A stretch of DNA of 64,000 bases from Pseudorhizobium tarimense (GTDB lineage Bacteria; Pseudomonadota; Alphaproteobacteria; Rhizobiales; Rhizobiaceae), in NCBI RefSeq assembly GCF_022968135.1, contig NZ_JALJRA010000011.1, positions 124,001 to 188,000 of the forward strand, given 5' to 3'. How positions within the stretch are numbered: the first letter of the stretch is position 1; every line of letters starts with the position of its first letter. The notes under the pieces were generated by a model. It saw only the letters and a list, made by a program, of their open reading frames with translations, made no database searches and was not told the origin of the DNA. A program made the position numbers and the translations under genes. This document shows, one piece after another, positions 1-64,000 of this stretch.

Positions 1-1399
1 AGGCCGGCTGATGATCGCCGACAATGATGAAAAGCTTGTCATCCCCGTAGTGCCGGATGTAAGAGCCAAGCGTTTGTAGCACGTAATCAATGGACGCCAG
101 GTACTGTCGCCTGATGCGTTCCGGATCCGACCACAGCACCGAGGGCGGATCGCCGCTTGTGGCCTGATCATCGAAGATATGCCCATCGCCGATCCTGTCC
201 CACTCGACGAGCGTCGGGATGGGGGTCCAGGGAGCGTGGCTGGAGATTAATGCGATCTCGGCCATGAGGGGCGCTTCTGACGTCTCCCGCTCCAGCCGCT
301 CGAAAGCTGAGAGCGTGTATTGGTCCGGCATTGTCACCCAGTTGAAGGGCCTGCCTTCGTATCCAAGGCTGGCGGAATCGCGAATGCTGTCATAGCCGAA
401 ATAGCCGCTTTCAGGCCAAGCCATGGTGATGGCGGGCATGATGGCGGTGGTGCGCCATCCGGCACTCCGGAACAGCGCGTTCAACGTCTTGCGGTCGCTG
501 GCGATCATTCGGTCATAGCGCGCCTGGCTGTCCGTCCACAGGCCGGAAAGCAGCGCTCCATGAGCAAGCCAGCTGAGGCCGCCGACGGTCGGCGACGTCA
601 ACCAGCCACTGCGCGCCTCAAGCCCCACGCCTCGAAGCTCCGCCTCGAACTCCCGAAGACGCGCTGCGACTGTTGGCGCGTAGCGTCCGTCTTCCAGCGC
701 AGTGCGCCCGTAGGACTCGACGAAGATGACGATGACATCCGTGTTGCGAAGCGATGAGAAGAGCGTAGCTGGCGGGATGTCGCTGATGGGATCGGACGCC
801 AGTTCCTCCTCGAAGGCGGAAAGATCCTGGACCGATTTGCGGATCATCGTGATCCTGTTGTTGAGGTAAGGCGCAAGATTGAGGGAAAGAGCCGAGGCCG
901 CCGAAGAAGAGGATAGGAGGGCGATGCAGCCGGCTGCGAACAAGATGGCGGCTGATGCCGCTGAGACCGTCCTGGCGCGCCCTCTGATCCTCCGGAAGTC
1001 TCCCAGAGACCAGAAGAACAGCAGGCAGATGGCGACCAGTAGCAAAACAGCGAGCCCGATCCACACAGCCGCTTCGCCGCGGCCCACGGATCCACTGAGC
1101 AGGTTCCAGCCGTCAACTATGATCTTTATGTCGAGGTATGGGTTGAACGGCCTTTGGAACGCGGCCCCCGTGCCGATGTCTGCCAACTTCAAGAACAGGA
1201 CGATGGCGATCAGCAGCATGGCGAAGATGCAGAAGGCGGAAAAGGCAAGCCCAGGCAGCAGGACGGCGCCGAATGCGAGCAGAAGGAGCTCAAGCGGGAA
1301 CTGCAATTCCGCGATCGAGGAGAGGCTTGCTGGATTGGACGGAAGCGTCAGAACGATCCAGGCGATCAAAAGAGCCGTAACTATTCTGAGATGCGTCAT
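1..1399 (-). CDS. Sulfatase/phosphoglycerol-transferase-like membrane protein (3' end cut by the window edge)
   Basis: This reading frame runs leftward off the window; 466 codons are present and no stop is reached. The N-terminal ~200 residues contain four or five hydrophobic segments. They are followed by an alkaline-phosphatase-fold extracytoplasmic domain of the LTA-synthase/sulfatase kind: a metal-site strand VIVIFVESYG near residue 225, an SPTVGG segment where the nucleophile Thr usually lies, and GDHQP near residue 460. Family members move phosphoglycerol or phosphoethanolamine groups onto envelope glycans or lipids, or hydrolyse sulfate esters. The substrate here cannot be read from sequence. 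The ATG at 1399 was chosen because a transmembrane segment follows directly. It is divergent from the flippase-like gene at 1515. Confidence 0.75.
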   Translation of the reverse strand, partial: MTHLRIVTALLIAWIVLTLPSNPASLSSIAELQFPLELLLLAFGAVLLPGLAFSAFCIFAMLLIAIVLFLKLADIGTGAAFQRPFNPYLDIKIIVDGWNLLSGSVGRGEAAVWIGLAVLLLVAICLLFFWSLGDFRRIRGRARTVSAASAAILFAAGCIALLSSSSAASALSLNLAPYLNNRITMIRKSVQDLSAFEEELASDPISDIPPATLFSSLRNTDVIVIFVESYGRTALEDGRYAPTVAARLREFEAELRGVGLEARSGWLTSPTVGGLSWLAHGALLSGLWTDSQARYDRMIASDRKTLNALFRSAGWRTTAIMPAITMAWPESGYFGYDSIRDSASLGYEGRPFNWVTMPDQYTLSAFERLERETSEAPLMAEIALISSHAPWTPIPTLVEWDRIGDGHIFDDQATSGDPPSVLWSDPERIRRQYLASIDYVLQTLGSYIRHYGDDKLFIIVGDHQPA

Positions 1400-1514
1400 C
1401 CGATTCGCTACCGCAAAGATCCCGGGAGTATTATTGTGAAGCGCATGCCGAACAACCCTTGCCTGGCTTCAGCAAAGAAACAGGCCATTCGCCGCTGCCA
1501 CAGAAAGTGCTTCG

Positions 1515-2468
1515 ATGTTTCGTATTCTTGGTGCCGTCTTGGGTATTGCAGCGTTGGTGACGGTCGTCGTCATCTCTGATCCCCCAGAAATCTGGCGCCG
1601 TCTTGCAGCCATCCCTTCTGTCTATGTCTTCATAGGACTCGGGCTGGTCCAGGTGCAGATCATCTTGTCGGCCGTCAGATGGCGCTTCACGGCGCAGCGC
1701 CTGCGGCAGGGTCTGAGTCTTCGTCAGGCTGTTCGCAACTATTATCTCAGCTCCTTCCTCAATCAGACCTTGCCGGGTGGCATGGCCGGTGATGCGGTTC
1801 GGGCGCTGCGCCATCGCGGGGAATTGCCTGGGGGCTGGAAAGTGCCTGCGCTTGTCGTCGTGTTGGAGCGGGCCGTGGGGCAGGGCGTTTTTCTGCTTAT
1901 CGCGGGCGTGGGCTTGGTTGCGTGGCCGCTCCTCGTGGTACGGCGCTTGCCCGATTCCCTCGAAGGGGTGTTGAGCGCGGCCTATGTGCTCGTGGGCTTG
2001 ATCTTCCTCGCCGCCATCGTGTTGTTCCGATTTCCACCAAGAGCTTTCGCGGCACGCATGGCCTCGTTCAAGCAGGCTCTTTATGAGGTGTTCGTCGAGG
2101 GCGGCGCCTGGAAGGTCCAGTCGATTCTCGGCCTTTTTATCGTCGGGAGCTATATCGGCATGTACATGCTGGCGTCGGTGGCAGTCGGCGCGCCATTGCC
2201 GGCTCTGGCCAGCGTAACGGTGGTTCCGCTGTGCATGCTCATGATGCTTGTTCCTGCAACCGTTGCGGGATGGGGCGCCAGAGAAGCGGCGGCCGCCGGG
2301 CTCTGGCCACTTTTCGGCTATGCCGGGGCCGATGGCGTGGCTGCCAGCATTTTCTACGGCGTGTTGTCGCTCGCGGGTGCTGCGCCGGGTCTGGTCGTCG
2401 CGGGGCTGGCTCCTCTGCCGGGAAGGAGAGCGACGCAGGAAGATCATGATCCCTCCAGCCGCGCATAA
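1515..2468 (+). CDS. Flippase-like integral membrane protein (UPF0104 / LPG-synthase transmembrane family)
   Basis: This 317-residue protein has about eight hydrophobic segments and the family pattern of an early NQTLPGGMAGD loop and a later GWGAREAA motif. The family covers the membrane half of lysyl-phosphatidylglycerol synthase, AglD and YbhN, and is thought to move or handle lipid-linked substrates; no catalytic synthase domain is attached here. It overlaps the FkbM methyltransferase gene tail-to-tail by 25 bases. Its position between a sulfatase-like protein and a CDP-alcohol phosphatidyltransferase suggests a role in exporting a lipid-linked product of this cluster, which is inference. 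A second member of the broad family lies at 34050. Confidence 0.75.
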   Translation: MFRILGAVLGIAALVTVVVISDPPEIWRRLAAIPSVYVFIGLGLVQVQIILSAVRWRFTAQRLRQGLSLRQAVRNYYLSSFLNQTLPGGMAGDAVRALRHRGELPGGWKVPALVVVLERAVGQGVFLLIAGVGLVAWPLLVVRRLPDSLEGVLSAAYVLVGLIFLAAIVLFRFPPRAFAARMASFKQALYEVFVEGGAWKVQSILGLFIVGSYIGMYMLASVAVGAPLPALASVTVVPLCMLMMLVPATVAGWGAREAAAAGLWPLFGYAGADGVAASIFYGVLSLAGAAPGLVVAGLAPLPGRRATQEDHDPSSRA

Positions 2469-3193
2469 ACGTCCCCGGACTTCGCCGTAGTCTTAAGTGC
2501 CGAAAGCTCCTTCCGGATTTCGATTGGTGTCAGCCAGCGCGAATGTGCGAAATCATGGTCTTCGCCTGCGGTGCGGTTGAACACGTAATTGCCCAGCCGT
2601 TCAAGCTCGTCCACCACCTGGAATGCGACATCCATGGCGGCGGGAACGTATTCAAACGCGATGATCGGTATCGGTTGGGTGAGGCCGCGCAGGATCTCTG
2701 CCTCTGCTCCTTCAACGTCGATCTTGCAGAACTTCGGACAGCCGTGGTCGGCAATCATCTGATCAATCGTGATCCGTTCGACCTTCTCTACCCGGTCCCA
2801 CGACACCTGCTCAAACCCGCTGGTTTGCGTGACGGAAGAGATCCACGATGAGGAGGTTGTGGTGACGGTCGGATGCCGAGTAGAGATATGCAGGTCGACG
2901 GTGCCGGCGACCTTCCCTACTGCCTTTCGCACCAGGGTCAGATGTGGATGATCGATCCTTCGACTGATGAAGTCGGCAAAATCCCGCTGAGGCTCCACGG
3001 CGATAACCTTGGCTCCGAGCTTCAACAGCGTTCGTGAGCGGCTGCCGACATGCGCGCCGATATCGAAGGCCAGATCGCCTGGGGTAACGAATTGCCGATA
3101 GAACGTCTGCAGCTTATGCCGGCGCCAGGGCTGGCCATAGTAGATTACGATCGAGCGCCAGAGGCCGAACGCCCGCCAGAACTCAGGCGACAT
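2444..3193 (-). CDS. FkbM-family SAM-dependent methyltransferase
   Basis: Predicted 249 residues. The SAM-binding loop DIGAHVGSRSRTLL lies about 50 residues in, VIAVEPQRDF follows, and the family's KIDVEGAEAEIL motif sits near two thirds of the length. FkbM enzymes usually O-methylate sugars or polyketides. The ATG at 3193 is preferred over an in-frame start 48 bases upstream because it gives an 11-base overlap with the preceding phosphatidyltransferase gene and starts just before the first conserved helix. It is the last gene of a leftward unit ribA-like, CDP-alcohol transferase, fkbM. The substrate is unknown; a glycosylated metabolite or lipid made by the same cluster is the natural guess. 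Confidence 0.8.
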   Translation of the reverse strand: MSPEFWRAFGLWRSIVIYYGQPWRRHKLQTFYRQFVTPGDLAFDIGAHVGSRSRTLLKLGAKVIAVEPQRDFADFISRRIDHPHLTLVRKAVGKVAGTVDLHISTRHPTVTTTSSSWISSVTQTSGFEQVSWDRVEKVERITIDQMIADHGCPKFCKIDVEGAEAEILRGLTQPIPIIAFEYVPAAMDVAFQVVDELERLGNYVFNRTAGEDHDFAHSRWLTPIEIRKELSALKTTAKSGDVYARLEGS

Positions 3194-3992
3194 GGCTAGT
3201 CGTCCCGCCTGTCCGCCAGAGATAGACAATATCCACCGCAAAAGAGAAGAGTAGCGAGAGAAGCGCCAAAGCGAGTATTATACCTGCAAATGGGGGCGTG
3301 ATCGCGGGAACGAGTGCAGCGCAAAGGGCCACGCCCTGCGAAACGCAGATGGCCTTGCGGCGCATAGACTCCGGCAAGTCGCCCGAAATTCGCGTCAGGG
3401 CCCATTGCGCACCGATGAAAGCGTAGCGCATCAGGCCGATTAGCAAGACCCAGGCTCCCGCCTTGCCGAGGAGCGCTGCTCCGGCCGCCAGAAGAAGGAT
3501 CAGCAGCGCATCCGTTTCCATATCGAAGCGAGCGCCGAAGCGGGAAGACGTGCCGCTTCGGCGTGCGAGATAGCCGTCGATACCATCAAGGGCGAGCGCT
3601 ACTGCCGCACAGCCGGCTACCGCCCAGTGCAGGTGTTCAGCAGCAGGATCACTAAACCCGCCGGATCCAAGGATCAGGCCGCCTATGGCCGCTGTCGCCG
3701 CTGCGCGGAACGTGGTGACGACGTTGGCGGGTCCATAACGAGGGTGGGCGTGAGTAGGCAGTTTGGCGAACGCAAAGATCGAGATGCCCGCATAGATGAA
3801 AAGCGCATACCAGATCGCGTTTCCGACGTTGCCGAGCATCGTCTCGAGAGCGTGGACCAGGACTGCGATGAGGGTTGCGCCAAACAGGAACGCTATCGCG
3901 GCCTGTGCATAGAGAGCCAAAGGCGCGCCGCCGTCGGAATGTGGTCGATCCCGCGGCAGATTGAGACGGGATAAGCCCAAATGCTCAGCCAT
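3183..3992 (-). CDS. CDP-alcohol phosphatidyltransferase family membrane enzyme
   Basis: This 269-residue protein carries an exact CDP-alcohol phosphatidyltransferase signature, DG-x2-AR-x8-G-x3-D-x3-D, beginning at DGYLARRSG in the middle of the chain. About six hydrophobic segments surround it. Such enzymes transfer a diacylglycerol-phosphate (or another CDP-activated group) to an alcohol acceptor in the membrane. The gene overlaps the 3' end of the GTP cyclohydrolase II gene by 8 bases and the start of the fkbM gene by 11, so the three are almost certainly co-transcribed. The acceptor alcohol is not identifiable; linkage to a riboflavin/pterin-type enzyme is unusual for this family. Confidence 0.85.
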   Translation of the reverse strand: MAEHLGLSRLNLPRDRPHSDGGAPLALYAQAAIAFLFGATLIAVLVHALETMLGNVGNAIWYALFIYAGISIFAFAKLPTHAHPRYGPANVVTTFRAAATAAIGGLILGSGGFSDPAAEHLHWAVAGCAAVALALDGIDGYLARRSGTSSRFGARFDMETDALLILLLAAGAALLGKAGAWVLLIGLMRYAFIGAQWALTRISGDLPESMRRKAICVSQGVALCAALVPAITPPFAGIILALALLSLLFSFAVDIVYLWRTGGTTSHVA

Positions 3993-5127
3993 CGGAGAGT
4001 TCCTTCGCCGCGCGCGACAGCACCTCGATGTCGAGCATGTGCCCTGCGCGCAGGGTCTTGGTCCGCAGGTATTCGACGTTGTCTGCCGTGATGCGGCCGG
4101 TTACCGGAACCCTGCCGTTTACGCTGATGCCGCCCGCAAGCAGAGCCGAGACCTTGGTCGGGTTGTTGGTGAGAAGCGCGACGCTGTAGACCTTGAGACC
4201 GCGCAGCATCGCAACTGCCGCGTCGTATTTGCGCTCATCGGCCCCGAAGCCGAGCTCCGCATCCGCGTCGATCGTATCAAGGCCATCATGCTGGTAGCCA
4301 TAGGCGCGCATCTTGGCACCGATTCCGGTGCCTCTTCCCTCCTGGTCGAGGTAGAGCAGCACGCCTCCTCCAAGCTCCTTCAGGCTCGTCAGGCCGTTTC
4401 GCAACTGGTCGCCGCAGTCGCACTTCAGCGATCCGCAGAGATCCCCGGTGAGGCAGGAGGAGTGGATGCGGACCGGTACAGGGTTCAACGTATCGGGATT
4501 GCCGACGATGATGGCAACCTGATCCTTCTGGGCAAGCCCGCCGCGGAAGACCACGAATTTGCAATCGCCGAAGTCACGAAGGGGCACGGGTGTGCGCACA
4601 ACCACCTGGAAGTTCTGCGCCAATCTTCGGCTCTTCGGCATGTCCATGTGGTGGAGCTTGGCGCAGGCATCGAAAGTGCGGGAGTGACGTGGGATTGCGA
4701 CGCACATCATCGCGGGCAGCAGAAGCGCCAGTTGCGCCACTTCTCCCGCCATCTTCATCTGTGGGCTGGCTCGACGCCAAGCGGAGGGAGCCTTCGCATC
4801 TCGGTCATAAGCGAGCGCCGAGGCCGCGGCGAAATCCAGGCCTCGCCCTGCGAAGGCCACGCCATCAGTCGAATGGAGGCCAAGACGCGAGGCGCGATGA
4901 CTCGAGAGGTAGAGAACCTCTTCACCCATCGCTGCTCGCGCGAAGCGTTGGTATTCCGCCGGCGAAACAGCATCGAGTGCCAGCGCTGCCACGGCGTCGT
5001 TGGTGGCTTCAAGAATGACCGGTCGGCCGTAGCGCAGCTCGGAGACTGCTCGTTCCAAACGAGTAGCAGAATCTTCGACCTCATAGCTGGCCTGGTCGGC
5101 CACCCAGATATTGTGTGAAACATTCAT
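3985..5127 (-). CDS. GTP cyclohydrolase II with degenerate RibB-like N-terminal half
   Basis: Predicted 380 residues. Residues ~210-380 are a GTP cyclohydrolase II domain: zinc cysteines C225, C236 and C238 in the family spacing, DQEGRG at 261, Tyr276 in KMRAY and Asp-Glu-Arg at 297-299, matching the catalytic Tyr and Arg of E. coli RibA. The expected product is the diaminopyrimidine ribotide that feeds riboflavin and related compounds. Residues ~20-140 align in pattern with dihydroxybutanone-phosphate synthase (RibB) but lack its acidic DDEDRENEGD motif, so that half is probably not a working RibB. The ATG at 5127 has GAGGAG upstream. The neighbourhood points to a secondary pathway and not housekeeping riboflavin synthesis. 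Confidence 0.85.
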   Translation of the reverse strand: MNVSHNIWVADQASYEVEDSATRLERAVSELRYGRPVILEATNDAVAALALDAVSPAEYQRFARAAMGEEVLYLSSHRASRLGLHSTDGVAFAGRGLDFAAASALAYDRDAKAPSAWRRASPQMKMAGEVAQLALLLPAMMCVAIPRHSRTFDACAKLHHMDMPKSRRLAQNFQVVVRTPVPLRDFGDCKFVVFRGGLAQKDQVAIIVGNPDTLNPVPVRIHSSCLTGDLCGSLKCDCGDQLRNGLTSLKELGGGVLLYLDQEGRGTGIGAKMRAYGYQHDGLDTIDADAELGFGADERKYDAAVAMLRGLKVYSVALLTNNPTKVSALLAGGISVNGRVPVTGRITADNVEYLRTKTLRAGHMLDIEVLSRAAKELSDG

Positions 5128-5306
5128 GACAGTCTCCTCGACGCTGTACATGGAGCGGATCACGACGAGGTGCAGATGCTGGATCTTTTGGAAATGCGTC
5201 AATTAAACGTGATAGTTGCCCTCATACTCTTCAAAAAATCCGGACCCTTGCCGTTGACGTTATTCCTCCTAACTCCGCAACGCAAACAGGTCGGGGAGGG
5301 CGTATT
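5128..5306. promoter_or_regulatory. Divergent promoter region of the pteridine-like cluster
   Basis: This 179-base AT-richer gap separates the leftward ribA-like unit from the rightward dehydrogenase unit, so both transcription starts must lie here or overlap the first codons. I see no FMN riboswitch (the conserved RFN core is missing) and no EcfG-type GGAAC element. A TTGACG hexamer is present on the + strand but has no good -10 partner. No regulator gene lies inside the cluster. Confidence 0.5.
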
Positions 5307-6308
5307 GTGACAGTCGAGCAACCGGCTCCTGTGAAGTCGAGCCGGGAAGGGGCGCGATCCTTGTGGATCGAACGGGCCGGACAGGCTGCGATCCGCACCG
5401 AGACTCTCATACCACTTCAGCCGAGCCAGGTGACGGTTGAAGCTCTGTTCAGCGGGATCAGCCGAGGAACGGAATCTCTGGTTTTCCACGGACGGGTTCC
5501 GGAGACGGAATTCGAGCGCATGCGCGGCCCCCATCAGGAGGGCGAGATGTCGTTCCCGGTGAAGTACGGCTATGCGATGGTCGGGACAGTGTTGGATGGC
5601 GCTGGCGACCTGGCCGGAAGACGCATCTTTTGTCTCCACCCGCATCAGGACAGGTTCCGGATCGGGCGACAAGAGGTTCACGTCCTGCCGGACGCTCTTC
5701 CGCCGGAGCGCGCCGTGCTGGCCGCCAACATGGAGACGGCGCTGAACATCGTCTGGGATGCGGGCGTGTTGCCCGGTGACCGTGTCGTTGTTTTCGGTGC
5801 CGGCATAGTCGGGCTTCTCACTGCCTACATTGTCTCGCGCATTGGCGGAGCGGAAATAACCTTATGCGACATCTCGCCTGATAGGCGGGACATCGCCCGG
5901 GCGCTGGGCCTGCCGTTCTGCGAACCTTCGGATGTTCCTGACGACTGCGATGTCTTGATCAACGCCTCGGCCTCGCCCGCAGCGCTAGCGAACGCCCTTG
6001 CGCATGCAGGTTTCGAAGCTCGGATCATCGAGGCGAGCTGGTATGGCGAGACCATGGTGGAGATACAATTGGGACGAGCCTTTCATTCGAAGCGGCTCTC
6101 GATCGTCAGCTCCCAAGTGGGCGCCATCGCTCCTCAACGCCGGGGCCGTTGGACCTTTGGACGCCGCTTGGCGAAGGCGCTGGAGTTTCTCCGGGATGAA
6201 AGGCTCGATACGCTGATTTCGGGCGAGACGCCCTTTGCAGCCATCGCTGCAGCTTATGGGCAGATCTTGGAAAGCCCCGAAACTCTTTGCCACCGAATTC
6301 GATATTGA
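5307..6308 (+). CDS. BchC-like zinc-type alcohol dehydrogenase (MDR superfamily)
   Basis: This 333-residue medium-chain dehydrogenase has an N-terminal GroES-like domain with SGISRGTE (as in BchC and other cofactor-modifying members), KYGYAMVGTV, and a Rossmann dinucleotide fold beginning VVVFGAGIVGLL near residue 155. The structural-zinc cysteine cluster is absent. It probably oxidises or reduces an alcohol or ketone on a cofactor-like substrate using NAD(P). The GTG start at 5307 is preceded by GGGAGGG at good spacing. It opens a tight rightward operon with the PTPS-like, glycosyltransferase and methyltransferase genes; the next gene starts 13 bases after its stop. Confidence 0.8.
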   Translation: MTVEQPAPVKSSREGARSLWIERAGQAAIRTETLIPLQPSQVTVEALFSGISRGTESLVFHGRVPETEFERMRGPHQEGEMSFPVKYGYAMVGTVLDGAGDLAGRRIFCLHPHQDRFRIGRQEVHVLPDALPPERAVLAANMETALNIVWDAGVLPGDRVVVFGAGIVGLLTAYIVSRIGGAEITLCDISPDRRDIARALGLPFCEPSDVPDDCDVLINASASPAALANALAHAGFEARIIEASWYGETMVEIQLGRAFHSKRLSIVSSQVGAIAPQRRGRWTFGRRLAKALEFLRDERLDTLISGETPFAAIAAAYGQILESPETLCHRIRY

Positions 6309-6321
6309 AGAGGAAACTGTC

Positions 6322-6720
6322 ATGTTCGCAGTAGAAGTTCGCGACCACATCATGATCGCGCACAGTCTCCCGAGGCCTGTCTTCGGCCCGGCCCAGGGCC
6401 TTCATGGGGCGACTTTCGTTGTGGATGCCGCATTCTTCACGGAGAACCTGGATGAAAATGGTCTGGCGGTCGACATCGGATTGGCCACTGAGGTTCTCCG
6501 CGAAGCTCTGAAGCCTCTGAACTATCAGAACCTCGACGACGTCGAAGAATTTACCGACAAGGTTACGACGACCGAGTTTCTCGCAAAGTACATCTTTGAC
6601 CGCCTGCGTGACGCGATCGGGGCCGGGCGGCTCGGAGAAGGGAGTCAGCGTATCCGCCGGCTGAAGGTCATGCTGCATGAGTCCCACATTGCGCGTGGGT
6701 GGTATGAGGCCGAGCTTTGA
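6322..6720 (+). CDS. 6-pyruvoyl-tetrahydropterin synthase / QueD-fold protein with altered active site
   Basis: This 132-residue protein has the length and order of a PTPS/QueD domain: AHSLPRP (His14), GLHGATF (His28), VDIG, a TTTEFLAKYIFDRL helix and the substrate-anchoring Glu120 in LHES. Key residues differ from active enzymes. The third zinc His of the HGH motif is Ala30, the catalytic Cys position four residues before His28 is Ala24, and the His of the catalytic Asp-His pair is replaced in LNYQNL (Tyr68). It may catalyse another reaction on a pterin-like ligand or only bind it. The ATG at 6322 follows GAGGA. It sits between the dehydrogenase and glycosyltransferase genes in one operon. 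Confidence 0.75.
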   Translation: MFAVEVRDHIMIAHSLPRPVFGPAQGLHGATFVVDAAFFTENLDENGLAVDIGLATEVLREALKPLNYQNLDDVEEFTDKVTTTEFLAKYIFDRLRDAIGAGRLGEGSQRIRRLKVMLHESHIARGWYEAEL

Positions 6721-7754
6721 GCTCGACGCTTTACTTCGCCTACCCGGGCGATCTGCAGACGCGGACCGGCGGCTATGGTTATGACCGGCGGATCATTGGC
6801 GCCCTACGAGACGCGGGTCGGGAGGTCCATCTTCTGCCGCTGGGGGATGGCTTTCCGGATGCGCCAGATCTCACCGCCGCAGAAGCGGTGCTCGCCGAGG
6901 TGCCCGAAGGAAGTCTGCTTCTGATAGACGGCCTGGCGTTCGGCGTGCTGGATCAATGGGCCGAGCAAAGAGCAGCAAAGTTTCGGCTGTTCGCGCTCGT
7001 GCATCATCCGCTTGCACTGGAGACGGGGCTGTCACGAGCGGCCCAGGCTGATCACGCTGCTCGGGAGCAGCGTGCACTGAGCTTTACGCGGGGTGTCATC
7101 GTCACCTCAGAGGCCACTGCAAAGGAGCTGGTGGAGAACTACGGAGTCGCTGTCGGAGATGTCGTCGTTGCTTTGCCAGGAACAGATCCTGTTCCACTCG
7201 CGGTTGGGCGAGGTGCCGAGCCGCTAATCCTGAGCGTGGGATCTCTGACCCAGCGGAAGGGGCACGACGTCCTCATTGCGGCACTTTCTTCGCTGAAGGA
7301 CCTGCCCTGGACCTGCCGGATCGTCGGCAGTCGAGAGCTTGATCCAGCGGTTGCCGCGAAGCTGAAGGAGCAAATCGTGGCGGCCGACTTGTGGGAGCGC
7401 GTCACTCTCGCGGGCGAGGTGGAGGATGTACGCCCCGAGTTTGCTCGTGCCGATCTCTTTGCACTCGCGAGCCGATACGAGGGATATGGCATGGTCTTCG
7501 CGGAAGCCCTGGTGCATGGCCTGCCGGTGGTGGGGTGCGCAACGGGAGCGGTTCCGGACGTGGTGCCGGAAGCTGCCGGAATCCTCGTTGAGCCAGATGA
7601 TCCTGAAGCCTTTGCAGCGGCACTGGCCCGATTGTTGACGAAGCCGGACGATCGCACCGCGATGGCCGATGCTGCAGCGGTTGCCGGTGCAGCGCTACCC
7701 TCGTGGGAAGACACCGCGGCCGTGATTGCCGAATTGTTGGAGAAACATCAATGA
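6717..7754 (+). CDS. GT4-type glycosyltransferase (GT-B fold)
   Basis: This 345-residue glycosyltransferase group 1 protein has an N-terminal acceptor domain with the GGYGYDRRI loop, then LSVGSLTQRKGHDVL, and the donor-site E-x7-E motif EGYGMVFAE followed by GLPVVGCATGAVPDVV. Family members transfer a sugar from a nucleotide donor with retention. The TTG start at 6717 overlaps the PTPS-like gene's stop (TTGA), implying translational coupling, and the stop overlaps the next gene's ATG (ATGA). There is no signal peptide, so it acts in the cytosol or at the inner membrane face. The acceptor is unknown; a pterin- or pyrimidine-derived metabolite is suggested only by the neighbours. Confidence 0.88.
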   Translation: MSSTLYFAYPGDLQTRTGGYGYDRRIIGALRDAGREVHLLPLGDGFPDAPDLTAAEAVLAEVPEGSLLLIDGLAFGVLDQWAEQRAAKFRLFALVHHPLALETGLSRAAQADHAAREQRALSFTRGVIVTSEATAKELVENYGVAVGDVVVALPGTDPVPLAVGRGAEPLILSVGSLTQRKGHDVLIAALSSLKDLPWTCRIVGSRELDPAVAAKLKEQIVAADLWERVTLAGEVEDVRPEFARADLFALASRYEGYGMVFAEALVHGLPVVGCATGAVPDVVPEAAGILVEPDDPEAFAAALARLLTKPDDRTAMADAAAVAGAALPSWEDTAAVIAELLEKHQ

Positions 7755-8539
7755 GCGGCTTCGGCAAGGATTGGCTGGCACTGCGGGAGCCGGTTGACCG
7801 ACGGTCTCGGGATGCCGCGCTGCTCGATCGCGCAGTGCACGCAGTTCAACGTCAATCGCCGGCTTCGGTGTTAGATATCGGCTGCGGCACAGGCTCCACA
7901 TTTCGCACGCTGGCGCCAAAGCTGCGAGGCGCGGTCTCCTGGACACTGTTCGATTACGACGAGGATCTTCTTGCGGAGGCGGAGCGGCGTCACGCTTCCG
8001 ACGACATCACGTTCGTGAATGGCGATCTTACGCAGATCTCGGCATTGCCGCTGGACAGGGTGACGCTGGTGACTGCCTCTGCTCTCTTCGATCTCTGCTC
8101 TCATGCCTTCATGAAGCAGTTCGTGGAGACGCTCGCTTGGCAACGCGCCGCGATCTACGCAGCACTGAACTATGACGGCGAGATGCACTGGTCGATGGAG
8201 CACCCCGCGGACGAAGCCGTAACGAAGGCCTTTAATGCGCACCAGCTGACAGACAAGGGTTTCGGTCCCTCCGCCGGGGCCGACGCCTGGCGCGTTCTGA
8301 AGGAGACGCTGGAGATGTGTGGCTTCTCGGTTAGCATCGCCGAAAGCCCTTGGCTGATGGGCCGCGACGATGCAGACCTTCAGCGGCAGTTTCTGGATGG
8401 CGTCGCTCGCGCCGTGTCTGAAGAAGGCAGCGTTGACGCAGCCGAGCTTCGCGACTGGCATCAGTCCCGGCTGCAATCGATTTCGCAGACCGCAAGCTTA
8501 TGCCGGGTGGGTCACCAGGACGTCCTGGCCTTGATCTGA
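7751..8539 (+). CDS. Class I SAM-dependent methyltransferase
   Basis: This 262-residue cytosolic protein has a classical motif I at residues 40-48 (VLDIGCGTG), an acidic strand-2 end in WTLFDYDEDLL, and NGDLTQI as motif II. The remaining half is specific to the family and not informative. It is the last gene of the rightward operon, coupled to the glycosyltransferase by an ATGA overlap. Its 3' end overlaps the convergent RibD-like gene by 42 bases. A methylation step on the cluster's product is likely; N-, O- or C-methylation cannot be told from sequence. Confidence 0.85.
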   Translation: MSGFGKDWLALREPVDRRSRDAALLDRAVHAVQRQSPASVLDIGCGTGSTFRTLAPKLRGAVSWTLFDYDEDLLAEAERRHASDDITFVNGDLTQISALPLDRVTLVTASALFDLCSHAFMKQFVETLAWQRAAIYAALNYDGEMHWSMEHPADEAVTKAFNAHQLTDKGFGPSAGADAWRVLKETLEMCGFSVSIAESPWLMGRDDADLQRQFLDGVARAVSEEGSVDAAELRDWHQSRLQSISQTASLCRVGHQDVLALI

Positions 8540-9322
8540 GGTCTCAAGTGACGCTGCCGGACGCCGGAAATCGCAGTCGAAGACGATGTCCGTGCCGATG
8601 TTGTAGACATTCACGGTCGGACGGCGCGCTTCCGACAGTCGATCGACGGGGGCAAGGCTGATGCCCATTGGTCCCGACCCAATGATGATCGGCGCGATGG
8701 CGACGTGAAGGCGATCGACGAGGTCCGCATCGATGAAGCGGGCAATGGTCTTTGCACCGCCCTCGATAAGCACGCTTGTGAGGCCGCGCTCGGCAAGGCA
8801 ATCGAGAATGTCTTTTGGATGCAGACCTTCGCCACAGCGGGGAAGCCTGACGACCTCGTGGCCCAGCCTGCGGGCCAGGATGTCATCGGCCTGAACCACC
8901 AGCACGGGTGCGCCACCATCCGTCAGCATCTTGGACTGCTGAGGCATGCGGCCATTGCAGTCGATGACGACGCGGACAGGATTTTCGCCAGGGACTGCAC
9001 GTACCGAAAGACTCGGATTGTCGGCAACGACGGTGCCGACCCCAACGACTACGGCATCAACAAGGGCGCGACAGCGGTGGAGATGCGAGATGCCGTCGCA
9101 GCCGGATACATCCTGCGCATCTCCGGTTGTCGTGGCAACCCGCCCGTCCAGAGACTGCCCGACCTGCGCCAGCACCAACGGCCTGCCGCGCCGCGCAATC
9201 GGCTCGTAGAGCGATAGGCTTGCCTTGTCATCGTTCACCGGCCGCGTGATCTGCCGCTGACCCTGCTCGCGCATTGATCTAAGATAGTCCCACGTCGCGC
9301 CCGTCATCTTTGCCGATTGCAT
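8498..9322 (-). CDS. RibD C-terminal-type reductase (dihydrofolate-reductase fold)
   Basis: This 274-residue protein is a stand-alone RibD reductase domain: RPLVLAQVGQSLDGRVA, DAVVVGVGTVVADNPSLSVR and LIEGGAKTIARF are the NADPH- and substrate-binding segments. No zinc deaminase domain (H-A-E, PCx8C) is attached. In riboflavin synthesis this domain reduces the ribose of the deaminated pyrimidine to ribityl; relatives act in toxoflavin and methanopterin-type pathways. The ATG at 9322 follows GAGGCGGG. Its convergent overlap with the methyltransferase gene and the GTP cyclohydrolase II nearby tie it to the same pathway. Confidence 0.85.
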   Translation of the reverse strand: MQSAKMTGATWDYLRSMREQGQRQITRPVNDDKASLSLYEPIARRGRPLVLAQVGQSLDGRVATTTGDAQDVSGCDGISHLHRCRALVDAVVVGVGTVVADNPSLSVRAVPGENPVRVVIDCNGRMPQQSKMLTDGGAPVLVVQADDILARRLGHEVVRLPRCGEGLHPKDILDCLAERGLTSVLIEGGAKTIARFIDADLVDRLHVAIAPIIIGSGPMGISLAPVDRLSEARRPTVNVYNIGTDIVFDCDFRRPAASLETSDQGQDVLVTHPA

Positions 9323-9482
9323 GTCCCGCCTCGCCTATGGGAGCAACACTAAAGTCCTGACAGGCAGATGATGTTCCAGAGCGTGCTGCTGTTTCAGCAT
9401 CCAAATCTGCCAGGGTGCTACAAGTCCTACGGCTTGCTTAATCCAGTGGATCTCAAACCCGCGCGTTGCCTGGGCCAGAAGG

Positions 9483-10253
9483 CTAGCGCAGATCCAGCAG
9501 ATAAGTGTTCTCGGAACGGGATTTGTCAAAGGCGGATGGTATTATTTCAGCGAACAGAAGCGCTTCACCCTCTGCCGGTGCCTTCGCAAGAAGATTGCCG
9601 TCCGGCGCGGCGATGCGTGACAGGCCGGCATAGGCGAAGTTCTCGTCCTTGCCGCAATGGTTGACGTAGGCAACGAAAACCTGGTTCTCGAATGCACGAA
9701 CGCGGATCATGTGCTCGGCGATGAACCGGCCCGACCATCCGACCGGAAGTGCGGTTGGAACAACAATCAGATCGACGCCTGCCAGCGCCAGCCGCCGAAC
9801 ATTTTCTGGAAATTCAACATCATAGCAGATCAACATGCCGAGCTTCACGCCATCGACATTGGCTATGACCGCTTGCGGATCTTCCGGGCAGAACCACTGC
9901 CTCTCATAGGGGCCATAGAGATGGGACTTGCGGTAGACGGTCGTTTGACCCTGGCCATCGGTAAGCAACGCGCTGTTGTAGACGGTGCTGCCTACCGCCT
10001 CCGCGAACCCTGCGACAATCGTCAGGCCGTGACGGCGAGCAATCTGCGAGAGCCGTTCCGGCCCGGCGCCCTCTGCGGGCGAGGCGAGGGAAGGAAAGCG
10101 ATCACTTGCGCCATAGCCTGTGAGCGCCAGTTCCGGCGTAATAAGGAGCTTTGCGCCTTCGGCCGCGGCCTTTTCGGCGGCTGCAGCGATCCTCTCGAGG
10201 TTCGCGCCGATGTCTCCGAGCACGCACTGCATCTGGAATGCCGCAATCTTCAA
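9483..10253 (-). CDS. Carbon-nitrogen hydrolase (nitrilase-superfamily amidase)
   Basis: This 256-residue protein has the complete nitrilase-superfamily triad: Glu41 in ITPELALTG, Lys109 in YRKSHLYG and nucleophile Cys143 in LICYDVEFPE. The size fits aliphatic or omega-amidases and N-carbamoylputrescine amidases, not true nitrilases. The TTG start at 10253 overlaps the stop of the upstream permease gene (TTGA) behind GAGAGG. As the last gene of an operon with an agmatinase-family hydrolase and a polyamine-type ABC transporter, it probably deamidates a carbamoyl or amide intermediate of the imported compound. The precise substrate is inference. Confidence 0.85.
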   Translation of the reverse strand: MKIAAFQMQCVLGDIGANLERIAAAAEKAAAEGAKLLITPELALTGYGASDRFPSLASPAEGAGPERLSQIARRHGLTIVAGFAEAVGSTVYNSALLTDGQGQTTVYRKSHLYGPYERQWFCPEDPQAVIANVDGVKLGMLICYDVEFPENVRRLALAGVDLIVVPTALPVGWSGRFIAEHMIRVRAFENQVFVAYVNHCGKDENFAYAGLSRIAAPDGNLLAKAPAEGEALLFAEIIPSAFDKSRSENTYLLDLR

Positions 10254-11044
10254 CGGTCCTCTCCCATGGCGCCCAGGAGCTTCGGAAGATCGCCGAACCG
10301 GGCGATGAGGCCGAACACGAGGGCCGCGATGACCAGGAAGAGCACGGTCACCGATGCCATCGTCGGCGTATAGCCGTAGCGGAGAGCATTGAAGATCTTG
10401 ATCGGCAGCGTTTCCATCGTGAAGCCGACCGTCATGTACGCGACGATGTATTCGTTGAGCGACAGAACGAAGGCGAAGGCATAACCGGAAACCATGTAAG
10501 GCAGGATCAGCGGCAACACGACGGTTCGGAAGATCGTCTGATCGTCGGCGCCCATTGTGGCGGCCGCTTCAACCAAAGAGCGGTCGATTGCGGAAAACCC
10601 GAGCGAGAGGGTGACCAGCGGAAGCGTCACGAAGAAGATCGCGTGGCTGATGACGGCCGTCCAGGGCTGCCCGTAAAAGCCGCTCGTTGCCCAGAAGGTC
10701 AGGAGGCCAAGTGCGGTGATGACCGGCGGCAGCGTGAACGGCGCAATCCCTAAAAGCTGGAAGATATTTGCCCAGGGCGCAATACGCCGCCACAGGAACC
10801 AGGCGAGCGGCAGTGCCACGAGCAAGGCAAGTGCTGCAGAAAGGGCCGCCAGCGTCAGCGATGCAAAGAGGGCGTTGCGCCAATCGTCGTTCAAGAAAAT
10901 TTCGCCATACCACGCCAGCGAAAATCCCTGCGGGGGAAAGGCAAGCGTTTGTTTCTCGTTTATCGACACGCCCGCGACCACGATCAGCGGTAGCGCCAGG
11001 AACAGACCAACAGCGAAGAAGAAGAGGCGGCGCAAGAGGATCAT
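10250..11044 (-). CDS. ABC transporter permease, PotC-type
   Basis: This 264-residue inner-membrane permease has six predicted transmembrane segments and the EAA loop EAAATMGADDQTIFRTVVLPLILP that contacts the ATPase. It is the second permease of a polyamine/opine/thiamine-type importer. The ATG at 11044 overlaps the stop of the first permease (ATGA). A longer open frame continues upstream through the first permease gene, but that part is out of frame with real coding sequence and is not protein-like. It acts with the ATPase, other permease and binding protein of this operon. Confidence 0.9.
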   Translation of the reverse strand: MILLRRLFFFAVGLFLALPLIVVAGVSINEKQTLAFPPQGFSLAWYGEIFLNDDWRNALFASLTLAALSAALALLVALPLAWFLWRRIAPWANIFQLLGIAPFTLPPVITALGLLTFWATSGFYGQPWTAVISHAIFFVTLPLVTLSLGFSAIDRSLVEAAATMGADDQTIFRTVVLPLILPYMVSGYAFAFVLSLNEYIVAYMTVGFTMETLPIKIFNALRYGYTPTMASVTVLFLVIAALVFGLIARFGDLPKLLGAMGEDR

Positions 11045-11892
11045 GCTGCCTCCTTCTGACGTCCGGCGTAGACGGCGAGCCCCACCAACGAGAGCGAGAC
11101 CAGGACTAGGAAGACCGCCATCGCCGCTGCGAATGGCATGTTGGACTGATAGATCGCCTGGTCGGTGATCAGCACCGAGAGTGTCCAGTGTTGCGGCCGG
11201 CCCAGAAGCTGCGGCAGGAGATAGGAGCCGAGCGCGAAGATGAAGACCATGATCAAGGTCGCCAGGATGGTGTTTCGCAACGCGGGGACGATCACGGTGA
11301 AGAAGGCGCGAACCGGTGATGCGCCCAGTGTCCGTGCTGCTTCGGTCAAGGTCGGGTCGAGCCGGACCAGCGCGGGATAAAGAACCAGCACGGTGTACGG
11401 CAATGCTTGGTAGGTCATCGCCGTCATCACTGCGCCAAAGCTCGGCGTCAGGGCCTGCGCATCCATCAAGCCGAGCATCGCGAACAGGTTCGTGATGCCG
11501 GCGGTGCGTGAGAGCAGCGTCGACCAGGCAAAGCCAATCATCACTTCCGACAGGGAGAGGATCGACAGCAGGACGACCAGCCAGCGGATCTGCGTTCCTC
11601 TCGACGAGCGGGACAGGAGATAGGTGAATGGCACACCGATCGTCACGCAGGCGGCAGCTACGGCCATAGCCAGGAAAAGGGAAAAAGCAAGTACCTTGCC
11701 AAAGAAGAGGCTGAGGAAGCGGCCGTAATTGTCGAACACGAATGCCGGCTCGTAGAAGCCGCCCTGCTGCCGCTCGAAGAACGATACAGCGATCATTGTG
11801 GCGAACGGGATGACGAAGAACACGACGAGCATGGCCGCTGGGAACATCAGCGGGCCGTAATCGGGGAAGCGCTGCGGTGGCTCCCGTCTCAT
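11041..11892 (-). CDS. ABC transporter permease, PotB-type
   Basis: This 283-residue protein has six hydrophobic segments and the EAA-loop TEAARTLGASPVRAFFTVIVPAL. The N-terminus MRREPPQRFPDY is short and cytoplasmic. It is the first permease of the importer, overlapping the ATPase gene upstream and the second permease downstream by 4 bases each, so stoichiometric expression by coupled translation is expected. Family resemblance is to spermidine/putrescine-type permeases, which also serve opines and other cationic amino compounds. Confidence 0.9.
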   Translation of the reverse strand: MRREPPQRFPDYGPLMFPAAMLVVFFVIPFATMIAVSFFERQQGGFYEPAFVFDNYGRFLSLFFGKVLAFSLFLAMAVAAACVTIGVPFTYLLSRSSRGTQIRWLVVLLSILSLSEVMIGFAWSTLLSRTAGITNLFAMLGLMDAQALTPSFGAVMTAMTYQALPYTVLVLYPALVRLDPTLTEAARTLGASPVRAFFTVIVPALRNTILATLIMVFIFALGSYLLPQLLGRPQHWTLSVLITDQAIYQSNMPFAAAMAVFLVLVSLSLVGLAVYAGRQKEAA

Positions 11893-12923
11893 CGGGCCAG
11901 TACCACGCTCGTCTCCGGATCGAACCGAAGCCCGACGGTCTGTCCGATTGTGACATCCGGTCTGGCGCGGGGGGAGGCGACCGCAATGATCTGCTGTCCG
12001 CCGGCCTCGATGAAGGTCTCCACCGTGCCACCCAGGTCGCGGATGAAGGCGACGGTGCCGGTGACACTGCTTGCGTCCTCCGTCACGATCTGCACGTCTT
12101 CGGGCCTAACGGAGATCGTACCGGCTTTTGCGCCGACCAGCGAAAAGCCTTCAATGGTCGATCCGAAGATCGAGGCCTGGCCGCGATCGTCCGCCTGGAA
12201 GGGGATAAGGTTTGTCGACCCGATGAAGTCGGCGACGAAGGAATCTGCCGGTCGCCTGTAGATATCGACTGGCGCGGCGGCCTGACGAATCTCGCCGCCG
12301 TTCATCACGACAACGGTATCGGCCATTGTCATCGCCTCGCGCTGATCGTGCGTCACAACGATCGTGGTAATGCCGAGCCGCTGCTGTAATTGACGCAGTT
12401 CGACCTGCATTGCTTCACGCAGCTTTGCATCGAGCGCCGAGAGCGGCTCGTCGAGGAGAAAGAGCTTTGGCGAGATCGCAAGCGCGCGGGCAATGGCGAC
12501 ACGCTGCCGCTGACCCCCGGAGAGCTTGCCGACTGACCTGTCGGCAAAGCCCGGCAGGTGGATCATCGCCAGCAGCTCGTCGACGCGCTTCTTCTGCTCG
12601 GCCTTGTCGATGCCGCGGATCCGCAGGGCATAGGCAATATTCTCGCCCACCGTCAGATGCGGGAAGAGCGCGAGCGACTGAAACACCATCCCTAGATTGC
12701 GTTTGTGCGTCGGGATCTGGGTGATGTCCTCTCCACCCAGCGCGACCGATCCGGTCGTCGGCAGATCAAGGCCGGCGATCATGCGCATCAAGGTCGTCTT
12801 GCCGCAGCCGGAAGGGCCGAGAAGACAGACGAAGGTGCCGTCCGGCACCGAAAGGCTGACATCTTTGACGGCTTTGAACGTGCCGAACTGCTTCGTCACA
12901 TTGCTGAGGATAAGTCCGGACAT
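11889..12923 (-). CDS. ABC transporter ATP-binding protein, PotA-type
   Basis: This 344-residue ATPase has Walker A GPSGCGKTT, Q-loop MVFQSLALF, signature LSGGQRQRVAIARAL, Walker B LFLLDEPLSALDAKLR and the switch His in VVTHDQ. A C-terminal TOBE-type domain containing SVRPEDV (~residues 240-344) follows, as in PotA/UgpC-like importers. The ATG at 12923 begins directly before the first strand; an in-frame start 54 bases earlier would add an unlikely Ser/Arg-rich tail. It energises uptake through the two downstream permeases. Confidence 0.92.
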   Translation of the reverse strand: MSGLILSNVTKQFGTFKAVKDVSLSVPDGTFVCLLGPSGCGKTTLMRMIAGLDLPTTGSVALGGEDITQIPTHKRNLGMVFQSLALFPHLTVGENIAYALRIRGIDKAEQKKRVDELLAMIHLPGFADRSVGKLSGGQRQRVAIARALAISPKLFLLDEPLSALDAKLREAMQVELRQLQQRLGITTIVVTHDQREAMTMADTVVVMNGGEIRQAAAPVDIYRRPADSFVADFIGSTNLIPFQADDRGQASIFGSTIEGFSLVGAKAGTISVRPEDVQIVTEDASSVTGTVAFIRDLGGTVETFIEAGGQQIIAVASPRARPDVTIGQTVGLRFDPETSVVLAR

Positions 12924-13007
12924 TGCTTTACGCTCGGCTCTTAGAGGCCATGGGCTTGAGGATGCAAGAGAAGCCACTCCTCCGATGGGAGGAGTCGCTT
13001 GCGCAGG

Positions 13008-14096
13008 TCAGCCCGCGATCATTTCCGTCCACTTCTGGTTCAGGAAGTCTGACCGTTCCTGGTACATCTCGTAGCGGGGGATGATCGGCTCGATGTCGGA
13101 GGATACGGCGTTGAACTCCTCGGCCGTAAGGTCCAGCAGGTCTCGCTTGACGGTTGGCGAAGTGCCAACCTTGCGCGACAGCACCGCCTGGATCTCCGGC
13201 TGGCACATGTAGTTGATGAAGGTATGTGCTTCTTCGACCTTCTCTGAAGCGCGGGAAAGGGCCCAACTGCCGGAATCGCGAATTCCGCCTTCCTCCGGGA
13301 AGGTGGAGCGAACGGGATGGCCATCTGCGGCGGCAAGACCGGTTACGTCGTGGTAGTACTGGCCCATCGGGATTTCGCCCGACTTCAGAGCCTGCTCGAA
13401 TTGCGCTTCGTCGCGGTACCAGAGGCGGACGTTCGGTTTCACTTCCGCGAGCTTGTCGAACACCTCCAGGATGCCTTCTTCGGTGTCAAGAATATCCGTT
13501 CCGCCGAAATAGGTCCTGGCCGTTACTTCCAACAGGAAGGAGTTCGAGACGAGGGCGAGCAGGCCCAGCTTGTCGGCATTCGCCGCATCCCAAAGGGCTG
13601 ACCAGGAGGTCGGCGCTTCGGGATAGACGTCGGTGTTGGTGACGAGCGTGATATACCATGACACGGCGCCGATGCCCGCGAAGCGACCGTCCGGATACTT
13701 GTTGACGAAGGTATCGATCAGGCCGGAGACGTTGGGGATCTTCGACATGTCGAGCGGAGCCCAGAGGTCGGTGCTCATGCCCTTCAGCAGGGCCACCTGC
13801 GACATCATCGACACGTCGGCGGGCGCCTGGCCAGCACGGGCTGCCTGTTCTAGCTGTACGAGCCAAGCCTCGCCAGTCGGTTCTGCGACCGATTCAACGG
13901 CAATGCCCGTCGCCTTGGTGAATTCCGGGAAAATGTTCTTGTCGAACGAGTCCTTGAAATATCCGCCATAGACACCGACCTTCAGCGACCGGTCCTGCGC
14001 CCGCAGGATCGATGGCATTGCCAGCATGGAAGCGCCTGCCAGGCCGGCGCCCAGCACCGCGCGGCGGCTGGCCGCCTTGTTCAGGATCTCACGCAT
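13008..14096 (-). CDS. Periplasmic solute-binding protein, PotD-type, probably Tat-exported
   Basis: Predicted 362 residues. The N-terminus has a twin-arginine style leader (ASRRAVLGAG followed by a hydrophobic stretch and cleavage after LRAQ), then the mature domain LKVGVYGGYFKDSFDKNIFPEF typical of polyamine- or iron/thiamine-like binding proteins. A late SGSWALSRASEKVEEAHTF segment matches the family hinge. The ATG at 14096 has AGGAG six bases upstream; an adjacent GTG at 14099 is a weaker alternative. It lies between the agmatinase-family gene and the ATPase gene in one operon and sets the specificity of the importer, which I cannot assign beyond a cationic or guanidino compound. Confidence 0.88.
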   Translation of the reverse strand: MREILNKAASRRAVLGAGLAGASMLAMPSILRAQDRSLKVGVYGGYFKDSFDKNIFPEFTKATGIAVESVAEPTGEAWLVQLEQAARAGQAPADVSMMSQVALLKGMSTDLWAPLDMSKIPNVSGLIDTFVNKYPDGRFAGIGAVSWYITLVTNTDVYPEAPTSWSALWDAANADKLGLLALVSNSFLLEVTARTYFGGTDILDTEEGILEVFDKLAEVKPNVRLWYRDEAQFEQALKSGEIPMGQYYHDVTGLAAADGHPVRSTFPEEGGIRDSGSWALSRASEKVEEAHTFINYMCQPEIQAVLSRKVGTSPTVKRDLLDLTAEEFNAVSSDIEPIIPRYEMYQERSDFLNQKWTEMIAG

Positions 14097-14167
14097 CACT
14101 TTCTCCTTTGTTTGGCGGCAGGTTCTGCGCCTGCGCGGCCGGTTCCCACTCTTGTCGTTACTTTACG

Positions 14168-15226
14168 TCAAGCCTTAGCCGTCACGGAAGGGCTGAACAC
14201 CATCAGGCTGAGGATTTCAAACAGCATCTGTGCGCCGGCCTGGGCCGTGTTGGTCGTCGAGTCGTATTGGGGCGCAACCTCAACCACATCGCCACCGATC
14301 AGGTTGATGCCCTTCAGGCCGCGGATCAGCTCAAGCACTTCGCGCGTCGTCAGTCCGCCGATCTCGGGCGTGCCCGTACCGGGTGCGAAGCTGGGGTCGA
14401 GGCTGTCGATGTCGAAGGAGAGATAGGTCGGCCCGTCCCCGACGGTCGCCTTCGCCTTCTCGATGATCGCCGACATGCCCATGCCGGACACGTCTTCGGC
14501 GTGAATGACGGTCATGCCCGAGGCGTAGGAGAACTCCCAAATGTATTCCGCCGCCCCGCGAATGCCGATCTGGATTGTCCGCGTCGGATCGAGAACGCCA
14601 TCCAGGACTGCATTGCGGAACGGTCCCGCATGGTGGAACTTGCTGTGGTCGAAGGGGCCGCTCGTGTCGCAATGGGCATCGATGTGGATCATCCCGACGG
14701 GCGCCTTCTTGCCAACCGCCTTCAGGATGGATTGGCTGATCGAATGGTCACCACCGACCGCCAGGGGGATCACGCCCGCGTCGACGATCTGATTGAAACG
14801 CTTCTCGATGTCCTCGTGGCACATTTGGAGATTGTAGCGGCTGCGCAGCGGAACATCGCCGATATCTGCGACGCGGATATCGAAGACAGGGGCGGTCTTC
14901 AGCACGTGGTTATAGGGGCCGATCCGCTCGATGGCGCGAAGGGCACGGGGACCGAAGCGCGAGCCCGGCCGATTGGTGACGCCGAGATCCATCGGCACGC
15001 CCGTGATGGCGACCTGCAGATTGCCGAAGTCCGGGTCTTCTGCTTCCACAGGCATGTAAGGCGCTGACATGAAGGTCGGAACGCCGGCATATGGCGCCAG
15101 GCGAGTGCCGCTCTTGGAGAAGATCTTGTCGGCTACTTTCCTGAATTCCGGATCGTAGAGGTCGCCGCCGTGACCTGATCCGTATTTGTCACGAAGTTCG
15201 CGCAGCTTCTCGTCGTCCAGGGCCAT
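14168..15226 (-). CDS. Agmatinase/guanidino-acid hydrolase (ureohydrolase family)
   Basis: Predicted 352 residues. All binuclear-manganese ligands of ureohydrolases are present: His161 (GGDHS), Asp183, His185 and Asp187 (DAHCD), and Asp272 and Asp274 (SFDIDSLDP). These enzymes release urea from a guanidino group: agmatine, 4-guanidinobutyrate, 3-guanidinopropionate, or guanidine in recently described members. The long N-terminus and the TNRPGSRFGP segment resemble guanidino-acid hydrolases more than short agmatinases, but substrate choice is not certain. Start 15226 (MALDDEKL) is preferred to an upstream in-frame ATG because the extra 32 residues are not family-like. It leads the operon and faces a LysR regulator. 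Confidence 0.87.
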   Translation of the reverse strand: MALDDEKLRELRDKYGSGHGGDLYDPEFRKVADKIFSKSGTRLAPYAGVPTFMSAPYMPVEAEDPDFGNLQVAITGVPMDLGVTNRPGSRFGPRALRAIERIGPYNHVLKTAPVFDIRVADIGDVPLRSRYNLQMCHEDIEKRFNQIVDAGVIPLAVGGDHSISQSILKAVGKKAPVGMIHIDAHCDTSGPFDHSKFHHAGPFRNAVLDGVLDPTRTIQIGIRGAAEYIWEFSYASGMTVIHAEDVSGMGMSAIIEKAKATVGDGPTYLSFDIDSLDPSFAPGTGTPEIGGLTTREVLELIRGLKGINLIGGDVVEVAPQYDSTTNTAQAGAQMLFEILSLMVFSPSVTAKA

Positions 15227-15344
15227 GATCTCGCCGACGCTCCCACAATGCTCTGTATCAGTTTCCGCGGTCTTGCCGCCTTGGTTTTGGGCATTATCGG
15301 CAAAGAGAGGGTGGAAATGCAATCAACAATGTTCTAGCAGATGC

Positions 15345-15361
15345 TGTGAGAAATATTCACA
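15345..15361. promoter_or_regulatory. Candidate LysR operator
   Basis: An interrupted palindrome, TGTGAGAAATATTCACA, lies 13 bases before the lysR start and inside the divergent gap to the agmatinase-family gene. Its T-N11-A spacing and position fit a LysR-type autoregulatory site. The arms TGTGA/TCACA also resemble a cAMP-receptor half-site pair with short spacing, so the assignment is tentative. Confidence 0.45.
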
Positions 15362-15374
15362 TGCCGGATCTTGA

Positions 15375-16319
15375 ATGACGAGCCGTCTGCCGCCCCTCAA
15401 TCCCCTTCGTGCCTTCGAAGCGACCGCGCGTCTGGCCTCTGTCTCAGCCGCCGCACGGGAGTTGCGAGTGACTCATGGCGCGGTGAGCCATCAACTCCGC
15501 GCACTTGAGGAATCGCTCGATACCACCCTTTTCGAGCGCGGGGGAAGACGCCTGAAGCTCACGGCCGCGGGTGCGCTGCTCTTGCCAGCCGTGACGCAGG
15601 CCTTCAACGGGATTGCGGCCGCGACCGCCCAGATGAAACGGCCGGCAACGACGGGCAATCTCTCCATCACCTGCGTTCCGGCACTGTTGTCATTCTGGAT
15701 CCTGCCCCGGGTATCTTCCTTCACGGATCAGTATCCAGACGTAACGCTGACATTGGCGGCGTCCAACGATGCGGGGCATCTTCATTCGACTGATGTGGAT
15801 GTCTGCATCCTCTACGGAGCCGGGAACTGGCCGGATGCGTGGACGCGCCTGTGGAGCAACCTGCAGCTCTTCCCTGTCGCAAGTCCCAGCCTTCTCAACA
15901 GCCGGCCACTTCGGTCCATGCGCGATCTCGAGGATCACGTGCTTCTGCATGGGGACGGCGACGGAAGGGAATGGAGCACATGGCTTGCCGCCGCGGAAAA
16001 CGAAGCGTTCCCGAGGCGAAGGCAGCACTTCATGGGCGATGCCCGTTTTTCCACGGAGGCAGCGTTGCAGGGGCAGGGCGTGGCTCTGGGGGATACGATC
16101 ACGGCGGCAAAGCTCATCGCCGAGGGAGAGCTCATCGTGCCCTTCGATCTCAGCGTCCCGGCCAACGACGCGTTCTACGTCGCGTGCCGCCATGAGATGC
16201 GTGCCGCACCCATCGTCCGGGTGTTCATCGACTGGCTGTTCGCTTCGCTGCACGAAGATCGCCTGCCAGAACCTTCAAGCCTGGCGCGGACGATATTGAG
16301 GGGGCGTAGTGCGAGGTGA
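15375..16319 (+). CDS. LysR-family transcriptional regulator (GcvA-like)
   Basis: This 314-residue protein has an N-terminal winged helix-turn-helix (LRAFEATARLASVSAAARELRV, then THGAVSHQLRALEESL) and a C-terminal substrate-binding-protein-like effector domain. The PPLNPLRAFEA start is typical of the GcvA branch. It is divergent from the guanidino/polyamine operon across a 148-base gap containing a palindrome, so it most likely activates that operon in response to the substrate or a breakdown product. Its ATG at 15375 lacks a strong Shine-Dalgarno sequence. Confidence 0.9.
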   Translation: MTSRLPPLNPLRAFEATARLASVSAAARELRVTHGAVSHQLRALEESLDTTLFERGGRRLKLTAAGALLLPAVTQAFNGIAAATAQMKRPATTGNLSITCVPALLSFWILPRVSSFTDQYPDVTLTLAASNDAGHLHSTDVDVCILYGAGNWPDAWTRLWSNLQLFPVASPSLLNSRPLRSMRDLEDHVLLHGDGDGREWSTWLAAAENEAFPRRRQHFMGDARFSTEAALQGQGVALGDTITAAKLIAEGELIVPFDLSVPANDAFYVACRHEMRAAPIVRVFIDWLFASLHEDRLPEPSSLARTILRGRSAR

Positions 16320-16366
16320 AACGGAAGAAGGCGGAGCCAGCGCCCCGCCCGGTTGCCGGTTTCTGC

Positions 16367-16882
16367 TCAGACCTTCGCAGATTCTCCCGCCTCACGCAGG
16401 TCGATGTAACGGGTCGTGACGCTGCGAAGGTTGTCGTCGATCCATTTGGCCATGTCCTCTTCTTGCTGCAGATTCATCTGCAGCGCGGACGTGGCGAAGG
16501 AGAAGCCACCAACTTGGGCCACGGTCAGAAGCGACTTGTAGGCAGCAATTTCGAAGTGCTCGAAGGCGTAGTTGGCAAAGGAGTTCTTCAGGATCTCGTC
16601 GCCGGCGACGGTATGTCCCATCGCGGCCATGCCACCGGTCAAGGAAAGCGCCATGTCCTTCACAGACGAATGGCTTTCCTCCAATTGCTGCAGAAGTTCC
16701 TCGATACGGCTCATCTGGCCTTCCGTTTCGTGGATGTGTTCTTCCAGCCGGCGAGCGACCTCCGGATAGTTCTCGATGCGGGAAAGCTGCGGCTTCATGA
16801 TCGAGAGCGCCTGGTTTTCCATGGCGTGGGCATTCTTCAGACCGGAAACAAACACTTCGCGGGTCGCACTGGTATCAGCCAT
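16367..16882 (-). CDS. DUF892 (YciE/YciF-like) ferritin-like stress protein
   Basis: This 171-residue, all-helical protein carries the DUF892 pattern: AMENQALSIMKPQLSRIENYPEV, HIHETEGQMSRIEELL, YAFEHFEIAAYKSLL and a C-terminal QQEEDMAKWIDDNL. The paired Glu and His residues can form a ferritin-like di-metal site. Relatives are induced by osmotic and stationary-phase stress. GGAG precedes the ATG, and an EcfG-type promoter (GGAAC-N16-GGTT) lies 38-62 bases upstream on the same strand. A paralogue lies at 36868. It is oriented divergently from modBC, in the place where modA would be expected. Confidence 0.88.
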   Translation of the reverse strand: MADTSATREVFVSGLKNAHAMENQALSIMKPQLSRIENYPEVARRLEEHIHETEGQMSRIEELLQQLEESHSSVKDMALSLTGGMAAMGHTVAGDEILKNSFANYAFEHFEIAAYKSLLTVAQVGGFSFATSALQMNLQQEEDMAKWIDDNLRSVTTRYIDLREAGESAKV

Positions 16883-16919
16883 CGGGGATCTCCATTGGGA
16901 TGTGATTTGCTGCTGCCCG

Positions 16920-16944
16920 AACCCGAGCCGGTCGGAATTGTTCC
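16920..16944 (-). promoter_or_regulatory. EcfG-type stress promoter of the DUF892 gene
   Basis: Read on the minus strand: GGAAC (16944-16940), a 16-base spacer, then GGTT (16923-16920). This matches the alphaproteobacterial general-stress sigma consensus GGAAC-N16/17-(C/G)GTT. The -10 ends 38 bases before the ATG at 16882. Confidence 0.6.
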
Positions 16945-17036
16945 CAGAACCGAAACCACCCGCCCGGTAGCAATTCCGGCGGCTCCGCGTTATCCAGTGT
17001 CAGGGCCAGCGGGAGCGGATCATCCTGCGGCGACTA

Positions 17037-17753
17037 TTGGCGAGGACGGATTTGGATTGGTTGACACTGAGCGACGAAGAGTGGGTGGCCATTCGGCTGA
17101 GCTTGAAGGTCGCGACCGTCGCCATGTTGTGCAGCCTTCCGCTTGGCATTCTTGTCGCTCATGCTCTGGCGCGGGGCCGGTTCTGGGGCAAGTCGATCCT
17201 TAACGGGATCGTGCACCTGCCGCTCATCCTGCCTCCGGTGGTGACCGGCTTCCTGCTCCTTGTGACGTTTGGCCGGCGTGGCGTTGTCGGTGCCTTCCTC
17301 TATGACTGGTTCGGCATCAGCTTTTCTTTCCGCTGGACCGGTGCTGCACTTGCCTGCGCGATCATGGGCTTCCCGCTCATGGTGCGGTCCATCCGGCTTT
17401 CCATCGAGGCCATAGATCAAAAATTGGAAGAGGCGGCGGGGACGCTTGGGGCAGGACCGGCCTGGGTGTTCCTGTCCGTCACTTTGCCGCTCGCGCTTCC
17501 GGGCATCATTGCGGGAATGATTCTCTCGTTCGCCAAGGCGATGGGGGAATTCGGCGCCACTATCACCTTTGTCTCCAACATCCCGGGAGAGACGCAGACG
17601 CTCGCGTCTGCCATCTACACGCTCACACAGGTTCCGGGCGGAGACGCCGGGGCGATGCGGCTGACCCTGGTCTCCGTCGCTATCTCGTTCGCGGCACTTC
17701 TTGCTTCGGAAGCCATCGGCAGGGTCCTGTCCCGCAACGGCCGCGTCTCATGA
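17037..17753 (+). CDS. modB: Molybdate ABC transporter permease
   Basis: This 238-residue permease has five or six hydrophobic segments, the HLPLILPPVVTGF motif characteristic of ModB, the EAA loop EEAAGTLGAGPAWVFLSVTLPLALPG, and AKAMGEFGATITF. It forms the membrane channel for molybdate uptake. Start choice is weak: a TTG at 17037 is the first possible start, while a TTG at 17052 has GAGGA five bases upstream and may be the true one. The stop overlaps the modC ATG. No modA lies upstream; a DUF892 stress gene on the other strand sits there instead. Confidence 0.88.
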   Translation: MARTDLDWLTLSDEEWVAIRLSLKVATVAMLCSLPLGILVAHALARGRFWGKSILNGIVHLPLILPPVVTGFLLLVTFGRRGVVGAFLYDWFGISFSFRWTGAALACAIMGFPLMVRSIRLSIEAIDQKLEEAAGTLGAGPAWVFLSVTLPLALPGIIAGMILSFAKAMGEFGATITFVSNIPGETQTLASAIYTLTQVPGGDAGAMRLTLVSVAISFAALLASEAIGRVLSRNGRVS

Positions 17754-18817
17754 CCTTAATCGTCGAGGCAGGGCACGGGTTTGGTGGCTTTCGTCTGCGT
17801 GCGGGATTTTCGGCCGAGGGCGGCGTGACCGCGCTTTTTGGGCGCTCTGGCTCTGGAAAAACGTCTCTTCTGCGGATCATCGCTGGTCTGGTACGGCCGG
17901 ATGAAGGAAAGGTGGTCTTCAACGATCAGGTGCTTCTCGATACGTCCGCCACGATTTTTCTGAAGCCGCACCGCCGGCGCTTCGGATATGTCTTCCAGGA
18001 GGCGCGGCTTTTCCCCCATCTCAGCGTCCGCAGCAATCTCCTCTATGGGCGCCGATTTGCCGGAAATACACCCACTGGGGACGATCTTGCCAGGGTAGTC
18101 GAGCTGTTGGGGATCTCCCAGCTTCTTGATCGTGCGCCCGATGCTCTTTCCGGCGGAGAGCAGCAGCGGGTGGCGATCGGTCGGGCGCTCCTCAGCGCGC
18201 CTCGCCTCCTGCTGATGGACGAACCGTTGGCGGCGCTCGACGAAGAGCGGAAGGCCGAGATCCTTCCCTACCTTGAACGGTTGCGGGATGAGGCGGGCGT
18301 CCCGATCATCTATGTCAGCCATTCGATTACGGAGGTGGCGCGGCTCGCCGACCAGGTGGTGCTTCTGGAAGCTGGGAAAGTGGTCGCCACCGGCGATCCC
18401 AGCCATGTCCTGTCCGGCTGCGTCGCTTCTGCCCTGGGTCGCAGGGAGGCGGGGAGCGTGCTGAGTGGCGTCGTCGAGGGTTTGGACCTAGAGTCCGGCC
18501 TGGCGCGGGTAAAGATCAAGCAGAGGTCTCTTCTCGTGCCAGGCCATGGCTTGAGCGCGGGCAAAGCCGTGCGTGTTCACGTCCTCGAGCGGGACGTCAT
18601 CATCGCTGTTTCCGAGCCGCAGGGGCTGAGCGCACTCAACATCCTCCCCGGTCGCATCACATCGCTGGAGCGGGACGACGACACTGTCCTCATCACCGCG
18701 AACTGCGGGGGCGACGAAATCTTTGCCCGCGTTACAAGCTTCTCGGCCGAAAGGCTGGGGCTTTCGCTCGGACAGGAGGTCTATGCGGTGATCAAGTCGG
18801 TGGCGCTGGAGCGGTGA
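17750..18817 (+). CDS. modC: Molybdate ABC transporter ATP-binding protein
   Basis: This 355-residue ATPase has Walker A GRSGSGKTS, a Q-loop YVFQEARLFPHLSV, signature LSGGEQQRVAIGRAL, Walker B LLLMDEPLAALDEERK and the switch His in YVSHSITE. The ~100-residue C-terminal part (from about residue 250) with LSALNILPGRI is a molybdate/tungstate-binding TOBE (Mop-like) domain that identifies ModC. It overlaps modB by 4 bases. Molybdenum supplied this way would serve molybdopterin enzymes such as the one at 19862. Confidence 0.92.
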   Translation: MTLIVEAGHGFGGFRLRAGFSAEGGVTALFGRSGSGKTSLLRIIAGLVRPDEGKVVFNDQVLLDTSATIFLKPHRRRFGYVFQEARLFPHLSVRSNLLYGRRFAGNTPTGDDLARVVELLGISQLLDRAPDALSGGEQQRVAIGRALLSAPRLLLMDEPLAALDEERKAEILPYLERLRDEAGVPIIYVSHSITEVARLADQVVLLEAGKVVATGDPSHVLSGCVASALGRREAGSVLSGVVEGLDLESGLARVKIKQRSLLVPGHGLSAGKAVRVHVLERDVIIAVSEPQGLSALNILPGRITSLERDDDTVLITANCGGDEIFARVTSFSAERLGLSLGQEVYAVIKSVALER

Positions 18818-18974
18818 GCGGTGAGCGCAATGGATGCACTGGCGCAAGCGAGGCGACTATGCCAAACCAGACGCATCTGATTGGAGGATCAGGAGCTTGC
18901 ACCGCGTCCGAGGGGATCGATGTGAGGAATGGTAAGAGCAGGGCGTTTTCAGCCTGCTCAAGGGGAGGAAGAAC

Positions 18975-19877
18975 ATGGCGAGCAGCATCGCGTTCATCGG
19001 TCTCGGCAACATGGGCGGCCCCATGGCTGCCAATCTCGTTCAGGCAGGGCATCAGGTGAAAGGCTACGACCTGTCGTCCCAATCCTGCGACGCTGCGGCT
19101 GAAAAGGGCGTCACGATCGCTGAAACAACCTCGGCTGCGGTAAAGGATGCGGATGTTGTCGTGACCATGCTCCCGGCAGGCAAACACGTCCTTGCCGTTT
19201 GGAGCGAGATCTCGCAGGCGCTGAAGCCCGGGACGCTGTTGATCGACTGCTCGACCATCGATGTGGAAAGCGCCCGTGAAGCGCATGTTCTGGCCAAGGA
19301 GGCGAGCTGCCTATCGCTGGATGCCCCCGTGTCCGGCGGCACCGTTGGGGCAGCGGCCGGGACGCTGACCTTCATGGTCGGCGGTGAAGAGGCAGCGTAC
19401 CAACGAGGCGACGCTATCCTGCAGGCTATGGCTAAGCGGATCGTCCGTTGCGGCGGTGCCGGCGCAGGTCAGGCCGCGAAGATTTGCAATAACATGATTC
19501 TCGGCATCACCATGGCGGGGGTCTGCGAAGCCTTCGTGCTTGGCGAAAAGCTCGGCCTGTCGCATCAGGCGCTCTTCGATGTGGCCTCCACCTCCTCCGG
19601 CCAATGTTGGTCGCTCACGACCTACTGCCCGGTGCCGGGTCCCGTGCCGACTTCTCCTGCCAACAACGGCTACAAGCCGGGCTTCGCCGCGGCGTTGATG
19701 CTGAAGGACCTGAAGCTATCTCAGGAAGCGGCCGCGGCGGCAGGGGCGACAACGGAAATGGGCGCTCGTGCAGCCGCCCTCTACGAAGACTTCAGCAAGC
19801 ACGGCCAGGGCGACACTGATTTCTCCGGCCTGATCAACTTCCTCCGCGAAGCCTCCGGTCGTCAGTCGTCGGAGTAA
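18975..19877 (+). CDS. mmsB: 3-hydroxyisobutyrate dehydrogenase-family oxidoreductase
   Basis: This 300-residue protein has the N-terminal NAD-binding signature IGLGNMGGPMAANL, the substrate-binding DAPVSGGTVGAAAGTL and catalytic-lysine segment GQAAKICNNMILG (about residue 170). The family oxidises 3-hydroxyisobutyrate to methylmalonate semialdehyde in valine breakdown; the long near-identical match to the MmsB pattern, including the GYKPGF and LMLKDL segments, favours that over tartronate semialdehyde reductase. GGAGG lies six bases before the ATG. It stands alone, overlapping the convergent sulfite-oxidase-like gene by 16 bases. Confidence 0.85.
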   Translation: MASSIAFIGLGNMGGPMAANLVQAGHQVKGYDLSSQSCDAAAEKGVTIAETTSAAVKDADVVVTMLPAGKHVLAVWSEISQALKPGTLLIDCSTIDVESAREAHVLAKEASCLSLDAPVSGGTVGAAAGTLTFMVGGEEAAYQRGDAILQAMAKRIVRCGGAGAGQAAKICNNMILGITMAGVCEAFVLGEKLGLSHQALFDVASTSSGQCWSLTTYCPVPGPVPTSPANNGYKPGFAAALMLKDLKLSQEAAAAAGATTEMGARAAALYEDFSKHGQGDTDFSGLINFLREASGRQSSE

Positions 19878-20527
19878 CGCTCCTCGGCCCAAGGATCGCC
19901 GCGCATGTGATAGCCGTTCTTCTCCCAGAAGCCGGCTCGGTCGGCATTGAGGAACTCGATGCGGTGCAGCCATTTGGCGCTCTTCCAGAAGTAGAGATGC
20001 GGAACAACCAGCCGCACCGGTCCGCCATGCTTCTCGGCGAGCGGCTCGCCCTTCCAGCTATGGACGATGATGGCATCCTCGGCTGCAAAATCGGAAAGCA
20101 GGAGGTTGGTCGTGTAGCCGTCATAGCTTGTCAGCATGACGGCAACGGCCTCGGGCTGTGGATCGACAGCATCCAGGAAGTCGCGGGTGGTGACGCCGGA
20201 CCAGTCATTGTCGTAGCGCGACCACGTCGTCACGCAGTGGATGTCGGAATGCGTCTGGGTCTGCGGGAGCGAGAGGAGGGCATTCCAGTCGAAGGTGGTG
20301 GATTTATTCACGAGTCCGCGGACGTCAAGGCGCCACTGAGCCTTGGAAATCTGCGGTTGCTGGCCAAGGTCCAGCACAGGCCAGTTCTTGACCAGGTGCT
20401 GACCGGGCGGCAGGCGGTCCGCCTCGGGTCGCGATATGCGGCCGGTGAGGAAGCGACCTTCGTCGGCCCATTTCCGTTTGGTCCGGGTGAGCTTTGTATC
20501 TTCGGTCTGAATGGGCTCGTCGGCCAT
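19862..20527 (-). CDS. Sulfite-oxidase-like molybdopterin oxidoreductase (YuiH-like), cytosolic
   Basis: This 221-residue protein is a stand-alone molybdopterin-binding sulfite-oxidase fold. WRLDVRGLV leads into the core, and the molybdenum-ligand cysteine is Cys98 in HCVTTWSRYDNDW. No Tat or Sec signal and no dimerisation or heme domain is present, unlike MsrP or eukaryotic sulfite oxidase. Electron donor and substrate are unknown for this subfamily. Its nearness to modBC may matter for cofactor supply but they are not one operon. It is divergent from the aminotransferase gene at 20636. Confidence 0.85.
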   Translation of the reverse strand: MADEPIQTEDTKLTRTKRKWADEGRFLTGRISRPEADRLPPGQHLVKNWPVLDLGQQPQISKAQWRLDVRGLVNKSTTFDWNALLSLPQTQTHSDIHCVTTWSRYDNDWSGVTTRDFLDAVDPQPEAVAVMLTSYDGYTTNLLLSDFAAEDAIIVHSWKGEPLAEKHGGPVRLVVPHLYFWKSAKWLHRIEFLNADRAGFWEKNGYHMRGDPWAEERYSDD

Positions 20528-20635
20528 CCTTCAAGTCCTTCTCGTGCGATCTCGTCCCTTGCCACTGACGATATTCTGGTAAATGAGTGGGCAAATCAAT
20601 CGATCCCTCGGCCCTCGCGGCCGCCACGCTTCGGA

Positions 20636-21814
20636 ATGCCCATGCCTCCCTTCAATCCGCTCGTTCAGAAATTGGCTCCCCCGCCTGTTCCCTCCGTCTT
20701 TGCCTGGGGACGCTCCTATGACGGATCGCGCGGACCCTTGATCGATCTGTCACAGGCCGTGCCGGGTTACCCGCCGCATCCAAAGATGCTGGAGTTGCTA
20801 AAGGAAATGGCAGGGTCGACCGCCTATTGCGGGTATGGAGCGATCGAAGGCGAAAGCCATCTCCGGCGTGTTTACGCAGAGCATGTCCGCGACGTCTATG
20901 GCGCCGATATCGATAGCCAGAACATCCACGTGACGTCCGGCTGCAACGAGGCTTTCATCAGTGCCGCGACGGCGGTCGCCGGAGCCGGCGAGACCGTGCT
21001 GATGACAAATCCCTTCTACTTCAATCATGAGACGACGCTCGCGATGATGGGGGTGACGATCAAAACGGTCGATTGCGCGGCCGATGACGGGTTCCTGCCG
21101 CGCGTTGATGCCGTTGCGGCGGCCATCACACCTGATGTCCGGGCACTGGCGCTTGTTTCGCCGAACAACCCGACGGGTGCCGTTTACCCGGCGGATCTGT
21201 TGCGGGAGATTTTTGAGGTCTGCCGTGAAAAGGACATCTGGCTGATCCTCGACGAGACCTATCGTGATTTCCTGCCTGACCCGGGACGTTCGCCGCATGG
21301 TCTTTTTGACGAGGATGAGTGGGAAGACCGCCTGATATGCCTCTACAGCTTCTCAAAATCCTTCTGCATTCCCGGCCACCGGCTGGGCGCCATCACGGCG
21401 GGCGCCAAGGCTGTGGAGCAGATTGCCAAGATCATGGATAACATCCAGATTTGTGCACCCCGTGCCGCGCAGGCAGCCGTTGCGCAGGCTATGCCAATGC
21501 TGGCGGATTGGCGGGAGGGAAACCGGCAGGAAATCGTGCGCCGGGCGAAGGCTCTTAGAATGGTGATAGCCCAGGTGCCGGCCTGGCGGATCGATGCGGT
21601 GGGCGCCTACTTCGCCTTCGTCCGTCACCCCTTTCCGTCGCTGAATTCGGCTGAGGTTGCAGAGCGGATGGCCAAGCAGGCGGGAGTGATCTGCATTCCG
21701 GGCATGTATTTCGGTCCGGGCCAGGAACAGTATCTGCGCTTCGCCTTCGCCAATGCTGACGTTCCAACCATAGAACGTCTGGCCGAAAGGCTTGAGAATT
21801 TCGCGGCCGAGTAA
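20636..21814 (+). CDS. Pyridoxal-phosphate aminotransferase, class I/II
   Basis: Predicted 392 residues of fold-type I. The motifs are the cofactor-phosphate loop TSGCNEAF (~101), SPNNPTG (175-181), LDETYRDF with the pyridine-contacting Asp, and the Schiff-base lysine Lys241 in YSFSKSF; Arg near the C-terminus (YLRFAFAN) should bind the substrate carboxylate. Start at 20636 (MPMPPF) or 20642 cannot be separated; the frame is open upstream but that part overlaps the opposite-strand molybdoenzyme gene. Substrate is unknown; no linked pathway genes are adjacent. Confidence 0.85.
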   Translation: MPMPPFNPLVQKLAPPPVPSVFAWGRSYDGSRGPLIDLSQAVPGYPPHPKMLELLKEMAGSTAYCGYGAIEGESHLRRVYAEHVRDVYGADIDSQNIHVTSGCNEAFISAATAVAGAGETVLMTNPFYFNHETTLAMMGVTIKTVDCAADDGFLPRVDAVAAAITPDVRALALVSPNNPTGAVYPADLLREIFEVCREKDIWLILDETYRDFLPDPGRSPHGLFDEDEWEDRLICLYSFSKSFCIPGHRLGAITAGAKAVEQIAKIMDNIQICAPRAAQAAVAQAMPMLADWREGNRQEIVRRAKALRMVIAQVPAWRIDAVGAYFAFVRHPFPSLNSAEVAERMAKQAGVICIPGMYFGPGQEQYLRFAFANADVPTIERLAERLENFAAE

Positions 21815-21879
21815 AATGTAAGTCATGTTTTGTTCTGCCGGTGCTACTATATGCAAAGGATCTGAAGAAGCGGTGGAAC

Positions 21880-23148
21880 ATGGCACAGAGAGCAGGCAGC
21901 GCAGATCTTCCGCTACATGGCGGTCGTGTTCCGGCGTGGCTCGGCCAACGGATGACAAGATTAGGTGCGCTGATCAGCGAAGCCATCGTGCAGCACTACG
22001 GCCGGGACGAGTTCCTGCGCCGGCTCGCCCATCCGTTCTGGTTCCAGTCGTTCGGTGCCGTGATGGGGATGGACTGGCACTCCTCGGGCATTACGACCAG
22101 CGTCATCGGAGCGCTCAAGCGAGGGCTGACGCCGCTTTCAGGTGAACTTGGCATCCATGTCTGCGGCGGCCGTGGACAGCAGTCGCGCAGGACGCCGGAA
22201 GAGCTTCTGGCCATCGGCAACCGTGTCGGGCTCGATGGTGGCCAGCTGGGCGATACCAGCCGTCTTGTTGCCAAGGTCGATAGCGCCGCCGTCCAGGACG
22301 GCTTCGATCTCTATCTCCACGGTTTCATCGTGACGGATGATGGCAAGTGGGTGGTCGTGCAGCAGGGGATGGATGGCGACCGCCGGCAGGCACGGCGGTA
22401 TCACTGGTTGTCCGAAGGGCTGGAGAGCTTTTTCGACTCTCCCCACGCGGCCATCGAGGGCAGGGGACAAGGGGAGATCGTCAACCTCGCCGACCGTCGG
22501 GCGGCGGACTCCCGTCACGGCCAGTTGGACCTTCTTGGTTCGCTGGGTCCGGACAAGCTCGTGGCAGAAGTGATCGCCCTGGAAGGGCGACAAGCGGCGC
22601 AACCAGCACAGCCTCTCCTGCCGCATCTCATCATGCCCGCTCATCACGACGTGCGCGAGAAGGACGTGAACATGCGGCGTCTTCATGCTGCATTCGCGGC
22701 TGCCGCCGATCGCGGCCCGGAAGACTTTCCACAGTTGCTCCTCACACCCGGCGTCGGCGCACGCACGGTGAAGGCTTTGGCCATGGTGGCAGAGGTCGTT
22801 CATGGCGCACCCTGTCGTTTCTCCGATCCCGCCCGATTTTCCCTTGCCCATGGCGGCAAGGACCGGCACCCGTTCCCCGTTCCGCTCAAGGTCTATGACG
22901 AGACGATCAGGGTCATGAAGTCAGCGGTTGGCAAGGGGCGGCTCGGGCGGGAGGAGGAACTGCAGGCGCTGAAGCGTCTCGACGACCAGGCACGTCAGTT
23001 GGAATGCTATGTCACCGGTCCCGACCTCAAGGAGATCGTCGCCGGCGAATTTCGTGATTCCGCAGCCTTCGCCGGCCGGAGCGTGTTCGGTCGGGAGGAG
23101 GAGCTTCAGGGTGCCGAGCGACAAAAAGCCCGCCAACCCAAGTCCTAG
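21880..23148 (+). CDS. DUF763 family protein with a helix-hairpin-helix-like segment
   Basis: Predicted 422 residues, cytosolic. It matches the DUF763 pattern from its first residues (GSADLPLHGGRVPAWLGQRM), then FWFQSFGAVMGMDWHSSGITTSV and a His-rich MPAHHDVREKDVNMRRL. Residues ~285-305, LLTPGVGARTVKALAMVAEV, read as a helix-hairpin-helix, a non-specific DNA-binding element. The C-terminal ~70 residues are charged and probably helical. The family's function is not established to my knowledge; a nucleic-acid role is inference. The ATG at 21880 is preferred over an in-frame start 39 bases earlier because homology-like sequence starts there. Confidence 0.8.
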   Translation: MAQRAGSADLPLHGGRVPAWLGQRMTRLGALISEAIVQHYGRDEFLRRLAHPFWFQSFGAVMGMDWHSSGITTSVIGALKRGLTPLSGELGIHVCGGRGQQSRRTPEELLAIGNRVGLDGGQLGDTSRLVAKVDSAAVQDGFDLYLHGFIVTDDGKWVVVQQGMDGDRRQARRYHWLSEGLESFFDSPHAAIEGRGQGEIVNLADRRAADSRHGQLDLLGSLGPDKLVAEVIALEGRQAAQPAQPLLPHLIMPAHHDVREKDVNMRRLHAAFAAAADRGPEDFPQLLLTPGVGARTVKALAMVAEVVHGAPCRFSDPARFSLAHGGKDRHPFPVPLKVYDETIRVMKSAVGKGRLGREEELQALKRLDDQARQLECYVTGPDLKEIVAGEFRDSAAFAGRSVFGREEELQGAERQKARQPKS

Positions 23149-23186
23149 GACCGGTAGTCGTATCCTCTTTAGACGCTGTCTGCGCC

Positions 23187-24386
23187 TCAGGCAGAGGCTC
23201 GCCGCTCGGACGGAGAGACAAGCCGCGAAGCCAGCGAACCGATACGCTTCATCGCAGTGACAAGAACGTCGTCGGGCACGGTGAGCGAAATGCGCAGGAA
23301 GCCAGCTGCCTGTTCACCGAAGGATGCTCCAGGCATCACTGCGACGCCTTCCTGCCGCAAGAGTTCCCAAGCGAACTGGTCGCCGGTCAGGCCAGTTGCG
23401 GCAATGTCGATCAGGATGAACATGCCGCCTTCCGGAAGCATTGGCTTCACCAGATTGTTGCCGGCCAGTGCCTGTTCTGCGATCTGTGCGCGGCGGCTGT
23501 AGTTGCTCCGCATGGTCGGTGCCATCGGGAAATCTTCTGACAGGGCCATCGCCGTCATATCCGCGATGAAGGGCTGGACGCCGAAGAGCATGGTCTCGGA
23601 CACCGGCAGCACCTTGCTGCAGAATTCTGCCGGACCTGCGGCCCAGCCGCTGCGGAAACCGGGTGCCGCGTGCGACTTTGAGATCGATGACACGACGATC
23701 GTGCGTTCGGCCAGCTCCGGCAGGTCGAAAGGAGATGCGAACTCGATGGTGTCGAATACCAACTGCTCGTAAACCTCGTCGCAGACGATCCAGAGATCGT
23801 GCTTGCGGCAAACCTCGCCAATGGCCTTGATCTCGTCGGCCGTCAGCACGGCACCGGTCGGGTTATGCGGGGTGTTCAGCAGGACGACGCGGCATTCCGG
23901 CGTCACCGCACGCTCGAGATCTTCCGCCTGTATGTGGAAACGATTTTCCGGCTTAAGTGGCACGTAAACCGGATGGGCACCGGTGGAGGAAATAACGCCT
24001 TCGTATGTGGCATAAAGCGGATTACCGACCAGCACGCCGTCAGCCGCCTCCACAAGGCCCGCCATGACCGTGTAAAGCGCCGTCTGCGTGCCGGGGAAGC
24101 AGAGGAAGTTGGCTTCCGTCACATCCGCCCGACGCTTCGAATACTTCTCGACCAGAGACTTAAGGACTGAAGGCTCGCCACGGCCATTGGAATAGCGGAT
24201 CCGTCCGGCATACATGGAACGGACCGCCTCATCGAGAAGCGATTTTTCGGGCGCCACGTCCGGCTCGCCGATTGTCAGCTCGATGATATCGAAACCAGCG
24301 GCTTTCATGCGGCGTGCTTCGCTGTGAACGGCCCAGCGACCGGATCCGAGATCTGCGAGACGGTCGGTGATGGAGGCATAGCGCAT
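23187..24386 (-). CDS. Pyridoxal-phosphate aminotransferase, class I
   Basis: Predicted 399 residues of fold-type I. The aspartate-aminotransferase-like order is clear: ELTIGEPDV (36-44), RYSNGRGEPSVL, FPGTQTAL (98-105), NTPHNPTG (171-178), VCDEVYEQLVF, Schiff-base Lys237 in SSISKSHAAPGFRSGW, and a C-terminal FLRISL Arg. The ATG at 24386 has GAAGGA at good spacing. It lies 26 bases downstream of a TetR regulator on the same strand, which may control it. The amino donor cannot be assigned. Confidence 0.88.
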   Translation of the reverse strand: MRYASITDRLADLGSGRWAVHSEARRMKAAGFDIIELTIGEPDVAPEKSLLDEAVRSMYAGRIRYSNGRGEPSVLKSLVEKYSKRRADVTEANFLCFPGTQTALYTVMAGLVEAADGVLVGNPLYATYEGVISSTGAHPVYVPLKPENRFHIQAEDLERAVTPECRVVLLNTPHNPTGAVLTADEIKAIGEVCRKHDLWIVCDEVYEQLVFDTIEFASPFDLPELAERTIVVSSISKSHAAPGFRSGWAAGPAEFCSKVLPVSETMLFGVQPFIADMTAMALSEDFPMAPTMRSNYSRRAQIAEQALAGNNLVKPMLPEGGMFILIDIAATGLTGDQFAWELLRQEGVAVMPGASFGEQAAGFLRISLTVPDDVLVTAMKRIGSLASRLVSPSERRASA

Positions 24387-24412
24387 GAGGATTCCTTCTT
24401 TGTGATCTGGTT

Positions 24413-25045
24413 TCAGCACAGCTCGCCCGGAGGAAGCCTCAGCATGGCTTCCACCGAGGCGATGGCGGTCTCGGAGAGTTCTTCGTTCTTGAACAAGTCC
24501 GGGGCGAGGGTTCCCTCAAGCCACAGACCGTCAATCAATCCGTTCACCGCGATTGCGTAGGCGCGGCATTCCTGCCGACTTACAATTCGTCCTCGCTCCG
24601 CAAAGAAGGCGATCAGCAGCGTTTCGAGTTCCGCCAGAAAGGAAACATAGCTCTCGCGGTGGATTGCAGCGAAGGCAGGATCAAGCGGGATGTGACTGAT
24701 GAAGGCGGCCCAAAGGGAGAGCGTTCGGCTGTCCGTCACCGGCGGGGTGACGTTCGCCACGATGAAACGCCTCAACCGCGTCTTGGGATCGGCACCTTCG
24801 GCAGCGGTCTTGGTAATCTCCGTGATGCCGTCCATCAGCTGCCGGTATGCGGCCTGCAGCATCTGGTCCTTGGTCGCGAAATAATGGCGGATCAGTCCGC
24901 CTGTTACGCCGGCCCTGGCGGCAATCTGGCGTACTGTCGCGCCCTGAATGCCAGCTTCGGCGATGCAGTCCAGCGTGGCGGCGATGAGGTCCTCGCGCCT
25001 CTCTGTCTCGGTCGCCCGGCTATAGGATCTACGTGTTACAGCCAA
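24413..25045 (-). CDS. TetR/AcrR-family regulator (BetI-like)
   Basis: This 210-residue regulator has an N-terminal helix-turn-helix (ERREDLIAATLDCIAEAGIQGATVRQIAARAGVTGGLIRHYFATKDQML) with the GLIRHYF recognition turn typical of the BetI branch, and an all-helical ligand domain. It is directly upstream of the aminotransferase gene on the same strand, 26 bases apart, so autoregulation of a two-gene unit is likely. The ligand is unknown; choline-linked genes are absent, so I do not call it betI. Confidence 0.87.
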   Translation of the reverse strand: MAVTRRSYSRATETERREDLIAATLDCIAEAGIQGATVRQIAARAGVTGGLIRHYFATKDQMLQAAYRQLMDGITEITKTAAEGADPKTRLRRFIVANVTPPVTDSRTLSLWAAFISHIPLDPAFAAIHRESYVSFLAELETLLIAFFAERGRIVSRQECRAYAIAVNGLIDGLWLEGTLAPDLFKNEELSETAIASVEAMLRLPPGELC

Positions 25046-25158
25046 GGCAAGTGGTCCCGCAGAGAAGGAAGGTTACGATGCAGTCGGCAGCCCGATGCAA
25101 GCCGGCGCTGCAAAGAATGAGCGTTTGTTATACGCTTGAATAATAGGATGGCAAGGGG

Positions 25159-26381
<1,223 letters not shown>

Positions 26382-26385
<4 letters not shown>

Positions 26386-26882
26386 AGCGACGCAACCGAT
26401 GCAGGGTGCCCTACCCTATGGAAGGCACGATCGAAGTAGATGAGACCTTCTTCTGCCTCTCCTGCAGACGCTGCCGTTACCCGGCAGAAGAACACGGAGT
26501 GCGTTCCCACTTCGGAGATATCGGCGATATTGCATTCCAATGACCCGGCGGCGCCTGCCAGAACAGGGCTGCCGCTTTCTCCCGACCTCCAGCGGCCTTG
26601 GGCAAACCGTTCTTCTGCCGAAAGACCACCGTTCGAAAACGTCCGCGCCAGATCCTCGTGAGCGGCTGACAAAATATTGATGCAGAGCCGACCATTGCGA
26701 CGGAAGGCCGTGTTGTTGCGGCTGGAGCGATTAAGGCAGACCAGAAGGGTCGGCGGCTGATCGGTGACGCTGCAGACGGCGGACACCGTGGTTTCGGCAA
26801 TCCCGGCTTCACCATCGGAGGTGACGATGGTCACGGCAGAGCCCAGCCGCGCCATGGCATCACGAAATTGCTGCCTCTCCAT
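26382..26882 (-). CDS. Flavin reductase (HpaC/NtaB-like)
   Basis: This 166-residue protein matches the short flavin reductase family: FRDAMARLGSAVTIVTSDG at the N-terminus, TTVSAVCSVTDQPPTLLVCLNRSS for flavin binding, and a central CINILSAAHEDLARTFS. It supplies reduced FMN from NAD(P)H to a partner monooxygenase. The LLM monooxygenase gene ends 8 bases upstream and the MFS gene overlaps downstream, making the partnership clear. Confidence 0.9.
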
Positions 26883-26890
26883 CGCCCACC

Positions 26891-28264
26891 CTATTCCGCT
26901 GCCGGTGAAAATCGCCGGTGTCCGGCGCCGATATGCCTTGCCGGCAGTCGAGGCTGTCCGAACAGCTTCTGCCGCAGCGGTCCCTCGCTATAAGCCGTCT
27001 TGTACAGGCCTCGATCCTGCAGGATCGGTATCACCGATTCAATGATGTCGTCGAAGCATTCCGGCACCACGGTCCGCGAAAGGTTGAATCCGTCAACTCC
27101 GGCTTCATTGGCCCATTTGCCCAACTCATCGGCAATTTTTTCTGCCGATCCGATCATCGGCGGCTGGCGGCTGCCGAGCACCATCTGCTCCAGGAGCTTC
27201 CGCTTCGTCCATTGCGGACCGGCGGTTCGGGTCATCGCCTCGACGTTGGACACGATTGCGGCACTCTTGCCGGTCTCGATCGGCTCGTCCAAGTCGTACT
27301 TGGCAAAGTCGATCCCCATCGATGCTGCGGCGTGAACCAGGGCTGCCTCGGAGCTCACATAGGCGCGGTAGTCTTCGTACTTCTCCTGCGCCTCCTTGTC
27401 CGTCCGCCCGGTGACGATCGTTGCGCCCATGAAGACCTTGATGTCATCGGGCTTCCTGCCCCGATCGGTGGCACGCGTGCGAATGTCGTCGATGATCGCC
27501 TTGACCCCTTCGATCTTCTGGCCGTTAACGAATACGCATTCCGCATGGGTTGCGGCGAACTGACGGCCACGCGTGGACGAGCCTGCCTGATAGAGCACCG
27601 GCGCCCGCTGCGGCGATGGTTCGCAGAGGTGGATCGCATCGAGGCTGTACTGCGGCCCCTTGTGCCTGATCTTATGGACCTTCTGAGGATCGGCATAAAG
27701 ATGGCGGCTGGGATCGTTGACGATGGCGTCATCCTGCCAGCTTTCCTCCCAAAGCCTGTAGACGACATTCATATATTCGTCGGCCAGGTCGTAACGGTCG
27801 TCGTGCGCTGCTTGCGCATCCAGCCCGATCGCCTTCGCTGCGCTGTCCAGATAGCCCGTGACGATGTTCCAGCCGATTCGGCCATTGGTCAGATGGTCCA
27901 GCGTCGACATCCGGCGCGCGAAGAGGAAGGGAGCCTCGTAGGTCAGGTTGGCGGTGATGCCGAAAGCAAGATGCTTCGTGACGGCGGCCATCGCCGGCAC
28001 GAGCAACATGGGGTCGTTTACGGGCACCTGCACTGCCCCGCGAAGCGCGGCCGCATTGCTGCCGCCATAGACGTCGTTTACGCCGACGACGTCGGCCATG
28101 AAGATCCCGTCGAACAACCCCGCTTCCAGCCGGCGAGCATAGTCAATCCAGTAGGAGAGATCGGTGTAACGCCCCGACTGATCGCGCGGATGTGCCCAGA
28201 GGCCCTGCTGAATGTGGCCTACGCAGTTCATGTCGAATGCGTTGAACAGGATCTTCTTCGCCAT
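26891..28264 (-). CDS. LLM-class flavin-dependent monooxygenase (NtaA/SnaA/DszA type)
   Basis: This 457-residue protein belongs to the bacterial-luciferase-like NtaA/DszA group: KILFNAFDMNCVGHIQQGLWAHP, EAGLFDGIFMADVVGV, the LTNGRIGWNIVTGYLDSAAKAIGL block, and YQAGSSTRGRQFAATHAECVFV are all group hallmarks. It uses FMNH2 from the adjacent reductase and oxygen to cleave C-N or C-S bonds in chelators, sulfones or similar compounds. GGGAG precedes the ATG. It is divergent from an XRE-cupin regulator. Group membership is sure; the substrate is not. Confidence 0.9.
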   Translation of the reverse strand: MAKKILFNAFDMNCVGHIQQGLWAHPRDQSGRYTDLSYWIDYARRLEAGLFDGIFMADVVGVNDVYGGSNAAALRGAVQVPVNDPMLLVPAMAAVTKHLAFGITANLTYEAPFLFARRMSTLDHLTNGRIGWNIVTGYLDSAAKAIGLDAQAAHDDRYDLADEYMNVVYRLWEESWQDDAIVNDPSRHLYADPQKVHKIRHKGPQYSLDAIHLCEPSPQRAPVLYQAGSSTRGRQFAATHAECVFVNGQKIEGVKAIIDDIRTRATDRGRKPDDIKVFMGATIVTGRTDKEAQEKYEDYRAYVSSEAALVHAAASMGIDFAKYDLDEPIETGKSAAIVSNVEAMTRTAGPQWTKRKLLEQMVLGSRQPPMIGSAEKIADELGKWANEAGVDGFNLSRTVVPECFDDIIESVIPILQDRGLYKTAYSEGPLRQKLFGQPRLPARHIGAGHRRFSPAAE

Positions 28265-28299
28265 GCCGCTCTCCCGCCTCGTTGCTTCCAGAGGCCGTC

Positions 28300-28327
28300 T
28301 CCTATAGGATCTAGTCGTCCACTATAG
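28300..28327. promoter_or_regulatory. Candidate operator between the monooxygenase operon and its regulator
   Basis: A perfect 10-base palindrome, TCCTATAGGA (28300-28309), and a second CTATAG (28322-28327) lie in the 70-base divergent gap. The CTATAG cores are 20 bases apart, about two helical turns. Position and symmetry fit an operator for the XRE-cupin regulator controlling both directions. No experimental motif is known to me for it. Confidence 0.4.
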
Positions 28328-28334
28328 AAGACGA

Positions 28335-28916
28335 TTGACGAAAGGCAAGCAGGTGCAGGAACAAGCGAAAGATCCGGTTCATGCCATTGCTGCGCGCCTG
28401 AAACGCGAGCGGGAGGTCAGGCACTGGTCGCTTTCCGACCTCGCTCATCGTTCCGGTGTCTCAAAGGCCATGATCAGCAAGGTCGAGCGGGGGGAGGCAA
28501 GCCCGACCGCGACAGTGCTCGGTCGTCTCTCAGGTGCATTCGGATTGCCACTCTCGGTCCTGCTGGCGTTGGCGGAGCAGGCGCCAGAGCGACTCAGACC
28601 GCATGTTGAGCAGCCGGTGTGGCACGATCCTGAAACAGGCTATATGCGGCGGGCGGTATCGCCCGCGGGCTCTGCGGTGGAACTGGTGGAGGTGTCCTTG
28701 CCGCCCAAAGTGCGTGTCCCCTATCCCGCCTCAGCATTTGCGTTTCAGCAGCAGCAAATCTGGATGATCTCGGGCGAGCTGGAGTTCTTTGAGGGAGAGG
28801 TAGTGCACCATCTCGCAAAGGGAGATTGTCTGCTTCTCGGCCCGCCGGCAGACTGTGTCTTCTTCAATGCGGGCAATGAACCTACGCATTATCTGATCAC
28901 TCTCACGAGACGGTGA
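28335..28916 (+). CDS. XRE-family regulator with C-terminal cupin domain
   Basis: Predicted 193 residues. An N-terminal Cro/C1-type helix-turn-helix (VRHWSLSDLAHRSGVSKAMISKVERGEASPTATVLGRL, ~residues 28-66) is joined to a ~100-residue cupin (PASAFAFQQQQIWMISGELEFFEGEVVHHLAKGDCLLL). The cupin probably senses a small molecule. Start codon is ambiguous: TTG at 28335 or GTG at 28353, the latter with a plausible AAAGG upstream. Divergent placement from the LLM monooxygenase operon makes it the likely local regulator. Confidence 0.87.
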   Translation: MTKGKQVQEQAKDPVHAIAARLKREREVRHWSLSDLAHRSGVSKAMISKVERGEASPTATVLGRLSGAFGLPLSVLLALAEQAPERLRPHVEQPVWHDPETGYMRRAVSPAGSAVELVEVSLPPKVRVPYPASAFAFQQQQIWMISGELEFFEGEVVHHLAKGDCLLLGPPADCVFFNAGNEPTHYLITLTRR

Positions 28917-28929
28917 GGCAGGAATTCCT

Positions 28930-28954
28930 GGAACCGCGCAGTCGGGCAGCCGTT
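28930..28954 (+). promoter_or_regulatory. EcfG-type stress promoter
   Basis: GGAAC (28930-28934), a 16-base spacer and CGTT (28951-28954) match the general-stress consensus exactly. The -10 ends 33 bases before the ATG of the flavodoxin-fold reductase at 28988, which has its own AGGAG. Confidence 0.65.
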
Positions 28955-28987
28955 CCGATGGCAGCCTTATCTTTCCAGGAGTGAAAG

Positions 28988-29599
28988 ATGTCTCTTACCG
29001 CGCTCGCCCTCAATGCCACGCTCAAGTCTAGCGGCGGAGAACCCTCTTCGACCGACCGCATGCTCCGCCTCATCGAGGCTTCGATGAAGCCGATGGGTGT
29101 CGAGACCACTATCCTTCGACTGGCAGACTACAACATCAAGTCCGGTGTGCTTTCGGATGAAGGCGAGGGTGACGAATGGCCGAAGATCCGGCAGATGGTG
29201 CTTGACGCGGATATCCTGATCCTCGGGACGCCGATCTGGATGGGACAGCCTTCCAGCGTTGCCAAGCGTGCGCTGGAGCGGATGGACGCCTTTCTCAGCG
29301 AAACAGACGATCAGGGGAGGATGGTATCGTACGGACGCGTGGCTGCGGTTGCGGTTGTCGGCAACGAGGACGGTGTGCACCACGTTTCGGCCGAGCTTTA
29401 CCAGGCGCTGAGCGACGTCGGCTTCACCATCCCCGCCAACGCCGTGGCCTACTGGGTCGGGGAAGCAATGAACAGCACCAACTTTAGCGATCTCGAGAAG
29501 ATCCCGGAGAAGGTCACCAGCACCGTTGGCATGCTCGCCCGCAACACGGTCCATCTCGCGAAGCTGTTGAAGGACAACCAGTATCCCGGCGAGAAGTAA
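28988..29599 (+). CDS. Flavodoxin-fold NAD(P)H-dependent oxidoreductase
   Basis: This 203-residue protein opens with ALALNATLKSSGGEPSSTDRML, a phosphate-binding loop for FMN of the NADPH-dependent FMN reductase family, and has ILILGTPIWMGQPSSVAKRALERMDAF as the second FMN loop. Relatives reduce quinones, azo compounds or FMN and protect against electrophiles. AGGAG precedes the ATG. A consensus EcfG-type promoter directly upstream places it in the general stress response. It is convergent with the cyd operon, ending right at the small DUF2474-like gene. Confidence 0.85.
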   Translation: MSLTALALNATLKSSGGEPSSTDRMLRLIEASMKPMGVETTILRLADYNIKSGVLSDEGEGDEWPKIRQMVLDADILILGTPIWMGQPSSVAKRALERMDAFLSETDDQGRMVSYGRVAAVAVVGNEDGVHHVSAELYQALSDVGFTIPANAVAYWVGEAMNSTNFSDLEKIPEKVTSTVGMLARNTVHLAKLLKDNQYPGEK

Positions 29600-29713
29600 T
29601 CAGGCGCCAAGCCAGAGCTTGATCAGCAATCCCACGGTCGCGACGCAGACCACACCGGCAAGCCAAAGTCCGATGAACCAGAGGATCCGCTTGCCGGTAC
29701 CAGGGCCGGGCAT
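29600..29713 (-). CDS. DUF2474-like small membrane subunit of the bd-type oxidase
   Basis: This 37-residue open frame starts at an ATG whose A is the last base of the cydB stop (TGATG), so it is translationally coupled to cydB. It has a short charged N-terminus (PGPGTGKRI) and one transmembrane segment (LWFIGLWLAGVVCVATVGLL) ending in KLWLGA. Tiny single-span proteins at this place (CydX, CydZ, DUF2474) stabilise cytochrome bd oxidases. Its size puts it below usual gene-calling cut-offs. The stop abuts the stop of the convergent flavodoxin-fold gene with no gap. Confidence 0.8.
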   Translation of the reverse strand: MPGPGTGKRILWFIGLWLAGVVCVATVGLLIKLWLGA

Positions 29714-30717
29714 CAGTGGTAGCCCTCTTCCGGATCGACCTTGCCGCGGAAAACCCAGTAGGCATAGGTCGTGTAGGCGAGGATCAGCGGAACCAGCACC
29801 GCAGCACCGACCAGGAGGAAGGCCAGGCTCTCGTCGGGCGCGGCGGCATCCCAGATCGTCACCGATGTGGGGACGATGTAGGGGTAGAAGCTGATGCCGA
29901 TGCCCGCGTAGCCGAGGACGAATAGGCCGAGCGAGGCAATGAACGGGCGCGTATCATGAAGCGTGCGAAGCCCGTGAACCAGCGTCAGGAAGCACCCCGC
30001 AACAAGCAGGGGAACGATAACGCTGAACGCCGCCGTCGGCCAGCTGAACCAGCGCTCGAGATAAAGAGGTTCAAGGAACGGCGTCCATAGGCTGACGGAC
30101 CCCATGGCGAGAAGCGTGGCGACGCCCGACAGGTAAGCGTAGTGGCGGGCGCGATGCGCAAGGTCGCCGGTCGTTTTCATCACGAGCCACGTCGCGCCGA
30201 GCAGCGCATAGCCGACGAGGACCGCAAAGCCGGTTGCTACGGAGAACGGCGTTAGCCAGTCCCACCAGCCGCCGGCATAGGCGCGGTTCTCGACAGGAAT
30301 GCCTTGCACCAGGGCGCCGAGCGCCACGCCCTGCGCGAAAGCTGCGACGGCTGACCCGCCGGTAAAGGCCCAGTTCCAGAGTCCTTCCGCGCGGCGCGAG
30401 CGCCATCGGTACTCAAAGGCGACGCCTCGAAAGATGAGGCCGAGCAGCATCGCGATGATCGGCGCATAGAGCGCCGGCAGGATGGTCGCATAGGCAAGCG
30501 GGAAGACCGCGAGAAGGCCTCCGCCGCCCAAGACGAGCCAGGTCTCGTTGCCGTCCCAGACAGGTGCAACGCTGTTCATCATCACGTCCTTGTCGCGCTT
30601 GTCGGGAAAAAGCGGGAAGAGGATCCCAACTCCAAGGTCGAACCCGTCAAGGATCACGTAGGCGAGGACGGCGAAGGCAATGATCGCCGCCCAGATGAAC
30701 GCGAGATCAATTTCCAT
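29713..30717 (-). CDS. cydB: Cytochrome bd-type ubiquinol oxidase subunit II (CIO-type)
   Basis: This 334-residue protein has about eight transmembrane segments, with the N-terminal YVILDGFDLGVGILFPLF and GNETWLVLGGGGLLAVFP blocks diagnostic of CydB/CioB. It is the partner of CydA in reducing oxygen with quinol electrons without proton pumping. It overlaps cydA by 11 bases and is coupled to a 37-residue small subunit downstream. Together with a short Q-loop CydA the set looks like the cyanide-insensitive oxidase branch. Confidence 0.93.
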   Translation of the reverse strand: MEIDLAFIWAAIIAFAVLAYVILDGFDLGVGILFPLFPDKRDKDVMMNSVAPVWDGNETWLVLGGGGLLAVFPLAYATILPALYAPIIAMLLGLIFRGVAFEYRWRSRRAEGLWNWAFTGGSAVAAFAQGVALGALVQGIPVENRAYAGGWWDWLTPFSVATGFAVLVGYALLGATWLVMKTTGDLAHRARHYAYLSGVATLLAMGSVSLWTPFLEPLYLERWFSWPTAAFSVIVPLLVAGCFLTLVHGLRTLHDTRPFIASLGLFVLGYAGIGISFYPYIVPTSVTIWDAAAPDESLAFLLVGAAVLVPLILAYTTYAYWVFRGKVDPEEGYH

Positions 30718-32125
30718 GATGATCGTACTCCTGCTTGCGGGCGAGGTGAGGTGCCGGGGTGATGCCGGCCGTACGGATCGGGCCCTCGTCGAGATCGCCG
30801 AGCGGGTCGCGCGGCAATCTGGATATCAGGCGGAGGATGTAGAACGTGCCCGCACCGAAGACCAGGAAGTAGACGATGATGAAGGCCACCAGCGACGAGC
30901 CCACAGCGGGAGCGGAAATGGGAGAGACCGAATCCGCCGTCAGCAGGTGCCCGTAGACGGTGAACGGCTGCCGGCCCACTTCCGTCGTGACCCACCCGGC
31001 CAGGACGGCGATGAAGCCGGCCGGGCCCATGACCAGGGCGGCGCGATGCAGCCCGTCACTCTGGTAGAACGTGCCACGCCGGCGGCACCACAGGCTCCAG
31101 AGGCCGAGGCCAAGCATCGAGAAGCCGAGCAGGATCATGATGCGGAAAGACCAGAAGACAATCGGCACCGGCGGATGCAGTTCCTCGGGAACTGTGTCGA
31201 GTCCCGGAAGCGGCGCGTTGAGGTCGTGCTTCAGGATGAGGCTGGAGAGCTTAGGGATCTCGATCGCATAGTCGACACGGTTTTCGTCCGGATTGGGTAT
31301 GCCGAACAGGATGAGGGGGCCCCCATCTGGATGACTTTCGTAGTGACCTTCCATCGCCATCACCTTGGTCGGCTGATGCTCGAGCGTGTTGAGGCCATGC
31401 ATGTCTCCAGCCAGGATCTGCAGCGGCGCTACGATCGTCAGCATCCACATCGCCATCGAGAACATAGTGCCGGCGCGCAGCGGCGAAGTGTGGCGAAGAA
31501 GATGAAGCGCACCAACTGCCCCGACGACCAGAGCGGTCGTCAAATAGGCCGCGAGCACCATGTGCACGAGGCGGTAGGGGAAGGACGGGTTGAAGATGAT
31601 CGCCCACCAGTCCTCAGGCACGAACTGGCCGGCCTCGTTCATGCCGAAGCCCTGGGGGGTCTGCATCCAAGAGTTCACGGCCAGGATCCAGGTTGCCGAC
31701 ATCAGCGTGCCGAAGGCGACCATCAAGGTTGCGAAGAAGTGGAGCCGCGGACCTACGCGATGCCGCCCGAACAGCATCACCCCAAGGAAGCCCGCCTCCA
31801 GAAAAAAGGCAGAAAGGACCTCGTATCCCATTAGCGGACCGATGACTGGACCTGCCTTGTCGGAGAACACGCTCCAGTTCGTGCCGAACTGGTAGGACAT
31901 GACGATACCGGAGACGACGCCCATGCCGAAGGCCAAGGCGAAGATCGTCTTCCAGAAGTCAAAGAGCTCTATGTAGACTTCTTTCTTGGTCCAGAGCCAC
32001 AGGCCCTGCAGCACGGCGAGGTAGCTTGCGAGGCCGATGGAGAAGGCGGGGAAGATGATGTGGAACGAGACCGTGAAAGCGAACTGGAAGCGAGCCAGAA
32101 CGAGGGCATCCAGATTTTCGAACAT
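30707..32125 (-). CDS. cydA: Cytochrome bd-type ubiquinol oxidase subunit I (CIO-type)
   Basis: This 472-residue protein is the heme-carrying subunit. His22 in FTVSFHIIFP matches the high-spin heme ligand of E. coli His19, the VSGIVMSYQFGTNW block is present, and the C-terminal GRQPFTVYGHLLTADSVSP corresponds to the GRQPW signature. It is about 50 residues shorter than E. coli CydA, which fits the short quinol loop of cyanide-insensitive (CioA-type) oxidases. It provides a low-energy, high-affinity or cyanide/sulfide-resistant route to oxygen. I found no convincing FNR or EcfG site in the 303 bases upstream. Confidence 0.93.
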   Translation of the reverse strand: MFENLDALVLARFQFAFTVSFHIIFPAFSIGLASYLAVLQGLWLWTKKEVYIELFDFWKTIFALAFGMGVVSGIVMSYQFGTNWSVFSDKAGPVIGPLMGYEVLSAFFLEAGFLGVMLFGRHRVGPRLHFFATLMVAFGTLMSATWILAVNSWMQTPQGFGMNEAGQFVPEDWWAIIFNPSFPYRLVHMVLAAYLTTALVVGAVGALHLLRHTSPLRAGTMFSMAMWMLTIVAPLQILAGDMHGLNTLEHQPTKVMAMEGHYESHPDGGPLILFGIPNPDENRVDYAIEIPKLSSLILKHDLNAPLPGLDTVPEELHPPVPIVFWSFRIMILLGFSMLGLGLWSLWCRRRGTFYQSDGLHRAALVMGPAGFIAVLAGWVTTEVGRQPFTVYGHLLTADSVSPISAPAVGSSLVAFIIVYFLVFGAGTFYILRLISRLPRDPLGDLDEGPIRTAGITPAPHLARKQEYDHHGN

Positions 32126-32428
32126 GAGCTCCGCACCTCGGCCGTTGGACGCCGGCAGTTCCGGCTTCGCTCCCTAAGATGTTTTAATGCTCCCGAAGGT
32201 CAATACGGGCGCATCGCCGCAGCGGGGCAGTATGCCGCATCAGCCGCGATGAGGTATTTCGCCGCAGATTTCTCGGGCGGCGGATGCTTGAGCTGCCCGA
32301 GAGACCAAAGCTTACAGTTCCTTGGGCGATCCGATCGAGCGACGCCTTGCCTGGATCGCTCATAATCCTCAGGAACATAAGTCTCCGCGCATTGGTTCTG
32401 AGATTACCAACTCAAGAAGGAGGCACAG
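32126..32428. other. Intergenic region between cydA and the small-protein cluster
   Basis: A 303-base stretch with no credible gene. It must contain the leftward cydA promoter and holds, near its right end, an EcfG-type promoter for the rightward small-protein genes. I see no terminator, repeat or RNA gene in it; a + strand frame through most of it starts inside cydA and is composition noise. Confidence 0.6.
32372..32397 (+). promoter_or_regulatory. EcfG-type stress promoter of the small-protein cluster
   Basis: GGAAC (32372-32376), a 17-base spacer and GGTT (32394-32397) fit the general-stress consensus with the longer allowed spacer. The -10 ends 31 bases before the first small gene, which has AAGGAGG. 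Confidence 0.55.
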
Positions 32429-32698
32429 ATGAGCAAATCCGTGGAGACGACCGATCACAAGGAAATCCGTGGTTGGGTTGAAGAGCGTGGAGGCCATCCG
32501 GCACGCGTCAAGACGTCCGGCGAAGGCGGGATCCTACGGGTAGACTTCGGCGAACCCGAGGACTCTCTTGAGCAGATCAGCTGGGACGACTTCTTCTCGA
32601 TCTTCGATGAAAACGAGCTCTGCTTCCTCTACCAGGAAGAAACGTCAGGTGGAAAAACCAGCCGCTTCAACAAGTTCGTCTCCCGCAGCAAGCACTGA
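32429..32698 (+). CDS. Small acidic hypothetical protein
   Basis: This 89-residue soluble protein has AAGGAGG five bases before its ATG. It reads as a compact folded domain: KEIRGWVEERGGHPARVK, GGILRVDFGEPEDSLEQISWDDFFSIFDENELCFLYQE, then a basic tail. The same type of short protein occurs next to stress genes in rhizobia; I know no function. It opens a cluster of three small genes behind an EcfG-type promoter. Confidence 0.75.
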   Translation: MSKSVETTDHKEIRGWVEERGGHPARVKTSGEGGILRVDFGEPEDSLEQISWDDFFSIFDENELCFLYQEETSGGKTSRFNKFVSRSKH

Positions 32699-32719
32699 CA
32701 CGAGAAACAGGAGGCCAAA

Positions 32720-32926
32720 ATGGCAACCTCAAAGCACTTCCGGCAGGACCGCCCGAGCGACGCGGATCTGCAAGGCAATCCCGGGATAGGCACATCGAAA
32801 GGCCGGCACGGGCATCTGGTCGAAGGTGACATCCAGGGCGAGAACACCGAGGAAGGCGACGTGCTGAATGACACGCTTCCGTCCGGTGGCATTGATCCGG
32901 AGCAGCGCGGCCGCGACAACAAGTAG
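32720..32926 (+). CDS. Small hydrophilic hypothetical protein
   Basis: This 68-residue protein is rich in Gly, Asp, Arg and Gln with almost no hydrophobic core, so it is probably disordered. AGGAGG lies before the ATG. Its start MATSKHFRQ resembles that of the 73-residue protein at 37775 (NSKHFGAGG), suggesting a shared short family. Second gene of the three-gene stress cluster; hydrophilin-like protection is a guess. Confidence 0.7.
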   Translation: MATSKHFRQDRPSDADLQGNPGIGTSKGRHGHLVEGDIQGENTEEGDVLNDTLPSGGIDPEQRGRDNK

Positions 32927-32943
32927 CGAAAGCGAGACGTGAC

Positions 32944-33192
32944 ATGCAAGGCAACAAGACACATCAACAACAACGCGACATCATCGAGAAGCGCGTCAAT
33001 ACCTCCAATGCCGGCGAGGACTTCGATGCGCGCGCTGACCTCGAGCGCAACGAGGCTGCGCGAGAAGCCTACCGCAAAGGCGACACTCTCAGCATGAAGG
33101 CGGCGGAGCTTTCCATGAATGAAAACGATCCGGCGATCGTGCGGGGCGTCAACCAGGAAAGCGAGCACAACAAGCATTCTGGTTCCGAGTAA
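32944..33192 (+). CDS. Small charged hypothetical protein
   Basis: This 82-residue, highly charged protein (QQRDIIEKRVNTSN, ADLERNEAAREAYRKGD) is probably helical or disordered, without signal or membrane segment. It starts 17 bases after the previous gene, with GAAAGCGAG upstream as a weak ribosome site, and is followed at once by a strong GC-rich hairpin, so it ends the small-protein cluster. Function unknown. Confidence 0.7.
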   Translation: MQGNKTHQQQRDIIEKRVNTSNAGEDFDARADLERNEAAREAYRKGDTLSMKAAELSMNENDPAIVRGVNQESEHNKHSGSE

Positions 33193-33196
33193 CAAG

Positions 33197-33227
33197 GCGG
33201 GGGAGGGCTAATCGCCTCCTCCCCCGC
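33197..33227. terminator. Bidirectional GC-rich terminator hairpin
   Basis: A perfect 10-base-pair stem, GCGGGGGAGG with CCTCCCCCGC, and an 11-base loop lies between the rightward small-protein cluster and the leftward endonuclease-like gene, 4-5 bases from each stop. No U-run follows on either strand, so efficiency as an intrinsic terminator is uncertain. Confidence 0.55.
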
Positions 33228-33232
33228 AAATG

Positions 33233-33988
33233 CTAGATTCGGATCGTTGCCAGCAGTGGCAGATGGTCGGATGCACGGCGGGTCAGGCGCGTCGAGACAA
33301 CCTGCGTTTCCACAACCTGGATCTCCTGGGAAACGAAGATGTGATCGAGGCGCATGAATGGGTAACGTGATGGAAACGTCCTGCGCAAACCGGATCCCGA
33401 TGCGCGTTGCGCGTCCTTCAGATGACTGGCGAACTGCTTGTAGGCTGCCGAGCGCCCGACGGAGTTCAGGTCGCCGATCAGTATCCGCGAGGTTTCCCGG
33501 CAGGATGGATGTCCGAGCCAGGTTGGGCCGAGAAGGGACGACGCCTGTTGCATCCGGTCTCGCGCACGGAGACCGAGATGCGTGTTAAAGATCTGAAATT
33601 GCTTGTCTCCGGCTGTCACTTCCACCCAGACCGCACCGCGCTGCTCACCGGTAGACGGCAACATTCCCCCCTTTACGAACCTCATCGGAAGCGCAGTCAG
33701 GATGGCGTCGCCGTAGCGCTCTTCAGCGACATGCAGTGCAGCGTGGAAGTGAAACTCCATCTTCAGAAGCGAGGCAATGATATGAGCCTGATCTGTGCCG
33801 CCTGTGCGCCGGCGGCCGACGTCCAGTTCCTGCAGGCCAATGATATCGGGTGATAGTTCGGCTATAACTTCGGCAATACGCGCCGGATCAAGCTTTCCGT
33901 CTGTGCCGATGCAGCTGTGAACGTTATAGCTCAGGATTTTGAGGAGGCGCCCAAACAGGGGCTCGGTCTGCGGTTCTTGGGATGCCAT
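33233..33988 (-). CDS. Endonuclease/exonuclease/phosphatase-family protein (YbhP-like)
   Basis: Predicted 251 residues of the EEP fold: ILSYNVHSCIG, GLQELDVGRRRT with the metal-binding Glu, FNTHLGLRARDR, ILIGDLNS and the final RRASDHLPLLATI Asp-His pair. The order next to a YbhN-like and a cardiolipin-synthase-like gene matches E. coli ybhP-clsB-ybhN, where the EEP protein is thought to act in phospholipid metabolism and not on DNA. The ATG at 33988 is preferred to upstream in-frame starts because these overlap its promoter. A minus-strand EcfG-type promoter lies 10-34 bases upstream, giving a very short leader. Confidence 0.85.
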   Translation of the reverse strand: MASQEPQTEPLFGRLLKILSYNVHSCIGTDGKLDPARIAEVIAELSPDIIGLQELDVGRRRTGGTDQAHIIASLLKMEFHFHAALHVAEERYGDAILTALPMRFVKGGMLPSTGEQRGAVWVEVTAGDKQFQIFNTHLGLRARDRMQQASSLLGPTWLGHPSCRETSRILIGDLNSVGRSAAYKQFASHLKDAQRASGSGLRRTFPSRYPFMRLDHIFVSQEIQVVETQVVSTRLTRRASDHLPLLATIRI

Positions 33989-33995
33989 GCAGCAG

Positions 33996-34020
33996 GGAAC
34001 CCGTTCGTCTTGCTTTCGTT
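33996..34020 (+). promoter_or_regulatory. EcfG-type stress promoter, rightward member of an overlapping pair
   Basis: On the plus strand, GGAAC (33996-34000), 16 bases, CGTT (34017-34020), a full consensus match. It faces the YbhN-like gene starting at 34050, 29 bases beyond the -10. The -35 of each direction overlaps the -10 of the other, so the two transcripts should compete for one holoenzyme. Confidence 0.6.
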
Positions 34021-34022
34021 CC
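33998..34022 (-). promoter_or_regulatory. EcfG-type stress promoter, leftward member of an overlapping pair
   Basis: On the minus strand, GGAAC (34022-34018), 16 bases, GGTT (34001-33998). It drives the YbhP-like gene starting at 33988. It almost completely overlaps a plus-strand promoter, because the sequence is an inverted repeat (GGGAACCCG ... CGTTCCC). Confidence 0.55.
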
Positions 34023-34049
34023 CTGCTAGCAGATAACGAAGGGGGAGAA

Positions 34050-34991
34050 ATGATCACCAGGCAGCGTCTGTTAAAGTTGGCCGTTCTCGCTGCCATCATC
34101 TTCGCCGCGATAATGGTCTATCGAAGTCTCGGACGCTATACCTGGTCTGAATTCACCGCTTCCGTGCAGGCCATTCCGGCGGGTCATTTGTTGACCTCGT
34201 TCGGGTTCGTAATCGCTTCCTATTGCTGTCTCACCGGATTTGATTGGCTTGCGGTAAGATATGCAGGTCACCCTCTCCGTTATCCTCGGACGGCGGTTGC
34301 CTCTTTCACGAGCTTGTCGATCGGTCACAATGTCGGGCTGGCGGCGTTAAGCAGCGGGGCCGTCCGCTATCGTTTTTACTCGCGCTGGGGCCTGTCCCCT
34401 GAGCAGGTGGCGAAGGTAATCGTCTTCTGCGGCTTCACGGTCGCCGTAGGGCTTCAAACTCTCGCGGCAATCGCCCTCCTGTCCTCGCCCAACGGGCGAG
34501 GAGACATGCTGGGGCTTTCTTCCGAGGCATCGGTTGTTCTCGGGATCGCCATCCTTTCATTGCCGGCCGCCTACCTCCTCCTCTGCTGGCGCGTGAGGCG
34601 GTCGCTGGTCCTCGGCCGCTGGCGTTTGGAGCCACCTTCGCTTCGGCTGGCGGTGGGGCAAGTCGTCGTCGGTACCCTCAATTTCGCCTGCGTCGCCGGC
34701 GCAATCCACCAACTCCTGCTCGCTGTCGCGCAGGTGAGGTATCTGGAGGTTGCGACAGCCTATGTGACCTCGAACATCGCAGCCCTCATCAGCCATGTTC
34801 CCGGCGGACTAGGTGTGTTGGAGGCGACCATGCTTGGCCTGCTTCCGCATGCCGGTGCGATCGGAGCACTTGTTGTCTTCCGCGTGCTCTATTTCTTCGT
34901 TCCATTGATGATCGGCGTGCCTACGCTGATCATCAGCGAGGCCTATTTCCGCCGCCAGCCGCCCAGGCTACCCGAGCAGGCGACGGGATAG
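34050..34991 (+). CDS. YbhN-like flippase-family membrane protein (UPF0104)
   Basis: Predicted 313 residues with about eight transmembrane segments; SFTSLSIGHNVGLAALSSGAVRYRFYSRWGLS and ISHVPGGLGVLEATML are the conserved UPF0104 blocks. GGGGGAG is directly upstream of the ATG at 34050. In E. coli ybhN sits in an operon with clsB and ybhP; here the same three functions are arranged around one bidirectional stress promoter, with a tail-to-tail 24-base overlap with the PLD gene. It probably handles or flips phospholipid. Confidence 0.82.
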   Translation: MITRQRLLKLAVLAAIIFAAIMVYRSLGRYTWSEFTASVQAIPAGHLLTSFGFVIASYCCLTGFDWLAVRYAGHPLRYPRTAVASFTSLSIGHNVGLAALSSGAVRYRFYSRWGLSPEQVAKVIVFCGFTVAVGLQTLAAIALLSSPNGRGDMLGLSSEASVVLGIAILSLPAAYLLLCWRVRRSLVLGRWRLEPPSLRLAVGQVVVGTLNFACVAGAIHQLLLAVAQVRYLEVATAYVTSNIAALISHVPGGLGVLEATMLGLLPHAGAIGALVVFRVLYFFVPLMIGVPTLIISEAYFRRQPPRLPEQATG

Positions 34992-36470
34992 GCGCATCAC
35001 CGATCGCTTGACAAGAACTGCCATCGGGCGGATCGGCCAGAAAGGTTGTTTGGGATCGAGAATGCCGGTGCCAACGAGCGATTCCGTATCGCCTTCGCCG
35101 GAACTGACGTCGAACGGCCTCAGGCATCGGGCATTGCCGTTCATGCGGTCGATGGCGGCAATCAACGAACCCGTATCTTCTACCGCGCGCGAGAACTCTT
35201 CAGGCGAGCAGCCGAGATGTTCAGCAAGTAGATCGTCCCTGGCAGCCGTGACGGCACGGCGTCCCTCCGGCGAACGGGTCTCGACGGCAATGTCGCATTC
35301 CGTATCCAGCCCTTCGGAACGGTTGTTGAGGTTGGAGGACCCCACCCGAACGAACCGATCATCGACAATGATCACCTTGGAGTGGATGATGATCTCTTTT
35401 TCGCCGCCTTTGCCATCGGGCGTGACTGCATAATAGACCCGCAGCCTCCCATACCGATCCGCACGCTTCAGGCGGCGGATCAACCGGGTGCGGTTCCGTC
35501 CCATCATCGCCTGCTCGATAAACCCATGGGATTCGCGTGTGACGACAACGACCACTTCCGGTCCGTTGCGCGCCTTCAGGCGCTTTGCGAGCGTGCGCGC
35601 GACGCCGAAGGAAGCGAGATACTGCGTCTCGATGTAAAGGTGGCGCTCGGCCGCACGCAACGCTTCATGGGTCAGCTTGATCGCTTCCCTGTGGCCCCTG
35701 CGCCCTTTCCAGTTCCAGGCCTCTGTCAAGGCGAGGGCAGTGTTGCAATCGGTCACTGCGGGAAGCAGGTCCTCGGGCCACGGATTGCCAGAGGTTGTCG
35801 CCTTCGTCGGCTCCAGCGCCTCACCCGTCAGCCTGCGCCACCGCTCCCGCGCCAGGTCGGCAACGAAGAGTGCCGGTGGGCCACTGACAATCATCTGGAC
35901 GTCGTGGACGGGCCCATAAAGCGTTCCATCGGGCGATACACGGCGTGGATTGTCGATCCTGTGATCTCTTTCGTCCCACCGCCGCGCGGTCAGATCGATG
36001 CCACCGAGAAAGGCGGTACGATCGTCGACCGCCACGATCTTCTGGTGGTGGCTGGCGCGCAGCGGATGATCGAAATCGAACTTCAACGTGATGCGGGGAT
36101 GGTCGCTCCAGTCCATGCGGCCAAAGAGCTTTAGGCTCTTGCTGGAGTAGAGGGGGCCCATGCCCCAAACCAGCAGCCGAACTTCCAGATCGGGCTGCGT
36201 CTCGACGAGATGCCGCAGAAGCTCGCCCAGTGTCTGTTCCGAAGTCTCAGGGCGAAGGCGGATATCCGGATTGAAGTCCCAGCCGATGATGAAGATCGAT
36301 CGCTGCGCCTGGCGAAGAACCTGATCAAGGCGCCGGTAATAGTCGGCCCCGTCAATGAGAAACGCGACTTTCTCTGCGCGCGCGCTACGCCACGCATTGC
36401 GTCCTGGCTTGATGATGGGATTGTGCTGCGCCTGTTGCTGCGTCTTATCTACCGTTGCCGTCACGTCCAC
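34968..36470 (-). CDS. Phospholipase D-family enzyme, probable cardiolipin synthase (ClsB-like)
   Basis: This 500-residue protein has two complete HKD motifs: His142-Lys144-Asp149 in HHQKIVAVDD and His363-Lys365-Asp370 in IHSKVIIVDD, each followed by the GG/SSNLNNRS segment. Such enzymes join two phosphatidyl groups (cardiolipin synthesis) or hydrolyse phosphodiesters. No N-terminal transmembrane helices are seen, unlike ClsA, so it resembles ClsB/C. The GTG at 36470 is the first start; a consensus EcfG-type promoter lies 30-54 bases upstream. Membrane remodelling under stress is the likely purpose. Confidence 0.87.
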   Translation of the reverse strand: MDVTATVDKTQQQAQHNPIIKPGRNAWRSARAEKVAFLIDGADYYRRLDQVLRQAQRSIFIIGWDFNPDIRLRPETSEQTLGELLRHLVETQPDLEVRLLVWGMGPLYSSKSLKLFGRMDWSDHPRITLKFDFDHPLRASHHQKIVAVDDRTAFLGGIDLTARRWDERDHRIDNPRRVSPDGTLYGPVHDVQMIVSGPPALFVADLARERWRRLTGEALEPTKATTSGNPWPEDLLPAVTDCNTALALTEAWNWKGRRGHREAIKLTHEALRAAERHLYIETQYLASFGVARTLAKRLKARNGPEVVVVVTRESHGFIEQAMMGRNRTRLIRRLKRADRYGRLRVYYAVTPDGKGGEKEIIIHSKVIIVDDRFVRVGSSNLNNRSEGLDTECDIAVETRSPEGRRAVTAARDDLLAEHLGCSPEEFSRAVEDTGSLIAAIDRMNGNARCLRPFDVSSGEGDTESLVGTGILDPKQPFWPIRPMAVLVKRSVMRLSRRLLG

Positions 36471-36499
36471 CTATGCGCCCCGATCTGCGATCGCAGGAG

Positions 36500-36524
36500 A
36501 ACGCATTTTGTTCCAGCTTGTTCC
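36500..36524 (-). promoter_or_regulatory. EcfG-type stress promoter of the PLD-family gene
   Basis: On the minus strand GGAAC (36524-36520), 16 bases, CGTT (36503-36500), an exact match to the general-stress consensus. It ends 30 bases before the GTG start at 36470. Confidence 0.62.
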
Positions 36525-36563
36525 CAGCCAGGCGGAGAAGATCAGCAACTGCGGCAACAATCC

Positions 36564-36716
36564 TCAGGCGTAGGCCGGAGGATTGTTCTCGTCAGGATTA
36601 GGAGTGGGCGTTTCGTCGGGCAGACGATCTGGCTCAGGCTCGTCGATAGGGGGGTCCGGTTTCCAATCGGGTGCGGGCACCGGCGGCGTTTCATAAGGTT
36701 CGCGCGGATCAGCCAT
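36564..36716 (-). CDS. 50-residue Pro/Asp/Glu-rich protein
   Basis: This short frame encodes a proline- and acid-rich chain (EPYETPPVPAPDWKPDPPID ... ending NNPPAYA) with no hydrophobic core, certainly disordered. AGGAG lies five bases before the ATG at 36716. An EcfG-type promoter is 29-53 bases upstream on the same strand. It is absent from many gene calls because of size. Function unknown; the stress promoter supports it being real. Confidence 0.65.
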   Translation of the reverse strand: MADPREPYETPPVPAPDWKPDPPIDEPEPDRLPDETPTPNPDENNPPAYA

Positions 36717-36744
36717 CACGTTCTCCTGTCAGCTTCGAGGGTCC

Positions 36745-36769
36745 AACCCAAGCTGACTGGGATTGTTCC
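36745..36769 (-). promoter_or_regulatory. EcfG-type stress promoter of the 50-residue protein gene
   Basis: On the minus strand GGAAC (36769-36765), 16 bases, GGTT (36748-36745). It is 37 bases from the divergent plus-strand EcfG promoter of the DUF892 gene. Confidence 0.55.
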
Positions 36770-36806
36770 TCATCTGGGCCTTTTTGCTGTCAGACCGGCG
36801 ATGCAC

Positions 36807-36831
36807 GGAACGGCTTCCCACCTCGGTCGTT
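36807..36831 (+). promoter_or_regulatory. EcfG-type stress promoter of the second DUF892 gene
   Basis: GGAAC (36807-36811), 16 bases, CGTT (36828-36831), an exact consensus match ending 36 bases before the ATG at 36868. Confidence 0.65.
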
Positions 36832-36867
36832 GGCGCTCATGTTCGGCAACGACAGTGGGAGGTGACG

Positions 36868-37377
36868 ATGGCTCATATGCAGGATCACTATGCGCACTGG
36901 CTGCGTGATGCTCATGCGATGGAAGAACAGGCAATCTCCATGCTAAGCGCGCAGGCAAAGCGGATAGAAAACTATCCGCTGCTCGAGGCACGCATCGAGC
37001 AGCATCTGACGGAGACACGAGGGCAGGAACAGGCCCTTCGCACGCTGCTGGACAAGCTTCCCTCAGGGCGATCATCCGCGCTGAAAGATGCCACGGGCCG
37101 TCTAGCCGCGATGCTCCAGGGGATGACAGGCGCTCTTACTCAGGACGAAGTCGTGAAAGGTGCGATGACGAGCTATGCCTTCGAGCATTTCGAGATTGCC
37201 ACCTATCGGGTTCTGATCGCGGCCGCCGATGAACTCGCAGAAACGGAAGCAAAGGCCGTTTTCGAGCAGATATTGCAGGAGGAGACAGCGATGGCGGCCT
37301 GGCTTCAGGACAATCTCGATGACACCACTCGGCTTTTTCTAATGCGCGACGAGCGGGATCTCCAGGCGAAGCGATGA
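36868..37377 (+). CDS. DUF892 (YciE/YciF-like) ferritin-like stress protein, second copy
   Basis: This 169-residue helical protein is paralogous to the one at 16367: AMEEQAISMLSAQAKRIENYPLLEARIEQHLTETRGQEQAL, then YAFEHFEIATYRVLI and QEETAMAAWLQDNLDD. The conserved Glu/His pairs can bind two metals. GGGAGG precedes the ATG, and a consensus EcfG-type promoter lies directly upstream. Divergent from the 50-residue protein gene, which has its own stress promoter. Confidence 0.88.
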   Translation: MAHMQDHYAHWLRDAHAMEEQAISMLSAQAKRIENYPLLEARIEQHLTETRGQEQALRTLLDKLPSGRSSALKDATGRLAAMLQGMTGALTQDEVVKGAMTSYAFEHFEIATYRVLIAAADELAETEAKAVFEQILQEETAMAAWLQDNLDDTTRLFLMRDERDLQAKR

Positions 37378-37402
37378 GAAACCCGCCTAACCAATCTGTT
37401 TA

Positions 37403-37612
37403 TCAGGTGTAGCTTCCTAGGGTGCCCAGCCGCGCCTGCAGATCCTTTGGATCTCGCACGCCGTGCTGATAAAGATCGAACATTTCTATCGCCAGTATCG
37501 TGGCGGCACCTGCGCTCGGCTGCAGGCCTCTTTGGGTGCAGACTTCGGCAAGGCAGCGCTCCAGAAGCGCCAGCTCGTCAGGCTCGTAGATGGTAGGTGA
37601 TATCTGCGTCAT
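37403..37612 (-). CDS. Small hypothetical protein
   Basis: This 69-residue soluble protein starts at an ATG (37612) with GGAG seven bases upstream; an in-frame TTG 15 bases earlier is less likely. It has an amphipathic helical look (ELALLERCLAEVC, TILAIEMFDLYQHGVRDPKDLQARL), similar to short rhizobial proteins of unknown function. Convergent with the DUF892 gene. No clear promoter motif was seen. Confidence 0.65.
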   Translation of the reverse strand: MTQISPTIYEPDELALLERCLAEVCTQRGLQPSAGAATILAIEMFDLYQHGVRDPKDLQARLGTLGSYT

Positions 37613-37774
37613 ATCGGTCTCCGTCAATCCGGAGCAAAGGCGCCCTGCATGATCCAGGACCCGACGCTCATCCGTTCATTGGAGAGCTGAGCCTACGCCT
37701 TCCGTCGCCCGACGCAAGGGCGACAGACAGTAATTGGCGATGCATGGTGATTGCCTCACGCCGTCTTTATCCGA

Positions 37775-37996
37775 TCACTCGTCGTCAAGGTGATTTGCCT
37801 CGTGGTCCTGATACTGCTCCGTCTGGACCGCCTTGCTGTCGAGGCCGCGGCCGCCGGAGTGCTGGGATTTGTCGCGGTTGGACAGAACCATGTTGTCCGG
37901 CAGGATTGACTTGTCGACGTCGGTCATGGCGCCCGTCCCGCTCTGCTTGCCTTCGGTGCCTCCGGCGCCGAAATGTTTCGAGTTCGCATTGGCCAT
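37775..37996 (-). CDS. Small hydrophilic hypothetical protein
   Basis: This 73-residue, Gly/Ser/Asp-rich protein (NSKHFGAGGTEGKQSGTG ... QDHEANHLDDE) is probably disordered. AGGAGG five bases before the ATG at 37996 decides the start. The SKHF segment near its N-terminus recalls the 68-residue protein at 32720. A near-consensus EcfG promoter (GGATC-N16-CGTT) lies upstream. Function unknown. Confidence 0.7.
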   Translation of the reverse strand: MANANSKHFGAGGTEGKQSGTGAMTDVDKSILPDNMVLSNRDKSQHSGGRGLDSKAVQTEQYQDHEANHLDDE

Positions 37997-38058
37997 CTCT
38001 GCCTCCTTGCACTTGCTTTGCCATCGCGTCGATCGATCGACGCGTGCTACATGGACCA

Positions 38059-38083
38059 AACGATGCCGCAGCGAATTTGATCC
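38059..38083 (-). promoter_or_regulatory. Near-consensus EcfG-type promoter
   Basis: On the minus strand GGATC (38083-38079; consensus GGAAC, one mismatch), 16 bases, CGTT (38062-38059). It sits 63 bases upstream of the 73-residue protein gene. Confidence 0.4.
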
Positions 38084-38116
38084 AGGAAGGACAGTGTTTC
38101 TCGATTGGCGATGGGA

Positions 38117-40099
38117 TCAGGCCGGGAGCGTATCTCCAGCCACCGTGAGTTCGCGATCGGCATCGACGCGTCCTGCGGACGTGTTTCTGGAGAAGCTCTC
38201 CAACCACAGCTGCGTGGACAAGATGCCGATAAAAGCTGCATTGTCCCGAAAACCCGTGAACGGGCGAGAACGGCACTTCTGATGAAGCCGTTCTACAGCG
38301 AGGGGATTGAACAATCCTGCCTTTGCCACCGACGAGCGAGCGAGATGTTTGCCGACATAGGCGGGTTCCGGAGCGGTGAACGCGCTGCTATCAGGTGCAC
38401 GGTAAGGCTGTTTCGGACGGTGGACGATATTCTCTGGCAGAACGTCCTTCGCAATCCGGCGCAGGATGTGCTTCTCCCGAAGGCCTCTGAGCTTTGTTTC
38501 GGGATGGAGCCGGGCGGCGAACTTGACGAGCCGGTGGTCGAGGAAGGGGAAGCGTCCCTCCACCCCATGCGCCATGGCCATCCGATCGCCTTGGCTTGAG
38601 AGAATGTAGCCCGGCAACAGGTAGCGTGTTTCCAGGAACTGTGCCTGGTGCAGTGGGTGCCACCGACCAAATTCCGCCGGCAGGCGAGAGGCGAGATCTT
38701 CCGCCGCATCGTAACTCGAAAGCTGCTCCTTGAGATCATCGGAGTAAAAAATCTTCGCCGCTGCGGTGCTGCGCATGCGAGGTCGGTGGGAGAAAAGCGG
38801 ATCGCCGCTATCGCCACCGCCGACGCCGAAGAACGATGCCAGATACTCCGCCGATTGTTGCTTCAGGCTTGGCAGGTACGGGTAAAGCTTGCGAAACAGG
38901 TGCGGTCGCAGCCGCGAGGCGGGTTGGCGAGCGCAGAAGCGGCGGACACGGGCTTCCCGGAATATGTCGTAACCGGCGAAAAGCTCGTCCGCGCCTTCGC
39001 CCGTGAGGACGACCTTCATTCCCGACCGGCGTACGAGCCCCGAGAGGAGGAAGAGTGGTGCGGGAGCGGTGCGCAGAACAGGCCGTTCTGCACAGCGGAC
39101 AACGGCGGGAAAGGCGTCGGCGATTTCGGCAGATCCGCAAGCAATCGAGCGATGGCTGGTCCCGAATTCCTCCGCCACCTGTCGCTGATATTGGCTCTCG
39201 TCGTGTTCGGCGCTGTTGAAGCCGATGGAGAAGGTGTTTAGCCCTTGCGGCGCCATGCCCGCGGCCATCGCAACGATGAGTGACGAATCCAGACCACCAG
39301 AAAGATAGGAGCCGACCGGCACGTCGGCACGCATCCGCAGCCGGATCGCGTCTAGCAACAGCGAGCGGAGTTCTTCCTCCAACGCAGCTTGCTCCTCGCG
39401 GGGGCGCAGGTCACTGGCGTCAGGGTAAGTCGGCATCCAGTAGTGCCGGGTGCGGGCTTGACCATGCTCTATCGTCAGTGCTGTACCGGGTTCCAGCTCA
39501 AGAATGCCCTTGAACATCGTTCGCGGTGCGATCGGCGCCCAGAGGGTAAAGATCTGATCAAGCGCAATCGGATCGAGCTCCGCCTCAATTCCAGGCATTG
39601 CGAGCAGGGACTTTGCTTCGGATGCGAAGAAGATCGAGCCCCGGTGCTCCGTGTAGAACAGCGGTCTGACGCCCATGCGGTCGCGCGCGATCAGCATGCG
39701 CCGGCGTCGGCTGTCCCAGATTGCAAAGGCAAAGTCGCCGTTCAGTCGCGCCAGACATTCATCGCCATACTGCTCGTATAGCTTGAGAAGCACTTCCGTA
39801 TCGCCGCCGGTGCGAAACCGGCAGCCGCGCGACTTCAGCTCTTCGCGCAATTCCACAAAATTGAAGATCTCGCCGTTAAAGGCGATGACGAAGTTGCCGT
39901 CCTCGGTCGCCATCGGCTGATGGCTGTCGCTGACGCCGACGATGGAAAGGCGCACGTGAGCGAGGCCTACCCCAGTCGCGGAGTAGATTCCTTGACCGTC
40001 CGGCCCCCGGTGCGCGATTGCCTGCGCCATCGAAGACAGCAACGATGCCGGCCCCTCCGGGACCTGGAATTCTCCGACGAAGCCTGCAAATCCGCACAT
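38117..40099 (-). CDS. asnB: Glutamine-hydrolysing asparagine synthase family protein
   Basis: This 660-residue protein starts MCGFAGFVG, leaving catalytic Cys2 after Met removal. Residues ~1-210 are a class II glutaminase domain (HRGPDGQGI, VIAFNGEIFNF, RTGGDTEVLLKLYEQYG). Residues ~240 onward are the ATP-pyrophosphatase domain with VGSYLSGGLDSSLIVAMAA and GEGADELFAGYDIF. It makes asparagine or an amide on another carboxylate. The ATG at 40099 is required by Cys2; the upstream in-frame TTG is not used. It is monocistronic in this window, convergent with nothing on its right; the flavoprotein gene at 40209 lies upstream on the same strand. Confidence 0.9.
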   Translation of the reverse strand: MCGFAGFVGEFQVPEGPASLLSSMAQAIAHRGPDGQGIYSATGVGLAHVRLSIVGVSDSHQPMATEDGNFVIAFNGEIFNFVELREELKSRGCRFRTGGDTEVLLKLYEQYGDECLARLNGDFAFAIWDSRRRRMLIARDRMGVRPLFYTEHRGSIFFASEAKSLLAMPGIEAELDPIALDQIFTLWAPIAPRTMFKGILELEPGTALTIEHGQARTRHYWMPTYPDASDLRPREEQAALEEELRSLLLDAIRLRMRADVPVGSYLSGGLDSSLIVAMAAGMAPQGLNTFSIGFNSAEHDESQYQRQVAEEFGTSHRSIACGSAEIADAFPAVVRCAERPVLRTAPAPLFLLSGLVRRSGMKVVLTGEGADELFAGYDIFREARVRRFCARQPASRLRPHLFRKLYPYLPSLKQQSAEYLASFFGVGGGDSGDPLFSHRPRMRSTAAAKIFYSDDLKEQLSSYDAAEDLASRLPAEFGRWHPLHQAQFLETRYLLPGYILSSQGDRMAMAHGVEGRFPFLDHRLVKFAARLHPETKLRGLREKHILRRIAKDVLPENIVHRPKQPYRAPDSSAFTAPEPAYVGKHLARSSVAKAGLFNPLAVERLHQKCRSRPFTGFRDNAAFIGILSTQLWLESFSRNTSAGRVDADRELTVAGDTLPA

Positions 40100-40208
40100 T
40101 TTTGAACAACCCGATCCCGCTCCCAAGACGGTTTAATCGGGTCGCGTTCAGGAGCGGTTAAACGACACGCCATGGGGACTGCCAACGCCGAATCCAGTAA
40201 ACCATCGA

Positions 40209-41582
40209 TTAAACTGGCTCAGCGCTCTGGATGACGGTCGGCCACAGCTCAGACACCGTCGGGTGGATGGGCAATGCCCAGCGAAGGCTGTCGGCGGTGG
40301 CGCCGGCATTCATCATGTCGAGCACGCCATGGATCGCCTCATCCCCGCCGGCTCCAAGAATGGCAGCGCCGAGGATCTGTCGGCTCTCAGCGTCGATGAT
40401 GATCTTCATCAGACCCTGCGTCTCGCCTTTTTCGATGGCGCGCCCGACGCGCGACATGGGGCGGGTCCCGATCAGGATCTTTCTTCCCGCCTTGGCCGCC
40501 TGCGCCTCCGTCCTGCCGACCCTGCCGAGCGGCGGGTCGATGTAGAGTGCGTAGCCGAGGAGGCGTTGCGACACCTTCCGATCCTCCCCGTCGAGCAGAT
40601 TGGCCGCGACGATCTCAAAGTCGTTGTAAGCGGTATGCGTGAAGGCGCCCTTGCCGTTGCAGTCCCCGAGCGCATAGATCCCCGGGACATTGGTGGAGAG
40701 GTCGTCGTTCACCTTGATGTAGCCGCGCTCGTCCACCTCCACACCAGCGGCCTTCAGGCCTAGATCGTCCGTATTGGGACGCCGGCCGGTGGCGAGGAGG
40801 ACATCTGAACCGATCACCTCCGGTGCGCCTTCGCTGCAGGACAGGCCGACAGCTATGCCCTGCGGATGACGGCTGAAGCGGATGCACTCTGCGCCTGTCC
40901 GGACCTGAACCCCCTCCTTCTCCAGGATTCCCCTGATGGCGTCGGAAATCTCGGGATCTTCGCGGCTGATCAGACGATCGCCTTTCTCGACCACCGTCAC
41001 CTCCGCGCCGAACCGGCGGTACATCTGCGCGAATTCAAGCCCGATATAGCTTCCGCCGATGACCACAAGATGCTCGGGAGCGCGATGCAGCATTACGATG
41101 CTGCTGTTGGTCAGGTAGTCGATGTCGTCGATGCCAGGGAGGTCAGGGACAGCGGCCCGTCCGCCGACATTGATGAAGATCTGCGGCGCCTCCAGGACCT
41201 CCTCAACCACGCGAACCCGCGTCGGCCCCTCGAAACGGGCATGTCCGCGGATCAAGGTGCAGCCTTTCATGCCGCTCAGCCATTTTTCGTTGTTGCCACG
41301 CGCATTGAGCGTCACCTGGTGGGAACGCTGCATGACCTTGGGCATGTCGATCTGGACATGCCCATCGAGCATCACGCCGAAGTCGGCTGCGCGACGTGCA
41401 AGATGCGCGGCGTAGGCGCTGGCAACCAGCGCCTTGGTCGGCATGCAGCCGGTATTGACGCAGGTTCCGCCGACATGCTTGCGTTCGATGATCGCAACCG
41501 ACTTGCCGGCTGCGGCGAGACGCCCGGCAAGCGGCGGGCCAGCTTGGCCGGTGCCGATGATGATCGCGTCGAAGCTTCTCAT
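40209..41582 (-). CDS. Mercuric-reductase-like FAD pyridine nucleotide-disulfide oxidoreductase
   Basis: This 457-residue class I flavoprotein disulfide reductase has the FAD loop IIIGTGQAGPPLAGRL, the redox disulfide Cys41/Cys46 in GGTCVNTGCMPTK, the NAD(P) loop VVIGGSYIGLEFAQMY, and the FAD-binding YALGDCNGKGAFTHTAYND. The C-terminal interface has HPTVSELWP. It lacks the N-terminal metal-binding domain and C-terminal Cys pair of true MerA and a lipoamide-complex context, so a general disulfide or quinone reductase role is more likely. Its ATG overlaps the stop of the DUF4126 gene. Confidence 0.88.
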   Translation of the reverse strand: MRSFDAIIIGTGQAGPPLAGRLAAAGKSVAIIERKHVGGTCVNTGCMPTKALVASAYAAHLARRAADFGVMLDGHVQIDMPKVMQRSHQVTLNARGNNEKWLSGMKGCTLIRGHARFEGPTRVRVVEEVLEAPQIFINVGGRAAVPDLPGIDDIDYLTNSSIVMLHRAPEHLVVIGGSYIGLEFAQMYRRFGAEVTVVEKGDRLISREDPEISDAIRGILEKEGVQVRTGAECIRFSRHPQGIAVGLSCSEGAPEVIGSDVLLATGRRPNTDDLGLKAAGVEVDERGYIKVNDDLSTNVPGIYALGDCNGKGAFTHTAYNDFEIVAANLLDGEDRKVSQRLLGYALYIDPPLGRVGRTEAQAAKAGRKILIGTRPMSRVGRAIEKGETQGLMKIIIDAESRQILGAAILGAGGDEAIHGVLDMMNAGATADSLRWALPIHPTVSELWPTVIQSAEPV

Positions 41583-42055
41583 GATACTGCCACCAAGGTG
41601 ACCGCGTTGATGATCAGCCATGCGCCAATCACCGCGACTGCATCCTCGAGAAGCGCGGCTGGGGTGTCTTTTCGAAATGCTGTGGCGAGGTTGGCGCGGA
41701 TGGCTGCCCCGCCCACAGTTCCGGCGACTGCCCCGACGGTACCTGCTACCAGCGCTCCGAGCCAAATGCCGAAGCCTGCTCCCAAGGCAGCCCCTGCAAG
41801 CGCGCCGATCACAACGCGACCGGCAAACTGAACGGGTACCTTGCGACTGGGCGTTTTCGGAAGCTTGTCGGTCACCAGTTCGCCGGCGGCAAGGATCGTC
41901 AGGATGACAACCGCCCAGATGGAGGTGAGGAAGGAGAGCCATGTCCCCGTCAGCGCGAGAAAACCGAGATAGGCGCCCCAGGCGACCGCCGCGGCGGCGA
42001 CCATGGTGCGAAGACCTACAATGACGCCGATCAGCAATGCGAGGAGGTAGATCAT
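41579..42055 (-). CDS. DUF4126 membrane protein
   Basis: This 158-residue protein has four or five Ala/Gly-rich transmembrane segments (YLLALLIGVIVGLRTMVAAAAVAWG and GALAGAALGAGFGIWLGALVAG) and a short loop with DKLPKTPSRKVPVQFAGR, the DUF4126 pattern. The function of the family is unknown. The ATG at 42055 has AAGG upstream. It is translationally coupled to the flavoprotein reductase by an ATGA overlap, so both may act together at the membrane. Confidence 0.8.
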   Translation of the reverse strand: MIYLLALLIGVIVGLRTMVAAAAVAWGAYLGFLALTGTWLSFLTSIWAVVILTILAAGELVTDKLPKTPSRKVPVQFAGRVVIGALAGAALGAGFGIWLGALVAGTVGAVAGTVGGAAIRANLATAFRKDTPAALLEDAVAVIGAWLIINAVTLVAVS

Positions 42056-42224
42056 GGGATGCCTTTCCGAATGGAGCGACAGGACTGGGTGATCCAAGCA
42101 TGCCGCCGCCAGGAGTCAAGCAGGTCTTCGGGAGGCTCTCTTTCGCGTCCGCACAACAAGCTATGGCAATGGCAGCAGGCTCGGCTTATGATCACGGGCA
42201 GTTTGGTGGAGGAGCCAGATCTCA

Positions 42225-44054
42225 TTGCGTCATAGAGTCGTAATTGCGTCGATCGCCTGCCTGGTCGTCGTCGCGGCCGTCATCTTTGGCGGTGGGAGCA
42301 TCGTATCCCGCAGCTACATGGAGGAGACCGCCGCTCAGGCGCAGACGACGCTGCGCCTCGCGGTTGCGGCGCTGGAGGGGCATCTGAAGCGGTACGAGGC
42401 GTTACCGGCCTTGATTGCGGATCAGGAAAACGTGAAAAACCTGGTGCAGCGGCCAGATGACAAGCGACTGCAGGCGGTCACAAACACCTACCTCAAGGAG
42501 ATCAACGCACTTCTGACCTCATCGGACATCTACGTGATGACGATGGACGGCAACACCGTCGCGGCAAGCAACTACGACGAGCCGCTGAGCTTCGTCGGCG
42601 AGAACTTCAGCTACCGCCCCTATTTCCAGGAGGCGGCAAGTGGCGCGCAATCGCGGTTCTACGCGCTCGGCACCACCTCGCAGAAGCGTGGATACTACTT
42701 CGGTTCTCCCATCCGCGTCGCTGGCGAGATCCGCGGCGTGATCGTCTTCAAGGTCGACATCGACGCGATCGAGCGGTCCTGGAACGGCGGCGATAGTCGC
42801 ATTTTTGTCTCGGATCCCGAGGGCATCATCTTCATGACCGGGTCGCCGGAATGGCTTTACGCAGCAATCGAGCCGCTTACGGCGGAGCGGCTGGCGCGGA
42901 CGGAGACCTCCCGCCGCTACGCAGACGCCAAGCTGCGCGAATTGCCGGTCAAGCGCGGCACCTATGTTGGGCAGGCGACCATGACCATCTCCGGTGGATC
43001 GTCGGAGCGCGAATATCTCGTTGCTTCGGCGCAGATGGAAGATGCAGGGTGGAGCGTCAACGTGCTGGTCGACACAGGGACCGTGCGTGCGCAGACGAAG
43101 ACCACCATTGTCGCAGTTCTGCTCTTCCTCGGTCTCGCCGGGCTTTTCCTTGCCGTCATCCTGCAACGTCGGAGCCGATCGAACGAGCGGATGCAGATGC
43201 AGGCACATGCGAAGGAGGAATTGGAGCGGAGGGTGGCTGAGCGGACGGACGACCTCGCGCGGGTCAACAGCATGATCGAGAAGGAGATCGCCGAGCGTCG
43301 CCTGACGGAGCAGCGCCTTCGTCAGACACAGGCCGATCTCATCCAGGCGGGAAAGTTGGCCGGCCTCGGCCGGATGTCTGCAGCGCTATCTCACGAGTTC
43401 AACCAGCCGCTTGCAGCCGCCAAGACCTACGCAGAAAGTGCTGCCATGTTGATCGGTCTTGGGCGGATCGACGAAGCGACCGACAATGTCCGGCGGATCT
43501 CGGCCTTGATCGACCGAATGGCGTCGATCAGCCGTCACCTCCGCAATTTTGCGCGCAAGCCGAAGGAGAAGCCCGGCACCGTTTCGCTGGAAGAGGTGAT
43601 CGGCGATACGCTCGAAATCGTCGCTGCTCGTGTGGGAGCAGCAAAAGCAGAGTTGCAGGTTACGATCGAGAAGGATCTGCCGCCGGTGCAGGCGGGTGCG
43701 GTTCGACTGCAGCAGGTGCTGGTGAACGTCATCACCAATGCGGCCGATGCTGTAGAAGGTCTTGCCGATCGAACCATCGAAGTGTCGGCCTTCGTGGAGG
43801 ATGAGGGTAAGGTTTCTATCGCTGTGCGAGACCGTGGTGCCGGCGTCCCCGCCGCAATACAGGAGCGCATTTTCGATCCCTTCTTCACGACGAAGGGCGT
43901 CGGCAAGGGGCTCGGGCTTGGCCTTTCAATCTCCTACAACATCGTGAAGGATTTTGGTGGCCGTCTCATCGTGCGCAATCACTCCGAAGGTGGGGCAGTC
44001 TTCAAGGTCGAACTGGACGTCGCGTCGGAGACGGCGCTTGAGGCTGCGGAATGA
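42225..44054 (+). CDS. DctB-type sensor histidine kinase
   Basis: This 609-residue membrane kinase has two transmembrane segments (residues ~5-25 and ~290-310) around a periplasmic double-Cache domain (EETAAQAQTTLRLAVAALEGHL, YRPYFQEAASG), a coiled coil, then HisKA with phosphorylated His390 in ALSHEFNQPLAAAKTY, and a catalytic domain with NAADAV and GLGLGLSISYNIVKDFGG. The architecture is that of DctB, which senses C4-dicarboxylates. A TTG at 42225 behind GGAGGAG is the likely start. It overlaps the response regulator by 4 bases. Position before tctCBA suggests it senses a carboxylate brought in by that system. Confidence 0.88.
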   Translation: MRHRVVIASIACLVVVAAVIFGGGSIVSRSYMEETAAQAQTTLRLAVAALEGHLKRYEALPALIADQENVKNLVQRPDDKRLQAVTNTYLKEINALLTSSDIYVMTMDGNTVAASNYDEPLSFVGENFSYRPYFQEAASGAQSRFYALGTTSQKRGYYFGSPIRVAGEIRGVIVFKVDIDAIERSWNGGDSRIFVSDPEGIIFMTGSPEWLYAAIEPLTAERLARTETSRRYADAKLRELPVKRGTYVGQATMTISGGSSEREYLVASAQMEDAGWSVNVLVDTGTVRAQTKTTIVAVLLFLGLAGLFLAVILQRRSRSNERMQMQAHAKEELERRVAERTDDLARVNSMIEKEIAERRLTEQRLRQTQADLIQAGKLAGLGRMSAALSHEFNQPLAAAKTYAESAAMLIGLGRIDEATDNVRRISALIDRMASISRHLRNFARKPKEKPGTVSLEEVIGDTLEIVAARVGAAKAELQVTIEKDLPPVQAGAVRLQQVLVNVITNAADAVEGLADRTIEVSAFVEDEGKVSIAVRDRGAGVPAAIQERIFDPFFTTKGVGKGLGLGLSISYNIVKDFGGRLIVRNHSEGGAVFKVELDVASETALEAAE

Positions 44055-45424
44055 GCGAGCAACGAGTTCTTCTCGTCGATGACGAAGAAGAGTTGCGGCG
44101 GTCGACTGCCCAGGCTCTCGAGCTCTTTGGCCTTTCCGTCCAGGCATTCGCCACAGCGGACGACGTCATGGAACTGGCGGGCTTCAGCTTCGACGGCGTG
44201 ATTGTGACGGACATCCGGATGCCCGGGACAGACGGGATGACGCTGCTGCATCGCATTCGGGAGCTTGATCCGGAGATCCCTGTCATCCTCGTCACTGGTC
44301 ATGGCGATGTCCAACTCGCGGTGAAGGCGATGCGCGAGGGCGCTTACGACTTCCTCGAGAAACCCTTCACGCCACAGCACCTGGCAGACGTGATCCGGCG
44401 TGCGCTGGACCGGCGGGCGCTTGTGCTCGAGAACCGCAGGCTGAAGGCGGTCGCCGGAAAGCGGGACGATCTCGAGGCGCGGCTTCCGGGACGCACGCAG
44501 GTCATGGTCGACCTTCGCTACAGAATCCGCGCGATCGGTTCGGCGGAAGCCGATACGCTCATCATCGGAGACACGGGGGCGGGCAAGGAGGTGGTCGCCC
44601 GCGCCCTGCACGACATCAGCCCGCGCGCCAACCGGCCGTTCATCGCCATCAACTGCGCCGCGCTTCCCGACAACCTTATCGAGAGCGAGCTCTTCGGCCA
44701 TGAGGCCGGCGCGTTTCCCGGGGCGCTTCGGGCCCGATACGGTAAGTTCGAGCATGGGCGGGGCGGCACCATCCTGCTCGACGAGATCGGGTCCTTACCG
44801 TTCGATCTGCAGGCGAAGTTCCTGCGGGTTCTGCAGGAGCGGGTCATCAGCCGCCTGGGATCCAATGAACTCGTGCCGCTCGATGTCCGCTTCATCGCAA
44901 CCAGCAAGGTCGACCTTGAGGCGGAGGTTGCGGCCGGGCGGTTTCGCGCCGACCTGCTCTACCGCTTGAACGTTGCCACCATCCGGGTGCCGTCGCTGCA
45001 GCAGCGGCGCGCAGATATTCCGCTCCTGTTCCTGCACCTCGTCAGAGAAGCTGCTGCGCGCTATGGACGCGACGATCTGGAAGTTCCTCCTGATATCCTC
45101 TCGGCCGTTGGACAGAAGGACTGGCCAGGCAATGTCCGCGAGCTACGCAATGCCGCCGATCGGCTGGTGCTCGGGTTGGAGATTGATCCCGGCGAACATA
45201 ACTCGAATGGCGCTGAAGGCGGCAGCCGGCTGGCGGAGAAGGTGGCGACCTTCGAGAAGACGATCATCGCTGGTGCCATTGCGGCCCATGGTGGAGCGCT
45301 TCGACCCGTCTACGAAGCGCTCGGCATCTCTCGCAAGACCCTTTACGACAAGATGCAGAAGTACGGGCTGGACAAGAAAATGCTTGGTCCCGACCACGCC
45401 ATTTACGATGAGCGTGAGGGATGA
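44051..45424 (+). CDS. DctD-type NtrC-family response regulator with a GAFPGA loop
   Basis: This 457-residue protein has a receiver domain (phosphorylated Asp54 in VTDIRMPG), an AAA+ domain with Walker A GDTGAGKE and Walker B GGTILLDEIG, an R-finger region, and a C-terminal Fis-type helix-turn-helix (AHGGALRPVYEALGISRKTLYDKM). The sigma54-contacting loop reads GAFPGA (residues 220-225), with Pro223 where the invariant Thr of GAFTGA should be. The Thr is needed for sigma54 remodelling in PspF and NtrC, so this protein may activate weakly, differently, or not through sigma54. It probably binds the palindromic sites just downstream and controls tctCBA. Confidence 0.87.
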   Translation: MSEQRVLLVDDEEELRRSTAQALELFGLSVQAFATADDVMELAGFSFDGVIVTDIRMPGTDGMTLLHRIRELDPEIPVILVTGHGDVQLAVKAMREGAYDFLEKPFTPQHLADVIRRALDRRALVLENRRLKAVAGKRDDLEARLPGRTQVMVDLRYRIRAIGSAEADTLIIGDTGAGKEVVARALHDISPRANRPFIAINCAALPDNLIESELFGHEAGAFPGALRARYGKFEHGRGGTILLDEIGSLPFDLQAKFLRVLQERVISRLGSNELVPLDVRFIATSKVDLEAEVAAGRFRADLLYRLNVATIRVPSLQQRRADIPLLFLHLVREAAARYGRDDLEVPPDILSAVGQKDWPGNVRELRNAADRLVLGLEIDPGEHNSNGAEGGSRLAEKVATFEKTIIAGAIAAHGGALRPVYEALGISRKTLYDKMQKYGLDKKMLGPDHAIYDEREG

Positions 45425-45432
45425 AGCGGGCG

Positions 45433-45485
45433 ATGGGTGGATTTCCACCCATGGATTCTGCGGTCGCGTTTCGATTTCCACCCAT
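45433..45485. promoter_or_regulatory. Tandem activator sites upstream of tctC
   Basis: A perfect palindrome, ATGGGTGGATTTCCACCCAT (45433-45452), is followed 33 bases later by a second copy of its right half, ATTTCCACCCAT (45474-45485). The spacing is about three helical turns. The sites lie 137-190 bases upstream of tctC, just after the DctD-type gene, as expected for an NtrC-family enhancer. The first palindrome could also form a hairpin at the end of the dct transcript. Confidence 0.6.
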
Positions 45486-45621
45486 TACGCAGTGAAGCGG
45501 CAGACAAAGCCATTGATCCGTGAAGTTGAAGATTGCCAGCCTCGGATGGTGAACCTCTAGATCAGCGCAGGCTGGCGCGGGAGGGACTTGCGCCGGTTCA
45601 AGCATATTCATCTGGAGGAGT

Positions 45622-46608
45622 ATGATGAAAACGTTGAACGCCATCATTGGCGCAACCGCTCTTGCGGCCGCCACCCTGTTCTCCGCCGTTGCCGGCGCGC
45701 AGACCTACCCCGATCGTACGGTCACCATGGTCGTGCCTTTCTCCGCCGGTGGCCCGACCGACACCGTCGCGCGCCTTGTGGCTGAAGCTATGTCGAAGGA
45801 TCTTGGCCAGCAGGTTATCATCGAGAACGTCGGCGGTGCTGGCGGCACGCTTGGTGCTGCACGCGTCGCGAATGCTGAAGCGGATGGATACACGGTGCTT
45901 CTGCACCATATCGGCATGGCGACGAGCGACACGCTCTATCGCAAGCTGCCTTACGAGACGCTGAACGCTTTCGAATATGTCGGTCTCGTCACTGAAGTGC
46001 CGATGACGATCGTTGCGCGCAAGGACCTCGAGCCGACCGACTTGAAGGGCTTGATCGAGTACGCGAAGGCGAACAAGGACACTGTCACTGTCGCCAATGC
46101 CGGCATCGGCGCTGCCTCGCATCTTTGCGGCATGCTGTTCATGAGCGCGATCGAGACCCCGTTGGTCACTGTGCCCTACAAGGGCACTGGCCCGGCGATG
46201 ACGGATCTTCTCGGCGGCCAGGTCGACATCATGTGCGACCAAACGACCAACACGACGAAGCAGATCCAGGGCGGCACCATCAAGGCCTATGCCGTGACCT
46301 CGCCCGAGCGTCTGGACGTTCTCAAGGACGTACCGACCGCTGCCGAAGGCGGTCTGTCCGACTTCCAGGTCGGGATCTGGCACGGCATCTACGCGCCGAA
46401 GGGCACGCCGGAAGAGGCCGTGAACCGCCTTTCGGAAGCCCTGAAGGTGGCGCTTGCTGATCCGAACGTTGCGGCACGGTTCGCCGAACTTGGAACGGAG
46501 CCGTCGCCGCAGTCCGACGCAACGCCGGAGGCCCTAAAGGCCAAGCTCGAAGGCGAAATCGCTCGCTGGAAGCCGGTGATCGAAGCGGCCGGCGAATACG
46601 CCGACTGA
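45622..46608 (+). CDS. tctC: Tripartite tricarboxylate transporter substrate-binding protein
   Basis: This 328-residue periplasmic protein has a Sec signal peptide (hydrophobic to about residue 24, cleaved after AGAQ) and the TctC/Bug fold: YPDRTVTMVVPFSAGGPTDTVARL binds the carboxylate, followed by GGAGGTLGAARVANAEADGYT. GGAGGAG lies before two adjacent ATGs (45622, 45625). It delivers a di- or tricarboxylate to TctAB. The gene follows a DctB/DctD-type pair and activator sites. Confidence 0.92.
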   Translation: MMKTLNAIIGATALAAATLFSAVAGAQTYPDRTVTMVVPFSAGGPTDTVARLVAEAMSKDLGQQVIIENVGGAGGTLGAARVANAEADGYTVLLHHIGMATSDTLYRKLPYETLNAFEYVGLVTEVPMTIVARKDLEPTDLKGLIEYAKANKDTVTVANAGIGAASHLCGMLFMSAIETPLVTVPYKGTGPAMTDLLGGQVDIMCDQTTNTTKQIQGGTIKAYAVTSPERLDVLKDVPTAAEGGLSDFQVGIWHGIYAPKGTPEEAVNRLSEALKVALADPNVAARFAELGTEPSPQSDATPEALKAKLEGEIARWKPVIEAAGEYAD

Positions 46609-46705
46609 TCCCTCAACGCTCGTCTTTGGTCCTCTCTCTGCGCGTCAGGGGGAGGACCATCTCTATGGCGCTCGTGCTGCGCCTCTCCATTCTTCCGGAG
46701 CGATC

Positions 46706-47167
46706 ATGAAATCCACGACATTTGACAGAGCCAATCTGTTGTGCGGCTTGCTGTTCATTGCGCTTGGCGCGTTCTTCGCACTTCAATCGCTGACGCTCGA
46801 ACTCGGCACCGCCTTCCGCATGGGGCCGGGATATTTCCCGCTGATCCTCGCTTGCGCACTGATCTTGCTGGGAGGCGTGATCCTGCTTCAATCCATCCGC
46901 ATTGAAGGTGAGCCGATCGGCCACATCGCGTGGCGCGGCATGTTCTTCATCCTGCCGGCACCGATCTTCTTCGGCCTGACGGTCCGTGGCCTCGGTTTCG
47001 TGCCGGCCCTGTTCCTGACGGCGCTGATTGCGTCCTTCGCATCCGGCAAGATGAAGCCTCTGACGGCCCTGGTCCTGGCGTTCTGCCTGACGATCTTCTC
47101 GGTCCTTGTTTTCAGTTACGGTCTCGGCCTGCCCTTCCGGCGCTTTGGTCCCTGGCTCGGGTTCTAG
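46706..47167 (+). CDS. tctB: Tripartite tricarboxylate transporter small membrane subunit
   Basis: This 153-residue protein has four transmembrane segments and the TctB pattern (LLCGLLFIALGAFFALQS, RMGPGYFPLILACALILLGGVILL). GGAG precedes the ATG. It pairs with TctA in the membrane; the 97-base gap after tctC may let the binding protein be made in excess. Confidence 0.9.
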   Translation: MKSTTFDRANLLCGLLFIALGAFFALQSLTLELGTAFRMGPGYFPLILACALILLGGVILLQSIRIEGEPIGHIAWRGMFFILPAPIFFGLTVRGLGFVPALFLTALIASFASGKMKPLTALVLAFCLTIFSVLVFSYGLGLPFRRFGPWLGF

Positions 47168-47176
47168 GAGCGGCAG

Positions 47177-48682
47177 ATGGATTTCTTGAGCAATCTCGCC
47201 CTGGGGTTTTCCACGGCGTCATCGATTGAAAACCTGTTTTTCTGCCTGATCGGTGTCCTGCTCGGCACGCTGATCGGCGTACTTCCCGGAATCGGCGCGA
47301 CTGCGACGATCGCGATGCTACTGCCGATCACCTTCCAGCTCGAGCCGGTCTCGTCGCTTATCATGCTGGCAGGCATCTACTACGGTGCTCAGTACGGCGG
47401 CTCCACCACTGCGATCCTGATCAACATGCCTGGTGAATCGTCTTCGGCCGTCACTGCAATCGACGGCTACCAGATGGCGCGAAAGGGCAGGGCAGGGGCG
47501 GCACTTTCAATTGCCGCGCTCGGCTCCTTCTTCGCCGGCAGCGTTTCGACCTTCCTCGTTGCAATCTTTGCGCCACCATTGACGGCGATCGCTCTTCAGT
47601 TCGGATCGGCGGAGTACTTCTCGCTGATGATCGTTGGCCTGGTGTCCTCGATTGCGTTGGCGCATGGCTCTGTCATTAAGGCGCTGGCGATGGTTGCGCT
47701 TGGCCTGCTTCTGGGGCTCGTGGGCACGGACATCTATACCGGCACCCCGCGGTTCACTCTGGGCATCCGCGAATATTCGGACGGCTTGAACTTCGTTGCC
47801 GTCGCAGTTGGCGTGTTCGGTATCGCCGAGATCCTGCGCAACCTGGAGAACGAGAAGACACGTTCGCTGCTCATGGCGAAGGTGAGCGGCCTGCTGCCGA
47901 CGCGGGACGACTTCAGGAAGATGGTGGCGCCGGTTCTGCGCGGCACGGTCATCGGATCGGCACTCGGAATTCTGCCCGGAGGCGGTGCCATTCTTGCGTC
48001 CTTTGCCTCCTATACGGTGGAGAAGCGCGTGTCGGATAAGCCGGAGGAGTTTGGCCAAGGGGCGATCGCCGGCGTGGCGGGTCCGGAATCGGCCAACAAT
48101 GCCGGTGCGCAGACCTCCTTCATTCCGCTTCTGACGCTCGGGATCCCGGCCAACCCGGTCATGGCGCTAATGATCGGTGCGATGATCATCCAGGGCATCG
48201 TGCCCGGACCCAACGTCGCGACCGAGCAGCCGGCCCTCTTCTGGGGCATCATCGCCTCCATGTGGATCGGCAACCTGATGCTGGTGGTTCTGAACCTGCC
48301 GCTCATCGGGCTTTGGGTGAAGCTTCTGACGATCCCGTATTACGTGCTCTTCCCCATCATCATGGCCTTCTGCTCGATCGGGGTCTACAGCGTCAACTCG
48401 AACGTCTACGACCTCTTCGCCGTCGCCTTCTTCGGGTTGATCGGCTACGTGCTGGTCAAGCTGCGCTGCGAACCGGCACCCCTGTTGCTGGGCTTCGTAC
48501 TCGGGCCGCTGCTGGAAGAGAACCTGCGGCGCGCAATGATCCTCTCACGCGGAGATCCGACGACGTTTTTCACACGTCCGATCAGCGCCACGTTGCTGCT
48601 CATTGCCCTGGCGGTTCTGGTGATCGTGTTCCTGCCAAGCGTGCGGAAGAAGCGCGATGAGGTCTTCCAGGAAGAAGACTGA
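47177..48682 (+). CDS. tctA: Tripartite tricarboxylate transporter large membrane subunit
   Basis: This 501-residue protein has about 12 transmembrane segments and an internal duplication visible as GVLPGIGATATIAMLLPITF near residue 35 and LGILPGGGAILASFASY near residue 270. GGSTTAILINMPGE and PGVPAGE-like loops are the TctA signatures. It is the cation-coupled carrier of the tctCBA system and starts 9 bases after tctB. A long hairpin follows its stop. Confidence 0.93.
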   Translation: MDFLSNLALGFSTASSIENLFFCLIGVLLGTLIGVLPGIGATATIAMLLPITFQLEPVSSLIMLAGIYYGAQYGGSTTAILINMPGESSSAVTAIDGYQMARKGRAGAALSIAALGSFFAGSVSTFLVAIFAPPLTAIALQFGSAEYFSLMIVGLVSSIALAHGSVIKALAMVALGLLLGLVGTDIYTGTPRFTLGIREYSDGLNFVAVAVGVFGIAEILRNLENEKTRSLLMAKVSGLLPTRDDFRKMVAPVLRGTVIGSALGILPGGGAILASFASYTVEKRVSDKPEEFGQGAIAGVAGPESANNAGAQTSFIPLLTLGIPANPVMALMIGAMIIQGIVPGPNVATEQPALFWGIIASMWIGNLMLVVLNLPLIGLWVKLLTIPYYVLFPIIMAFCSIGVYSVNSNVYDLFAVAFFGLIGYVLVKLRCEPAPLLLGFVLGPLLEENLRRAMILSRGDPTTFFTRPISATLLLIALAVLVIVFLPSVRKKRDEVFQEED

Positions 48683-48690
48683 CGAAGAAC

Positions 48691-48721
48691 GCAGGTGCTT
48701 CAGATCGTCTGAAGCACCTGC
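48691..48721. terminator. Perfect 14-bp hairpin shared by tctA and lacI 3' ends
   Basis: GCAGGTGCTTCAGA, a TCG loop, then TCTGAAGCACCTGC form a perfect 14-base-pair stem 8 bases after the tctA stop. The left arm and loop contain the stop codon of the convergent LacI gene, whose last codons lie in the right arm. There is no U-run on either side, so it may stabilise mRNA ends as well as terminate. Confidence 0.6.
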
Positions 48722-49749
48722 AGTTCCGAAACCGGCGGACGTTCCGCAATCCGCTTCAGCAGAAGGCGTCCCATCAGGGCCCCGGCTTCAGCAAGGTCCT
48801 CGTAGATAGTCTCTGTCCGTGGCCTGATCTGGTCAAAGAGGCCTGACGTTTGTTTCGCAACCAGCCGGACGTCACGACAGAGATCGAGACCACGGTCATG
48901 AGCCGCCGCCATCACAGCGAGCGCAGAAACCTCACCCCCACAGATGAAGCCATCCGGCCGGTCCGGCTGCGAAAGCCGCTGGTCAATCACACGCCGGATG
49001 TCGTCCGACTTGCTGTCCAAGGTCACTTCGTGAGGAATGTCGAATGCCATGCCTTCCTCCCGGACGGCCTTCATGAAGCCGTGGCGCATATGGTGGGCGA
49101 AGGTGAAGCGCTCCGGCGGCAGGATGATGCAGAGCTTCTTGGAGCCACCGGCGATGAGTTTGCGTGCGGCTTTGTAGGCGAAGCCGTAATTGTCGAAGTC
49201 GACGAACGGATGCGGCGTCGCAAGCTCTGTCCGCCCATGGCAGATAAAGGGGAAGTCCCGTTCCAGGAGCAGCTTCACCCGCTCGTCGGAGGGCTCGGTC
49301 CGTGTGAAGGCGATGCCGTCCGCCATCCTGTTGCGCATGATGTGCCTGACCGGATCCTGCGCGGGCGTGTCGGAAAAGTGTGGCGTGATCACCAGATGGT
49401 AGGTCGTCCCCCGCAGAGCCTCGGTCAGACCGTTAATCATCGAGGTCGCATAGCCGAGGATCTCCTCGTGGGGGTCCAGAACGAGACTGATGACGTTCGT
49501 TCGGCCGGTGCGCAGCCTCTGGGCTGCCCGATCCGGGAAGTAGCCGATCTCCTCCGCGACCCGACGCACGCGTAGCCGGGTCTCCAACGCGATCTGCGGT
49601 GCATCCGCCAGTGCGCGGGAGACGGTGGTCACCGCCAGGCCCGTCAGTTCCGCCACCGTCCGGAGCGTCGGCTTGGCGTCATCACGGAGGTACGTACCTC
49701 TTTCTGCAGGCGGGCTGCCGCGCCCACCGTTCTCGTTCCGATTTGTCAC
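48700..49749 (-). CDS. LacI-family transcriptional repressor
   Basis: This 349-residue repressor has an N-terminal helix-turn-helix and hinge (TVAELTGLAVTTVSRALADAPQIALETRLRVRRVAEEIGYFPDRAAQRLRTGRT) and a periplasmic-binding-protein-like effector domain. A GTG at 49749 with GAGGTGA upstream is the start; about 25 residues precede the helix-turn-helix. It is divergent from a sugar ABC operon, and two matching palindromic operators lie between. It probably represses both the transporter and itself until the sugar is present. Confidence 0.92.
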   Translation of the reverse strand: MTNRNENGGRGSPPAERGTYLRDDAKPTLRTVAELTGLAVTTVSRALADAPQIALETRLRVRRVAEEIGYFPDRAAQRLRTGRTNVISLVLDPHEEILGYATSMINGLTEALRGTTYHLVITPHFSDTPAQDPVRHIMRNRMADGIAFTRTEPSDERVKLLLERDFPFICHGRTELATPHPFVDFDNYGFAYKAARKLIAGGSKKLCIILPPERFTFAHHMRHGFMKAVREEGMAFDIPHEVTLDSKSDDIRRVIDQRLSQPDRPDGFICGGEVSALAVMAAAHDRGLDLCRDVRLVAKQTSGLFDQIRPRTETIYEDLAEAGALMGRLLLKRIAERPPVSELQVLQTI

Positions 49750-49798
49750 CGGACAGTCACCTCACTCCCGACCCTTCAAGGGGTCTCCTCATGGGGAA

Positions 49799-49814
49799 CT
49801 ATATCGTTATAAAC
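49799..49814. promoter_or_regulatory. LacI-type operator 1 (near lacI)
   Basis: CTATATCGTTATAAAC has the same core, TATATCGTTATAAA, as operator 2. It lies 50 bases upstream of the lacI start and 133-134 bases centre to centre from operator 2. A CG centre with AT arms is the usual LacI-family operator form. Confidence 0.6.
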
Positions 49815-49916
49815 TTCGCGGGCAATTCCCGTTGTGCCGGTTTGCAAAGAAAAGTTGTTTCGACAAATCAAGGCCCTATCTGTCGCTTCCGCCGCTCCGC
49901 CACGGATCGCACGGGG

Positions 49917-49947
49917 TTGACAGCCTTGGGTTTTATATCGTTATAAA
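49917..49947 (+). promoter_or_regulatory. Promoter with overlapping LacI-type operator 2 for the sugar ABC operon
   Basis: A perfect -35 TTGACA (49917-49922) is followed after 17 bases by GTTATA (49940-49945) as -10. The palindrome TTTATATCGTTATAAA (49932-49947) covers the -10, so repressor binding would block polymerase directly. Arms TTTATA and TATAAA are exact inverted repeats around TCGT. Confidence 0.65.
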
Positions 49948-49988
49948 TTGACCATCCGGAGAGGAGCCCGGATCTAGAGGAGATTCTC

Positions 49989-51245
49989 ATGAACATTAGA
50001 ACATTTACCAAACTGGCTGCCGGCGCTGCTCTGATCGCGGTGACGGCCGGTGCCGCGAAGGCTCAAGAAGGCGTTGAAGTCCTCCACTGGTGGACGTCCG
50101 GCGGTGAGGCTGCGGCGCTCAACGTGCTGAAGGAAAACCTGGAGAAAGAAGGCATTTCCTGGCAGGACATGCCGGTCGCCGGTGGTTCCGGCGTGCAGGC
50201 GATGACGGCACTTCGTGCCCGCGTCACCTCCGGCGATCCGCCAACCGCTGTCCAGATGCTCGGCTTCGACATCAAAGACTGGGCCGAGATGGGCGTTCTG
50301 GGCAACCTGAACGACCTTGCGGAAGAGCAGGGCTGGGACAAGGTCATTCCGGCTGCTTTGCAGGAATTCTCGAAGTTTGACGGCGACTGGATTGCAGCGC
50401 CGGTGAACGTACACTCCACGAACTGGCTGTGGCTCAACAAGGCTGCTCTCGACAAGGCCGGTGGCGAAGCGCCGAAGAACATGGATGAGCTGTTTGCGCT
50501 TCTCGACAAGTTCAAGGAACAGGGCATCACGCCGCTCGCTCATGGCGGTCAGCCCTGGCAGGACGGCACCCTCTGGGAATCCGTCGTTCTTTCGGTTGGC
50601 GGTATGGACTTCTACAAGAAGGCCGTGATCGAGGCCGACCCGGACGCTCTCTCCAGCGAAACCATGCGTCAGGTCTTCGACGACATGAGCAAGCTGCGCA
50701 CCTATTTCGACCCGAACTTCTCCGGCCGCGACTGGAACCTTTCCACCGCACTCGTCATCGAAGGCAAGGCTGGCGCCCAGCAGATGGGCGATTGGTCGAA
50801 GGGCGAATGGCTGCGCGCGGACAAGAAGCCGGGCGAAGATTTCGTCTGCATCCGCTTTCCGGGTACTCAGGGTTCCGTGCTGTTCAACTCCGACCAGTTC
50901 GTCATGTTCGACGTCGGTGAAGACAAGCGCGATGCACAGCTGAAGATGGCAGCCGCCGTTGAAGATCCGGCCTTCCAGATCGCCTTCAACACCGTAAAGG
51001 GTTCCGTGCCGGCTCGCACCGACGTTCCTGATGCCGAGTTCGACGATTGCGGCAAGAAGGGCATGAAGGACCTGGCTGAAGCTGCTGCCAGCGGCAACCT
51101 CGCCGGTTCGCTCGCCCACGGCCACGCACAGCCTTCGGCCGTCAAGGAAGCTGTCTTCGACGTGGTTACCCAGCACCTGAACGGTCAGATCACGACCGAC
51201 CAGGCTCTGGAGCGCCTGCCGCAGGCCGTTGCATCCGCTCAGTAA
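49989..51245 (+). CDS. Sugar ABC transporter substrate-binding protein
   Basis: This 418-residue periplasmic protein has a Sec signal (hydrophobic core to residue ~22, cleavage after AKAQ) and the carbohydrate-binding-protein family 1 pattern: [63 protein letters not shown]. The overall resemblance is to glucose/mannose-binding GtsA-type proteins, but sugar specificity is not certain. GAGGAG precedes the ATG. A strong terminator-like hairpin follows, which should give an excess of this protein over the permeases. Confidence 0.9.
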
Positions 51246-51270
51246 GTGCGAAGCATCTTCAATATCTGAA

Positions 51271-51299
51271 AATGGCCGGGAATGACCCGGCCATTTTTT
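51271..51299 (+). terminator. Intra-operon terminator/attenuator hairpin
   Basis: AATGGCCGGG pairs perfectly with CCCGGCCATT around an AATGA loop and is followed by T(6), a textbook intrinsic terminator. It lies 25 bases after the binding-protein stop and 52 before the first permease, so it probably reduces permease transcription relative to the binding protein. Confidence 0.8.
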
Positions 51300-51350
51300 C
51301 TCACTCACAAATCTCGCTTTTCAATTCGCGGTTTCGGCCGGAGGTGATGT

Positions 51351-52277
51351 ATGACGACGATCGAACCCGTTCCCATTGTGACGCCGGAGCGACCGCGCCG
51401 GTCCTTCACGGAGCGGCTGGGAACGCTGCTGCCGAAGATCGTGCTCGCGCCGTCCTTCGCCATTACCCTGATCTTCGTCTATGGCTTCATCTTGTGGACC
51501 GTCTACCTGTCCTTTACGCGCTCTCGCATCCTGCCGGTCTATGATCTGGTCGGTCTTGACGCCTACTACCGGCTCTGGTCGCAGCCGAATTGGTACATGG
51601 CGATCAAGAACCTCGCGATCTTCGGTGTGCTCTACATCAGCCTTTGCACCGCGATCGGTCTGTTTATCGCAATCCTGATGGACCAGCGCATCCGCGCAGA
51701 AGGCCTGCTGAGGCCGATCTTCCTTTACCCTATGGCGCTGTCCTTCGTCGTTACCGGTACCGCCTGGAAGTGGTTCCTCAACCCGGGCCTCGGCCTCGAA
51801 AAGACGATGCACAATCTTGGCTGGGAGAGCTTCAAGTTCGACTGGCTGATCAACACCGACATGGCGATTTATACCATCGTGATCGCCGGTGTCTGGCAGG
51901 CATCCGGCTTCGTCATGGCCATGTTCCTTGCCGGGCTGCGCGGCATTGATGGCGAAATCATCAAGGCTGCGCAGATCGACGGCGCACCGGTGTTTGCGAT
52001 CTACCGGCGCATCATCATCCCTATGCTTCGCCCGGTATTCCTGTCGGCCTTCATCGTTCTTGCGCATATGGCGATCAAGTCATACGACCTCGTCATTGCA
52101 TTGACGGGCGGCGGTCCAGGCAATGCGACCGAGCTGCCCTCCACATTTATGTATTCCTACACGTTTACGCGCAGCCAGATGGCGGTCGGCTCCGCAAGTG
52201 CGGTCATGATGCTGATGGGCATCACCGCCATCATCGTTCCCTATCTCTATTCCGAGCTTCGGGAGAAGCGTTCATGA
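51351..52277 (+). CDS. Sugar ABC transporter permease (MalF/UgpA type)
   Basis: This 308-residue protein has six transmembrane segments and the EAA loop GEIIKAAQIDGAPVFAIYRRIIIPMLRP. YPMALSFVVTGTAWKWFLNP is typical of glucose-type permeases. GGAGG lies before the ATG. It overlaps the second permease gene by 4 bases (ATGA). Confidence 0.9.
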   Translation: MTTIEPVPIVTPERPRRSFTERLGTLLPKIVLAPSFAITLIFVYGFILWTVYLSFTRSRILPVYDLVGLDAYYRLWSQPNWYMAIKNLAIFGVLYISLCTAIGLFIAILMDQRIRAEGLLRPIFLYPMALSFVVTGTAWKWFLNPGLGLEKTMHNLGWESFKFDWLINTDMAIYTIVIAGVWQASGFVMAMFLAGLRGIDGEIIKAAQIDGAPVFAIYRRIIIPMLRPVFLSAFIVLAHMAIKSYDLVIALTGGGPGNATELPSTFMYSYTFTRSQMAVGSASAVMMLMGITAIIVPYLYSELREKRS

Positions 52278-53155
52278 GTGCTGCAGCCGAAACCGTCAGC
52301 GCCGGTTCTGCGCGCACAGCCCGCATCGTAATCTACTCGCTGCTGGTCGTCCTCGCCCTCGTCTACCTGCTGCCGCTCTACGTGATGCTGACGACGTCCT
52401 TCAAGTCGCTGGCGGAGATCCGCGGCGGCGACATGCTCGCCCTGCCGCGGGATCCGTCTTGGGAGGCCTGGACGAAGGCTTGGAGTCAAGCCTGCATTGG
52501 CGTGACCTGCGAAGGCATCAAGGGCTACTTCTGGAACTCCATCCGCCTGGTGGTTCCCGCGGTGCTGATCTCGACCGTCTTGGGCGCGCTCAACGGCTAT
52601 GTTCTGACGAAGTGGCGTTTCCCGGGCCACAAGCTGGTCTTCGGCCTGATGCTGTTTGCCTGCTTTATACCGTTCCAGGCGGTGCTCATCCCGATGGCCC
52701 GCGTGCTCGGCATCTTCGGCCTCGCCAATTCCACCACCGGCCTCGTCTTCGTTCATGTGGTCTACGGTCTCGGCTTCACGACGCTGTTCTTCCGCAACTA
52801 CTACGAAGCCTTTCCAGACGAGCTGATCAAGGCGGCGATGATCGATGGAGCAGGGTTCTTCAAGATCTTCTGGCGCATCCTCTTGCCGAGTTCGGGCCCG
52901 ATCATCGTCGTGACGATCATCTATCAGTTTACGAATATCTGGAACGACTTCCTATTCGGCGTCTCCTTCTCGTCTGGTGCGGAGTCGCCGATGACGGTTG
53001 CGCTCAACAACCTCGTTTCCTCTTCCACCGGCGTCAAGGAATACAATGTCGACATGGCGGCCGCCGTGTTCGCCGCCTTGCCGACGCTCTTCGTTTACAT
53101 CGTCGCCGGACGCTATTTCGTGCGTGGCCTGATGGCTGGCGCAGTCAAGGGATAA
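52274..53155 (+). CDS. Sugar ABC transporter permease (MalG/UgpE type)
   Basis: This 293-residue protein has six transmembrane segments and the EAA loop DELIKAAMIDGAGFFKIFWRILLPSSGPI. It ends with the RYFVRGLMAGAVKG tail seen in MalG-like permeases. Coupled to the first permease and followed five bases later by the ATPase gene. Confidence 0.92.
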   Translation: MSAAAETVSAGSARTARIVIYSLLVVLALVYLLPLYVMLTTSFKSLAEIRGGDMLALPRDPSWEAWTKAWSQACIGVTCEGIKGYFWNSIRLVVPAVLISTVLGALNGYVLTKWRFPGHKLVFGLMLFACFIPFQAVLIPMARVLGIFGLANSTTGLVFVHVVYGLGFTTLFFRNYYEAFPDELIKAAMIDGAGFFKIFWRILLPSSGPIIVVTIIYQFTNIWNDFLFGVSFSSGAESPMTVALNNLVSSSTGVKEYNVDMAAAVFAALPTLFVYIVAGRYFVRGLMAGAVKG

Positions 53156-53160
53156 CCGCA

Positions 53161-54264
53161 ATGAGCTTTCTCGAGATCAAGAACCTCAGCAAGAAGATTG
53201 GCAACAACGAGGTTCTCAAGAACATCAGCATCGAGCTCGAAAAGGGCGGTTTCCTGGTGCTCGTCGGCCCCTCCGGCTGCGGCAAGTCCACTCTCCTGAA
53301 CGCAATCGCGGGCTTGATGCCGCTGGCTTCGGGCGAGATCGTGCTGGACGGCCAGGTCATCAATGACCTGCACCCCTCCAAGCGCGATATCGCAATGGTC
53401 TTCCAGAGCTACGCGCTCTACCCGAACATGACGGTCGAGGAGAACATCGGCTTTGCGCTCGAAATGAGGGGTGTCGACAAGGCCGAGCGCGGAGAGCTGA
53501 TCCGCAATGTTGCCAAGACCCTGCAGATCGAGCACCTGCTCAGCCGGCGACCGAGTCAGCTTTCCGGCGGACAGCGTCAGCGCGTTGCCATGGGGCGCGC
53601 CCTGGTGCGCCAGCCGCGCGTCTTCCTGTTCGATGAGCCGCTGTCGAACCTCGACGCCAAGCTCCGCGTGGAAATGCGGGCCGAGATCAAGTCGCTGCAC
53701 CACAACACGGATGCGACCATCATCTATGTGACGCATGACCAGATCGAGGCGATGACGCTTGCGACAAAGATCGTCGTGCTGAAGGACGGTGCGATCCAGC
53801 AGGTCGGAACGCCGGCCGACATCTACAATCGCCCTGCCAACCTGTTCATAGCCGATTTCATGGGCTCGCCAGCGATGAACATGCTGATGGGCAAGACCGT
53901 CTCGACAAACGGGATCCGTCAGATCGCGATCTTCGACGGAAGTGTGACGGTTCCCATGCCCTCATCCGTCACGGTCCCACTTGCTGATGGAGCCGACGTC
54001 ATTCTTGGTCTGCGGCCGGAGGGCATCACGGACGAAGGTATGGTTGATCCCACCGCCGATGTGATTGCGAAGGTTGATGCAGATGTGCGCCTGGTGGAAC
54101 CGACAGGATCCGATACCTTCATTACCGCCACGCTGCAGGGAACTTCATTTACCGGACGTGTGCGGGCGGATGTGCCGATCGTTCCGCGCGAGCGGTTCAC
54201 CTTCGTCTTTAACCTCGATAAGGCAGTGGTCTTCGATCCCGCCACGAGCCAACGTCTGAGCTGA
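53161..54264 (+). CDS. Sugar ABC transporter ATP-binding protein (MalK/UgpC type)
   Basis: This 367-residue ATPase has Walker A GPSGCGKST, Q-loop MVFQSYALYPNMTV, signature LSGGQRQRVAMGRAL, Walker B VFLFDEPLSNLDAKLR and switch His YVTHDQ, followed by a C-terminal regulatory OB-type domain with GLRPEGI (~residue 282). It powers the two permeases. The ATG at 53161 is fixed by the first strand FLEIKNLSKK; a long open frame upstream runs through the second permease out of its frame and is not real. An EcfG-type promoter for the next genes begins 4 bases after its stop. Confidence 0.93.
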   Translation: MSFLEIKNLSKKIGNNEVLKNISIELEKGGFLVLVGPSGCGKSTLLNAIAGLMPLASGEIVLDGQVINDLHPSKRDIAMVFQSYALYPNMTVEENIGFALEMRGVDKAERGELIRNVAKTLQIEHLLSRRPSQLSGGQRQRVAMGRALVRQPRVFLFDEPLSNLDAKLRVEMRAEIKSLHHNTDATIIYVTHDQIEAMTLATKIVVLKDGAIQQVGTPADIYNRPANLFIADFMGSPAMNMLMGKTVSTNGIRQIAIFDGSVTVPMPSSVTVPLADGADVILGLRPEGITDEGMVDPTADVIAKVDADVRLVEPTGSDTFITATLQGTSFTGRVRADVPIVPRERFTFVFNLDKAVVFDPATSQRLS

Positions 54265-54267
54265 CGA

Positions 54268-54292
54268 GGAACATACGCTCTCGGTCCCTGTT
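54268..54292 (+). promoter_or_regulatory. EcfG-type stress promoter of two small genes
   Basis: GGAAC (54268-54272), 16 bases, TGTT (54289-54292). The -10 has T for the usual C/G. It ends 40 bases before the ATG at 54332. The region also holds an 8-base inverted repeat (TCCCTGTT ... AACAGGGA) that could pair around the start of the message. Confidence 0.5.
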
Positions 54293-54331
54293 GGATGGTC
54301 GCTATCGATCAGTAACAGGGAAGTGGGTGTG

Positions 54332-54613
54332 ATGAGCAAGGATCAGTCTCCATCCGGCGGCTACAGGAACAACCGGCTGCGCAGCGAGCGCGACCCGGTG
54401 ATCGACGACGGCGAGCGGCGCCGGGAAACAAGCGACGATGCGGCGCCGGCCGCTGACGAGCTGCCGGAGGTAAGTTATGGCCAGAACGAAATGTCGAAGG
54501 CTTGGGCCCGCGAATCTTATCGCGCCGATTACGGCCGAGCCTCCGAGGCTAGGCGCAACGAATTCGGCAGGAAGCGCGTTGAAGATGCTGATGAAGCGCC
54601 GGAGCGGGAGTGA
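54332..54613 (+). CDS. Small charged hypothetical protein
   Basis: This 93-residue protein is dominated by Arg, Asp and Glu (YRNNRLRSERDPVIDDGERRRE, RADYGRASEARRNEFGRKR) and is probably disordered. ATG at 54332 is preferred over a GTG nine bases earlier. An EcfG-type promoter lies upstream, and a second small gene follows 38 bases after the stop. Function unknown. Confidence 0.65.
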   Translation: MSKDQSPSGGYRNNRLRSERDPVIDDGERRRETSDDAAPAADELPEVSYGQNEMSKAWARESYRADYGRASEARRNEFGRKRVEDADEAPERE

Positions 54614-54651
54614 TCCCAGCGGCGCGAACTCCAGCAGCAGGAGCCAACGAG

Positions 54652-54837
54652 ATGAAGTCGACAAAGAAGCCTGCCGACGGTCAGACAATTGAGAATGATG
54701 CAGCGGGTCAGTTCGCCAATGTGAAGGCCGGTTCAAAGAGTTCCGGTGTTGCCAGTGCCAAACCTACTGTGATCACCGGATCGGAGGACGCGACCGCCCA
54801 CAAGGTGCCCCCGGGCGAGGATGCGCCGAAAGAATAG
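54652..54837 (+). CDS. Small hydrophilic hypothetical protein
   Basis: This 61-residue, Lys/Ser/Ala/Gly-rich protein (KAGSKSSGVASAKPTVITG) has no membrane segment. AGGAG eight bases upstream of the ATG supports it. Likely co-transcribed with the 93-residue gene from a stress promoter. No recognisable function; hydrophilin-like composition. Confidence 0.6.
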   Translation: MKSTKKPADGQTIENDAAGQFANVKAGSKSSGVASAKPTVITGSEDATAHKVPPGEDAPKE

Positions 54838-55083
54838 GTGCAGAGCCTCAGCGGGTGAAGGTCTTTTGGCCGATGCCCCTTTTGTGCAGCATTGAAACGC
54901 TTTGTCCGCTGGCGCACAGGTTACGCCCTTCTTCAGTGGAATCTTCATCCTGAGCGCTGATAGGGTTGGTGCTTTTTCCAAAAGAAGCTAGAACAGGCCC
55001 TGTGCTACATCAGCAAAGGGCGGGATATATATGAGGCCTTCTGCCGCTGCGGTTGCTCACGTGATCGCTGGGGAGACTTTCTA

Positions 55084-56793
55084 GTGTCGAGAGAGGAGCG
55101 GCTGCCCCGCTTTTTCCCGACCGCTTCGATCGGAGCCTATCTGGTCGCCCTTTCGGCAGTGGTTGCTATCCCGCTTGTCGTCTTCGTCGTGTTTCTGATG
55201 ATAGAGCTGGAGCGGCGAGACCGCGTCCTCCTGGCAGCGAACACCGCGGAAGACGCGCAAGTGGTGGCCCGTTCCGTCGATCGGGCGCTCCAGGACATGG
55301 CGACAACCTTGCGCATCCTCGCCGGTTCCCCGGAGCTTGATCAGGGGGACTTTCAGGCATTTCACAACCGTGTCCAGAACAGCCTGCGGTCCAACTCTCT
55401 TTACGCGATCGCGGTCGACGCCTCCGGTCAGCAGCTGTTGAACACGCGCGTGCCGTTTGGCACGCCATTGGGGAGGACATCCAGCCCCGCGACGCTTCAA
55501 AAGGCGCTCGACAGCGGAGTGACACAGATCTCTGACGTCTTCTTCGGTCCCACCAGCGGCCGTTTCGTGTTCAACGTCGTCATCCCTCTGTCGCAGGAGA
55601 TGGCGCAAAGCTCCGGCGCGGCCGCCCTCATCATCACCCAGAACGCCGAGGACCTGCAGAGGCTGCTTTCGATCGAGAGCCTGCCGCCTCAGTGGTCGGT
55701 CGCGATCCTTGACGCCGGTGGTGCGATAGTTACCTCTCTTGGGGAAAGCAATGCGTCGTCGATCAGCGCCTTCCCGGAAGAAACGATCAGGCTGATGTCT
55801 GGCGTCAATGGTACGATTGAGGACCTGGGTGGCGAGCCGGAGCAGATCTATGGCTATGCGCAAATCGTCGGCTCGCAGTGGAAGGCGGTCGTCTGGGGAC
55901 CGATCAGCACCGCACAGGCGGCGATCCTCAGCACCTCGCGGCAGTTGATCGTCGGCAGCGTCCTGTTTCTCGCGATCGGCATGTTGTGCGGCTATCTCAT
56001 TGCCCGCCAGCTTCGCATCCCGATCCGCCAGATTGCGGAGATGGCGGAGCGCATCGGCAGGGGAGAGATCGTCCCTCCGGTGGAAACCCGGATCCGGGAG
56101 GCGAACCAGATCTCGGTCGCACTGTCCAACGCCTCTTTCGACAGGAGCCAGGCCGAAGACAAGATGCACTTCATCCTGCACGAGCTCGTGCACCGGACGA
56201 AGAACATCCTGACGCTGGTTCAGGCGATGATGCGTCAGCTGGCGCGGCAAGGCGACAGCATGGAGGAGTTCCAGAAGGCGATCTCGACACGTCTGCAGGG
56301 CCTCGGCCGCTCCATCGAGGTCCTTGCGAGCGAGCAGTGGGTCGGCGTGCCGTTGAAGCGGCTGGTGACCATCCAGCTCGAGACATTCGCCGAAGCCTCC
56401 AACCGTGTGGAGCTTGATGGGGAAGATATCGCGCTGAAAGCGGAGGCGGTGCAGAATCTCGGCCTCGTCCTGCACGAGCTTGCCACCAACTCGCTCAAAT
56501 ACGGCGCCCTTTCCGTCCCAGAGGGCAAGGTGATCGTTTCGTGGCGACAGGACGCTCCATCGGATCTGCAATCTCTTCTCCGGCTCACGTGGAAAGAAGT
56601 GGGCGGTCCACCGGCGAAAGAACCGGAAAGGACCGGCTTCGGCACGAAGATCATCAGACGCCACGCAGAGGCTTCCTTCGGCGGTAAGGTCGACATCCGC
56701 TATGATGCGAGCGGGTTCTCGTGGATACTGGTGGCGCCGCGCGAGGCATTCGAGCGAAATTTGGTCGAAGCCATTCCAGAGCTGGTGGACTGA
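55084..56793 (+). CDS. HWE-family sensor histidine kinase
   Basis: This 569-residue membrane kinase has an N-terminal transmembrane segment (~17-42), a periplasmic Cache-like sensor (to ~285), a second membrane segment (~290-312), HAMP, then an HWE-type kinase core. The phosphorylated His370 lies in ELVHRTKNIL, the N-box is HELATNSLKYGALS, and the WKE motif (TWKEVGGP) defines the HWE family. HWE/HisKA2 kinases often feed PhyR and the general stress response in alphaproteobacteria. No response regulator is adjacent. The GTG start at 55084 directly follows a TAG. It is surrounded by genes with EcfG-type promoters. Confidence 0.88.
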   Translation: MSREERLPRFFPTASIGAYLVALSAVVAIPLVVFVVFLMIELERRDRVLLAANTAEDAQVVARSVDRALQDMATTLRILAGSPELDQGDFQAFHNRVQNSLRSNSLYAIAVDASGQQLLNTRVPFGTPLGRTSSPATLQKALDSGVTQISDVFFGPTSGRFVFNVVIPLSQEMAQSSGAAALIITQNAEDLQRLLSIESLPPQWSVAILDAGGAIVTSLGESNASSISAFPEETIRLMSGVNGTIEDLGGEPEQIYGYAQIVGSQWKAVVWGPISTAQAAILSTSRQLIVGSVLFLAIGMLCGYLIARQLRIPIRQIAEMAERIGRGEIVPPVETRIREANQISVALSNASFDRSQAEDKMHFILHELVHRTKNILTLVQAMMRQLARQGDSMEEFQKAISTRLQGLGRSIEVLASEQWVGVPLKRLVTIQLETFAEASNRVELDGEDIALKAEAVQNLGLVLHELATNSLKYGALSVPEGKVIVSWRQDAPSDLQSLLRLTWKEVGGPPAKEPERTGFGTKIIRRHAEASFGGKVDIRYDASGFSWILVAPREAFERNLVEAIPELVD

Positions 56794-56808
56794 GGAAAAG
56801 CTCTGACA

Positions 56809-56833
56809 GGAACGAAGCGAGCCAGACTTCGTT
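56809..56833 (+). promoter_or_regulatory. EcfG-type stress promoter of topoisomerase IB
   Basis: GGAAC (56809-56813), 16 bases, CGTT (56830-56833), an exact consensus match. The -10 ends only 9 bases before the ATG at 56843, so the transcript would be almost or fully leaderless. Confidence 0.62.
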
Positions 56834-56842
56834 CTAAGGCCC

Positions 56843-57934
56843 ATGGATGTCACAGCTTTCTCCGCTCCAGATGAGCAATCGCTCAAGGCAATCGGTCTCA
56901 CCTATGTGAGTGATACCCAACCCGGCATCCGGCGTTCGCGCGCCGGACGGGGTTTCTGCTACCGTCTGCCGGACGGCAAGCTCCTGACCGATCCGGAGGA
57001 GAAGCAGAGAATTGCGGCTCTAGGCTTGCCGCCGGCCTATGAGAATGTGTGGATCTGCATGGACCCCCAGGGGCATCTCCAGGCGACCGGCTATGACGCT
57101 CGGGGCCGCAAGCAGTACCGCTATCACACGGCGTGGCAGAGCCACCGCAGCGAGCTGAAGTACGACCAGCTGGTCCGCTTCGGCGAGGTCCTGCCGCGCA
57201 TCCGCCGCCGGATCGAGCGGGATCTTGCGCTTGGGCTGGACCACCAGGAAGCCGTGCTCGCTGCGATCGTGGCCCTGATGGATACCGCTCATCTGAGGGT
57301 CGGAAACCGCGCCTACGCGAAGGAAAATCGGACCTACGGAGCAACGACGCTCCTGAAGCGCCATATGAAACTCTCTGACGAAGCGGTGGTGCTCAAGTTC
57401 ACGGCCAAGGGCGGCAAGAAGGTCAGCCATACGATCAAGCACCCGCGCCTTCAGCGCATCTTCGAAGAAATCGCGGATCTTCCCGGGCGTCAGTTGTTCT
57501 CGTGGCCGGACGAGCACGGTACGGCTCACCCCGTCGATTCGGGCCGCTTGAATGCGTACCTGTCCACAATTGCCGGATTTCCCGTCTCCGCCAAGACGTT
57601 TCGGACCTGGGGCGGCACGCTGGCGGGGTTCAGTGCGGTTTGTCAGGCGGTCAAGGAGGGACAGAAGCCAAAGGTGAAGCTCATCTGCCACGCAGCGTCC
57701 GAGCGGCTGCACAACACGCCGGCGGTGTGCCGGTCGAGCTACATTCACCCGGCTATTCTCGGCCTGGTCGAGGACCATTCGCCGCTGCAGAAGATATTTA
57801 CTCAGCCGGTGAATGCAGGCGGGCTTCGAGGTTTGCGGGCTGAGGAGAAGCGCCTTCTTGCGTTTCTCCGGGAGGCAGCGGGCGATGTCGTTGCGGCCGC
57901 CGCGGCAGAAGACTTGGCGACCGCAACAGAGTAG
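56843..57934 (+). CDS. Type IB DNA topoisomerase (poxvirus-like bacterial form)
   Basis: This 363-residue protein has the bacterial topo IB layout: an N-terminal clamp with GRGFCYRLPDG and LPPAYENVWICMDPQGHLQATGYDARGRKQYRYH, and a catalytic domain with RVGNRAYAKENRTYGATTLLKRH, KFTAKGGKK, TFRTWGGT and nucleophile Tyr300 in CRSSYIHP. It relaxes supercoils by 3'-phosphotyrosine cleavage without ATP. Many rhizobia keep it as a stress gene, and a consensus EcfG-type promoter is directly upstream. No Shine-Dalgarno sequence is visible before the ATG. Confidence 0.93.
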   Translation: MDVTAFSAPDEQSLKAIGLTYVSDTQPGIRRSRAGRGFCYRLPDGKLLTDPEEKQRIAALGLPPAYENVWICMDPQGHLQATGYDARGRKQYRYHTAWQSHRSELKYDQLVRFGEVLPRIRRRIERDLALGLDHQEAVLAAIVALMDTAHLRVGNRAYAKENRTYGATTLLKRHMKLSDEAVVLKFTAKGGKKVSHTIKHPRLQRIFEEIADLPGRQLFSWPDEHGTAHPVDSGRLNAYLSTIAGFPVSAKTFRTWGGTLAGFSAVCQAVKEGQKPKVKLICHAASERLHNTPAVCRSSYIHPAILGLVEDHSPLQKIFTQPVNAGGLRGLRAEEKRLLAFLREAAGDVVAAAAAEDLATATE

Positions 57935-57937
57935 TAC

Positions 57938-58498
57938 CTAAGCCGCCCGGCGGTCGTGGCGGCCTTCCTTCACCTCTTCGACAATCTTGGCGACAAAGGC
58001 ATCCAAGTCCTTCGGCGAACGCGACGTGATGATGCCGTTGTCCACCACGACCTCCTCGTCGACCCACTGAGCACCCGCATTGCGCACATCCGTCTTGATC
58101 GAGGGGTAGGAGGTTGCGCGGCGGCCGCGCAGGGCATCGGCCTCGACCAGCAGCCAGGGTGCATGGCAGATCGCCGCTACCGGCTTTCCGCTCCTGACGA
58201 AGTCGCGAACGATGCGCATCGCATCCTCGTTCGTACGAAGCACATCCGGGTTGATCTGGCCGCCGGGCATGACAATCGCGTCGAACTCCTCGACCTTCAC
58301 ATCGGACGCGACGAGATCGACGTCGACGCTATCACCCCAGTCGGTTTCGTCCCAGCTCTTGATCTGGCCGCTCTTGGCCGATGCAATCTTCACTTCTGCG
58401 CCTTGTTCGCGCAATTTCTCAAGCGGCACGCGCAGCTCCGAACGCTCGTAACCGTCGGTCGCAAGAATAAGAATGGAAGCAGACTTGATGTCAGCCAT
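57938..58498 (-). CDS. PfpI/DJ-1-family protein (YhbO-like)
   Basis: This 186-residue protein has the PfpI-type elbow Cys111-His112 in AAICHAPWLL and acidic partner Glu18 in DGYERSEL. Members act on glyoxal-type damage or as proteases/chaperones; YhbO is a stress protein. AGGAG seven bases before the ATG at 58498 decides the start. It follows the 64-residue gene on the same strand, both behind an EcfG-type promoter, and ends 3 bases from the topoisomerase stop. Confidence 0.88.
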   Translation of the reverse strand: MADIKSASILILATDGYERSELRVPLEKLREQGAEVKIASAKSGQIKSWDETDWGDSVDVDLVASDVKVEEFDAIVMPGGQINPDVLRTNEDAMRIVRDFVRSGKPVAAICHAPWLLVEADALRGRRATSYPSIKTDVRNAGAQWVDEEVVVDNGIITSRSPKDLDAFVAKIVEEVKEGRHDRRAA

Positions 58499-58529
58499 TA
58501 GGTTACTCCTAAATGTCTCGATGAGGGTT

Positions 58530-58724
58530 TTACAGTCGACCGGTAGACAGATCCCGGCCGTTGATCGATGCAGGCACGCTGATTTCCTCCTGCGGTCGCT
58601 TCGGAAGAGGCAGTTCAACGGCCTCCGGAACGAGGACCTGAACATCCTCACCGTGCTGCTCGTGAGCTTTGCTTTCGCTGATCCGGTGGAACTTTCCGAA
58701 AAGTCGCTGAAGGAAAGTCTGCAT
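58530..58724 (-). CDS. Small hypothetical protein upstream of the PfpI gene
   Basis: This 64-residue basic-then-neutral protein (MQTFLQRLFGKFHRISESK, ending INGRDLSTGRL) may start at 58724 or at an ATG nine bases earlier; AAAGG fits the former. It lies between an EcfG-type promoter and the PfpI-family gene, 31 bases before it. No family recognised; the amphipathic N-terminus could bind membrane. Confidence 0.55.
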   Translation of the reverse strand: MQTFLQRLFGKFHRISESKAHEQHGEDVQVLVPEAVELPLPKRPQEEISVPASINGRDLSTGRL

Positions 58725-58768
58725 CGCTCTCATCCTTTCTGTCGAAAGGGCCTTTGCCCGTGTCGAGA

Positions 58769-58793
58769 AACCCGCTTCGCCGGCATTCGTTCC
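58769..58793 (-). promoter_or_regulatory. EcfG-type stress promoter of the 64-residue protein/PfpI unit
   Basis: On the minus strand GGAAC (58793-58789), 16 bases, GGTT (58772-58769). It ends 45 bases before 58724. The divergent oxidase promoter is 40 bases away on the other strand. Confidence 0.55.
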
Positions 58794-58833
58794 CGTGGCC
58801 AAATACGTTGTTACTAAAGTTGATACTGTGTCT

Positions 58834-58858
58834 GGAACAAAAGACACGTCACAGCGTT
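58834..58858 (+). promoter_or_regulatory. EcfG-type stress promoter of the terminal oxidase operon
   Basis: GGAAC (58834-58838), 16 bases, CGTT (58855-58858), an exact consensus match. It ends 43 bases before the GTG of the subunit II gene and is the only clear promoter in the gap. Confidence 0.62.
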
Positions 58859-58901
58859 TGCCCCCGGTTGTCCGTGGCGAAGCCGCGGAGGGGAGCTAGA
58901 C

Positions 58902-59975
58902 GTGTCAGGGGGTCGTTTGTACGGCGGAGCAAGTCTGCACGACGGAATGTCTCGTATCGGCGGAGCGTATCTCAGCAGATCTGCACAACGTGGTGCAGTG
59001 CTTCGGGCGGCGCTGCTCTTCGGCTGCATCCCTCTTTCCTCTTGTTCCGGCGTCCAGTCGGCCCTGGATCCCGCGGGACCGGAAGCTGCAAATGTTGCCA
59101 CCCTTTTCTACGTGATGCTCGTCGGCGGTTCCTTGATCTGGATTGGTGTCGTCGGAGTTCTCGCATATGCCTCCCGGCTCGGAAGAGAGCCGCATTCCGA
59201 GAGGATGGCCGGGTGGGTCATCCTGCTTTGCGGCGCCGTCGGCCCGGCCGTGATTCTTGGCGCTCTCCTGTCCTATGCAGTCTGGTTGATGCCCAATCTG
59301 CGGCCTTGGACCTCTTCGGGGGAACCTGGCCTCCGGCAGATCGAGGTCACGGGAGAGCAATTCTGGTGGCGGGCCCGCTACCTTGATCCATCGGGTGCGC
59401 CTCTTTTCGAGGCTGCCAACGAGATCGTGATGCCAGTTGGCGAAAGGGTGCTGTTCACGCTCAAGTCGCCGGACGTCATTCACTCGTTCTGGATCCCGTC
59501 GCTTGGCGGCAAGATGGATGCGATCCCCGGACGCATCAATGCGGTGACGCTGGAGGCTTCGAAGGCTGGCCTCTATCGCGGTGCCTGCGCTGAGTTCTGT
59601 GGTCCTTCTCACGCGCTGATGGCCTTTACCGTCAAGGCGGTGGAGCCGGCCGCTTTCGAGGAATGGTTGGACGAAAGGGCTGCCGTTGATCGGCCGTCGG
59701 ATGCGGAGGGGCTCGCTGTCTTCCTCCGCCACGGTTGTGGCGCCTGCCATACCATTGCCGGGACGCAGGCTAACGGCGAGATCGGTCCCAACCTTACGGC
59801 CGTCGGCGCTCGCGAAACCATAGCAGCCGGAACGCTCCCCAACACCACAGAAGCGATCGCCCGCTTCATCAGGAACCCTGAGGAAATCAAGCCCGGCGTT
59901 CACATGCCAGCCTTCGATATGCTTCCGGACGGGGATGTGGAGATGATTGCCGCTTACTTGAAGGGACTGAAATGA
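58902..59975 (+). CDS. Cytochrome c oxidase subunit II with C-terminal cytochrome c domain
   Basis: This 357-residue protein has a lipoprotein-like leader with an LSSC box at Cys48, two transmembrane segments (~70-90 and ~105-130), a CuA domain with ligands His194, Cys229, Cys233, His237 and Met240 (CAEFCGPSHALM), and a fused cytochrome c domain with CGACH at 279-283 and a later HMPAF Met ligand. It takes electrons from cytochrome c for the fused subunit I+III downstream. The GTG at 58902 follows GGAGGGGAG. It overlaps the next gene by 4 bases. Confidence 0.92.
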   Translation: MSGGRLYGGASLHDGMSRIGGAYLSRSAQRGAVLRAALLFGCIPLSSCSGVQSALDPAGPEAANVATLFYVMLVGGSLIWIGVVGVLAYASRLGREPHSERMAGWVILLCGAVGPAVILGALLSYAVWLMPNLRPWTSSGEPGLRQIEVTGEQFWWRARYLDPSGAPLFEAANEIVMPVGERVLFTLKSPDVIHSFWIPSLGGKMDAIPGRINAVTLEASKAGLYRGACAEFCGPSHALMAFTVKAVEPAAFEEWLDERAAVDRPSDAEGLAVFLRHGCGACHTIAGTQANGEIGPNLTAVGARETIAAGTLPNTTEAIARFIRNPEEIKPGVHMPAFDMLPDGDVEMIAAYLKGLK

Positions 59976-62482
59976 CCAAGGCGCTCGGCAACTTCTCTGC
60001 GGAAGAGCGCGCGGCGCAGGAAGAGCGGCTGCGCAAGGTGTGGAAGACCCCTGGCGGCTGGCGGTACTGGACCTCTGTCAACAACAGTGAAATCGGTCTC
60101 TGGTATGGCGTGGCCGCCTTCGGGTTCATGCTGTTTGCCGGCGTTCTCGCCCTGCTGATGCGGCTGCAGCTTGCCGTGCCGGACAATGATCTTTTCTCCG
60201 TAGAGTTCTTCAATCAGGCATTCACCCTGCATGGCACGGTGATGATGTTCCTGTTCGCGGTGCCCATCTTCGAAGCGATTGCCATCTACCTTTTGCCGTC
60301 GCTGCTCGGGGCCCGCGAGTTGCCGTTCCCGCGCCTTTCGGCGTTTGGCTTCTGGAGTTTCCTGCTTGGCGGCATCTTCGTCTGCGGCTCCATCTTCTTC
60401 AACTCTGCGCCGAACGCCGGCTGGTTCATGTATCCCCCGCTGGCGACGAAGGAGGAATATTCCGGCATCGGTGCAGACATCTGGCTTCTCGGGCTTTCCT
60501 TCATCGAGGTTGCCTCCATTGCTGCGGCAGTGGAGATCATCGTCGGGATCATGAAGTGCCGCGCGCCGGGGATGCGCATCAACATGATGCCGATGTTTGC
60601 CTGGTACCTGCTCATCGTCGCCGGCATGATCCTGTTTGCCTTCCCGCCGCTGATCGCAGGCGACCTCCTGTTCGAGATGGAGCGCATGTTCCACTGGCCC
60701 TTCTTCGATTCGGAGCGGGGAGGGGATCCGCTCCTGTGGCAGCACCTGTTCTGGATCTTCGGCCATCCTGAGGTCTACATCATCTTCCTGCCCGCAATCG
60801 CGCTGATGGCGATGATCGTGCCGACCTTTGCCCAGCGCCCGATCGTCGGCTATTCATGGATCGTCCTTGCGGCTGTGGGAACTGGCTTTCTCAGTTTCGG
60901 GCTGTGGGTGCACCACATGTTCGCGACGGGTTTGCCCCAGATATCGCTGGCCTTCTTTTCGGCCGCATCCGAGGCGGTCGTCATCCCCACGGGCGTGCAG
61001 ATCTTCGTCTTCATCGCCACCATGCTGGCCGGACGCGTCATCTTTTCCGTCCCGATGCTCTTTGGGGCGGGCGGGCTCGTCATCTTCGTAATCGGCGGCC
61101 TTACGGGTGTCATGGTGGCGCTGGCGCCGTTCGACTGGCAGGCGCATGATACATACTTCGTCGTAGCGCATCTGCATTACGTGCTGATCGGAGGGATGCT
61201 GTTTCCGGTGGTTGCCGGCATCTATTACTACTTCCCCTTCGTGACGGGTTGGCGGTTGAGCGACGCCTGGGGGAAAGTCGCGTTCTGGCTGATGTTCACT
61301 GGTTTCAACATCGCCTTCTTCCCAATGCATTTCTCCGGCCTGCGCGGCATGCCGCGACGCGTCTTCACCTATCCGGAAGACATAGGATGGGACTGGTTCA
61401 ACCTCATCTCGACGATCGGAGCTTTCATCTTCGCTTCCGGGGTCCTCACTGTGGTGGCGGATATGTTCCGTCCCAAGGTAAAGCTCGACACGCTCAACCC
61501 GTGGAAGGCAGGCACCCTCGAATGGACCAACAATCCCGATGAGAACTGGGGCATGCGCTCTGTCCCCATCATCACCAGCCGCTACCCGCTCTGGGACCAG
61601 CCCAATCTTCAGCGGGACATCGAAGAAGCGCGCTACTACCTTCCGGACGCAAAGTCCGGACGGCGGGAAACGCTGGTCACGTCGGTCCTCGATGCCGAGC
61701 CGATTCAGTGTCTGCGGGTGGGGGGGACATCTTATGTGACGATCGTCGCGGCGATGTCTCTCGGCGGCGTCTTTATCGCGCTCACGTTCCACTGGTGGCT
61801 GATCACGGCAATCTGCGGGGTGATCACCCTGGGTGCGATCCTCTACTGGCTGTGGACCGGAACCGCAGAGATACCGGAAGCGCCGGAGATGGATGTCGGC
61901 ATGGGCGAGAGTCTGCCGATCTACGTGTCGGGCCCACCTTCCGTGGGCTGGTGGGCGATGTTCATCACCATGGTCGGCGACGGCACAGCTTTTGCCAGCC
62001 TTGTCTTCGGCTACTTCTTTTACTGGACTATCCATGGTGACTTCACCAACGGCATCGAAGGGCCGGGCGTCCTTTGGCCGGTGATTGCGATCAACCTGTT
62101 TGTCCTTTCCTGGCTCCTAATGCTGCGTGCCCGCCATCTGAACCGTGCCGGTCGTCTCGATGAGGCTAGAGTGGCACTTGTGGGGGCAACTTTCATCGCA
62201 TTGGGTGGCTCGGCAGCCGGCCTTGCGGGCCCCTATGTCCACGGGATGGATCCAACCGCCCACGTCTACCCGGCGATCGTCTGGATCATCGCCATCTGGA
62301 CTGTGGTCCATGCCGCCGCCGGCTGCATCATGCAGCTCTATTGCCTGGCAAGAAGCCTGGCCGGCAGAATGACGGCGCGTTACGATCAGGACATCATCAA
62401 CGTTACGCTCTACTGGCACTTCCTGACGGTCACCGCAGTGGTCGCATTCGGTATCATAGGCCTCTTTCCGGTGGTGAGGTGA
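59972..62482 (+). CDS. Fused cytochrome c oxidase subunits I and III
   Basis: This 836-residue protein joins a full subunit I (about residues 1-600: HGTVMMFLF heme a ligand region, HPEVYIIFLP with CuB His and the D-channel Glu position, HHMFATG, and HDTYFVVAHLHYVL with the heme a3 and a ligands) to a subunit III-like domain (about 635-836: GWWAMFITMVGDGTAFASLVFGYFFYW onward). Such fusions occur in caa3-type and alternative alphaproteobacterial oxidases. It pumps protons while reducing oxygen. It is coupled to subunit II by an ATGA overlap. Confidence 0.94.
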   Translation: MTKALGNFSAEERAAQEERLRKVWKTPGGWRYWTSVNNSEIGLWYGVAAFGFMLFAGVLALLMRLQLAVPDNDLFSVEFFNQAFTLHGTVMMFLFAVPIFEAIAIYLLPSLLGARELPFPRLSAFGFWSFLLGGIFVCGSIFFNSAPNAGWFMYPPLATKEEYSGIGADIWLLGLSFIEVASIAAAVEIIVGIMKCRAPGMRINMMPMFAWYLLIVAGMILFAFPPLIAGDLLFEMERMFHWPFFDSERGGDPLLWQHLFWIFGHPEVYIIFLPAIALMAMIVPTFAQRPIVGYSWIVLAAVGTGFLSFGLWVHHMFATGLPQISLAFFSAASEAVVIPTGVQIFVFIATMLAGRVIFSVPMLFGAGGLVIFVIGGLTGVMVALAPFDWQAHDTYFVVAHLHYVLIGGMLFPVVAGIYYYFPFVTGWRLSDAWGKVAFWLMFTGFNIAFFPMHFSGLRGMPRRVFTYPEDIGWDWFNLISTIGAFIFASGVLTVVADMFRPKVKLDTLNPWKAGTLEWTNNPDENWGMRSVPIITSRYPLWDQPNLQRDIEEARYYLPDAKSGRRETLVTSVLDAEPIQCLRVGGTSYVTIVAAMSLGGVFIALTFHWWLITAICGVITLGAILYWLWTGTAEIPEAPEMDVGMGESLPIYVSGPPSVGWWAMFITMVGDGTAFASLVFGYFFYWTIHGDFTNGIEGPGVLWPVIAINLFVLSWLLMLRARHLNRAGRLDEARVALVGATFIALGGSAAGLAGPYVHGMDPTAHVYPAIVWIIAIWTVVHAAAGCIMQLYCLARSLAGRMTARYDQDIINVTLYWHFLTVTAVVAFGIIGLFPVVR

Positions 62483-62485
62483 GCG

Positions 62486-62869
62486 ATGAAACGCCTGCTA
62501 CCAAAGGAAGTCGAAACGCTCTGGACGCTCTTCACCGCTCCAACTGTTTGGGCATTCCATTTCATCGTCTGCTATGTCGTCGTCGCCATCTATTGTGAGA
62601 AGGCGCTCGTGTGGAGCATCGACTTCAACGCGATCAGGATCGGTCTCGGGATCTTTACCCTGATGGCATTGGCAATGATCCTGCTGTCGGCTTACCTTGC
62701 CTGGCGGCAGTGGGGTTTTGGCTCTGGAGATCCGCCTCATTCGCAGGCGACGGATCAGGACCGCCGGCTGTTTCAGGGTTTTGCCACGCTTCTTCTCTCG
62801 GGCCTCAGCTTCGTTGCGGTTGTCTATGTGGCTATACCGCTGATCTTCATCGCGGGGTGCCAGATATGA
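62486..62869 (+). CDS. Small three-span membrane protein of the oxidase operon
   Basis: This 127-residue protein has three transmembrane segments (TVWAFHFIVCYVVVAIYC, IGLGIFTLMALAMILLSAYLAW, GFATLLLSGLSFVAVVYVAIPLIFI). GAGGTGA precedes the ATG three bases after the oxidase stop, and its stop overlaps the next gene. Found beside alternative aa3-type oxidases; it may be an extra small subunit or assembly factor. No family function known to me. Confidence 0.75.
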   Translation: MKRLLPKEVETLWTLFTAPTVWAFHFIVCYVVVAIYCEKALVWSIDFNAIRIGLGIFTLMALAMILLSAYLAWRQWGFGSGDPPHSQATDQDRRLFQGFATLLLSGLSFVAVVYVAIPLIFIAGCQI

Positions 62870-63501
62870 GGCAGGTGTGCCTTTATCTCGGGCTCCTGCT
62901 GCTCGCGCTCCTGTGGGGCGGCGTTCTGGCGTTCGGGGAACGTGAGTCGTTTTCAATCCATATGATCATCCATATGGGCGTGGTCGCGGGTGCGGCCCCC
63001 CTCCTTGCCATCGGCCTAAGTGGTTCCCGGTCGGACCTTTCAATGCGCTGGCCGTGGTTCACACCGGTTGCGGCGTCGATGGTGGAACTGGCCGCCGTTT
63101 GGGGCTGGCATCTGCCGGCTGCACGGGAACTGGCCGAAAGCTCCTGGATTGTGACTGCTCTGGAGCAGGTCACGTTTCTCAGCGCCGGCCTGCTGCTCTG
63201 GCTGTCCTGTCTAGGCGGGGCTGCTGACGGACGAGAGGGAAGGCGCCTCGCTGGTATCTTCGGTCTTCTGTTTACGTCCATGCACATGACGCTGCTGGGA
63301 GCACTACTCGCACTCTCGCCGCGTCCGCTCTACGGCGATACGGAGGTATCTTGTTTCGGCGTACCGCTTTCAGCAGCGGTGGATCAGCAGGCGGGCGGGG
63401 TCGTCATGCTGCTGGTTGGTGCCGCGGCATACCTCGCCGGTGGTGTCACCCTGCTCGCCACGACGCTCGAGCCGCGCACCACAACAGGAGGCCGCCTTTG
63501 A
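62866..63501 (+). CDS. ctaG: CtaG-like cytochrome c oxidase assembly membrane protein
   Basis: This 211-residue protein has six or so transmembrane segments with conserved His in IHMIIHMGVVAGAAPLLAIG, WGWHLPAAREL, SMHMTLLGALLAL and AAVDQQAGGVVM. That is the caa3_CtaG family, thought to help copper delivery to the oxidase. The ATG overlaps the preceding stop by 4 bases and the stop overlaps the next gene's TTG. This is the membrane CtaG of Bacillus type, not the Cox11 protein also called CtaG. Confidence 0.82.
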   Translation: MRQVCLYLGLLLLALLWGGVLAFGERESFSIHMIIHMGVVAGAAPLLAIGLSGSRSDLSMRWPWFTPVAASMVELAAVWGWHLPAARELAESSWIVTALEQVTFLSAGLLLWLSCLGGAADGREGRRLAGIFGLLFTSMHMTLLGALLALSPRPLYGDTEVSCFGVPLSAAVDQQAGGVVMLLVGAAAYLAGGVTLLATTLEPRTTTGGRL

Positions 63502-64000
63502 TCATCCGCTTGAAACACCTCGTCGTCGCGGTCATCGCGATTCCGTTTCTCGCGCTGCTGATCGGGTGGTCTGGGTTGATCGGTGTCGGCGCGAGCTCGG
63601 GGCATTGGGCGATCACGGACTGGTTTCTGCACTGGGTGATGCGCAATTCCACCCGCACGGCGGCACTTTCCATCGAGGCTCCGCCGCTCGAGGATTCAAC
63701 AATGCTTCCGCCCGCTGCGGGACATTACGAGATGGCATGTGCAATGTGCCACGGTTCCCCGGTGACGCCGCGGCCCGAGCTCGTCAGGCACATGCTCCCC
63801 GTCCCTCCCGATCTTGGGCCGCGCATTCCCACCTGGACGGACGAGCAACTCTTTCAGATCGTCCAGCACGGTGTTCGGTTCACTGGTATGCCGGCATGGC
63901 CGACGCAAAAGCGTCCAGACGAGGTTTGGGCGATGGTCGCCTTCCTGCGTCAACTACCCGGGATGAGTGCCGACCGCTACTACGAGCTCTCCGGGCTCTA
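63498..64000 (+). CDS. Membrane-anchored cytochrome c (3' end cut by the window edge)
   Basis: The TTG at 63498 overlaps the ctaG stop (TTGA) and has AGGAGG five bases upstream. The 167 codons present encode one N-terminal anchor (HLVVAVIAIPFLALLIGW) and a c-type heme site: CAMCH, then the axial Met in FTGMPAWP. It continues out of the window. It is probably the electron donor or an accessory cytochrome of the oxidase encoded just upstream. Confidence 0.85.
   Translation, partial: MIIRLKHLVVAVIAIPFLALLIGWSGLIGVGASSGHWAITDWFLHWVMRNSTRTAALSIEAPPLEDSTMLPPAAGHYEMACAMCHGSPVTPRPELVRHMLPVPPDLGPRIPTWTDEQLFQIVQHGVRFTGMPAWPTQKRPDEVWAMVAFLRQLPGMSADRYYELSGL

Follow-up and report, generated by a model that had tools for sequence, protein, structure and literature searches.

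The products of GTP cyclohydrolase II and RibD-type enzymes are the points from which toxoflavin and roseoflavin synthesis branch, with methylation as a further step. We know of no toxoflavin or roseoflavin cluster that contains a PTPS-fold protein, dehydrogenase, GT4 glycosyltransferase, CDP-alcohol transferase or flippase, as the cluster described here does. Two Streptomyces coelicolor proteins offer a second comparison. The structure 3d7j is that of SCO6650, a T-fold protein not known to carry zinc or the catalytic triad, nor to have PTPS activity or an assigned function; SCO6655 is a GTP cyclohydrolase homologue that makes a formyl pyrimidine, with Met in place of Tyr. The PTPS-fold protein of our locus matches SCO6650 over its full length, the comparison being made through the 3d7j protein, and two other Streptomyces carry the cluster with Met105, as in SCO6655, whereas the alphaproteobacterial GTP cyclohydrolase II (RibA2) has Tyr105.

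The early steps of riboflavin and archaeal F420 synthesis (RibA or ArfA, ArfB/BrbF, and an archaeal-type reductase) use the same first enzyme families, and the chemistry of BrbF, the creatininase-family formamidase through which rhizobia make riboflavin, is published (PMC9478397). In comparison, the cluster adds a PTPS-fold protein, dehydrogenase, GT4 glycosyltransferase, methyltransferase and CDP-alcohol transferase, and no deaminase domain, RibB, RibH or RibE was found among the ten gene products scanned (1515–10253). QueD and the PTPS-I to III enzymes belong to the same family as the cluster PTPS, which shares their pterin glutamate and two of three zinc histidines, but the PTPS-I to III motifs given in PMC5041015 (CxxxHGH, CxxxxxHGH and ExxHGH) do not match the bacterial cluster rows.

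Gene content of the locus

The window is a 64,000-nucleotide stretch of Pseudorhizobium tarimense DNA (NZ_JALJRA010000011.1, 124,001–188,000; assembly GCF_022968135.1), and its relevant features are listed in Table 1. All eight gene families named in a first-pass annotation were found in their places by Pfam and NCBIfam. The block it had drawn (2444..9322) is correct for these genes but missed the flippase-like gene and the sulfatase-superfamily gene at the left edge. The starts of RibA2 and of the class I methyltransferase are our own reading of the open reading frames. Within each unit, neighbouring genes overlap or lie 13 bases apart.

Table 1. Features of the P. tarimense locus, in window positions except where a contig is named.
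Feature	Position	Strand	Remarks
Sulfatase / alkaline-phosphatase-superfamily membrane protein	1..1399	-	Cut by left window end; LtaS/OpgB-like is a guess
Sulfatase-fold gene, full extent	G000:C2:123813-125399	-	
Flippase-like membrane protein, LPG_synthase_TM	1515..2468	+	PF03706 (Pfam)
FkbM-family methyltransferase	2444..3241	-	Pfam/NCBIfam; 49 of 96 loci
CDP-alcohol phosphatidyltransferase, complete catalytic motif	3183..3992	-	PF01066, 65.5 bits (cut-off 22)
GTP cyclohydrolase II (RibA2)	3985..5127	-	NF006456, above cut-off
Divergent intergenic region between two units	5128..5306	.	Putative promoter region, from gene layout
BchC-like medium-chain dehydrogenase, 'zinc-binding alcohol dehydrogenase' kind	5307..6308	+	
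PTPS-fold protein, SCO6650 kind	6322..6720	+	Pfam; signature FGPAQxxHGAT
GT4 glycosyltransferase	6717..7754	+	Pfam
Class I SAM-dependent methyltransferase	7751..8539	+	Pfam
RibD_C-type pyrimidine reductase without deaminase domain	8498..9322	-	Pfam/NCBIfam

The sulfatase-fold copy of P. tarimense was located by tblastn (60% identity) and gave no match in an NCBIfam scan; PF00884 was detected on its relative in locus L041. Seven loci were searched against Rfam, with no FMN or other riboswitch found near the cluster: L119, which includes the divergent intergenic region, had no match, and the only match was a group II intron in L123.

Conservation and distribution of the gene set

We chose 96 loci for the dehydrogenase alone, 16 from the class sample and 80 from a further search. 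The dehydrogenase is accompanied by the PTPS-fold protein in 94, GT4 in 94, the methyltransferase in 93, the RibD reductase in 83, the CDP-alcohol transferase in 80, GTP cyclohydrolase in 54 and FkbM in 49. A nitrilase, encoded by the first gene beyond the block, is present in only four, and the nitrilase gene at 9483–10253 was rejected as a member on that account. The dehydrogenase search of 144 genomes gave 17 positives, P. tarimense included; PTPS, GT4 and methyltransferase genes lie beside the dehydrogenase in 15 of the 16 other alphaproteobacterial genomes, and the single exception of the class sample is a dehydrogenase standing alone (L036, in G028). Searching sampled Pseudomonadota with the PTPS-fold protein identified 32 of 397 genomes (∼8%), again counting our own. 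The dehydrogenase adjoins this gene in all 20 genomes fetched, with GT4 and the methyltransferase each present in 19. Co-occurrence of these families exceeds chance, and the divergence of six cluster proteins is correlated (r 0.60–0.81 over 21–47 chosen loci, values that include any contribution of the species tree). The genes thus behave as one conserved set, as had been proposed, and the scattering in relatives that was to have refuted this proposal was not observed. Nor did we find a named system to which the set belongs, in agreement with the first-pass annotation; among the papers listed in searches of an open-access library, which covers few subscription papers, none describes the cluster in its title or abstract.

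The distribution is patchy and includes plasmid copies. It spans soil and halophilic bacteria as well as halophilic archaea: Halomonadaceae-like genomes have the set, as do named plasmids of Streptomyces, Microbacterium, Thiodictyon and haloarchaea. Methylosinus trichosporium OB3b carries the cluster on plasmid pOB3b1, and S. coelicolor A3(2) presumably has it too. For L108, L116, L120, L135, L137 and L215, GT4 either lies away from the other genes or was not found, and three Streptomyces plasmid regions (L126, L128 and L136) carry lone SCO6650-like PTPS genes with no surrounding cluster. Genes for cytochrome b561 and YceI-type proteins adjoin many of the clusters.

The sulfatase protein cluster is present in 74 of the 96 loci. 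The flippase-like gene is present in 65, and none of these belongs to the 16 loci of the class sample. In every one of 99 rows the CDP-alcohol transferase has the motif D136xxD139G...G153xxxD157xxxD161, which agrees with the family motif DxxDGxxAR(8)GxxxDxxxD; solved-structure searches with this protein and with the methyltransferase returned only weak, unspecific relatives. The CDP-alcohol transferase went undetected at 11 of the 16 loci of the class sample and at 10 of the 20 of the phylum sample. Since it and the flippase-like gene are undetected in many loci, the membrane functions may form an optional or a separate component. It is possible, if doubtful, that the locus holds two modules that are co-regulated without sharing a product, one for a pterin (RibA2, RibD_C, dehydrogenase, PTPS and methyltransferase) and one for an envelope lipid or glucan (CDP-alcohol transferase, GT4, flippase, FkbM, sulfatase and an OpgH-like protein). 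This would fit the arrangement in Rhodobacteraceae SC52 and Halobellus, where neither GT4 nor a CDP-alcohol transferase was found near the dehydrogenase, PTPS and methyltransferase genes (the Halobellus stretch stops at the end of its record). However, loci of Alpha- and Gammaproteobacteria, Actinomycetota and haloarchaea have the CDP-alcohol transferase together with the core, and in Microbacterium and Halomonadaceae-like genomes the flippase-like gene lies inside the cluster, between the methyltransferase and RibD genes.

The recurrence of these membrane proteins also speaks against a soluble, secreted secondary metabolite with no membrane anchor, whether toxoflavin- or roseoflavin-like or a pterin glycoside of the cyanobacterial type. 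Such a product would suit the patchy distribution and the plasmid copies, and toxoflavin synthesis likewise relies at its start on GTP cyclohydrolase II together with RibD-type and methyltransferase enzymes. Yet the cluster is also carried by an AT-rich genome of 1.6 Mb (G135, with 26% GC around the cluster), an unusual place for an optional antibiotic, although that locus showed neither a CDP-alcohol transferase nor a flippase. We regard a soluble product as unlikely.

Sequence features of the cluster enzymes

RibA2 of the window keeps zinc Cys54/65/67, Tyr105 and Arg128 (E. coli numbering), active-site residues of GTP cyclohydrolase II. With L034 and all pieces no longer than 150 residues left aside, 66 of the remaining 68 rows keep all five (CCCYR), and the other two, both from Streptomyces, have Met105 (CCCMR). 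An N-terminal extension of ∼170 residues looked by eye like a vestigial RibB, an idea dropped at an hhalign probability of 0.3%. In two haloarchaeal plasmids GTP cyclohydrolase II is replaced by GTP cyclohydrolase IIa, a different family, adjoining the dehydrogenase (the Haloarcula protein scores above its cut-off), which provides an independent mark of a GTP-opening first step.

The 274-residue RibD_C protein consists of a reductase domain only (Pfam), and falls below the cut-offs for bifunctional RibD (TIGR00326; 112.5 of 156 bits) and for the archaeal reductase (117.7 of 186 bits). The housekeeping RibD, on contig C48, has 363 residues and, by eye, a deaminase-type N-terminal half. The dehydrogenase is not a BchC by score (64.9 bits against the TIGR01202 cut-off of 291), and the usual catalytic zinc ligands seem by eye to be absent.

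Could RibA2 and RibD_C simply be a second riboflavin or secreted-flavin supply that tops up flavins, with the other genes as unrelated neighbours? The second PF00925 gene of P. tarimense has a GTP cyclohydrolase II domain minus the zinc cysteines, so the cluster copy is the only canonical enzyme of its genome. Six relatives without a two-domain RibBA (G155, G156, G159, G160, G161 and G163) have no PF00925 match besides the cluster enzyme, which may feed riboflavin there. RibD_C is moreover 28% identical to the housekeeping reductase. The first-pass annotation would have been abandoned had the enzyme been both alone in the genome and needed just for riboflavin; this was not found as worded, but the cluster copy is indeed the sole canonical one. 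Against a flavin supply, the most constant partners are non-flavin genes, and G135 is a clean case, with one canonical enzyme in the cluster and another retained elsewhere. The earlier view that this is not plain riboflavin synthesis also holds, with deaminase, RibB, RibH and RibE missing from the ten gene products scanned. Rhizobial riboflavin synthesis, furthermore, uses BrbF (PMC9478397), and P. tarimense has one creatininase-family gene. We consider a flavin supply improbable.

Creatininase genes, of the same family as the proven formamidase BrbF (PMC9478397), lie near 11 of 135 loci scanned. Alphaproteobacterial RibA2 is of the Tyr105 form and, wherever both genes could be assessed, has a creatininase neighbour only in L038. 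A strict rule by which a creatininase occurs only where Tyr105 is lost failed: six of the eight loci that have a creatininase as well as a cyclohydrolase row show the Tyr105 form, which should need no deformylase. For the cluster creatininases of L122 and L206 the highest-scoring model is MftE (141 and 105 of 172 bits), and the ArfB model gives weak scores (37 and 19.5 of 180 bits).

The PTPS-fold protein aligns with 3d7j over its whole length (query residues 1–130, 140 bits, E 2.9e-40) and shares with it the motif FGPAQxLHGATF, which marks it as SCO6650-like. Across 133 rows, C27 is replaced by Ala in 127, H33 by Ala in 127, D70 by Asn in 106 and H71 by Tyr in 115, so that the catalytic Cys, Asp and His and one zinc His are lost; the pterin-binding glutamate is kept in 132, the remaining row being a fragment. 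The five haloarchaeal rows differ, with Glu in place of Cys and all three zinc histidines. It is highly improbable that this protein simply serves P. tarimense as QueD in queuosine synthesis, or as a folate enzyme, with annotation drift accounting for the other genes. Automatic names do call it 6-carboxytetrahydropterin synthase and it is the only PTPS in its genome, but beyond its lost residues its QueD score of 37 bits lies well under the cut-off of 89, the genome has no QueC above cut-off (20.9 of 22 bits), and 11 of 25 cluster-bearing relatives encode, away from the cluster, another PF01242 protein that scores higher.

A proposed pathway and its product

The best reading is a dedicated GTP-to-pterin-type pathway leading to what may be a methylated, glycosylated and probably membrane-associated compound. 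We think it probable that the block is a single biosynthetic pathway branching from the first riboflavin steps, for which we propose five steps. RibA2 would first convert GTP to 2,5-diamino-6-ribosylamino-4(3H)-pyrimidinone 5'-phosphate, an opening that the active-site residues support well; the Met105-type enzyme of Streptomyces and haloarchaeal GTP cyclohydrolase IIa would probably give the formyl form, and a creatininase-family deformylase could then open this. Against the proposal stand 7 of the 25 cluster-bearing genomes among 40 relatives, which have no canonical GTP cyclohydrolase II (>150 bits) anywhere to supply the substrate. RibD_C would then reduce the sugar side chain with no deamination, as its domain content supports, and the 2-amino group of a pterin would thus be retained. 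We infer the last three steps, and the substrates throughout. The dehydrogenase and the re-purposed PTPS-fold protein may form a pterin-type ring or alter the side chain, and the methyltransferase and GT4 would decorate it. Finally, the CDP-alcohol transferase could link a lipid phosphate to the product or to the polyol phosphate of the product. Its transport across the membrane, or its completion on the outer side, could fall to the flippase-like protein together with either the sulfatase-fold protein or one like OpgH.

A more specific suggestion, offered tentatively, is a membrane lipid whose head group is a pterin. A reduced ribityl-pyrimidine phosphate would become a pterin, be methylated and glycosylated, joined to CDP-diacylglycerol (CDP-archaeol in haloarchaea) and flipped outward. 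There it might partner the cytochrome b561 and YceI-type proteins in redox reactions or in light absorption.

To judge from this set, many proteins named '6-carboxytetrahydropterin synthase' may be misannotated. The set gives a concrete context for SCO6650-type proteins, for the cyclohydrolases that form formyl pyrimidines and for their creatininase-family neighbours, in a gene set carried by about 8% of sampled Pseudomonadota and by named Streptomyces, Microbacterium and haloarchaea. If the lipid proposal is true, bacteria and archaea would share a lipid and redox cofactor of a new class.

Gene neighbourhood and its conservation

The window lies on contig C2 of a rhizobial genome of 4.86 Mb, whose proteins find their closest relatives in Pseudorhizobium, Neorhizobium and Rhizobium halophilum. 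All eight families that the first-pass annotation had assigned to a possible glycosylated pteridine or flavin-precursor pathway were confirmed in place by Pfam and NCBIfam; the observation was right yet understated, as a flippase-like and a sulfatase-superfamily gene also belong. The two units diverge across 179 bases (taking the start of the GTP cyclohydrolase II, RibA2, as 5127), and within each unit neighbouring genes either overlap or are separated by 13 bases. The gene for the RibD_C reductase (RibD) converges on the methyltransferase gene and overlaps it by 42 bases.

Features of the neighbourhood in the window
Feature	Position	Strand	Remark
Sulfatase-superfamily membrane protein			truncated by left end of window; additional member
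Flippase-like membrane protein	1515-2468		additional member
FkbM methyltransferase	2444-3241	-	
CDP-alcohol transferase	3183-3992	-	
RibA2	3985-5127	-	
BchC-like dehydrogenase	5307-6308	+	
PTPS-fold protein (PTPS)	6322-6720	+	
GT4 glycosyltransferase	6717-7754	+	
Methyltransferase	7751-8539	+	
RibD	8498-9322	-	
Nitrilase-like gene, then ABC transporter (two permeases, ATPase, binding protein; by eye)	9483-14099		adjoining non-members

The dehydrogenase alone, used as query, matches in 17 of 144 alphaproteobacterial genomes including this one, and in 15 of the 16 others it is adjoined by PTPS, GT4 and methyltransferase genes; the single exception (locus L036) has none of the three. A scan of named genomes with the same protein gave 319 stretches encoding a relative, the best 80 of which were retained. 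Together with the 16 alphaproteobacterial loci these make 96, picked on the dehydrogenase and queried with the window proteins. Among these 96, including the best 80 of 319, the dehydrogenase is present in 96 (by selection), GT4 and PTPS in 94 each, the methyltransferase in 93, RibD in 83, the CDP-alcohol transferase in 80, a sulfatase protein cluster in 74, the flippase in 65, RibA2 in 54, FkbM in 49 and cytochrome b561 in 47, and the flanking nitrilase in just four.

Starting instead from PTPS, 32 of 397 Pseudomonadota genomes match, this one included, and in all 20 of those taken for locus reading the dehydrogenase is adjacent. These 20 loci also carry the methyltransferase, GT4 and RibD (19 each), RibA (11), the CDP-alcohol transferase (10), the flippase (9) and a creatininase (6). 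One family, f173, supplies eight of them; among named matches, the PTPS of its locus L206 is closest to those of Halomonas and Vreelandella, and Chromohalobacter ranks lower. Five f173 loci (L206, L208, L211, L214, L224) are the most complete, each with CDP-transferase, dehydrogenase, PTPS, GT4, methyltransferase, flippase, RibD, RibA and creatininase.

Among plasmid records, 20 match PTPS and 30 the dehydrogenase, and tblastn over the 18 regions read found the dehydrogenase in 15 and PTPS in 17. In Streptomyces fungicidicus a single run of genes comprises CDP-transferase, dehydrogenase, PTPS, GT4, methyltransferase, creatininase and GTP cyclohydrolase II; in Microbacterium the flippase-like gene sits between methyltransferase and RibD; and in the gammaproteobacterium Thiodictyon the core is followed by cytochrome b, RibD and CDP-transferase. 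Haloarcula GH36 carries CDP-transferase, GTP cyclohydrolase IIa, dehydrogenase, PTPS and methyltransferase, and its GT4 gene lies close by. In Natrarchaeobaculum (L131) the dehydrogenase and cyclohydrolase IIa are present and tblastn detected no PTPS. Three Streptomyces regions (L126, L128, L136) have a lone SCO6650-like PTPS without the cluster, near cupin and MBL-fold genes.

The proposed GTP-opening step and riboflavin

RibA2 of the window retains Cys54, Cys65, Cys67, Tyr105 and Arg128 (E. coli numbering). GTP cyclohydrolases II and IIa are different protein families with separate models; PF00925 has no match in any of four archaeal control genomes, and the Haloarcula IIa enzyme scores above the NF002587 cut-off. 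The position of IIa, a separate family, next to the dehydrogenase in two haloarchaeal plasmids therefore points independently to GTP opening as the first step of the pathway.

A creatininase gene lies near 11 of 135 loci scanned. Both Streptomyces cyclohydrolases have Met in place of Tyr105 and both are accompanied by a creatininase, the pattern expected if the cyclohydrolase halts at the formyl product, as SCO6655 does. The rule is not strict, as a creatininase also accompanies six of 66 Tyr105 rows (aligned homologues). According to PMC9478397, ArfB deformylates after GTP opening in archaea, and BrbF, originally annotated as a creatininase, was shown to be the formamidase in rhizobia. Scans of two of the cluster creatininases (L122, L206), which are candidate deformylases, gave the best scores for MftE of mycofactocin (141 and 105 of 172 bits) and only weak ones for ArfB (37 and 19.5 of 180 bits). 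No creatininase was found near the cluster in the window, and the sole match in this genome is on contig C16.

The first-pass annotation had proposed looking for a second, housekeeping ribA elsewhere in the genome. This genome has another PF00925 protein, a housekeeping RibBA on contig C11 (L002:718-1965, plus strand), in which the zinc cysteines of the cyclohydrolase domain are gone; the copy of L034 likewise lacks them. Separation is clean in G135, a genome of 1.6 Mb with one canonical cyclohydrolase in the cluster and another elsewhere. Its locus (L038; 26% GC across 19 kb) retains the dehydrogenase, PTPS, GT4, methyltransferase, RibD and RibA2 genes next to those for a creatininase and an AhpC/TSA peroxiredoxin; neither a CDP-alcohol transferase nor a flippase was detected there.

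PTPS occurs in 25 of 40 relatives, this genome included, and in these 25 a canonical cyclohydrolase (>150 bits) lies within 4.3 kb in 16, only elsewhere in two and nowhere in seven. Because the cluster enzyme is the only cyclohydrolase in six relatives, which lack the two-domain RibBA, it may also serve riboflavin there. For BrbF-bearing bacteria, the enzyme forming the formyl pyrimidine for riboflavin is described as undiscovered in PMC9478397.

Later enzymes and the putative product

RibD_C matches reductases of archaea and bacteria and has no deaminase domain, so the 2-amino group should be retained, which would make the compound a pterin rather than a lumazine or flavin type. A second, longer, housekeeping RibD in this genome has an N-terminal half of deaminase type by eye.

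PTPS matches 3d7j (SCO6650, S. coelicolor) across its whole length. Of 133 rows, 132 retain the pterin-binding Glu along with two zinc His. Ala replaces the catalytic Cys in 127 rows and Glu replaces it in five; the third zinc His has likewise become Ala in 127 and persists in five. The triad Asp is Asn in 106 rows and the triad His is Tyr in 115; one leftover row (L121) is a fragment. The five Glu rows, all haloarchaeal (L120, L132, L133, L134, L137), keep all three zinc His and represent another subfamily that shares this gene context. PMC5041015 gives motifs for PTPS-I to III and calls the function of PTPS-V unclear; the bacterial rows fit none of the three motifs. Identity with QueD was rejected: QueC has no match above cut-off in this genome, and 11 of 25 cluster-bearing genomes encode a second, higher-scoring PF01242 protein elsewhere.

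Identity of the dehydrogenase with BchC was rejected on profile score. Its nearly invariant residues are S52, G54-T55-E56, Y87-G88-Y89, H113, E143, S244-W245, H260 and Q270, and no cysteine-histidine zinc site is evident by eye.

The CDP-alcohol transferase has a complete motif in 99 of 99 rows; its matches to solved structures are weak and uninformative on substrate. This motif, with cytochrome b561, YceI, OpgH-like and sulfatase-fold genes recurring beside the block, suggests that the late steps may be membrane-linked. YceI-like genes lie near the cluster in L023, L029, L031, L034, L035, L116 and L208-L210, and cytochrome b561, a partner of YceI, near many others. Genes for an OpgH/MdoH-like membrane glucosyltransferase are near the cluster in L024, L033, L116, L124, L213, L217 and L219-L225, several times adjacent to the dehydrogenase gene and divergent from it. 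As many loci have no detected CDP-alcohol transferase and the flippase was found in none of the 16 alphaproteobacterial loci, the membrane part may be optional.

Searches of an open-access library listed no description of the gene set as a whole; known pieces are the structure of SCO6650 and the activity of SCO6655. Conservation across two domains of life, the different first enzyme in archaea and the active-site residues of the first enzyme provide good support for reading the gene set as a pathway.
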